27,943 nt of DNA from a virus. The stretch lies in the IMG/VR virus record IMGVR_UViG_3300032242_003034, positions 1-27,943 of that record; one strand, given 5' to 3'. Under the pieces are notes generated by a model, which was given only the letters and a program-made list of their open reading frames with translations, was not told the DNA's origin and did not search any database. Made by a program: the position numbers and the translations under genes. Each line of letters begins with the position of its first letter. Position 1 is the stretch's first letter. Of the stretch, positions 1 to 27,943 are shown piece after piece.

Positions 1-102
1 CAATGGACCGAAAGAGTTGTTGAGAATCCTAATGATGAATGGGAGAGGATGTATAAACTTCTTTTAAAATATGATAAAGTTAGAGTTCAGTCTATGAATT
101 AA
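1..102 (+). CDS. 3' end of an unknown protein (partial)
   Basis: The first 33 codons of the window are open in frame 1 and end with TAA just before a strong terminator. The visible tail is charged and aromatic, with W2, W14, Y18 and Y24 of the fragment, and ends in QSMN. It lies on the plus strand and converges on the minus-strand gene that follows. Nothing in this fragment identifies a family. The start lies outside the window. Confidence 0.6.
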   Translation, partial: QWTERVVENPNDEWERMYKLLLKYDKVRVQSMN

Positions 103-128
103 AAAACCTCTCAAATCGAGAGGTTTTT
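102..128. terminator. bidirectional rho-independent terminator
   Basis: An inverted repeat (AAAAACCTCTC / GAGAGGTTTTT) with a five-base loop lies between two convergent genes. It has a T-run on the right for plus-strand transcripts and an A-run on the left for minus-strand transcripts. Confidence 0.85.
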
Positions 129-129
129 C

Positions 130-903
130 TTATTTTACATAGAACCACATTATTCTATTTTTTAAACTTGGAGTTTCTTTCATAAAGTATTTATCTTCAT
201 CTAATGATTTTATAAGAAATAATCCGTCTTCATTACTACCATTTATATCTGCTCTTAAAACAATGAACTTATCTTTTGAAATCAATTCAGATTCAATTAA
301 AGTATAAGTTTGTGCACTGGCAAGTTTTTTATCTTCATCAAAATATTTTAATATAGTTTCTGGATGTGCTAACATCGTAGTTCCGGGACCACGTCTATTT
401 GTCGTTGCAATATAATTACCACACATAACTAATTTACTTATAATTCTTCTTTGATTATGTTCATAGTTTTCTTTATTAGTTTTGTTAGGATCATTACTTA
501 AAGTTAAATCGAATGATGTCAATCCATGATTTAAAACTGGTTGTCCTTGGGTAAAGTTTTCCATATATTTTATTAAATCAGTATGTAAATCTTCATATGA
601 TGTAAAAGGTGTTTCTTGTACTCTCATAGAACGATGTGAAAGTATAACTGGTATTGTTTTTTCATCAATTTTTGGCAAATCAACTCTATTATCCCATTCA
701 GATTCTTCTTTTTCACCAGTCATTATATCAATAGCTAATTCACGATTTTTTGCTTTCAGTTTTAATTGTTCTTCAAGTGTATTTTCCTGTACATAATCTA
801 AGTAAGAAATTGTGGCAACTGAACCACTATGTTGTTTTTCTGAGAAATTACATAAGTATTTAATTTCTTTTTTAATCTCTTCACTTGTTTTAGAAAGTAT
901 CAT
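130..903 (-). CDS. unknown protein, possible capsid-like domain
   Basis: A 257-residue protein with no signal peptide or membrane segment. The central part, about residues 145-195, reads like a phage capsid core: a polar helix (NYEHNQRRIISKL), then GNYIATTNRRGPGTTMLAHP. T4-type capsid proteins have a comparable 'isolated, unvalidated label plus fold' stretch in which a small residue and a strand precede a helix that names the subunit position. The end (DGLFLIKSLDEDKYFM) is strand-rich. This similarity is by eye and weak. The start ATG overlaps the 3' end of the upstream glycosyltransferase gene by 14 nt, so the two are probably co-transcribed. It could also be an unrelated virion decoration protein. 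Confidence 0.75.
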   Translation of the reverse strand: MILSKTSEEIKKEIKYLCNFSEKQHSGSVATISYLDYVQENTLEEQLKLKAKNRELAIDIMTGEKEESEWDNRVDLPKIDEKTIPVILSHRSMRVQETPFTSYEDLHTDLIKYMENFTQGQPVLNHGLTSFDLTLSNDPNKTNKENYEHNQRRIISKLVMCGNYIATTNRRGPGTTMLAHPETILKYFDEDKKLASAQTYTLIESELISKDKFIVLRADINGSNEDGLFLIKSLDEDKYFMKETPSLKNRIMWFYVK

Positions 904-1648
904 ATAAGTTTTTCATTCCATTTTTTTGTACACTTGCATTTACTGATTTAACTAAGTCTTCTTTAGAAAGTGAAGTTAATTGTTGAAGTAATTGAAGATT
1001 TCTTTGATAGTATGTCATATTAGGTGTTTCTCTACTATGGTATAAATGATAACACTTATTTTTACATTCTGTCCAGCTTAAAAAGTTTTTTACTTTATGT
1101 GATATAAAGTCATCTTCTGCACCCCAGCCTATGAATGATTCATTCCAACCTCCTATTCTTAATATGGCAGATTTTCTAAATATACATATTCCACCACATA
1201 AAGGTACTTTTTGGTGATCTGTTTCACCACGACCTGGTCGGTCAATAAGTAGTAATTGATCTAATGGAAAATTAGATTCTTGTGGTTGTAAATCAATAAC
1301 TGAACTATAAGGATTTACCATTTCATATTTTTCAAGTAATTTGACTGCTTCAATAAAATCATTAGGTGCCATTATTAGATCAGAATCTGCAAAAATTATA
1401 ATATCTGATTTAGCTTCTTTAGTAGCAACATTGAATGCCCAAGATTTATTATATGGTTTCTCTGATTTTAAAAAGATATGTCTAGCTTTTAGAGGTAGAT
1501 GTGAAATTTTGGAATGTTTATCTTGTTCTATAAGTATAACATCAACATTTGAAAAACCATTAATCCAGTCTAGTACTTTTTTAAGATTATTAAATCTATC
1601 TGGATTGTGCCTATATCCTATGATATAGGTAAAAGAATGTGTATTCAT
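890..1648 (-). CDS. GT-A fold glycosyltransferase
   Basis: A 252-residue enzyme predicted to transfer a sugar from a nucleotide-sugar donor. The N-terminal half is a GT2-like nucleotide-binding fold with strand FTYIIGYR, and the metal-binding DxD motif is ADSD (D88-S-D90). The C-terminal half has GGWNESFIGWGAEDDF (residues about 166-181), the ED-containing acceptor/catalytic block of the galactosyltransferase/chondroitin-synthase (Glyco_transf_7C) type. There is no membrane anchor, so it should act in the cytoplasm. Likely acceptors are modified phage DNA or a virion protein; the sequence does not say which. It lies directly upstream of, and overlaps, the 130-903 gene, which could be its substrate. 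The family call is firm; the acceptor is unknown. Confidence 0.88.
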   Translation of the reverse strand: MNTHSFTYIIGYRHNPDRFNNLKKVLDWINGFSNVDVILIEQDKHSKISHLPLKARHIFLKSEKPYNKSWAFNVATKEAKSDIIIFADSDLIMAPNDFIEAVKLLEKYEMVNPYSSVIDLQPQESNFPLDQLLLIDRPGRGETDHQKVPLCGGICIFRKSAILRIGGWNESFIGWGAEDDFISHKVKNFLSWTECKNKCYHLYHSRETPNMTYYQRNLQLLQQLTSLSKEDLVKSVNASVQKNGMKNLYDTF

Positions 1649-1687
1649 TACTAATTATTATTTTTTAATTATATTCTATTTTATTGA

Positions 1688-1843
1688 TTAGTTTAGTGGA
1701 TTTAGATAACCATTTTGTTGAGTAATGAATAACATTTGATTGGTTGATAACTCATTATGACTCCAACCCATTTTTTTACAGTATTCAACTAAGAACTTTT
1801 CTCTCAAAACTGCAATTTCTTGTTTAGTTTTTTTAGTTTCCAT
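1688..1843 (-). CDS. small unknown protein (51 aa)
   Basis: A short ORF from ATG at 1843 to TAA at 1688 fills the gap between the glycosyltransferase gene and the divergent 1888 gene. The product begins METKKTKQEI and has an amphipathic first half with the motif EYCKKMGWSHNELS, which is helix-turn-helix-like in spacing but too short to call. Codon use matches the neighbours (AAA, GAA, TTA). An AT box TTATATATAA lies about 20-30 nt upstream on the same strand. No family is recognised. Confidence 0.55.
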   Translation of the reverse strand: METKKTKQEIAVLREKFLVEYCKKMGWSHNELSTNQMLFITQQNGYLNPLN

Positions 1844-1875
1844 AACTTTGATTTTTATTTTATATATAATTTTAT

Positions 1876-1883
1876 TATCTTTG
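1876..1883 (+). promoter_or_regulatory. TAnnTTTG promoter box (Bacteroidota -7 type)
   Basis: TATCTTTG lies five bases before the ATG at 1888. It matches the -7 element of Bacteroidota primary-sigma promoters. A TTTG at 1847-1850 could be the -33 element, but the 25-base gap is longer than usual. The closeness to the ATG would give an almost leaderless transcript. Confidence 0.4.
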
Positions 1884-1887
1884 TGTT

Positions 1888-2463
1888 ATGGTATTTAAAG
1901 TAAGAGGTATATTAGATTTTAGTCCAGAGGACAAAACTAAGAAGCACGTTAGTCAAGCTTCTTGGAAGAGAGTTGCTATGATCCGAACTAAATGTGATTT
2001 AGATAGATACTATGCTTGGTTTTTAAAGAAAAGATTTAGTTTAGAATTGAATAGTACACTTATAGGAACTCACGTTACTTTTATCAATGATAAAATGGAT
2101 AAAGATATATTTGAACAAGCTGCAAAAATGTTTAATGGTAAAGAAATCGACTTTTATGTTGAAACTGAACCTTGTTCAAGTGGTAACCACTGGTGGTTGA
2201 GAGTTCACTGTCCAGAAGCAGAAAGTATTAGAGAAGTTATGGGTTTATCAAGAGATCCATACTTTGGTTTACACTTAACATTAGGAACTCCTGTTATAAA
2301 ATACCCAGAAGGTGTTGAAGAAAACAATAATTCAATTATGAAAGTTAAAAAAGATTATATAGAACATTCTAAGTATATTTTAGAATGTTGTAAAAGACAT
2401 GAGTTAATTTCTAACGAACCAAGAAAACCTTTAAGTGAACACGAGATAATAGAGTTTAAATAA
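1888..2463 (+). CDS. 2H-phosphoesterase-like protein
   Basis: A 191-residue soluble protein with two H-hydrophobic-T motifs, THVTF (H62, T64) and LHLTL (H129, T131), 67 residues apart. This pair is the signature of the 2H phosphoesterase superfamily, whose members hydrolyse or form 2',5' or 2',3'-cyclic phosphodiesters. Known relatives act in tRNA/RNA end repair, in 2-5A degradation, and, in T4-type phages, as Acb1, which destroys CBASS cyclic-oligonucleotide signals. Between the motifs is a Trp/His-rich stretch (GNHWWLRVH). The gene stands alone between a divergent small gene and a strong terminator, so it is probably a single-gene transcript. The fold is likely; which substrate it uses is inference. 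Confidence 0.72.
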   Translation: MVFKVRGILDFSPEDKTKKHVSQASWKRVAMIRTKCDLDRYYAWFLKKRFSLELNSTLIGTHVTFINDKMDKDIFEQAAKMFNGKEIDFYVETEPCSSGNHWWLRVHCPEAESIREVMGLSRDPYFGLHLTLGTPVIKYPEGVEENNNSIMKVKKDYIEHSKYILECCKRHELISNEPRKPLSEHEIIEFK

Positions 2464-2489
2464 AAAAGAGGATTTAGTCCTCTTTTTTT
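2462..2489. terminator. bidirectional rho-independent terminator
   Basis: AAAAAAGAGGA, a five-base loop and TCCTCTTTTTTT lie between convergent genes ending at 2463 (+) and 2488 (-). A-run and T-run flanks make it functional both ways. Confidence 0.88.
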
Positions 2490-3456
2490 ATGTTCTTGAT
2501 TGATACCACATTTGTTTTGGTTCTTCTTTAGGTTCTTCCAGTTGTTTAGGTTCTTCTTCCTTTTTTGGTAATTCTTTTGTAACACTTGCAATATTATGAC
2601 GAAACCATTTACTTGGATTTTTAAGATCTGAACGTCCAATTGTTTTTGTATCATCATATAAGTAATTTATTCTTATACCATATTTTAAAGCATGAATACA
2701 GTTTTTAAAACCTTGAGAATCTCCTAATAAAGAAAAGACTTCCCATATTTTTTCTTGAATTTCATCATCTATTAGACTAGGTAGTAACTTCTTAAACTTA
2801 AATGCACTATTTCTATCCGAGAATATACCGTAGTGATAATATTGAGTATTATTATTATGACCATTCCATACTGATCTTGGATTGACTTGTGGTATTGTTA
2901 AATCAATTACTAAATCATGACAATCATCATAAAGTTCTTGTAATGTATATTTTTTTGGTGGATCTTCCTCTTCCCATTCTTCAGGATTATTCCATTCCTC
3001 TAACCCACTATCCCAGTTAGACATATGCACTTTAAATGAAAACACTGGCTGTTCCCATCCAGCTATGTATCTTCCAAGATAATTATCTTTGGTTTCTTCT
3101 ATTGGATCAAAATAAAATTGTATTGTAAAGTATAATTCTCTTTCACCATCTCTCCAAAGATCGAGCATTTCTTCTACTGATATATCTTCATATAGAGTAT
3201 TCATATTATTTAAAGCTTCTGGTGTGACTTTATGATTTAGAATAAATTTTGCTTTAGGTTTTGTGAATTTAACCTTTTGATAATTATCGTCGTAGTTTCT
3301 GACAAGTTCTATATTATAAATTCCCCATTCTTTTTCTGCACCATAATCTTTTAACTTCATACCTCTTTCTTTTTTATGAGGTATGTACATAAGACTTTGT
3401 CCGGCCTGTCTGTATATTTTTGGTGTTAGTTCCTCAAAAGTTTTAATCCATTTCAT
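2488..3456 (-). CDS. unknown protein with capsid-targeting-like N terminus
   Basis: A 322-residue protein that begins MKWIKTFEEL, one of several products in this window starting with M-[KR]-x-[IL]-K-x-F-E. The middle is acidic and Trp-rich (residues about 150-175, WNNPEEWEEEDPP). The C terminus is a low-complexity Glu/Lys/Pro repeat (KEEEPKQLEEPKEEPKQ) ending in MWYQSRT. No catalytic motif is visible. The ATG is preceded by TAATATATA four bases upstream, the proposed late promoter. The tag and the likely late promoter fit a packaged or virion protein. That role is inference. Confidence 0.8.
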   Translation of the reverse strand: MKWIKTFEELTPKIYRQAGQSLMYIPHKKERGMKLKDYGAEKEWGIYNIELVRNYDDNYQKVKFTKPKAKFILNHKVTPEALNNMNTLYEDISVEEMLDLWRDGERELYFTIQFYFDPIEETKDNYLGRYIAGWEQPVFSFKVHMSNWDSGLEEWNNPEEWEEEDPPKKYTLQELYDDCHDLVIDLTIPQVNPRSVWNGHNNNTQYYHYGIFSDRNSAFKFKKLLPSLIDDEIQEKIWEVFSLLGDSQGFKNCIHALKYGIRINYLYDDTKTIGRSDLKNPSKWFRHNIASVTKELPKKEEEPKQLEEPKEEPKQMWYQSRT

Positions 3457-3460
3457 AATC

Positions 3461-3469
3461 TATATATTA
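3461..3469 (-). promoter_or_regulatory. candidate late promoter box (ATATATA-N4-ATG)
   Basis: On the minus strand TAATATATA is followed by GATT and then the ATG at 3456. The same box and spacing recur before five other genes here. Confidence 0.5.
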
Positions 3470-3522
3470 TTTTTTAAACTCATAATTATATTCTTCATAT
3501 AACAAAAAAAGATTTTTAATAA

Positions 3523-4353
3523 ATGATTAAAGCAGATAAGTATTACAAAGAAAATCTAAAAAGAATTTTAGAAGAAAATAATAAAGATAGAGATGCTAGA
3601 CCTAAATATAAAGACGGTGTAGAAGCTAATAGTTTCTTTATAACGCAAGTATTTGAAGAGTATGATTTATCTAAAGGTGAGTTCCCAGTTACAACATTAA
3701 GAAACACCGCCATTAAAACTGGTATCAATGAAATACTTTGGATATATCAAGATCAAGATTCTAACTTAACAACTGCTCATAATAGAGGTATAATGTGGTG
3801 GGATGAGTGGAATATTGGTAATGGTACAATTGGACAAAGATATGGTGCAACCGTGAGAAGATGGGATTTATTAAATAATGTCTTGAAAAGTTTAAAGGAT
3901 GAACCTTTTTCAAGAAGACATATAATAAATATGTTACAAGAGTCTGATTTAAAACAAACAAATGGATTATATCCTTGTGCATACGAAACAATGTTTTCAG
4001 TAAGAGAAGTAAAAGGTGATATGTTTTTAGATATGACTTTAAATCAAAGAAGTAACGACTATATAATGGCAGGATATATAAATAAAATTCAATATGTTGC
4101 ACTCCAAATGATGATAGCATCTCATTTAGGATATAAAGTTGGTAAATTCTGTCATTATGTTCAGAATTTACATATTTATGATAGGCATATTGATGCAGCT
4201 AAAGAGCTTTTAGAAAGAGAACCTTTAGAACAACAACCAACATTAGAATTAAAATCAGGTTTAGACTTTTATAGTATAACACTTGAAGACTTCAAAATAT
4301 CAAATATAAAAGGTATTCAGAAGATAAAATCAGAATTAGAAATTGCAATATGA
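3523..4353 (+). CDS. thyA: thymidylate synthase (folate-dependent)
   Basis: Methylates dUMP to dTMP with methylene-tetrahydrofolate for phage DNA synthesis in the cytoplasm. The 276 residues match the family length. Visible landmarks are the N-terminal RPKYKDG (26-32), ILWIYQDQ (71-78), WWDEWN (92-97), catalytic C152 in YPCAYETMF, the phosphate-binding QRSND (175-179), N187 (the Asn that selects uracil over cytosine), and HIYDRH (217-222). The usual PCH is PCA, which is normal for the subfamily found in some Firmicutes, so it is not a defect. N187 argues against a dCMP hydroxymethylase. The stop overlaps the next small gene as ATGA, indicating coupling. Confidence 0.95.
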   Translation: MIKADKYYKENLKRILEENNKDRDARPKYKDGVEANSFFITQVFEEYDLSKGEFPVTTLRNTAIKTGINEILWIYQDQDSNLTTAHNRGIMWWDEWNIGNGTIGQRYGATVRRWDLLNNVLKSLKDEPFSRRHIINMLQESDLKQTNGLYPCAYETMFSVREVKGDMFLDMTLNQRSNDYIMAGYINKIQYVALQMMIASHLGYKVGKFCHYVQNLHIYDRHIDAAKELLEREPLEQQPTLELKSGLDFYSITLEDFKISNIKGIQKIKSELEIAI

Positions 4354-4499
4354 GACAACTAACGTTAGAAGAAAGACAAGAACTATTTTGTAAAAAATAT
4401 AGTAAAAGTAAATTATATGGTGAAGATTTAGACCACAATGACTTGGATAAACACGATATTCCAAGAGAAGTTGAAACTAATTCAAAAAAAGACATATAA
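4350..4499 (+). CDS. small unknown charged protein (49 aa)
   Basis: Starts at the ATG overlapping the thymidylate synthase stop (ATGA) and ends at TAA. The product begins MRQLTLEERQ and is rich in Lys, Glu and Asp, with EDLDHNDLDKHDIP in the middle and no membrane segment. The overlap and matching codon use support translation by coupling. No family is recognised. Confidence 0.6.
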   Translation: MRQLTLEERQELFCKKYSKSKLYGEDLDHNDLDKHDIPREVETNSKKDI

Positions 4500-4520
4500 T
4501 AAAAAAATAGTTTATTAAAA

Positions 4521-5030
4521 ATGAGTAATGTAACAAGTTTAGACTTTTCACCACAATACATAGAAGATCTAGTTGAACAGGTTAAGTCCTTAGATACAAC
4601 AGAATTATCTGATGAATTAACTAAAGAAGAACAAGAAATACAACAGAAAGTTGAAGAACAAAAAGTTTATTTTTGGATTAGACTTTATTTAAAAGAAGAA
4701 GATCCAAATTTAGAGATTGGTGATGATATTACCATTAATTGGACACCATCTGATGAAAAGTTACCAACTAAATTTATTTGTTATGGTAAGACTGGATTAC
4801 AGAAAGATTATGATGAAGAAATTGTAAACTATAATTCAGAAGATGATAAGAAAGTTCTTTGTTTAATGGTAGATGAAGGTATGGTTAACTATAATGAGGA
4901 TATCCCATTTGTTAGAACTTTATTTAAAGTTGGTCGTCATTATGAGTATCAATTAGTTAAAAGATCTGAATTACTTTTTATCAATGATAGAAATGGTATG
5001 ATTTTAGATTACTTTGATTGTGATTTTTAA
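4521..5030 (+). CDS. unknown acidic protein
   Basis: A 169-residue acidic soluble protein. Residues about 12-48 are a Glu-rich helix (LVEQVKSLDTTELSDEL and following) that could form a coiled coil. The rest alternates predicted strands (YFWIRLYL, TKFICYG, YEYQLVKR) and ends in DYFDCDF. It lies in a plus-strand run with thyA and the next gene, spaced 21 and 3 nt. It has no motif that assigns a function. It may be a phage regulatory or inhibitor protein, but that is only a guess from size and charge. Confidence 0.8.
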   Translation: MSNVTSLDFSPQYIEDLVEQVKSLDTTELSDELTKEEQEIQQKVEEQKVYFWIRLYLKEEDPNLEIGDDITINWTPSDEKLPTKFICYGKTGLQKDYDEEIVNYNSEDDKKVLCLMVDEGMVNYNEDIPFVRTLFKVGRHYEYQLVKRSELLFINDRNGMILDYFDCDF

Positions 5031-5033
5031 TTT

Positions 5034-5543
5034 ATGGACACTGACTCAATAGAATATTTATTATTATCTTACTTTAATGAAGTAGTTTGGGTGGATGAGA
5101 ATCCTGCCCAGTTTACTATTTTTGAAACGTTTAAGGAAAACGGAATAGTCAAGGTTTCTACAAAACAAGAAACTTTTCACTTACAAGATTTGTTGGTAAC
5201 CTCATTCGAGGATACTAACAAATTTTTATTTGAACAAATGTTGGATTGTAATTCAATAGATATTAATTTTTATCCAAAGAATATAATTACTAAAATATTC
5301 AATTTAACTTCAATTAAGAGACTTAAAAAAGAATTAGATGGTCTTACATCAAATAACTGGATAATCACTTCTAATAAGATATATGATACTTATATGAAAG
5401 ATTTAGGATATAATGTTTACTTGTCGGATGAATTTGAAAACAAGATTATAATTGGAGATAAATCTTGTAAACTAATACTCAATAGAAATTTGAAAGAGTT
5501 CTATTTAGATAAGTCGAAGATTAGAGTAATAAACTTAAAATAA
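5034..5543 (+). CDS. unknown protein
   Basis: A 169-residue soluble protein starting three bases after the preceding stop, so the two are very likely co-translated. The C-terminal half holds YMKDLGYNVYLSDEF, which resembles by eye the DLGYDVYISEE stretch in the zinc-binding protein at 25791-26198, then strand-rich KIIIGDKSCKLIL. The shared stretch might be a small common module. No catalytic residues are obvious. A strong terminator follows the stop. Confidence 0.8.
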   Translation: MDTDSIEYLLLSYFNEVVWVDENPAQFTIFETFKENGIVKVSTKQETFHLQDLLVTSFEDTNKFLFEQMLDCNSIDINFYPKNIITKIFNLTSIKRLKKELDGLTSNNWIITSNKIYDTYMKDLGYNVYLSDEFENKIIIGDKSCKLILNRNLKEFYLDKSKIRVINLK

Positions 5544-5570
5544 AAAGTCGAGAATTATCTCGACTTTTTT
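5542..5570. terminator. bidirectional rho-independent terminator
   Basis: AAAAAGTCGAGA, loop ATTA, then TCTCGACTTTTTT, between convergent genes ending at 5543 (+) and 5569 (-). Confidence 0.9.
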
Positions 5571-5898
5571 ATTCTTCTAAATAAGTAATTTTTATGTTTA
5601 GTGATTTTGCTAGTTCAACTTCTGCTAATAGTCCAGTTGATTTGTCCCAACCTTCAATTTTATAAACAAACATTTCATCTGACTTGTATAAAAATGATTC
5701 ACAGAAATTTTTCCAAAATTGCCAGTCTCCTGGCATTTCTTTATATTGTAGTAAGGTATGTCCGTATAGAATAGGTGACATAACTATATTACCTTGTGAA
5801 ACAAGTTCTGCGACTTTATTACAAGTTTTATTATATCTTTCATTAACAACATCTGGGTTGCTATCTGAATACGGTGATGCAAAATAAATTATTTTCAT
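5569..5898 (-). CDS. DUF1937 / deoxyribosyltransferase-like protein
   Basis: A 109-residue single-domain protein. It opens IIYFASPYSD and continues ERYNKTCNKVAELVSQGNIVMSPI, then SDEMFVYKIEGWDKSTGLLAEVELAKSL. This order (SPYS, xGxxxxSPI, GWDxSxGxxxE) is that of the DUF1937 family, related to nucleoside 2-deoxyribosyltransferases. In that superfamily the final Glu (here in LAEVE) is the nucleophile. A role in nucleotide metabolism fits, but the substrate is unknown. Its start overlaps the 5895-6416 gene by 4 nt. Confidence 0.8.
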   Translation of the reverse strand: MKIIYFASPYSDSNPDVVNERYNKTCNKVAELVSQGNIVMSPILYGHTLLQYKEMPGDWQFWKNFCESFLYKSDEMFVYKIEGWDKSTGLLAEVELAKSLNIKITYLEE

Positions 5899-6416
5899 AT
5901 TCCTAATTGTTTTAGTTTAAGATCTCTTTTAACAGAATCATCAACTATAAGTTGAACTTGATGTTTATCAACCCATTTATCTTTCATAAATTGAATAATA
6001 CCTGATTTTTTTGAAGCATCTCTTCCAATTGGATCCATCGATGTAAAATCAACTGCTTTAACTTTTATTCTAGTTTCGGCTACTTCTAATACTTCTAACT
6101 CATAAGTTACTTTAAAAGATTCTGGTTTCATCTTATTACCATCTTTATCAGTATCGGTCCAACTAAGTCCGTAATCTGGATAAATAACTTTGTGTCCAGG
6201 TTCAATGGCAATTAAATCTTTTTTAAGTGTATCATCTAACTCACGTTGTACTTTATCTTTTTCTTTTTTAATCTTATCTTTTTCTTTAGATAATTTATCT
6301 TTCTCAGTTCTTAATTCTTCACATTTAGAGTAAAGAGTAATAATCCCTATTAGGGACCCTAAAAGACATAATGATAATATAAATACTGCAATCTGCAACA
6401 TTAAAATTCCGTTCAT
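5895..6416 (-). CDS. membrane-anchored coiled-coil protein
   Basis: A 173-residue protein with one N-terminal membrane span (residues about 6-29, LQIAVFILSLCLLGSLIGII). A highly charged coiled coil follows (residues 33-65, repeated KEKDK), then a soluble beta-rich domain with EPGHKVIYPDYGLSW. The N-terminal anchor without a cleavage site suggests an inner-membrane protein with its domain on one side. Spanin, anti-superinfection and membrane-stress roles are all possible, and none is shown by the sequence. The gene is 11 nt from the small gene upstream. Confidence 0.75.
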   Translation of the reverse strand: MNGILMLQIAVFILSLCLLGSLIGIITLYSKCEELRTEKDKLSKEKDKIKKEKDKVQRELDDTLKKDLIAIEPGHKVIYPDYGLSWTDTDKDGNKMKPESFKVTYELEVLEVAETRIKVKAVDFTSMDPIGRDASKKSGIIQFMKDKWVDKHQVQLIVDDSVKRDLKLKQLGI

Positions 6417-6427
6417 TTTATTATTTA

Positions 6428-6694
6428 TTAAAGTTCGTAATACATTTCACCATAAATTGGAGATCTTCTGATTATCTCCTTAATTAGTTCAAATCCAATG
6501 TCTTGTAGTAAATATTGGAATGTTTGTCCATTTTCGTGTTTAGTCACTATTTCTCCTGATGCTAAATTTTTCATATCTACTTTAGTAAAGTAAACATCTG
6601 TTTTAGTATATCCAGTACCGTGTGATATTACACCACTTTTACATAAGTGAGTGAATGAAACTTCATTTAATGAGGTTCTAATTTCTTTTGCCAT
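6428..6694 (-). CDS. small unknown protein (88 aa)
   Basis: An 88-residue soluble protein, MAKEIRTSLNEVSFTHLCKSG and onward, with a Gly/Thr-rich turn (GTGYTKTDVYFT) and a C-terminal helix LIKEIIRRSP ending in YYEL. It heads a minus-strand operon with the membrane protein and the DUF1937 gene. A TATATTTG box lies about 56 nt upstream of its ATG. No family is recognised. Confidence 0.75.
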   Translation of the reverse strand: MAKEIRTSLNEVSFTHLCKSGVISHGTGYTKTDVYFTKVDMKNLASGEIVTKHENGQTFQYLLQDIGFELIKEIIRRSPIYGEMYYEL

Positions 6695-6749
6695 ATTAAA
6701 AATCTTTTTTAACTATATAGTTTTTTTTCTATTTTGTTTATTAATCATA

Positions 6750-6757
6750 CAAATATA
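6750..6757 (-). promoter_or_regulatory. TAnnTTTG promoter box (Bacteroidota -7 type)
   Basis: TATATTTG on the minus strand lies upstream of the 6694 start. No clear TTTG is found at the -33 distance, so the call rests on the -7 box and its intergenic position. Confidence 0.3.
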
Positions 6758-6784
6758 CAAAAAAATTATATTTTTAACATATTA

Positions 6785-6797
6785 TTTTTAATATATA
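6785..6797 (+). promoter_or_regulatory. candidate late promoter box TTTTTAATATATA
   Basis: The full 13-base box lies 27 nt before the ATG at 6825 and is identical to the boxes at 15676 and 20897. Confidence 0.45.
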
Positions 6798-6824
6798 AGT
6801 CACAATAAATTATAATTATACTAT

Positions 6825-8528
6825 ATGAAATGGATTAAAAATAGAAATCTTTTTTTAGAAGCAAGAATACGTGACGTTATTTTGCCTAGACAAGCAAAAG
6901 CAGTAACAAGTAAATGGGGTGAAAAATATCTTGATTATGAAGAGATTACTCCAACTGATAAGATTATACAAGGAACCTGGAAATTATCTGAAGAAGATAA
7001 AAATGAAGTATTAGGTGTTTTCTGTCAAACAGATATGACTGCTTTATTTCGATTATTTTCAAGTTTACCAGAACAATTCGGAAATGTTTTAAATCAATCA
7101 ATCAATGTTGAACTTTTTAGAGAGAACAAAGATACTTATTCAAGAATATTTGAAAGTTTTGATATTAGAAAACCTAAGTTAGATCAGATATTGGCTATGT
7201 TTAGTTCGGTTTTTAGAAAACTATCTATTCCTGACACTATGGCAACTTCAGTTATTTCTAAAGATGCTAATAATAGACCTATCAGAGATGAACAAGGTAA
7301 TATGATTAGAATTGAGAAGAAAGCAGGAGATTTAATTTTCAGTAATAACTTAATTAATATAAACACATTTATTGCTGACTATAATGATTTAGTTGATAAA
7401 TGTACTGAAGCAAATGTTGAAGGTTGGTCAGAAACAGACAAAATGGCATCATCAACATTATTTTCTGATAATAGAAATTTATCGAATTTTATAAACTTTG
7501 CTTCTACTAATGAGAACTCACAATATAAATTAGACTTTGAAATTTTCAATAAAGATATTTTCTTAAAGATTTCACATAATCCACAGGATATTTTAAATAT
7601 GTCAATTTCTAAGTTTTATTCTTCTTGTCAACACTTATATAATGGAGGTTATAGCAGACAAGTTTTATCTAACGTATTCGACCCAAATAGTATACCAGCA
7701 TTTTTAGTTTTTGAAACTCCTATATTCTGGGATGATGAAAAAATTTCTGAACATTTACCTTTATCGAGAATGATTATCAGAAATCTTGAATCTTTTGATC
7801 CTTCTGCTCCTACGAAATTATATTTTGATAGAGCTTATCCAGATAGAATGCAGAGCAAATTTGAGGAAATTGTTACTAAATATACTGGTAACGTAAGTAC
7901 TGGTCAAAGAGGTGAGAGATATTTATATACACCGGATATTGACTTTAATGATAATTTAGATACTCCTTATCAAGATAAACTATCATTACAAACAGGAAGA
8001 ATGATTGGTAAAAATGTTAAAACTTTATATTTAAGTCAAATAGGAAACTGGTCAAATGTTAAAGTAGATCCAAATGCAAGAATTAAAGAGTTGATAATTG
8101 AAACAACTGAGATTCCAGAATCATTATTAACAATCAATCTTACTTTAGATTGGATTAAATTTAAGTTTATTGAAATTCATACTTTAAAAGATTTTGATAG
8201 AATCAAAACAACAAATATTGCTTTTGATAAATGTAGATTATCTAATGGTGTTCTACAAGATATAAATGCTTCTAATCCAAATATTACAAAACTACAAATT
8301 ATTAGTTGTGATAATGTTGGTTCATTCGACTTCTCTGAGTTTAAAGCATTAGAAGAACTTCAAGTAATATATACCTTAGATTCTGTAGAGGATTTAAAAA
8401 CAATTGTACCTGAGAACTTGAAAAAATTAATAATCTCTGGTGATTTAGCAACAAAAGAATCTAAGTCAATCTTAGGTGCTTTAAGATCTAAAGGAGTTAA
8501 AATAGAAATTGTAGGACCAGTAATATGA
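6825..8528 (+). CDS. large unknown protein with LRR-like C terminus
   Basis: A 567-residue soluble protein. It begins MKWIKNRNLFLEARIRD, a variant of the N-terminal tag seen in neighbours. The middle (about 275-350) has SKFYSSCQHLYNGGY, SNVFDPNSIPAFLVF and LSRMIIRNLE, ending in a KLYFDRAYPDRM strand. The last ~150 residues carry regularly spaced Leu/Ile/Asn patterns (IKELIIETTEIP, ITKLQIISCDNV, LEELQVIYTLDS, LKKLIISGD), typical of irregular leucine-rich repeats. That suggests a binding surface. Its TGA stop overlaps the next ATG (ATGA), so the two large genes are an operon. It is probably a virion or injected protein, from the tag and the promoter only. Confidence 0.82.
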   Translation: MKWIKNRNLFLEARIRDVILPRQAKAVTSKWGEKYLDYEEITPTDKIIQGTWKLSEEDKNEVLGVFCQTDMTALFRLFSSLPEQFGNVLNQSINVELFRENKDTYSRIFESFDIRKPKLDQILAMFSSVFRKLSIPDTMATSVISKDANNRPIRDEQGNMIRIEKKAGDLIFSNNLININTFIADYNDLVDKCTEANVEGWSETDKMASSTLFSDNRNLSNFINFASTNENSQYKLDFEIFNKDIFLKISHNPQDILNMSISKFYSSCQHLYNGGYSRQVLSNVFDPNSIPAFLVFETPIFWDDEKISEHLPLSRMIIRNLESFDPSAPTKLYFDRAYPDRMQSKFEEIVTKYTGNVSTGQRGERYLYTPDIDFNDNLDTPYQDKLSLQTGRMIGKNVKTLYLSQIGNWSNVKVDPNARIKELIIETTEIPESLLTINLTLDWIKFKFIEIHTLKDFDRIKTTNIAFDKCRLSNGVLQDINASNPNITKLQIISCDNVGSFDFSEFKALEELQVIYTLDSVEDLKTIVPENLKKLIISGDLATKESKSILGALRSKGVKIEIVGPVI

Positions 8529-10333
8529 GAAATTTAAGATACATAAAATTATTTGAAGCATTTGATGCAAGAACATTAAATGCAACTTTAAATCACATAA
8601 AAGCTAAGGCTGATAAAACCCATTTTTTAAATGCTTTAAAAAAAATATGTGGTAGATTTGATATACCTGAGTCTAAATTAGGTGATGATTTATTTACTTA
8701 TTTACCATTTAATAGAGCTTTAAGATTCAATAATGTTATTGCTGATGATCAACCTTGTGATGCTGTTGGAGAGTTTATAGCAGGAGAAAGATGTGATAAC
8801 GGTAAAGTAAGAAGACCGTGGGGTAGAGGATTTAGAGTTGTTGATTGTGGTACTTGTAAAGGTACTGGAATTAAACCTAAAAAATCTAGTTTATCAATGA
8901 TTAAATTCTGGTTTGATTCAGAAGGTAAATTTATCACAACTACTGCAGTAGATGGTGTTTATAGAGAAACATCTGCTGCTAATACTAGTGCATTTTCATC
9001 TAATCTTACTGATTATGAAATAGTTAAAAGAATTCCAAAGTCTCGTATAAGTGAGCTTGAAACAGGTGATATTATTGCATTAGACTTAGTTAATAATACT
9101 GGTTGGACAAATGAGTTGTATCCACAAGTTGTTAGTTATGTCGCGAAGGCGGATACTTGGTCGGGAATGAAATATTTTGCGTTACAAAATACTACAACTT
9201 ATTATAATAACCATCCTAGAAATACTAATGGTTGGAATCAAATAGCAAGTAGATTTTGGCAAATGAGTCAATCTAGAGTTAATAATATTAACTTATTAAA
9301 ACCAAAAGCTAATGCAGCTGGTTTAGATCCTTATGGATATAATACTTCATTTGAATTAGATAACTTCCGTATTAAACCAGTTCAAATAAATGCTTCTGTA
9401 AAAGATGCTAATTTTGCAATTATCTTAGATTTTAATAAATTGATGAATTTTGCACCAGAGAAAAAGAAAAGTGAAATTATTTCTGATAGAACTGAAATGA
9501 AGTCAGGCGCTTTAGCTCTTATGTCTGATGAAGATATTAAGAAAACTAATATTAAAAGATACTTTGATAAAATTGCTCAAGGTTTCCAATTAAGAGGTGA
9601 ATTAGACGATATTTCTAAGTTTAATAGAATGACTGCAAGATTATTAGGTAGAAATGCCACTTACTTCCTAAATTATTCATCTAGTGATACGATCAGTACT
9701 GGTTTAGGTAGTATAGCAACTCAAATTTTTAAAGTTATTAAAAAGATTAAATCTGCAGAAAGAGAAGACGCTAAACTAGTAGAACAAGGTTCTGAACCTA
9801 CTGCGATGAATGCTTTGAAAAACAATTATGAATTCAAAAATGATGTTGAATATATCAATACTAACTATAAGGACTTATTAGATTGGTCTAATAAAACGAA
9901 TGAACATACTAATAAACTTCTTAAAAAATTTAGAAAAAAAATTGAAGAGACTTCTGCAGAAGGACAGAAAGAAAAAGACCTAAAAGTTTTAGATAATTTA
10001 GATAGATTATCTTTAGAAATAGGTCGTTATATATCCTCTATTTCAGTTGATACATTGTCTGATATTGAATTTTTACAACAAGAGATTAATTCAATAAGAC
10101 AAATGTTTAGATCAGAAAGAACTGGTTTGGGTAGTTTAAATAATTTCTTTGATAGAATGAGACCAGGTAGTTATTATAACAGTCCGGATTATTTATATTC
10201 TACATTTACTGATAAAAGAACTTACTTTGGAAATGTAAATAATGGTATCACAGTTATGATAAACGTTATTAGAAGAAAACAAGGACAATTAGCGGAAGCA
10301 GAAACTAATGAAGCATTTAAAAATATACGATAA
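8525..10333 (+). CDS. large unknown protein with Cys motif and CTS-like tag
   Basis: A 602-residue protein beginning MRNLRYIKLFEAFD, the clearest form of the shared N-terminal tag. A Cys cluster (C78, C90, then CGTCKGTG at C108 and C111) is like a DnaJ-type or rubredoxin-like zinc site. It is followed by a beta-rich region containing WTNELYPQVVSYVAKADTW. The C-terminal third is helical and coiled-coil-like (residues about 420-540, KNKTNEHTNKLLKKF region). No enzyme motif is visible. It is coupled to both neighbours: ATGA with the gene before, and a 26-nt overlap with the isochorismatase-like gene after. Packaging in the head is an inference from the tag. Confidence 0.82.
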   Translation: MRNLRYIKLFEAFDARTLNATLNHIKAKADKTHFLNALKKICGRFDIPESKLGDDLFTYLPFNRALRFNNVIADDQPCDAVGEFIAGERCDNGKVRRPWGRGFRVVDCGTCKGTGIKPKKSSLSMIKFWFDSEGKFITTTAVDGVYRETSAANTSAFSSNLTDYEIVKRIPKSRISELETGDIIALDLVNNTGWTNELYPQVVSYVAKADTWSGMKYFALQNTTTYYNNHPRNTNGWNQIASRFWQMSQSRVNNINLLKPKANAAGLDPYGYNTSFELDNFRIKPVQINASVKDANFAIILDFNKLMNFAPEKKKSEIISDRTEMKSGALALMSDEDIKKTNIKRYFDKIAQGFQLRGELDDISKFNRMTARLLGRNATYFLNYSSSDTISTGLGSIATQIFKVIKKIKSAEREDAKLVEQGSEPTAMNALKNNYEFKNDVEYINTNYKDLLDWSNKTNEHTNKLLKKFRKKIEETSAEGQKEKDLKVLDNLDRLSLEIGRYISSISVDTLSDIEFLQQEINSIRQMFRSERTGLGSLNNFFDRMRPGSYYNSPDYLYSTFTDKRTYFGNVNNGITVMINVIRRKQGQLAEAETNEAFKNIR

Positions 10334-10925
10334 TTTTCAAAATCAACAAACATTGATAATCGTTGATGTACAAAAGAGTTTTCGTAAGTTTTTTACGGAA
10401 ATGTATTTACATGAATTAAAGAACTATTGTAAGAAGTTTGAATCTGTTTATCAAATTTGGGACAACCACGTCGACGGAAAACACGTAGATAAAGATTATT
10501 TATATGATGAAAATCCAGACATTCCGGTACATAAAGATTTATATCGTTTTCCTAATCAAAAAGATTTGATTGAAAAGAGATATAACTATGATGTCGATGT
10601 GGATTTCTATAAAAAGATTCTATCTAAAGAAGTTTATACTGATTTAAAGCAAAAAGAAACTAATAAACAATTAAAAAGAGGTGATACTTTTAACACTAAA
10701 GAAGGCACATTTATAGTTTATATTGGAAATAATCATCAATGGTATCACTTACCAAAAAAATTACAAGAACTTTTCACTAAATTAAAGGGACAAGAAGTTG
10801 TAATGGTTGGTGGTTCTGATTCAGAATGTTTTTTAGATGTTGAAACTGCTGCTAAATCATTTGGTGTTAAAATAAAAAGAGATTTCAAATATATCTACTC
10901 GGCAAATCATTGTCCGATTAAATAG
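10308..10925 (+). CDS. isochorismatase-like (nicotinamidase-type) hydrolase
   Basis: A 205-residue cysteine hydrolase of the isochorismatase superfamily, whose members cleave amides such as nicotinamide. The Asp-Lys-Cys triad fits D20 in TLIIVDVQKSF, K90 in LIEKRYNYDVDVDF and C174 in GGSDSECFLDVETAA. The metal/aspartate-rich loop is DNHVDGKHV. Nicotinamidases feed NAD salvage, which could matter against NAD-depleting defences, but the substrate cannot be read from the sequence. The start lies inside the upstream gene, and the N terminus MKHLKIYDNF is a weak version of the shared tag. Its 3' end overlaps the convergent amidoligase-like gene by 8 nt with no terminator. Confidence 0.85.
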   Translation: MKHLKIYDNFQNQQTLIIVDVQKSFRKFFTEMYLHELKNYCKKFESVYQIWDNHVDGKHVDKDYLYDENPDIPVHKDLYRFPNQKDLIEKRYNYDVDVDFYKKILSKEVYTDLKQKETNKQLKRGDTFNTKEGTFIVYIGNNHQWYHLPKKLQELFTKLKGQEVVMVGGSDSECFLDVETAAKSFGVKIKRDFKYIYSANHCPIK

Positions 10926-11976
10926 TTGATATAAACTTATATAATTTTTTCAAATACTCTTTTCTTTTAAATGATTTATTCGTCATTAGATAAGCAATAT
11001 AACAAAAGTAATAAACTTTATCAATTAGTGTTTGTTCTATTATTTCTCCACCTGGATATCTAAATTCAACATAGTTATAATCTCCAATTCTTGTAATATT
11101 AAATCCAAAGTTTTTATAACCTTGTTTTTTCATAATAGATAGAATATAATCACCGAAATAATCTTCTAATTTTTTTAAATCTTGAAACTGTGAGTGTTTC
11201 ATTACTTTTTGTTTATTACTTTCTATTTCAGATTTTAAATGTGGTAGTATAGACTTAGTATAGAAAGATTTTTCTCTCCACTCCATATTTTTAAATGTAA
11301 ATGATTCTTCACCTACATCTGAAATCATTAAAACTCCTTTTAGTATATTCCATTCTACTTTGCGGTCAAATCCTATATTAATGTGAATACCAGTTCTTTT
11401 ATTCATTTGCCAGTAATCTTGTTTGTTAAATTCAGAGTAAAAATCCTTTATTAGTTCAATTGTCTCATCAATTCCATTTAAGTAAGTCTTCATTGAAAAT
11501 TCAATACCTCTATTTAATGTATTGTCTAATTCATATTTGAGTTTATTATCCCATTTATTAAAAAATAATGGTAGGTTTTCTTTTAATTTATCTGTTAAGT
11601 ATTCGATGTTATCTGATATAACATAAGTCATATAATCTGATTGAATAACTTGTATTAGATTATTCTCAAATCCCTCATCATATTCATCAAGATACTCATC
11701 TAATATTTCAATATTGTCTTCATCATCTCCAAAGTCTAATGAACTTAAAATTTCATCAACAAGTGCAAACATTTTTTGTTTATTACCTTTACACTCATCA
11801 TTTATATATCTTGTAGTATTTTCTTTTGCAATTTGAATAAATTTTGCTGGAGATATAGATTCATCAGGATTTGAAGTATCTTCTGTTTCTAATTCAAATT
11901 CTAATGCTATTGTAAAACTATCGGATATAGTTTTAATAACTTCTTTATCTTTATTATTAAACTCTAATATTAACAT
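10918..11976 (-). CDS. amidoligase-like (COOH-NH2 ligase) protein
   Basis: A 352-residue protein with three landmarks of the glutamine-synthetase-fold amidoligase family: an N-terminal ALEFELE (24-30), TGIHINIGF (195-203) and VEFRYPGG (303-310). The family forms amide or isopeptide bonds using ATP, and the Glu/His/Arg residues in these motifs bind metal and ATP. A long acidic insert (residues about 82-104, DFGDDEDNIEILDEYLDEYDE) sits between the first two motifs. The gene is 9 nt downstream of gp25 and co-oriented with it. Its target is unknown; it could modify a peptide, polyamine or protein. Confidence 0.72.
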   Translation of the reverse strand: MLILEFNNKDKEVIKTISDSFTIALEFELETEDTSNPDESISPAKFIQIAKENTTRYINDECKGNKQKMFALVDEILSSLDFGDDEDNIEILDEYLDEYDEGFENNLIQVIQSDYMTYVISDNIEYLTDKLKENLPLFFNKWDNKLKYELDNTLNRGIEFSMKTYLNGIDETIELIKDFYSEFNKQDYWQMNKRTGIHINIGFDRKVEWNILKGVLMISDVGEESFTFKNMEWREKSFYTKSILPHLKSEIESNKQKVMKHSQFQDLKKLEDYFGDYILSIMKKQGYKNFGFNITRIGDYNYVEFRYPGGEIIEQTLIDKVYYFCYIAYLMTNKSFKRKEYLKKLYKFISTI

Positions 11977-11985
11977 AATAATTTA

Positions 11986-12369
11986 TTAATTTACCGTTGC
12001 AAAAATTTCGTAGTCATTAATACTAAAACTAACTACCATATATTCTTGATGTCTTTCAGGATCATCAAAAAATTCTACTGATAAATCATACCCTATACTA
12101 TCAATTTCTGGTATATAATCTGCAATTTGTGCTCTTATATCACCTTCAACAGATTCTGCTGATAATTTTGTTTCGTGTAGTAATAAAGTTAAATCTGCAC
12201 CAAAGTTAGGTTCTCCCAGAACTTCACCTTTATTAGTAAAAATAATCATTTCATATTTTTGAACGATAACTTTTACTACATCATCCTCAATAAGTTCTGT
12301 ATTTATAAACATTGGATGTCCTGGGTAACAGATATAAAAGTCTATAAAATTAAAATTATAATTTGCCAT
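11986..12369 (-). CDS. 25: baseplate wedge protein, gp25-like
   Basis: A 127-residue protein of the GPW/gp25 family (T4 gp25 is 132 aa), a baseplate wedge component that joins the wedge to the sheath start. The family core is visible: IIFTNKGEVLGEPNFGADL (about 41-59) followed by a helix and IRAQIADYIPEIDSIGYDL. The start has the proposed late promoter immediately upstream, as expected for a tail gene. It is followed after 9 nt by the amidoligase-like gene on the same strand. Confidence 0.88.
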   Translation of the reverse strand: MANYNFNFIDFYICYPGHPMFINTELIEDDVVKVIVQKYEMIIFTNKGEVLGEPNFGADLTLLLHETKLSAESVEGDIRAQIADYIPEIDSIGYDLSVEFFDDPERHQEYMVVSFSINDYEIFATVN

Positions 12370-12373
12370 AAAT

Positions 12374-12384
12374 TATATATAAAA
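12374..12384 (-). promoter_or_regulatory. candidate late promoter box (ATATATA-N4-ATG)
   Basis: TTTTATATATA on the minus strand, then ATTT, then the gp25 ATG. Confidence 0.5.
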
Positions 12385-12396
12385 TTTTAATATATA
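12385..12396 (+). promoter_or_regulatory. candidate late promoter box TTTTAATATATA
   Basis: TTTTAATATATA on the plus strand lies back to back with the gp25 box, 51 nt before the ATG at 12448. A second AATATATAA lies nearer the gene, so the active site is uncertain. Confidence 0.35.
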
Positions 12397-12447
12397 CTTA
12401 GTGATATATTTGATAAATAATATATAATAAAAAAATAACTAAAAATA

Positions 12448-13269
12448 ATGAGATTTTTAAAAAGTTTCAAAATTTTTGAGAATAAGAAATTTTGTACTAA
12501 GTGTGGTGCTGAATTAGATTTAAAATCTAGATTTTGTACTAAGTGTGGTGTAAAACAAAGTATGACGAACAGACCAAAGTCTGATGATGAGAAATCTGTA
12601 CTTGTCAAGTTAAATGATACTAAAATAGATTTAAAAGAAAAAATTAGTCTTATAATCTCAACTTATGAAGGGGATCTTATCCAACATACGGATCTAGATA
12701 AAAAAGCAATTGATATTATAGATGAATATCAAAAGAAATATGGATTCGATGAATCTTATAAGAAAGCAATTAAGTTACAAAAAAAATCTATGTTGATAGG
12801 AACAATAGAACTTTATAAAAGTAAATCTCAAGATCCTGAGTATAGAAAATCATTAGACTCTATCATACATCAATTTCATGACAAAGATGTGGATGATTAT
12901 GATGATAGTTCAATAATGATTAAAAGTCTATTACTTGATCAGGCACGTTTTTCTTCATCTAAAGAAAAAGGAAAACTTTGGAAAGATCTATATATGAAGT
13001 TAGCAAATAGTTATCAGAAAGATTCAAAGGGTAATAATGGACAAAAATTATTTGGTCAAATGTTGATGTTAGATATTATGGTAAGTAGAGCATCAAAATA
13101 TCCAGACCATAAAGTAGAGTTTGATAAAATATTTCAGGAGTATTTAAAGGATGAAGATGGTTCAGAACTTCTAAAAAAGACATATGCTAAAGAATCTGAG
13201 ATAAAAAAACAAAAAAGTGGTGTTCCTAACCATAGATTTGATTCTTCTGGAAAAGAAATTAAAAGATAA
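12448..13269 (+). CDS. zinc-ribbon protein with CTS-like tag
   Basis: A 273-residue protein with two parts. The N terminus MRFLKSFKIFE matches the shared tag and ends in IFE, a plausible prohead-protease site. Immediately after are two CxxC knuckles (C16/C19 and C30/C33, FCTKCG twice), a zinc ribbon. The rest is a helical, lysine- and aspartate-rich body (KSKSQDPEYRK, KDVDDYDDSS) without enzyme motifs. A double-CxxC ribbon is common in nucleic-acid- or protein-binding modules. The tag suggests packaging with the DNA; that is inference. The coding DNA of the two knuckles includes an exact 20-base repeat. Confidence 0.82.
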   Translation: MRFLKSFKIFENKKFCTKCGAELDLKSRFCTKCGVKQSMTNRPKSDDEKSVLVKLNDTKIDLKEKISLIISTYEGDLIQHTDLDKKAIDIIDEYQKKYGFDESYKKAIKLQKKSMLIGTIELYKSKSQDPEYRKSLDSIIHQFHDKDVDDYDDSSIMIKSLLLDQARFSSSKEKGKLWKDLYMKLANSYQKDSKGNNGQKLFGQMLMLDIMVSRASKYPDHKVEFDKIFQEYLKDEDGSELLKKTYAKESEIKKQKSGVPNHRFDSSGKEIKR

Positions 13270-13274
13270 AAGAT

Positions 13275-13303
13275 TAAAAACCCCAGTTAGACTGGGTTTT
13301 TTA
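13275..13303. terminator. rho-independent terminator
   Basis: A-run, ACCCCAG, loop TTAGA, CTGGGTTTTTT. It has a GC stem (CCCAG/CTGGG) with one unpaired C, and sits between convergent genes. Confidence 0.75.
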
Positions 13304-14258
13304 ATATATCTCTAAATTTTCCTATAATTGTAATCCCTAATATAAGAGGATCTGTTGCACCTTCTAATTTAGATGAATAGTCTGCAATTACATAAGCAGT
13401 TTCAAATAATTTATTGACACTTTCTTTTTTCTCTGTAATACACCAATCAATAAAAGGTTTTCCTAATAACTTAATCATTACATCAATTTTCTCTGCACCA
13501 AAGTTTGACATTAGAAAATGATAAGTTTTTTCAAAATCTAATTCTTCATATAAAGTATTGTAAAGTTCTAACTTTACTTTGTTAGAAACATTACCTGTTC
13601 CATCACTTATTGCACCAGTATCTAAATAACTTTGTACTTCTACTAATGTAGAACGAAAGTCTGGAAACTTTTTAGTAATAATGTTAATTAAATCCTCTTT
13701 AGGTATTTCTGCATCTTCTTTAGGAAGAACTTCGTTTATAATCTTTTTATAGATTTCTTGTTTTAAAAATCTTTCTTCTTCGATATTTTGACAATCAAAA
13801 CCAATCTGTTTAATTCTTGATTTTAATCCATCTGATATTTTATTGATGTGATTCGTAGTAATGATAAAACGAACATTTTTATTATATCTTTCTATGAATG
13901 CTTTAAATGCGTCTTGGAAGTTTGTAGAAACTCTTTCAAACTCATCTAAGAATACATACTTAATATCTGAATTTGTATCCATCATTGGTGTAAACTTACA
14001 AAAGTTATCAATTTCAGTTCTAAGAACATCAATAGATGTGTCCATAGAACAGTTTAGTTCTAAATAAGGAGTTTCTTTTGAGTATCTTCCAATTAAAATT
14101 CTAGCTAAACTTGTTTTACCGGTTCCGTAGTGACCGTGAAAGATATAGTGTTGGTTGACACCATTTTCTAATTCTTTTTTAATTCTTGGAAGTAATATAA
14201 TGTCGTCAATAGTTTTCGGACGCCATTTTTCCCATAATAATAATTTATTTACTGACAT
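13287..14258 (-). CDS. 44: DNA clamp loader AAA+ subunit, gp44-like
   Basis: A 323-residue AAA+ ATPase (T4 gp44 is 319 aa) that loads the sliding clamp for replication and, in T4, for late transcription. The family order is intact: RPKTIDDI near the start, Walker A GHYGTGKT (42-49), Walker B YVFLDEFE (101-108), sensor 1 FIITTNHINKI (131-141), and the arginine-finger region SRI (147-149), which replaces the usual SRC. The C-terminal collar domain is present. Its small partner (gp62) is not in this window. The gene is transcribed alone on the minus strand against the zinc-ribbon gene. Confidence 0.95.
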   Translation of the reverse strand: MSVNKLLLWEKWRPKTIDDIILLPRIKKELENGVNQHYIFHGHYGTGKTSLARILIGRYSKETPYLELNCSMDTSIDVLRTEIDNFCKFTPMMDTNSDIKYVFLDEFERVSTNFQDAFKAFIERYNKNVRFIITTNHINKISDGLKSRIKQIGFDCQNIEEERFLKQEIYKKIINEVLPKEDAEIPKEDLINIITKKFPDFRSTLVEVQSYLDTGAISDGTGNVSNKVKLELYNTLYEELDFEKTYHFLMSNFGAEKIDVMIKLLGKPFIDWCITEKKESVNKLFETAYVIADYSSKLEGATDPLILGITIIGKFRDILKNPV

Positions 14259-14305
14259 ATTTTATCTCATTTTCTCATGAGTATATCTAAAAATATCAAA
14301 AAAGT

Positions 14306-14866
14306 TTATACTCTTGGACGTCCAACTAAGTATTCTTCTTCTGTATGAGTACCATCTGGTAAAGTTCTAGTATAAACACCGTCACCAATCCAATTTATTT
14401 CAGAGTGAGGAAAAACTTTACTTACTGTTTGTTTATCACAGTATCTACAATCTGCTCCTATAAGTATTTCAGCAGGTCTTCCAGACACTTCTATCCAAAA
14501 TCCTTCTCTATGTAATAAAGTAATTAATTGTTTCATTAATTCTTTTCTAGCTTCTTTTGTTCCATCGTGACCCCAACCAGAAATTTTATGCCCATGAAAT
14601 TCTCTTGAAAATATTACAACGTCTGCATTAGGATCTTTATCTATATCAACTGCTGTCCAGAAAGTTAGATCCGTATCATTTACAACTGCCTCTGGTGATG
14701 AGATTCTAACGTGGCCACCAATTGGCTTATAAGCTAGATCAACAATCTCCCATATTTCTTTTTTTAGTTTACTTCTATCGTCCAAAGTAAGTTCTATCCA
14801 TTTATTCTTATCGTATAAATCGGAAAAAGTAAAGTCTTCAAATAGTTTAATGTAATTCATTTTCAC
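14306..14866 (-). CDS. unknown protein with CTS-like tag
   Basis: A 186-residue soluble protein. The N terminus MKMNYIKLFEDF is the shared tag, ending in LFE|D. The core has a strand-rich stretch GGHVRISSPEAVVNDTDLTFWTAVDIDKDP, GHKISGWGHDGT and GFWIEVSGRPAEI. The layout (GGH, W..VDIDKDP, conserved GHDG) recalls GNAT-type acyltransferases but lacks a clear acetyl-CoA P-loop, so I leave it unnamed. Two Cys pairs (CRYC) occur near the end. It overlaps the upstream tagged gene by 20 nt. Confidence 0.78.
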   Translation of the reverse strand: MKMNYIKLFEDFTFSDLYDKNKWIELTLDDRSKLKKEIWEIVDLAYKPIGGHVRISSPEAVVNDTDLTFWTAVDIDKDPNADVVIFSREFHGHKISGWGHDGTKEARKELMKQLITLLHREGFWIEVSGRPAEILIGADCRYCDKQTVSKVFPHSEINWIGDGVYTRTLPDGTHTEEEYLVGRPRV

Positions 14867-15644
14867 TCCATTTTTTTAGTAAGTCTAATGCTAATCTTCT
14901 TCTTCGACCAATTGGTATAACAATATCAGTTCTATTTATTTCTTTCCCATGTTTTTTAAAAAATTCAGTTCTGCTATTACTATCAATGCCTAATTCAGTA
15001 AAGTCATCATCAGTTAGTATAGGTTCACTTTTATATGGTTTACTTTCTTTGGTTTCTATAGATTTTATATGTTTTTTATGATGACAAGGGTATTCCGTCC
15101 AAACTTGTAATGTTTCTCCTTCTTCTTTAGACATTTTAAGTAGTTCATCATAAGTTAATGTTCCGACTACACCACCATCAATTAACATTTGTTGATATTC
15201 TGTAATTGCTTTCATAAATCCATCTTTATCTTCGTAATAATCTGGAAAAGGTTTAATTGTTTTACCTAGAAAATCTTTAGCAGTTCGGTCTACAAAAAAC
15301 CAAGTACTTCCTAATCCACCGTTTCTTAATTCTTTATTGAATCCAAAAATAGCACCTTCTTGAGGTATAATATCAAATGCAGTTCCATACCAAGCAATTG
15401 AACTATCTTCTTCTTGTCTAAAATACATATGTACTGATTTTAAAGGATGTGGGATTCCTAATTTAGAATAATTATTTATAAATTCAATATAATCTTCATC
15501 AATTGAATTTCCGGAACTTACTGTACGTAATTTAGGATCATCAATATATTCATCTTTATCAATTTTAACTCCTCTTACTAATGTTCCATTAAATACATCA
15601 GGAAATAGATTATTAAAATCTTCAAATATTTTCAAGTATTTCAT
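14847..15644 (-). CDS. unknown protein with CTS-like tag
   Basis: A 265-residue protein starting MKYLKIFEDF, nearly identical in pattern to the tag of the gene it overlaps. After the tag come TLVRGVKIDKDEY, WYGTAFDIIPQEGAIFGF and STWFFVD. The 'RG' early strand is reminiscent of ADP-ribosyltransferases, but the STS and ExE motifs cannot be found, so I do not call it one. The C terminus is very basic (RRRRLALDLLKKW). The box TTTTTATATATA lies five bases upstream of its ATG. Two overlapping tagged genes suggest a cargo operon. Confidence 0.78.
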   Translation of the reverse strand: MKYLKIFEDFNNLFPDVFNGTLVRGVKIDKDEYIDDPKLRTVSSGNSIDEDYIEFINNYSKLGIPHPLKSVHMYFRQEEDSSIAWYGTAFDIIPQEGAIFGFNKELRNGGLGSTWFFVDRTAKDFLGKTIKPFPDYYEDKDGFMKAITEYQQMLIDGGVVGTLTYDELLKMSKEEGETLQVWTEYPCHHKKHIKSIETKESKPYKSEPILTDDDFTELGIDSNSRTEFFKKHGKEINRTDIVIPIGRRRRLALDLLKKWSENELH

Positions 15645-15649
15645 AAATC

Positions 15650-15661
15650 TATATATAAAAA
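15650..15661 (-). promoter_or_regulatory. candidate late promoter box (ATATATA-N5-ATG)
   Basis: TTTTTATATATA on the minus strand, then five bases (GATTT), then the ATG at 15644. It is divergent from the box at 15676. Confidence 0.5.
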
Positions 15662-15675
15662 TTAGAGAGTTATAT

Positions 15676-15688
15676 TTTTTAATATATA
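15676..15688 (+). promoter_or_regulatory. candidate late promoter box (ATATATA-N4-ATG)
   Basis: TTTTTAATATATA, then TCTT, then the gp15 ATG at 15693. Confidence 0.55.
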
Positions 15689-15692
15689 TCTT

Positions 15693-16568
15693 ATGATTGG
15701 AGAAAGATTTAATATGGATGATGTCTTCTTTAGAGATTTAACAGTATGTGTGTTAGATACTTTAGAAGGACAAGTAAAATGGGTAAATAGATTTACCTCA
15801 GGTGATAAATATGTACAAGTACCTTTTTATTACTCAATGACAGGAGATGAAAGATTTTTATTAGATTCTTTCACTGATGATATAGTTTCTGGTGACTCAG
15901 AAGGTAATGGTAGATATGTGGAATTAAACACTGATATTATACCAAGAGGTCATTTAACAATGAAATCATTTGTAATTCGTTCGGATGAATTTGCTAATCC
16001 AAATGTTTGGTTAAGAACAGTTGTTGAGAATGAAGTTGAGGTAAGAAAAGTTTTAGGTAGAATTAGGGCGGTTCCGGTTACTGTTAGTTATGACTTAACT
16101 ATATTACTTTCTAGTGAAATTGATAGTTTTAAATGTAGTCAAGCAATTATGGATACTCTATGGTTATATAAATTTATGTATTTTGAACATAATTTTATGA
16201 ATATAGATGCGGTAATTTTAATGCCAGATTCGAATACTATTGAGATGACGAGAGACAAGAATTTAACAGCAGATAATTCAATAAAAATGACTGTTTCGTT
16301 TGAAGTACAAACATATTATCCTGCATTCAGAAAAGATAGAGTGGATTTTCCTGGTTATACAAAAGAGAATTCTGGTATGTCTGACTTGAATGGGTTTGCA
16401 ATTCAGGGTGGATATTCTGACTTTTTTAGTCAACCACCTAATTCTAAGGAAGGTTTCTTTGTTACTCCTAAAAGAACTAAGTGGTTTAATAACATTTTAA
16501 GAGCTAGAGAACATAGTTCTAGAAGATATGATAATCCTAATGGAGATTTAGGAAATAAAAACAAATAA
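15693..16568 (+). CDS. 15: tail sheath stabiliser/completion protein, gp15-like
   Basis: A 291-residue protein (T4 gp15 is 272 aa) expected to cap the completed tail and link it to the head. Aligned blocks by memory of T4 gp15 are SGDKYVQVPFYYS (T4 SGDKFIRVPITY), IPRGHLTMKSFVI (T4 LPRINLHLVDF), VPVTVSYDLTILL (T4 IKMIYELSIF) and IKMTVSFEVQTYYPAF (T4 EWSLTFEVNGWMYP). The C-terminal tail is basic and Asn/Gly-rich. The candidate late promoter ends only four bases before the ATG. A second Met at residue 8 is a less likely start. Confidence 0.9.
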   Translation: MIGERFNMDDVFFRDLTVCVLDTLEGQVKWVNRFTSGDKYVQVPFYYSMTGDERFLLDSFTDDIVSGDSEGNGRYVELNTDIIPRGHLTMKSFVIRSDEFANPNVWLRTVVENEVEVRKVLGRIRAVPVTVSYDLTILLSSEIDSFKCSQAIMDTLWLYKFMYFEHNFMNIDAVILMPDSNTIEMTRDKNLTADNSIKMTVSFEVQTYYPAFRKDRVDFPGYTKENSGMSDLNGFAIQGGYSDFFSQPPNSKEGFFVTPKRTKWFNNILRAREHSSRRYDNPNGDLGNKNK

Positions 16569-16600
16569 AAATAAAAAAGGAAAAAAATGGCTTTTTTACC

Positions 16601-16610
16601 TTAATATATA
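16601..16610 (+). promoter_or_regulatory. candidate late promoter core TTAATATATA
   Basis: TTAATATATA lies 29 nt before the ATG at 16640. It is a partial match to the box, in a short intergenic gap. Confidence 0.35.
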
Positions 16611-16639
16611 GTAATATAAAAAAATAATAAATTAGAAAT

Positions 16640-17923
16640 ATGAAGAATCTTAAACTTGAATTGTTTAACTTCAAAAAGGATCTTTCTCTTGATCAAGAAG
16701 AAATATCTTCAATTGTAGAAGGACATATGAATGCTTGTAATCAACATTCAGAGAAAACTATAATTACTTCTCTTAATGAAAGATTAAAACCTTATACTTA
16801 TGATAAAAGTGTGAAGGTATTATTAGAGAGTCTTAATGATGATATGGCTGCATTTGAATTATTATATGAATTGAAAAATTTATATGGTGTTCTTAATACA
16901 AGAAATCAAGGAGAACTTTACAGACAACCTATAAATGTATTATTACAAACTATTAACCTTGAAACAGATCAAGATAGAATGTCAAAAATTCTTAATGAAT
17001 TGGCAATTTATGACTGGGTTCCAGAAATTAAGGTGTTTGTACACAATTTAACAAAATCTCCAGAAAAAAGATCTAATCTTTTAAGTGGTGGTAGTGCAGA
17101 ATCAATTTTTACAATTGTTGAACAAGTTGAAGAAGGTCACTGTGCATTAGTTAGAGATTCTTGGTTCTTATTAACTGAAAATACAATTGAAAAAACTTTA
17201 TTAGAAAATCATGTTAAAGATGCTGAAACTTTAAAAAGTTTAAGAACTTTAGAAACTGCTATGAAATATTCAACAGTAACAGAAAGTAGAATTAACTTTA
17301 GAATTTCTGAATATTTGACAATTGGTTTAGCTGTTGGTAGAAAAGGTGGTTTATTTATCAATGATGATGAGTTAAATGAAGAAACTACATTAGAAAGTTT
17401 ATTTAACTCTCCGATTATTCCAATCGTTAACAAAAACTTTTATCCTGTTTTATTAGAAACTTCTAAAAACTTAGATAAATTTGTTGAGTTAGACGTTGTA
17501 AAAAGAGTTAATAACTTAGTAAATCCTTATTTAGAAGTATTTGCATTCAATTATAAAAACAATACATTTGTTTACAGATGTGATGAAAGATATGGTAACT
17601 CGTTCTTCAAATACGAATCAGCTTTAGAATTAGTAAATGAAGTAAGAAATGAATTAAACTATGATTTAACTTATTTCTTTGAAAATAAATTAAACAAAGA
17701 AATTATTGTTAAAAGAAAACTTGAAGATAAAGAAAGAGAAATCACTCTTAAATTAGAAGATGTTGAATTTAACATTGATAAAATCAAAGGTTCATTAAAA
17801 ATGATTGGTGAGTCTCAAGTTTTAACAACTGCTCTTAAAAATTTAGAGAAAAGACAAGTAAATCTTAATGCGGAATTACAAGCAGTAAAAGAATTACAAT
17901 ACAAAGAAAGAATTAGAGGATAA
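16640..17923 (+). CDS. unknown, probably structural protein
   Basis: A 427-residue soluble protein starting MKNLKLELFNF. The N-terminal half is helical, with FELLYELKNLYGVLN. The middle contains GHCALVRDSWFLLTE and GLAVGRKGGLFINDDE, then NKNFYPVLLETSKNLD. The C-terminal ~90 residues form a long coiled coil (KRKLEDKEREITLKLEDVE through KNLEKRQVNLNAELQAVKE). The position between tail-completion gp15 and the late sigma factor suggests a virion protein. I cannot name the family. Confidence 0.82.
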   Translation: MKNLKLELFNFKKDLSLDQEEISSIVEGHMNACNQHSEKTIITSLNERLKPYTYDKSVKVLLESLNDDMAAFELLYELKNLYGVLNTRNQGELYRQPINVLLQTINLETDQDRMSKILNELAIYDWVPEIKVFVHNLTKSPEKRSNLLSGGSAESIFTIVEQVEEGHCALVRDSWFLLTENTIEKTLLENHVKDAETLKSLRTLETAMKYSTVTESRINFRISEYLTIGLAVGRKGGLFINDDELNEETTLESLFNSPIIPIVNKNFYPVLLETSKNLDKFVELDVVKRVNNLVNPYLEVFAFNYKNNTFVYRCDERYGNSFFKYESALELVNEVRNELNYDLTYFFENKLNKEIIVKRKLEDKEREITLKLEDVEFNIDKIKGSLKMIGESQVLTTALKNLEKRQVNLNAELQAVKELQYKERIRG

Positions 17924-17949
17924 CCTCATAAAAAAAACAAATATTAAGA

Positions 17950-18369
17950 ATGGAACACATTTATGGATTTAATGAGGAATTCAATTGGGATAAATTGAAT
18001 ATATTCTCAAAAAAGAAAAAAGAAGAATTAAAGAAAAAAGAAGAAGAATTAAAGAAAAAAGATGAATATGACTTTGATGATGAGGCATTAGCTAGAGCTA
18101 TTTTTTCTGAAATAAAAGGAAAAGTTAAAGGCCCAATCAATGGTGGTGTTGGTCAACATCCTTTTAAGTTTGACTATGATGGTGATGAATTTATGTCAAG
18201 TCGTGGTGGTGCATTATATGTAAATGGTCAAAAACTTAAATGTTCAGAAGAAACTTCAGATAAATTTTTTGATCTTTTTAAATCTAAACAAAAAGAGTTT
18301 AGAGATGATAAAGCAAAAAATGGTGAAAAAGATGTTAAAGATAAATTAAAAGCTAAATATAAAAAATAA
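17950..18369 (+). CDS. unknown lysine/glutamate-rich protein
   Basis: A 139-residue highly charged protein. Residues about 20-40 are a Lys/Glu repeat (KKKKEELKKKEEELKKK) encoded by an imperfect tandem DNA repeat. The middle holds GPINGGVGQHPFKFDYDGDEF and SSRGGALYVNGQKLKC. The tail is again lysine-rich (KDKLKAKYKK). Such charge suggests DNA or capsid interaction, but no family is recognised. A strong terminator follows. Confidence 0.75.
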   Translation: MEHIYGFNEEFNWDKLNIFSKKKKEELKKKEEELKKKDEYDFDDEALARAIFSEIKGKVKGPINGGVGQHPFKFDYDGDEFMSSRGGALYVNGQKLKCSEETSDKFFDLFKSKQKEFRDDKAKNGEKDVKDKLKAKYKK

Positions 18370-18370
18370 A

Positions 18371-18405
18371 AAAAATACTCAAACGAAAGTTTGAGTATTT
18401 TTTTT
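18371..18405 (+). terminator. strong rho-independent terminator
   Basis: AAAAATACTCAAAC, GAAA tetraloop, GTTTGAGTATTTTTT. It lies just after the stop at 18369 and isolates the sigma-factor gene from upstream transcription. Confidence 0.9.
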
Positions 18406-18440
18406 AAACTTTTTTCAGTAGATATATATAACATGAATGA

Positions 18441-18481
18441 ATAGCATTACAGATTTTAAATCTGAAAAAAATAAATGCTAT
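18441..18481 (+). promoter_or_regulatory. nested stem-loop over the sigma-factor start
   Basis: The outer 8-bp stem is ATAGCATT (18441-18448) with AATGCTAT (18474-18481). The inner hairpin is the 15-base palindrome CAGATTTTAAATCTG (18450-18464). The ATG at 18475 sits inside the outer stem. Confidence 0.45.
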
Positions 18482-18849
18482 ATATGTACCTTAATAATAA
18501 AGAATTATATATCGAAATAATTGTGTCAAAGTCACAAGGTCGATTAACGAGAAATGCAGAGAAAATGCTAGAATTACTAGCGAAAAAAACAATAAAAAAA
18601 ATGAGATACTGGTCTAATGATGACAAGTTAGATTGCTACCAAAGTGGTTTATTGGATATGTTCCAAAACTGGTATAACTTCAATGAAGATAAGTCGATTA
18701 ATGCGTTTGCTTACTTCACAGAAATTTTCAAAAGAGGTTTAGCGAAAGGTTGGAATGACCTTTATAAAAAGAAAGGAGATAATGAACATCAAATTAAACT
18801 TATCTCAATAAATAGCGCAAATGATGGAAATGGACTGCACTCTATATAA
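18475..18849 (+). CDS. 55: late sigma factor, gp55-like
   Basis: A short phage sigma factor that would direct host RNA polymerase to late promoters. Residues about 40-95 resemble sigma region 2, with DDKLDCYQSGLLDMFQNWYNF followed by NAFAYFTEIFKRGLAKGW, a pattern seen in T4 gp55-type proteins. The end ISINSANDGNGLHSI looks like a natural C terminus, not a truncation. It is 124 aa from the first ATG, or 121 from the ATG at 18484, which lies just outside the hairpin; the second start reads MYLNNKELYIEII and may be the real one. T4 gp55 is longer (185 aa). A protease-like remnant overlaps its 3' end. Confidence 0.8.
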   Translation: MLYMYLNNKELYIEIIVSKSQGRLTRNAEKMLELLAKKTIKKMRYWSNDDKLDCYQSGLLDMFQNWYNFNEDKSINAFAYFTEIFKRGLAKGWNDLYKKKGDNEHQIKLISINSANDGNGLHSI

Positions 18850-18967
18850 AATTAAAACATATGATATAGTGGCAGATCCTGGATTTGGTTCTGCAAGTAT
18901 AACTAATACAATTTTTCCAAAACAATATATAAGAAAGAAAAAGATTAAAAACTTATTTAATTTTTAG
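18821..18967 (+). pseudogene. remnant of a prohead-protease-like gene
   Basis: An open 48-codon stretch overlaps the end of the sigma gene and stops at TAG. Its product contains YDIVADPGFGSASI, which matches YDIVADPGFASAKM in the full prohead protease at 26385 onward (residues 148-161). Most differing codons there are synonymous (GAC/GAT, ATT/ATA, GTT/GTG, CCA/CCT), so the match is at protein level and old, not a recent copy. Neither the upstream His region nor the Ser motif of the protease is present. It ends in basic IRKKKIKNLFNF. It could be a decayed duplicate, a recombination scar or a tiny functional ORF. Confidence 0.55.
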
Positions 18968-18994
18968 TATAGAATACTTTTAAAATGATTTATT

Positions 18995-19288
18995 ATGAAT
19001 AAAGTTTATCTTCAAATCTGGGAAGAATCAATTATTGATCAAGGAACAAGACCTGATGGTTGTTCTTTACATATAGATTTAGAATCAAATAAAAGGTATT
19101 TAAGATCTATTTATGAATTTAGAGAGAATATGAAGATACCCGATGAATATGATTCAGCAGTTGGAGAACCAGTTGAAGTTTTAGTTAATGATAATGTATA
19201 TGAATTGATTAAAAAAGATAAAACAATTAGATTATTACAAAATGAGTTTAATAATCTAATACAATTAAAAGATATATTAGTGGAATGA
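18995..19288 (+). CDS. small unknown protein (97 aa)
   Basis: A 97-residue acidic protein, MNKVYLQIWEESIIDQGTRPDGC and onward. It has strand-like ends and a central SIYEFRENMKIPDEYDSAVGEP turn region. The TGA stop overlaps the next ATG (ATGA), so the pair is translationally coupled. No motif assigns a function. The start is the only ATG in range after the remnant ORF. Confidence 0.7.
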   Translation: MNKVYLQIWEESIIDQGTRPDGCSLHIDLESNKRYLRSIYEFRENMKIPDEYDSAVGEPVEVLVNDNVYELIKKDKTIRLLQNEFNNLIQLKDILVE

Positions 19289-19620
19289 TTACAATTTACA
19301 ACTTACTACCAATTCTATTTATTTTAAATATTATTTATTTTATTAAAAATAGAGATTATCTACAAAGAAGTTATTCTGAGAAGGATGCTTCAGAGATTGG
19401 GGGTAGTGAGTTAGTTTATTATTATGTAAATCTAATCTATTACTTATTTATAATTTTTGGATTATTAATAGATAATACTTTTTGGATATTAATTTTGGCT
19501 TATTTTATTAAGTTTCCAATTTATCATATAAATAAAAAAGTTTATAATTTTTATTCTTATTTATATCCTTATATAAGTATAGTTTTTTTATTATATTTAC
19601 TATATTCCAAACTTCTTTAA
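19285..19620 (+). CDS. small multi-pass membrane protein
   Basis: A 111-residue protein with about four hydrophobic segments (residues roughly 4-20, 47-64, 66-82 and 90-108), separated by short polar loops such as KNRDYLQRSYSEKDASEIGGSE. It would lie in the inner membrane. Its size and topology allow holin-like, superinfection-exclusion or unknown roles; nothing decides between them. It is coupled to the gene before it by ATGA, and its 3' end overlaps the convergent gp4-like gene by 21 nt. Confidence 0.7.
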   Translation: MITIYNLLPILFILNIIYFIKNRDYLQRSYSEKDASEIGGSELVYYYVNLIYYLFIIFGLLIDNTFWILILAYFIKFPIYHINKKVYNFYSYLYPYISIVFLLYLLYSKLL

Positions 19621-20127
19621 GTGTTGTTCAGTGATAATAATAAAATCATATCCTTTCTTATCACACCAAGAAATCATAGTTTCCCATTTATTCTTATTCT
19701 TATAAGCCATTTTAAGGTCATACTCGAAGTTTTTCAACTTTTTTAGACCATTTGTAGGTACATTCATTTTTCCTTCGTTTAAATCGATTACCATTTGATA
19801 TTCTTTCATTGGTTTAACTTCGACTACAACTCTTTTCCTAGTTCCATCTGCGAGTTGCATTTCATAATAGAAATCTGGGTAATAACAATGTTCTTTTACT
19901 CTCATATCACCATTATCAAAATGTGTCATTTGATATGGTATCTTTAAACATTCTGCACCCCACATTAAAATTTCCGACTTGTTATCTAACCAAGTCATTA
20001 TTCTTTTTTCCCAAGAGCTTCTAAAGTAAACACCACCATTAGTATTTAACTTCATTACCTTGTCTTTGTATTTAGGGATATAGTTCCCCTGATTGTAGTT
20101 CTTATTATTTGGTTTTGAATTTATCAT
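19600..20127 (-). CDS. 4: head completion nuclease, gp4-like
   Basis: A 175-residue protein (T4 gp4 is about 150 aa) of the head-completion family, which closes and trims the filled head and has a PD-(D/E)xK nuclease fold. Landmarks are VYFRSSWEKRIMTWLDNK (T4 VYRSLWERKFMVYCDNN), the catalytic YYPDFYYEM and VVVEVKP (D and E-x-K), then KWETMISWCDKKGYDFIIITE at the end (T4 KWEAAKKYCEKNGYEFKILTE). The match to T4 gp4 is from memory but covers the whole length. The TTTATATATA box lies four bases from its start. The N-terminal extension (about 20 residues, Asn/Lys-rich) is longer than in T4. Confidence 0.9.
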   Translation of the reverse strand: MINSKPNNKNYNQGNYIPKYKDKVMKLNTNGGVYFRSSWEKRIMTWLDNKSEILMWGAECLKIPYQMTHFDNGDMRVKEHCYYPDFYYEMQLADGTRKRVVVEVKPMKEYQMVIDLNEGKMNVPTNGLKKLKNFEYDLKMAYKNKNKWETMISWCDKKGYDFIIITEQHLKKFGI

Positions 20128-20129
20128 AA

Positions 20130-20141
20130 TTTATATATAAA
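20130..20141. promoter_or_regulatory. palindromic late promoter box TTTATATATAAA
   Basis: A perfect 12-bp palindrome in the 31-bp gap between divergent gp4 and the 20159 gene. Read on the minus strand the box is four bases before the gp4 ATG. On the plus strand it lies 19 nt before the other ATG, so one box may serve both. Confidence 0.5.
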
Positions 20142-20158
20142 TAAAAATAATCTTCTTT

Positions 20159-20854
20159 ATGGCTGAGTTATTAGAACGTGTAAAATTAAGTTTACTTTAT
20201 AATGGAAATGGAATTGTTGAGAACTTTAAAAATAATTCTTTATTTTTTTATGAGAAATATAGAAATTCTGATAAAGATGTACAAGCAATAGATATTAAAG
20301 ATATTTATCCGGGTGGTTTTTACTTTTTTCATTATAAAGACGATAGTAATTGGATGAAATATGCACCTGTATTTGTTGTTGATTTTAAAAAATTTGAAGA
20401 TAAAGTAATCCTTTTTGCAGTTAATTTCAATTTTGTACCAATGGAAATAAGAGCACAGATCTTTGATGATTTTATTCTACCAGAAGATTTTGAAAAAAAT
20501 AACTTTTTAAAAGCTAACTATGAAGGAATGTATAGACAATTATTAAAGTCTGGATTTGAATATTCTTTAATGGAGTTTAATGCAGTTCAATTAGTTTTAG
20601 TACATAGAATTAGTTTAGAACTACTACCAAGATTCCTTTATTCACAACATCCTATCAATAAATATGATCCAAAAAAACTTGTTGAAATATGGCAAGCTAA
20701 ACTTGATGGTAGAAATGAAAGACATAAAGAGATCATCTCCTCTATTGTAAGTGAATTTTATGATATTAATAAAGAAATATCAGATAAGTATAATGTTATG
20801 AGAGATCATATAAAACGTTTACAGACTAGTCTTAACAAGTATGGAAAGAGGTAA
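20159..20854 (+). CDS. conserved T4-type phage protein of unknown role
   Basis: A 231-residue soluble protein. Residues about 50-110 read DIYPGGFYFFHYKDDSNWMKYAPVFVVDFK and NFVPMEIRAQIFDDF. They resemble a family in T4-type phages with an ...YPGxFYxFxY...PLV...LPPxxR pattern, whose role I cannot name with certainty. The C-terminal helix (ISSIVSEFYDINKEISDKYNVM) may form a coiled coil. The position directly before the HNH insertion and the portal suggests a head-assembly or virion gene. Confidence 0.78.
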   Translation: MAELLERVKLSLLYNGNGIVENFKNNSLFFYEKYRNSDKDVQAIDIKDIYPGGFYFFHYKDDSNWMKYAPVFVVDFKKFEDKVILFAVNFNFVPMEIRAQIFDDFILPEDFEKNNFLKANYEGMYRQLLKSGFEYSLMEFNAVQLVLVHRISLELLPRFLYSQHPINKYDPKKLVEIWQAKLDGRNERHKEIISSIVSEFYDINKEISDKYNVMRDHIKRLQTSLNKYGKR

Positions 20855-20896
20855 AATATAGAAAAATGCGTATAATATAGAAAAAGAGGAAATATA

Positions 20897-20909
20897 TTTT
20901 TAATATATA
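20897..20909 (+). promoter_or_regulatory. candidate late promoter box (ATATATA-N4-ATG)
   Basis: TTTTTAATATATA, then CTAT, then the ATG at 20914. The gap before it contains two copies of AATATAGAAAAA. Confidence 0.55.
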
Positions 20910-20913
20910 CTAT

Positions 20914-21063
20914 ATGAAAGCAAAAGATGTAATGGAAAAATATAATATAACCCGAAGAACACTAAGTAATTGGGTTAAAAAAGGTGTAATCGAAATAGAA
21001 CTTACTCCAACAGGTAGATATATCTATATTGAAAAAAATAAAAAGTCTAATGAAGAGTTGTAG
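20914..21063 (+). CDS. small helix-turn-helix protein (MerR/Xis-type)
   Basis: A 49-residue ORF from ATG to TAG, mostly one HTH: residues 3-24, KDVMEKYNITRRTLSNWVKKG, followed by a strand wing (IEIELTPTGRYIYIE). This is the pattern of MerR-like and excisionase DNA-binding heads. It may repress its own promoter or the HNH gene it overlaps. Its 3' end overlaps the HNH ORF in another frame by 14 bases. The proposed late promoter is four bases upstream, so it is expressed as its own gene. Confidence 0.72.
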   Translation: MKAKDVMEKYNITRRTLSNWVKKGVIEIELTPTGRYIYIEKNKKSNEEL

Positions 21064-21727
21064 TAAATGTAAGTTAGATAAAGAATTGACTTTATTCTAT
21101 AAATGTTCTAGAAATAAAAGTGGATACCGTTCACAATGTATTACATGTGAGAATGAATATAAAGAAGCTAATAAAGATAAGCAAAGAGAGTATTCAAAAA
21201 ACAGAGTATATAATCCAATTTCAAAGAGAAACTATTATTTAGAAAATAAAGAATCTATTCTTTTACAAAGAAAAAGTACATATGAAAGTAATAAGGAATC
21301 TAAATTAAAGTATCAAAAAGACTATCAAAGAAATAATAAAGATAAGAGAAATACTTATCTAAGTGAAAGAAGACAAAATGATCCTCTGTTTAAGCTAATA
21401 ACAAATATTAGAAATTTAATATATAATTCATTCTATTATAACGGTTATTCAAAAAATTCAAAAACTGAAGAACTATTAGGATGTTCTTTTGAAGAACTAA
21501 AACAACATTTAGAATCTAAATTTGAACCTTGGATGACTTGGAATAATAGAGGATTGTATAATGGTGAATTAAATTATGGTTGGGATATAGATCATGTTAT
21601 ACCATTATCAAGTGTAAATAAAGAAGATGAAATAATAAAATTAAATCATTATACAAATTTACAACCACTCTGTAGTAAAATAAACAGAGATATAAAGAAA
21701 AATAATTTAGAATATGGCATCATATAA
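21050..21727 (+). CDS. HNH endonuclease, free-standing homing type
   Basis: A 225-residue nuclease. An N-terminal zinc knuckle pair (C4/C7 and C30/C33, CSKC and CITC) precedes a long Lys/Asn-rich linker. Residues 178-212 are the HNH core: WDIDHVIPLSS, then NHYTNLQPLCSKINRD, with D181, H182, N203 and N212. The ATG at 21050 is preferred over an upstream TTG at 21029 because it starts directly at the Cys pair. The ORF overlaps the portal ATG by 14 nt and the HTH ORF at its start, so it is wedged into the head gene cluster. It probably cuts allelic phage genomes lacking it, like other homing nucleases. Confidence 0.87.
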   Translation: MKSCSKCKLDKELTLFYKCSRNKSGYRSQCITCENEYKEANKDKQREYSKNRVYNPISKRNYYLENKESILLQRKSTYESNKESKLKYQKDYQRNNKDKRNTYLSERRQNDPLFKLITNIRNLIYNSFYYNGYSKNSKTEELLGCSFEELKQHLESKFEPWMTWNNRGLYNGELNYGWDIDHVIPLSSVNKEDEIIKLNHYTNLQPLCSKINRDIKKNNLEYGII

Positions 21728-23471
21728 TAATTTTAACCAGGATAATCAAAATAACGTTGGTTCAAATTTTGCAATGACTAATTCATCTGTCGAAAACAAA
21801 GGATTATTTAGTAGGATTTTAAGAAATTTATCATCATACGGAATGAACTTTGATGATATGATTGTTAGAAATCAAGTAGGTATTGGAATAAATGAAGACC
21901 CGTATGCTGCTAAAGGAAATTCGATGTACGATTTTTTTAGCCAAAGAGCCGTTGCATCAGTTCTAAACAGAAAGTCTATTCCTTATTTAGATAAAGCTTA
22001 CGCAGATAAAAGAAGAATTTTAAGAGAGTATTCAGTTAAAGACGAAATTAGAGACTTTATAAGCACGATTGCAGATGAATGTATAGTGTATAACGATGAG
22101 AAGGACTTCTGTTCTCCTACGGCACTCCCAACGTCTTATTCAGAAGAAATACAAGAGAAGTATCAAGAGTTCTTCGAGAGAATATATAACAAGTTTGGTT
22201 TTGCTGACAACATTACTGCTTGGAATATGATGAAAGATTTCCTAATTGATGGATATTTGGCATTAGAGATTATTTATGATGATAAAAAGAAAAGTATTAT
22301 TGGATTTAACAGAATTAGACCGGAGACGGTAGTTCCAGCTTATGAACCTTCAATTGGTCACTTATGGATTCAGTTCCCTGAAGACCCACAATTAAGAAGA
22401 ATCTTTTTAGATTCTCAATTAGTTTATGTTTCTTATTCAACTCAAAATGAATTTTCTGAAACATCTTATATAGAGGGTTTAATCAAACCATATAACCAAT
22501 TAAAAATATTACAACAAACAAGAATAATGTTTAACATTATCAATGCAACGGTTTATCAAAAGTTTACTATTCCAATTAAAGGTATGTCAAGACAAAGAGC
22601 AGAAGAACAAATAGGACAATTGATACATGATTATTCCGAAGAAGTTGAATGGGATGATTCGTTAGGTACGATGACTATCAATGGTTCTAAACACTTACCT
22701 TATAATAAACAAGTTTGGTTTCCTGATGGAGATGGTGGAACACCGAATATGGAATTAGTTTCTCCACAAGGTCATAACTTAAATGATGATTCAATGTTAG
22801 ATTGGTTTTTTAAAGCTTTAAAAAGAGCTTCTAAAATTCCAATGTCAAGATTTGAAGGAGAGAATGGTGGTGGTAACTTGATTACTGATGCAGGAGAGAT
22901 GACAAGAGATGAGATTAAGTTTCATAACTTTATTAGTAGATTAAGAGCTAATTTCAAAGAATTAATTGTTAAACCTTTAAGATTACAAATGCTGATTGAG
23001 TTTCCTGAATTAACAGAAGATGAATTCTTTACAAATGGTGTAGATATAACATTCTTCTCAAATCAAGTATTTGAAGAATGGAAAAAATTAAATAATCTAG
23101 AAAAGAAATCTGGTATTGTTGGTACACTACTTGGTGTAATGAATGGTGAAAAACCTTATTTTCATATCGAGTGGATTATGGACAATGTTTTCAAATTAAC
23201 ACCAGAGGAAAAAGCAGAGAATCAAAAATACTGGGACAAAGACGCAATGAATGCTGCCGCTGGTGCAACTGGTGAACCAGGTGCCCCATCAGAAGGTGGT
23301 GGAGGTGGAATACCTGAAGGTGGAGCCCCAGAAGGTGGTGGAGGTGAGATAGGTGGTGCACCAGAGGCTGGTGGTGAAGCTCCAGCACAAGGAGGTGCTC
23401 AAGCCGCACCTCAGGCAGCACCAGAACCTCCTGCTCCAGAAGCACCGGGTGGTGGGGAATTCGAGTTCTAA
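21714..23471 (+). CDS. 20: portal vertex protein, gp20-like
   Basis: A 585-residue portal (T4 gp20 is 524 aa) that forms the dodecameric ring for DNA passage. Landmarks of the T4-type family are KRRILREYSVKDEIRDFISTIADE (about 100-123), DFLIDGYLALEIIYD, IRPETVVPAYEP, and the C-terminal FKALKRASKIPMSRFEGENGG followed by RDEIKFHNFISRLRANF. The last ~70 residues are low-complexity Gly/Ala/Pro/Glu (GEPGAPSEGGGGGIPEGG and so on), a tail not seen in T4 gp20. The DNA of the tail is locally GC-rich relative to the window. It overlaps the HNH gene by 14 nt and ends at a strong terminator. Confidence 0.93.
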   Translation: MASYNNFNQDNQNNVGSNFAMTNSSVENKGLFSRILRNLSSYGMNFDDMIVRNQVGIGINEDPYAAKGNSMYDFFSQRAVASVLNRKSIPYLDKAYADKRRILREYSVKDEIRDFISTIADECIVYNDEKDFCSPTALPTSYSEEIQEKYQEFFERIYNKFGFADNITAWNMMKDFLIDGYLALEIIYDDKKKSIIGFNRIRPETVVPAYEPSIGHLWIQFPEDPQLRRIFLDSQLVYVSYSTQNEFSETSYIEGLIKPYNQLKILQQTRIMFNIINATVYQKFTIPIKGMSRQRAEEQIGQLIHDYSEEVEWDDSLGTMTINGSKHLPYNKQVWFPDGDGGTPNMELVSPQGHNLNDDSMLDWFFKALKRASKIPMSRFEGENGGGNLITDAGEMTRDEIKFHNFISRLRANFKELIVKPLRLQMLIEFPELTEDEFFTNGVDITFFSNQVFEEWKKLNNLEKKSGIVGTLLGVMNGEKPYFHIEWIMDNVFKLTPEEKAENQKYWDKDAMNAAAGATGEPGAPSEGGGGGIPEGGAPEGGGGEIGGAPEAGGEAPAQGGAQAAPQAAPEPPAPEAPGGGEFEF

Positions 23472-23475
23472 TAAT

Positions 23476-23511
23476 AAATAAATCCTTTCATTTGAAAGGA
23501 TTTATTTTTTT
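23476..23511. terminator. bidirectional rho-independent terminator
   Basis: AAATAAATCCTTTC, loop ATTT, GAAAGGATTTATTTTTTT, between the portal gene (+) and the 23502 gene (-). The minus-strand gene ends inside its right arm. Confidence 0.88.
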
Positions 23512-23915
23512 GGTATCATATTAAAAAAAAGATGATTACCTTTTAGTACTTGTTTTATTTTAAAAAACTGACCGTGTTTTAGTATTTCTTTTACTAATTC
23601 ACCATTTGGATTTTTAATACAATGTACTTTTAGAGTAAGTTTTTCAATTTTACTATCATTTAAAATAAATGTCATACCACTTACTGTACAACATATATTC
23701 TTTACAGGTACTACATCTTCATCACTATCAAGTGTGATAAACTTTGAAATGTTATCTATATCAAACTCTATTCTTTTACCTTGTTCTAATAAAAGATTTA
23801 GTTTTATTTCACGATAAGTTGCTTTCCAATCAGAGTAGGTTGATAAAGCATCATTATAATCTTCTAATTTTACATCATCATCTAAATCAACTTCTAAGAA
23901 AAAGTCAGGTTCCAT
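23502..23915 (-). CDS. unknown protein coupled to RNase R
   Basis: A 137-residue acidic protein. The first 25 residues are very acidic (MEPDFFLEVDLDDDVKLEDYND). The rest has strand-like stretches, KRIEFDIDNISKFITL and MTFILNDSKIEKLTLKVHCI. The ATG shares its A with the RNase R stop (TAATG), so it is translated by coupling and is likely functionally linked. No family is recognised. A role as an inhibitor, adaptor or modifier of the nuclease is possible but only from position. Confidence 0.75.
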   Translation of the reverse strand: MEPDFFLEVDLDDDVKLEDYNDALSTYSDWKATYREIKLNLLLEQGKRIEFDIDNISKFITLDSDEDVVPVKNICCTVSGMTFILNDSKIEKLTLKVHCIKNPNGELVKEILKHGQFFKIKQVLKGNHLFFNMIPKK

Positions 23916-25798
23916 TAGAATAGTTCAAAATCTATTTGTTTTCTATCTAAATCAACTGCTTTAACGGTTACTTTAACTTCGTCTCCTAATCTAATTGATC
24001 CACCAGATTTTAAATTTACTGTATAGTTTTCTACATCAACACTATGATTACCATTATATCTGACCATACCTTCACATTTACTTTCAATAAGTTCAACATA
24101 CATACCCCAATCTGTCACCCCTGATACAATACCATCAAATACTTGTCCGATTTTATCTTCTAAGTATTCTATTTGTTTGTATTTGATTGAATCTCTTTGA
24201 GCTTTTGCTGCTAAAATTTCTCTTTCAGAACACCATTTTGCCATACCTTCAATTTTTTGAGGACTTCCAGTTGGTTTCTTATTTAAGAAATCCATTAAAA
24301 CTCTATGAGTTATTAAATCTGGGTATCTTCTGATTGGAGAAGTAAAATGAGAATAGTGTGTAAATCCTAATCCATAGTGTCCTGCATTTATTGTTGTATA
24401 AGTTGCTTTAGACATACATCTTGTGATTAAGGTTTCAATCATATTTTCTTCTGGTTGATCTTTTATATCGGCTACTAACTGATTTATAGATTTTTTCAGA
24501 TTTGTTGTATCTGTGTTTAAATCTAAGCTATAACCAAAGTTTTTACAAATTAAAGAAAGTGATTCTAACTTTTCAAGATTAGGACTATTGTGAACTCTAT
24601 AAACATTATGGTATCTAGCATCTGAAAGTAGTTTTGCAACTAATTTATTTGCTAGTAACATATATTCTTCGATTAATTTATTTGCATCTTTTTGAGTTTT
24701 GAAATAAACACCGGTTGGTTTCTTTGTAGTTTCATCCAATTTGAATCTTACTTCAATTCCACCCATTTCAATAGAACCATCATTTATTCTTTGTTTTCTC
24801 ATTTTTTTGGCAATAGAATCTAATAAGAGTATTTCAGTTTTAAAATCACCATCTTTTCCTTCTATTATTTCTTGAGCTTCTTCATAAGAGTATCTTCTAT
24901 CAGAGTGTATAACAGTTTTTCCAAACCATTTATCAAGAATTTGTCCGTCATTATTTAGTTTAACAATAACAGAGAAACAAAGTTTATCTTCATTAGGTCT
25001 TAATGAACATACACCATTACTTAATCTTTCTGGTAACATTGGTACACATCTATCAACTAGGTAAACAGAGGTTGCTCTTTTAATAGCTTCTTCATCTATT
25101 ATACCACCTTCTTTAATATAGTGTGAAACGTCAGCGATATGAATACCTACTTCAATTGTATTATCATCAATTATATTAACTGAAAGAGCGTCGTCAAAAT
25201 CTTTGGCGTCGACTGGGTCAATTGTAAAAGTTGTGATATTTCTTAAATCTCGTCTGTTATTGATTTCTGATTCTGGAATTGTGAAGTCTATTAATTCCGC
25301 TTCGGCTTCTACCATAAAAGGAAAGTTGTTTGGTAAACCGTACTCATACATAATTGAGTTCATTTCTGCATTATTCTCACCTGAACTACCAAGTATTTCT
25401 ACTATTTTTGCTTTTGGTGATTTGGTTCCTGGTTCCCAGTCAATTAGTTCGACTAGAACTTTTTGGTCTTGTAGTGCATCGTGTTCTCCTTTTATATAAA
25501 AGTCAACTGCTAATTTTTGATTATCTGGTACAACAAAGACAAGTTTTTTATTTTCTTTGTTTATTTGTACTTTACCAACGAATTGAGTTCTAAATCTTTC
25601 AAGAACTTCGAGAACCTCTGCTTCTAGCTTGTTGTTCTTACTTATTATTTTAACTCTTACTTTATCACCGTTTAGTGAGTTGAGAGTATTTCTTTTAAAT
25701 ATAAAGATATTTTTGTCTTCTATATTTATTGAGGCATTTCCGCTGTTTGCGAATTCGATAGAACCTTCATAGATACTATCTTCTTTAATTTTATTCAT
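23915..25798 (-). CDS. phage-encoded RNase R-like 3'-5' exoribonuclease
   Basis: A 627-residue RNB-family exonuclease that degrades RNA from the 3' end. Cold-shock/OB domains occupy about residues 1-140. The RNB catalytic core begins at TFTIDPVDAKDFDDALS, with Asp at 194, 200, 202 and 203, then HIADVSHYI (220-228), YRVHNSPN and the late THYSHFTSPIRRYPDLITHR. A C-terminal S1 domain (about 545-625, GVTDWGMYVELIESKCEGMV) ends in QIDFELF. It lacks the N-terminal winged helix and basic tail of cellular RNase R, hence the shorter length. Possible roles are phage or host mRNA turnover and quality control. It forms an operon with the 25791 and 23502 genes. Confidence 0.93.
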   Translation of the reverse strand: MNKIKEDSIYEGSIEFANSGNASINIEDKNIFIFKRNTLNSLNGDKVRVKIISKNNKLEAEVLEVLERFRTQFVGKVQINKENKKLVFVVPDNQKLAVDFYIKGEHDALQDQKVLVELIDWEPGTKSPKAKIVEILGSSGENNAEMNSIMYEYGLPNNFPFMVEAEAELIDFTIPESEINNRRDLRNITTFTIDPVDAKDFDDALSVNIIDDNTIEVGIHIADVSHYIKEGGIIDEEAIKRATSVYLVDRCVPMLPERLSNGVCSLRPNEDKLCFSVIVKLNNDGQILDKWFGKTVIHSDRRYSYEEAQEIIEGKDGDFKTEILLLDSIAKKMRKQRINDGSIEMGGIEVRFKLDETTKKPTGVYFKTQKDANKLIEEYMLLANKLVAKLLSDARYHNVYRVHNSPNLEKLESLSLICKNFGYSLDLNTDTTNLKKSINQLVADIKDQPEENMIETLITRCMSKATYTTINAGHYGLGFTHYSHFTSPIRRYPDLITHRVLMDFLNKKPTGSPQKIEGMAKWCSEREILAAKAQRDSIKYKQIEYLEDKIGQVFDGIVSGVTDWGMYVELIESKCEGMVRYNGNHSVDVENYTVNLKSGGSIRLGDEVKVTVKAVDLDRKQIDFELF

Positions 25799-26198
25799 TA
25801 TTTAATTTTTTTTTGTTTTTAGAAATGTTGTCAACTCCATACTTTTCCACCAGTGTTTTCTTCATTTTCTGCAAAACTTTTTCATTCTGTATCGGATAAT
25901 CTACTCCGAAATTTTTTCTTAATGTTTCTTTTCTTTTAACTTCAGAACATTTTCTACAATAATAGTCACCCCAATTATTATCATATTTTAAATAGTTCTT
26001 ATAAATTACTTCTTTTTCAACCCCACAAGAGTCACATTTACATTTTATTTTGTAATGTGAACCTTTCGGTAATAACTCAACTGGAATTACAATTTCTTCA
26101 CTTATATATACATCATATCCTAAATCATCATAATAGTTGTAATTAGATTCAGTTATTTTCACATTTATTTCTCTTGATAGGATCATAAAAAACCGCAT
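25791..26198 (-). CDS. zinc-binding homing-endonuclease-like N-terminal domain
   Basis: A 135-residue protein. The N-terminal part (DLGYDVYISEEIVIPVELLPKG) leads to Cys pairs CKCDSCG and CRKC (zinc), then NFGVDYPIQNEKVLQKMKKTLVEKYGVDNISK. The repeat 'YGVDxPxQN...KYGVDN' is known from phage and viral endonuclease families, where it precedes a nuclease domain. Here the ORF stops right after the second repeat, so the nuclease part is missing. It overlaps the RNase R start by 8 nt. It may be a truncated homing element or a small DNA-binding protein. Confidence 0.68.
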   Translation of the reverse strand: MRFFMILSREINVKITESNYNYYDDLGYDVYISEEIVIPVELLPKGSHYKIKCKCDSCGVEKEVIYKNYLKYDNNWGDYYCRKCSEVKRKETLRKNFGVDYPIQNEKVLQKMKKTLVEKYGVDNISKNKKKLNNE

Positions 26199-26245
26199 TT
26201 TTTTAAGTATTTATTAAATATACTCTTTTTCCTCCAAGATTTTTA

Positions 26246-26253
26246 CAAATATA
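26246..26253 (-). promoter_or_regulatory. TAnnTTTG promoter with -33 TTTG
   Basis: On the minus strand TATATTTG is preceded 22 bases earlier by TTTG (26276-26279), the Bacteroidota -33/-7 layout with a slightly long spacer. It would serve the operon starting at 26198. Confidence 0.45.
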
Positions 26254-26340
26254 AAAAATCCATTTGATATACCTGCAAAAAAATGTACAAATTTTTTCAC
26301 CATAAAAAATCCACCTTTAAAATTTTACGGTTTTATTAAG

Positions 26341-26350
26341 AAAATATATA
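26341..26350 (+). promoter_or_regulatory. AAAATATATA box before the protease-scaffold gene
   Basis: A partial match to the late box, 34 nt before the ATG at 26385, in the divergent 186-bp gap. Nothing else in that gap looks like a gene. Confidence 0.3.
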
Positions 26351-26384
26351 CCATCGTAATAACTACAAAAAATAATTATTTTAA

Positions 26385-27943
26385 ATGAAACCGGTTTTAA
26401 TAGTAGAAAATTCAACAAGTTCATTGATTAAGGAAAGTTCCTCTAATCAGAAAGACTATGTATTGGGTGGTACGTTTACTGAGTTTGGTGTAAAGAATCG
26501 TAATGAGAGAATATATCAAGCTGAGAAATTTTTACCAGCATTACAAGAAATGAACGAAAGAATGAACAGCTTAGGTGCTGTCTATGGTGAATTCGATCAC
26601 CCGGATGTCTTTGATACTTCGTTATCAAGAGCATCACATATTATTACAAAGGCAGAGTTTGTTTCTGAAAAAAACATCGTTGCTGGAGAAATAAAATTAC
26701 TAAGTACTTACTGGGGTAAAGAAGCGAAAGCATTAGTTGACGATGGATGTCCAGTTTTTGTATCATCAAGAGCTGCTGGTATAACAGAATCAGATGGTTC
26801 AGTATCATTAAAAAAACTTTTTACTTATGACATTGTTGCAGATCCAGGATTTGCTTCAGCGAAAATGAGTGTTAGAGTTTTGAATGAGTCATTAGGTTTT
26901 TGCCCAGAAGGACAAATCGAAAAAAATAACTTTAGGATATATGAATTATCCGACGAGTCAAAAATAAATGAATTATTCGGTATGAACAAAGATGAATTTG
27001 TAACCAAGAAACAACTAAGTGATTATTCACAGTATTTGGTTAAAGAGATTGCTTCAACAAAGAATGAAGTAAAAAGTGCTATTTCTAAAGGTAATATGCC
27101 TGCTAGAAAATTAGAACAACTATTAGAGTATTATGAGGAACTAAATAATACTAACACACAAGTTGCTAAATATTTAGATTATTTAGCTGACAAAATCCAA
27201 GTGGTAGTTAATGAAAATAAATCATTAAAAGACACTACTACTAAATTAGCTAAACACAATGACTATTTAGCTGAAAACTTAGAAAAAGCAATTAACTACT
27301 CTGAGTACTTAGCTGAAAACTTAGACAAAAACATTGAATACTCTGAGTATTTAGCTGAAAACTTAGACAAAAACATTAACTATTCAGAATATATCGCTGA
27401 GAACTTAGATAAAAATATCTCTTACTCAGAATACTTAGCTGAAAACTTAGACAAAAACATTGAGTATTCAGAATACTTAGCAGAGAACTTAGATAAAAAT
27501 ATCGCTTACTCTGAATATATCGCTGAAAACTTAGACAAAAACATCGCTTACTCAGAATATATTGCTGAGAATGTTGATAACTCAATTGCTTATTCTGAAT
27601 ATTTAGCAGAGCACGTAGAAGGTAACATTGCTTACTCTGAATACATCGCTGAACATTTAGATGATAACATTGCTTACTCTGAATATGTAGCTGAAAGTTT
27701 AGACAAATCTATCTCTTATCAAGGAATGATCGTTGAAAGATTAAATGGTGGATTTAGATTAAACGAAAATGCACAAGAAGAAGGAGAAGGACATGCTTTC
27801 CCAACTTTACACGACGCTGGTTTTGAAGAAAACGAAGAAGAGTACGATGAAGAAGGAGAAGAGCACGATATACACACAGACTTTGGTAAAGAAGCAGAAG
27901 AATTTGCACACAGTGCTGAAGAATTCGCACACGATGCTGAAGA
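26385..27943 (+). CDS. 21: prohead protease fused to repetitive scaffold domain (partial)
   Basis: The ORF starts at ATG 26385 and stays open to the window edge (519 codons seen). Residues about 22-165 are a T4 gp21-type prohead protease: GGTFTEFGVKNRNERIY, GAVYGEFDHPD with candidate catalytic H72, VFVSSRAAG with catalytic Ser at 127 or 128, and FTYDIVADPGFASA (147-159). Residues ~195-290 are a helical linker. Eleven 14-residue repeats, consensus YSEYLAENLDKNIx, follow at 27255-27716, then a degenerate twelfth and an acidic tail (EENEEEYDEEGEEHD, EEFAHSAEEFAHDAE). T4 encodes protease (gp21) and core scaffold (gp22) separately; here they look fused. The likely capsid gene should lie downstream. 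Confidence 0.88.
   Translation, partial: MKPVLIVENSTSSLIKESSSNQKDYVLGGTFTEFGVKNRNERIYQAEKFLPALQEMNERMNSLGAVYGEFDHPDVFDTSLSRASHIITKAEFVSEKNIVAGEIKLLSTYWGKEAKALVDDGCPVFVSSRAAGITESDGSVSLKKLFTYDIVADPGFASAKMSVRVLNESLGFCPEGQIEKNNFRIYELSDESKINELFGMNKDEFVTKKQLSDYSQYLVKEIASTKNEVKSAISKGNMPARKLEQLLEYYEELNNTNTQVAKYLDYLADKIQVVVNENKSLKDTTTKLAKHNDYLAENLEKAINYSEYLAENLDKNIEYSEYLAENLDKNINYSEYIAENLDKNISYSEYLAENLDKNIEYSEYLAENLDKNIAYSEYIAENLDKNIAYSEYIAENVDNSIAYSEYLAEHVEGNIAYSEYIAEHLDDNIAYSEYVAESLDKSISYQGMIVERLNGGFRLNENAQEEGEGHAFPTLHDAGFEENEEEYDEEGEEHDIHTDFGKEAEEFAHSAEEFAHDAE
27255..27716 (+). repeat. eleven 42-bp tandem coding repeats
   Basis: Eleven in-frame 42-bp units encode 14 residues each (YSEYLAENLDKNIE-like), two heptads per unit. 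Units 2-7 are nearly identical in protein; later ones drift (AEHVEGN, AEHLDDN, AESLDKS). Each unit carries L-A-E, I-A-E or V-A-E. Confidence 0.93.

Follow-up and report, generated by a model that had tools for sequence, protein, structure and literature searches.

A handful of phage T4 proteins—the internal proteins IPI, IPII and IPIII, and Alt—share one short leader, the capsid-targeting sequence (CTS), on diverse bodies. It is some 10 residues long, begins with MK, has hydrophobic or aromatic residues at positions 4 and 7, and ends in hydrophobic-x-E↓small (↓, cut), which is the rule of the T4 prohead protease. The genes are late, and the internal proteins are basic. Mutagenesis of IPIII identified hydrophobic or aromatic residues 4 and 7 as the targeting residues; when Asp occupies that leader's cut site in T4, processing stops and targeting is kept (PMC9026906). 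The internal proteins of T-even phages, behind their CTS, have been described as a diverse anti-restriction set (PMC3012670). Comparable in function is the N-terminal signal of DarB of phage P1, a single large protein; that signal suffices for a fused reporter to enter the capsid (PMC9024508).

Sphingomonas phage PAU, whose MCP and protease are of the T4 type, has a family of ~25 short proteins (PAU_142, PAU_154 and neighbours) that begin MK(T/S)(L/I)xxL(Y/F)E(A/S/N), some annotated as internal capsid proteins with the leader MK(T/S)(L/I)xxLYE↓(A/N)xLNE. These genes sit in the head module, crowded around those for the protease, scaffold and MCP. The reported length of mature PAU MCP is 520, against 521 predicted from a cut after LME64, and inner densities lie beneath the vertices of the capsids (PMC5646251). 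Giant phages phiKZ and SPN3US, too, pack many head proteins and cut propeptides after Glu; the propeptides of their ejection proteins are mostly >100 residues long, however, with AxE specificity in SPN3US and a different, diverged protease (PMC5694885, PMC10052503).

The window analysed here, a 27,943-nucleotide stretch of an IMG/VR virus record, comes from a megaphage whose relatives include LR745206 and LR756502, each of ~640 kb with head genes of the T4 type, and covers part of its genome. A T4-like leader recurs in these phages on another scale, at ~80–140 tagged proteins per genome rather than a handful, all predicted to be packaged. Among open papers that use the term ‘capsid targeting sequence’, none is about megaphages by title; the accessible part of a paper on relatives of LR745206 and LR756502 reports no virion data; and the literature searched contained no virion proteome of any megaphage.

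The tag and the proteins that carry it

The tag comprises 8–13 residues: K at position 2, L or I at 4, F or Y at 7, and next E and a small residue. It takes a short form, MK(Y/H)(L/I)Kx(F/Y)E, a long form, YK(I/L)FE↓S, and a variant, FNE↓S, and in these consensus sequences it differs from the T4 CTS. The residues are conserved as protein, because the codons that specify them vary synonymously. A search of the related phages, which the initial annotation had proposed, found the tag at the N-terminus of 82 ORFs in LR745206 and 104 in LR756502; further comparisons took in genomes W03, W04 (735 kb) and W05, and independent IMG/VR contigs. By a stricter regular expression, the tag occurs at 59/947, 78/976 and 29/927 ORF starts of relatives versus 9/3167, 6/3339 and 3/2765 internal methionines, making it 20–40 times commoner at start codons. 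Applied to four genomes, the pattern K2, [ILVM]4, [FYW]7, chosen from the IPIII targeting residues (PMC9026906), picks out 99, 142, 51 and 40 ORFs where ~5 are expected, in a background in which about a quarter of ORFs have K at residue 2, these genomes being AT-rich. In the window, a broad expression matches 6 of the 33 ORFs (0.4–0.7 expected).

All five window N-termini that the initial annotation had found alike are present at their ORFs. ORF 2488 (2488..3456, − strand; 322 aa), a weak relative of W02_142361 in an FNEEL-type tagged family, begins with the short form MKWIKTFEEL (3427..3456, −) and has the late-type motif TAATATATA (3461–3469, −). ORF 8525 (8525..10333, +; 602 aa), with a Cys motif in its N-terminal part, has the long form MRNLRYIKLFE↓A (8525..8560, +); its orthologues in LR745206 and LR756502 are likewise tagged. 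ORF 12448 (12448..13269, +; 273 aa) is a zinc-ribbon protein, the only one of the window's tagged ORFs named by Pfam and PHROGs. It has the long form MRFLKSFKIFE↓N (12448..12483, +) and two late-type motifs (12388–12396 and 12418–12426), and its slot is occupied by other tagged proteins in relatives. ORF 14847 (14847..15644, −; 265 aa) begins with the short form MKYLKIFEDF (15615..15644, −) and has a late-type motif at 15650–15658 (−); MKYLKIFEDFNN is kept in six IMG/VR orthologues. In the fifth, ORF 14306 (14306..14860, −; 184 aa), the tag is real but the start had probably been misplaced. Most likely it is ATG 14860, since relatives L009–L012 begin MNYIKLFEDF, and not the GTG two codons upstream, placing this short form at 14831..14860 (−). 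The orthologue in W04 starts MKNKYISSYKIFE↓A, and that in LR745206, MKHLKAFEEY.

Three other N-termini had been listed as weaker forms, two of which prove to be genuine. ORF 6825 (6825..8528, +; 567 aa; late-type motif at 6789–6797) has the tag MKWIKNRNLFLE↓A, i.e. MKWIKNRNLFLEA (6825..6863, +), in canonical T4-like form. F10, E12 and A13 are invariant in nine aligned sequences, and orthologues have FISE↓A, FINE↓A and FLNE↓A; the C-terminal half is LRR-like, matching SDS22 by AF2/Foldseek with a low TM-score. ORF 10308 (10308..10925, +; 205 aa) has the short form MKHLKIYDNF (10308..10337, +), with D at position 8. It is isochorismatase/nicotinamidase-like by motif and by a weak fold match to nicotinamidase (AF2/Foldseek, E 0.028). 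Residues 1–11 have AF2 pLDDT < 50, and the tag abuts the first strand of the domain directly. Of the 34 IMG/VR orthologues whose N-termini were listed, nearly all have it (weak in L189, absent from L190). The third, ORF 16640 (16640..17923, +; 427 aa; MKNLKLELFNF), is not tagged: it has no E site and is conserved over its whole length, at 80% in LR745206 and LR756502, with the N-terminus MKNFKLELFNF in W04. Absent from the earlier list is ORF 17950 (17950..18369, +; 139 aa), whose start, MEHIYGFNEEF, is possibly an FNE-type variant, uncertainly so; a search for homologues detected none.

That the bodies are otherwise unrelated, as had been claimed, is mostly so: 171 tagged proteins fall into 149 body clusters, and 103 of these have one member each. 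Body kinds include LRR, isochorismatase-like, zinc ribbon, methyltransferase and M15 peptidase. A few tagged proteins resemble enzymes that are normally free in the cell, namely the methyltransferase, a tRNA nucleotidyltransferase/HD protein and the M15 peptidase. On average the bodies are slightly acidic, in contrast to the basic internal proteins of T4. W04 has T4-like versions of the tag, FINE↓A and YLKE↓S among them, on orthologues of a hydrolase (MKVIKFSDYLKE↓S) and a methyltransferase (MIKKYIQFINE↓A).

Predicted cleavage sites, late-type promoters and head genes

The specificity of the tag is visible in the sequences themselves. [ILVMF]xE[SNAG] is enriched 4.1–4.3-fold with P3 at residues 6–10, whereas the D, K and Q versions are flat across P3 positions 5–20 in the megaphages (0.75–1.25-fold). 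(L/I)xE↓small closes the leader in the long form, the ORF 6825 family and the W04 tags. Removal of the tag after (L/I)xE, as the initial annotation described for T4, would fit the long form, in which residue 11 is E in 60 cases and D in one, and P1′ is mostly S. It is doubtful for the FE of the short form, because P3 is often T (30/85), at odds with (L/I)xE, and D is tolerated in place of E (10/94). In the FNE variant P3 is F, instead. The long form fits the predicted cleavage much better; tags of the short form (MKYLKTFE) are probably not cut at their E in every case. A second site downstream of short-form tags (24.5% versus 15% in untagged proteins) is suggestive only. Propeptides of the phiKZ/SPN3US type can be set aside, the megaphage leaders being 8–13 residues long with L, I, F or T at P3, not A. 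PAU leaders differ in another way, with the aromatic residue at 8 rather than 7 and a second site, LNE.

Tagged genes have late-type promoters. The motif that precedes head genes is T[AT]ATATATA; the canonical T4 late promoter, TATAAATA, is not enriched upstream of tagged genes in LR745206. Among operon-first genes, with expression class read from these AT-rich and noisy motifs, tagged genes divide 71 late to 2 early and untagged genes 299 to 221 (p=1e-13); the IMG/VR loci repeat the linkage (71:0 versus 222:74). The E-small site occurs in 24.6% of late-class genes of LR745206 versus 3.0% of early-class genes; the effect is weaker in W03 and W05, and the late/early contrast in W05 is not significant. 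Sheath, portal and MCP belong to the late class, but so do helicases and UvsX; the early class contains no structural family except for head-maturation-protease profiles that match a ClpP. The motifs suggest that tagged genes are expressed late, together with the head genes.

The megaphages have the T4 counterparts gp21-like protease, gp20, gp23 and gp55. The window encodes a gp55-like late sigma factor, as in T4-type late transcription (18475..18849, +), a gp20-like portal protein (21714..23471, +) and a gp21-like prohead protease (26385..27943, +, running past the window end), which matches PHROG 207 (E=1e-29) and, weakly and below cut-off, Pfam S77. This protease, unlike that of T4, is fused to a scaffold-like region of 10–11 repeats, 14 aa each, that bear Y(S)EY(I/L)AE↓N sites. 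Sites of the tag type thus recur in head proteins: IAE↓N and LAE↓N in the repeats (YSEYIAE↓N), LIVE↓N at the protease N-terminus, and INE↓N and IHE↓N near the end of MCP prodomains.

A predicted loading mechanism and its alternatives

The resemblance to the T4 CTS suggested initially is well supported by indirect evidence, and the shared N-terminus is quite probably a T4-like propeptide that targets proteins to the capsid, because the IPIII residues 4 and 7, the E-small site, the sites in scaffold and MCP, the late promoters and the T4-like tags of W04 all agree. Late cargo would be docked by it, cut, and probably ejected with the DNA. Late in infection, ~80–140 different leader-bearing proteins per genome, to judge from the two closest complete relatives, would be made. 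The hydrophobic/aromatic face of the leader (residues 4, 7 and often 10) would dock them onto the prohead core, i.e. the protease-scaffold fusion with its repeated YSEYIAEN motif, and the shell would enclose them as it forms. The gp21-like protease would then cut after Glu in hydrophobic-x-E↓(S/N/A/G), as in KIFE↓S, FNE↓S and FINE↓A, freeing the cargo at the same time as it degrades the scaffold and processes the MCP. Predicted substrates are MKYLKKYKIFESN, MKHLKKFNESV and MKWIKNRNLFLEAR, whose E-to-D forms should stay uncut; short-form tags may target without a cut there where P3 is T, as in MKYLKTFENY, or P1 is D. Docking, cleavage and packaging we infer; injection into the host, the least supported of these steps, we put forward with more reserve. 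More tentative again is the fuller picture, in which virions might carry ~80–140 exchangeable, mostly uncharacterised tagged proteins, docked via the protease-scaffold and injected as an anti-defence arsenal. Several points count against the propeptide reading itself: ~100 cargo species would far exceed T4, the bodies are acidic on average, and a few tagged proteins look like enzymes of the cell interior.

The tag could instead direct to the prohead proteins that are core or inner-shell assembly parts, retained or degraded rather than injected. The clustering of tagged PAU genes by the head genes, the inner densities of PAU capsids, and the conservation in relatives of the large LRR-like ORF 6825 favor this, and yet we consider it unlikely, since most tagged proteins change fast—26/82 have reciprocal best hits between LR745206 and LR756502, versus 402/831 of untagged proteins—and tagged ORFs are swapped within one syntenic slot among relatives, unlike essential assembly components. 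Improbable is an address elsewhere in the cell, such as the membrane or replication compartment, or a signal for late-gene translation or stability, with the head uninvolved. The tag is late-specific, certainly, and an amphipathic arrangement of K and aromatic residues might let it bind different partners, but such a role leaves unexplained the E-small specificity, the same type of site in scaffold and MCP, and the PAU proteins annotated as internal capsid; synonymous codon variation, moreover, speaks against an RNA signal.

Less probable still, the tag might be a relic of duplication, retained by a single large paralogous family as its bodies diverged. Part of the set is indeed paralogous, a body motif, D(I/V)(L/F)xE(L/I)xDDG, recurring in 12/82 tagged proteins of LR745206 and 27/104 of LR756502, but paralogy alone is rejected by the number of body clusters with unlike folds, by orthologous enzymes that bear differing tags between genomes, and by an N-terminus clearly under selection. 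Chance likeness among short AT-rich N-termini (MK..., aromatic, acidic), lysine-rich as these commonly are here, can be dismissed given the internal-methionine, shuffle and protein-interior controls and replication of the pattern in independent contigs.

What the tagged set may mean

Read as a capsid-targeting propeptide, the tag represents a known mechanism greatly expanded within one clade, its packaging role predicted from sequence. About one-tenth of the proteins of these megaphages may be packed in the particle, and perhaps they enter the host along with the DNA. From each genome of these uncultured phages, 0.6–0.7 Mb in size and mostly uncharacterised in gene content, one sequence rule selects ~100 candidates for virion cargo. 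The spread of a CTS across many unrelated bodies becomes testable, too, in the cargo swapped within one slot and the differing leaders of orthologous enzymes. If the T-even pattern holds, the tagged set would supply candidates for anti-defence proteins that are injected, and the tag itself would offer a new way to load proteins for delivery.

The window, its relatives and their genes

The window spans an entire IMG/VR record, 27,943 bases long, and encodes several T4-type functions: a gp20 portal, a gp44 clamp loader, a gp4-like head-closure protein, a gp55-like late sigma factor and, at the right end, a gp21-like protease. Its portal is 84% identical to that of the uncultured phage LR745206 (W01, 635 kb), 79% to LR756502 (W02, 642 kb), likewise an uncultured phage, 53% to LR756504 (W03, 636 kb), 48% to LR756501 (W04, 735 kb) and 35% to LR756500 (W05, 462 kb); the portals of Lak phages and Sphingomonas phage PAU are more distant. 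W01 and W02 are freshwater and sub-surface megaphages, placed as sister to Mar_Mega_1 (PMC9723777). W01–W05 and PAU were taken whole and their ORFs called by a simple script, and so their start sites are somewhat error-prone.

The thymidylate synthase (3523–4353) shares 74% identity with that of W03 and only ~22% with the enzymes of W01 and W02, the closer relatives, which makes gene displacement likely. A small Cys-motif family (MKSCSKCKLDKE...; window 21029–21727, W01 197841–198470, W02 615593) is interspersed among late genes at positions that differ between relatives; its members are probably homing endonucleases.

A leader shared by mostly unrelated proteins

The N-termini that the initial annotation likened to the T4 capsid-targeting sequence exist in the window as stated, and the search of related phages that it proposed finds the tag there too. 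Its clear form starts 59, 78 and 29 ORFs in W01, W02 and W03, and occurs at 9, 6 and 3 internal methionines, each among ~3,000. With the FNE variant the tagged ORFs number 82, 104 and 29. Three forms recur: a short one, L4..F7-E8-x-F10; a long one, L4..Y7-K-(I/L)-F10-E11↓S (the arrow marks the putative cut); and MK(Y/H)LK(K/R)(F/Y)NE↓S. Codons vary synonymously within the tag. Trimmed of their first 16 residues, 171 tagged proteins form 149 clusters, 103 of them singletons, and only a handful of the 106 proteins of at least 130 aa match Pfam or PHROGs. The bodies are slightly acidic, whereas T4 internal proteins are basic.

One body motif, D(I/V)(L/F)xE(L/I)xDDG, occurs in 12 of 82 tagged W01 proteins and 27 of 104 in W02, against 2–3% of untagged ones, and marks a tagged paralogous family. 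A large paralogous family in W01–W04 (W02 321131, W01 90898, W04 434121), possibly PHROG 4191 peptidases, has many T4-like leaders (KYFEFINE↓N, KYLDFIKE↓S) and was left out of the tag totals.

Some window genes read differently from their first description. Two of the supposed weak forms carry the tag in earnest. ORF 6825 is a canonical member, with orthologues reading FISE↓A, FINE↓A or FLNE↓A and F10, E12 and A13 invariant. ORF 10308, isochorismatase/nicotinamidase-like by motif and a weak fold match, keeps its tag in nearly all of 34 listed IMG/VR orthologue N-termini, down to ~53% identity (it is weak in L189 and absent from L190), directly before the LIIVDVQ strand. The AlphaFold model of this enzyme has a pLDDT of 84.5, with residues 1–11 below 50, as would be expected of an added leader. 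The third, ORF 16640, is an untagged conserved protein, instead. ORF 14306 is tagged, with its start most likely at 14860. The 6825 family (window 6825–8528; W03 158014, 323657, 325348, 327032) is an LRR-containing head-cargo candidate, with one copy in W01 and in W02 and at least four related W03 genes with varied T4-like leaders.

Putative processing sites in tags and head proteins

In the 10-residue T4 IPIII leader, residues 4 and 7 govern targeting and residues 8 and 10 processing; Asp at residue 10 prevents processing yet leaves targeting intact (PMC9026906). The corresponding rule—K2, hydrophobic 4, aromatic 7—is followed by 99, 142, 51 and 40 ORFs in W01, W02, W03 and W05, against ~5 expected from protein interiors. 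Aromatics peak at positions 3, 7 and 10 and hydrophobics at position 4; the peaks of Glu are at 8, 9 and 11. Sites of the type hydrophobic-x-E↓small are enriched at residues 6–10 (4.1x in W01, 4.3x in W02, 3.3x in W04, 2.6x in PAU); replacing the E of the pattern by D, K or Q gives no enrichment in the megaphages. At P1, the residue before the putative cut, the long form has E 60 times and D once, followed mostly by S. In the short form P3 is frequently T and P1 occasionally D, so that this form may be a docking signal without cleavage at its Glu.

Undisputed head proteins of these phages show sites of the same specificity. The protease ORF (window 26385–27943; W01 198546–200669; W02 225272–227371; W03 185342–187636) is fused to 10–11 scaffold-like tandem repeats of 14 residues (YSEYIAENLDKNIA) with YSEY(I/L)AE↓N, so that each repeat holds one potential site. 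In sequence they are similar to the leader of T4 IPIII and to the T4 leader quoted in the initial annotation. Sites of the types LIVE↓N and IKE↓S, which W04 shares, lie at the N-terminus of the protease, as LIE-9 does in T4 gp21 (PMC9026906). The MCP prodomain ends in INE↓N, IHE↓N or MNE↓N. In PAU, PAU_142 and PAU_154 (annotated internal capsid protein) share the start MK(T/S)(L/I)xxLYE↓(A/N), and ~25 genes start in this way, most crowded around protease, scaffold and MCP. N-terminal sequencing showed that the PAU MCP loses its prodomain, from 585 to 520 aa (PMC5646251); a cut after LME64 predicts 521, one residue off.

Predicted late expression, turnover and possible fate of the tagged proteins

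Upstream regions in W01–W04 and the window (for example window 6789–6797, 12418–12426 and 16602–16610) show two promoter classes: TAnnTTTG (early), which is like the promoter element of Bacteroidota, and T[AT]ATATATA (late), the type that precedes head genes. The late motif occurs at two spacings, ~13 and 28–38 bases before the start. The W01 late class includes sheath, portal, MCP, baseplate and endolysin families, and also helicases and UvsX. The early class includes DNA ligase, NAMPT, ClpP, a tRNA synthetase and a protein that bears a type IX secretion signal; among the families listed it has no structural ones apart from head-maturation-protease profiles, read here as putative ClpP matches. 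Because the motifs are short and AT-rich the classification is noisy. First-of-operon genes divide late:early 71:2 when tagged and 299:221 when untagged (p=1e-13), and in independent IMG/VR loci the ratios are 71:0 and 222:74. Counting N-terminal sites without using the tag itself, late-class genes exceed early ones in W01 (24.6 vs 3.0%), W02 (21.9 vs 3.3%), W03 (12.9 vs 4.2%) and W04 (14.0 vs 3.5%); in W05 the difference is not significant.

Most tagged proteins change fast. A reciprocal best hit in W02 exists for only 26 of the 82 tagged proteins of W01, against 402 of 831 untagged ones. Within such pairs the tag tends to be kept together (both 16, one 19, neither 393). Between the clamp-loader gene and 11986, the window and locus L012 encode a tagged zinc-ribbon protein, and L009–L011 other tagged proteins. 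W04 leaders are T4-like (MIKKYIQFINE↓A, MKNFTRFINE↓N, MSTLSHYKNFVNE↓A); there the orthologue of the window hydrolase starts MKVIKFSDYLKE↓S and that of ORF 14306 MKNKYISSYKIFE↓A. On one methyltransferase the leader is KKIFE↓N (W01), EFVFE↓N (W02) or QFINE↓A (W04); leader versions thus interchange on the same enzyme. Window ORF 10918 is untagged, but its W02 orthologue, 208753, has a tag-like start (MKHIIKFSLFEE), an apparent gain or loss of the tag on one gene.

The literature searched holds no virion data for this megaphage clade. The tagged proteins are quite probably targeted to the prohead. Once there, they may serve as an inner-head component, as an alternative to injection. The fuller reading, that tagged cargo is packed and then injected as an arsenal, has a little short of an even chance.
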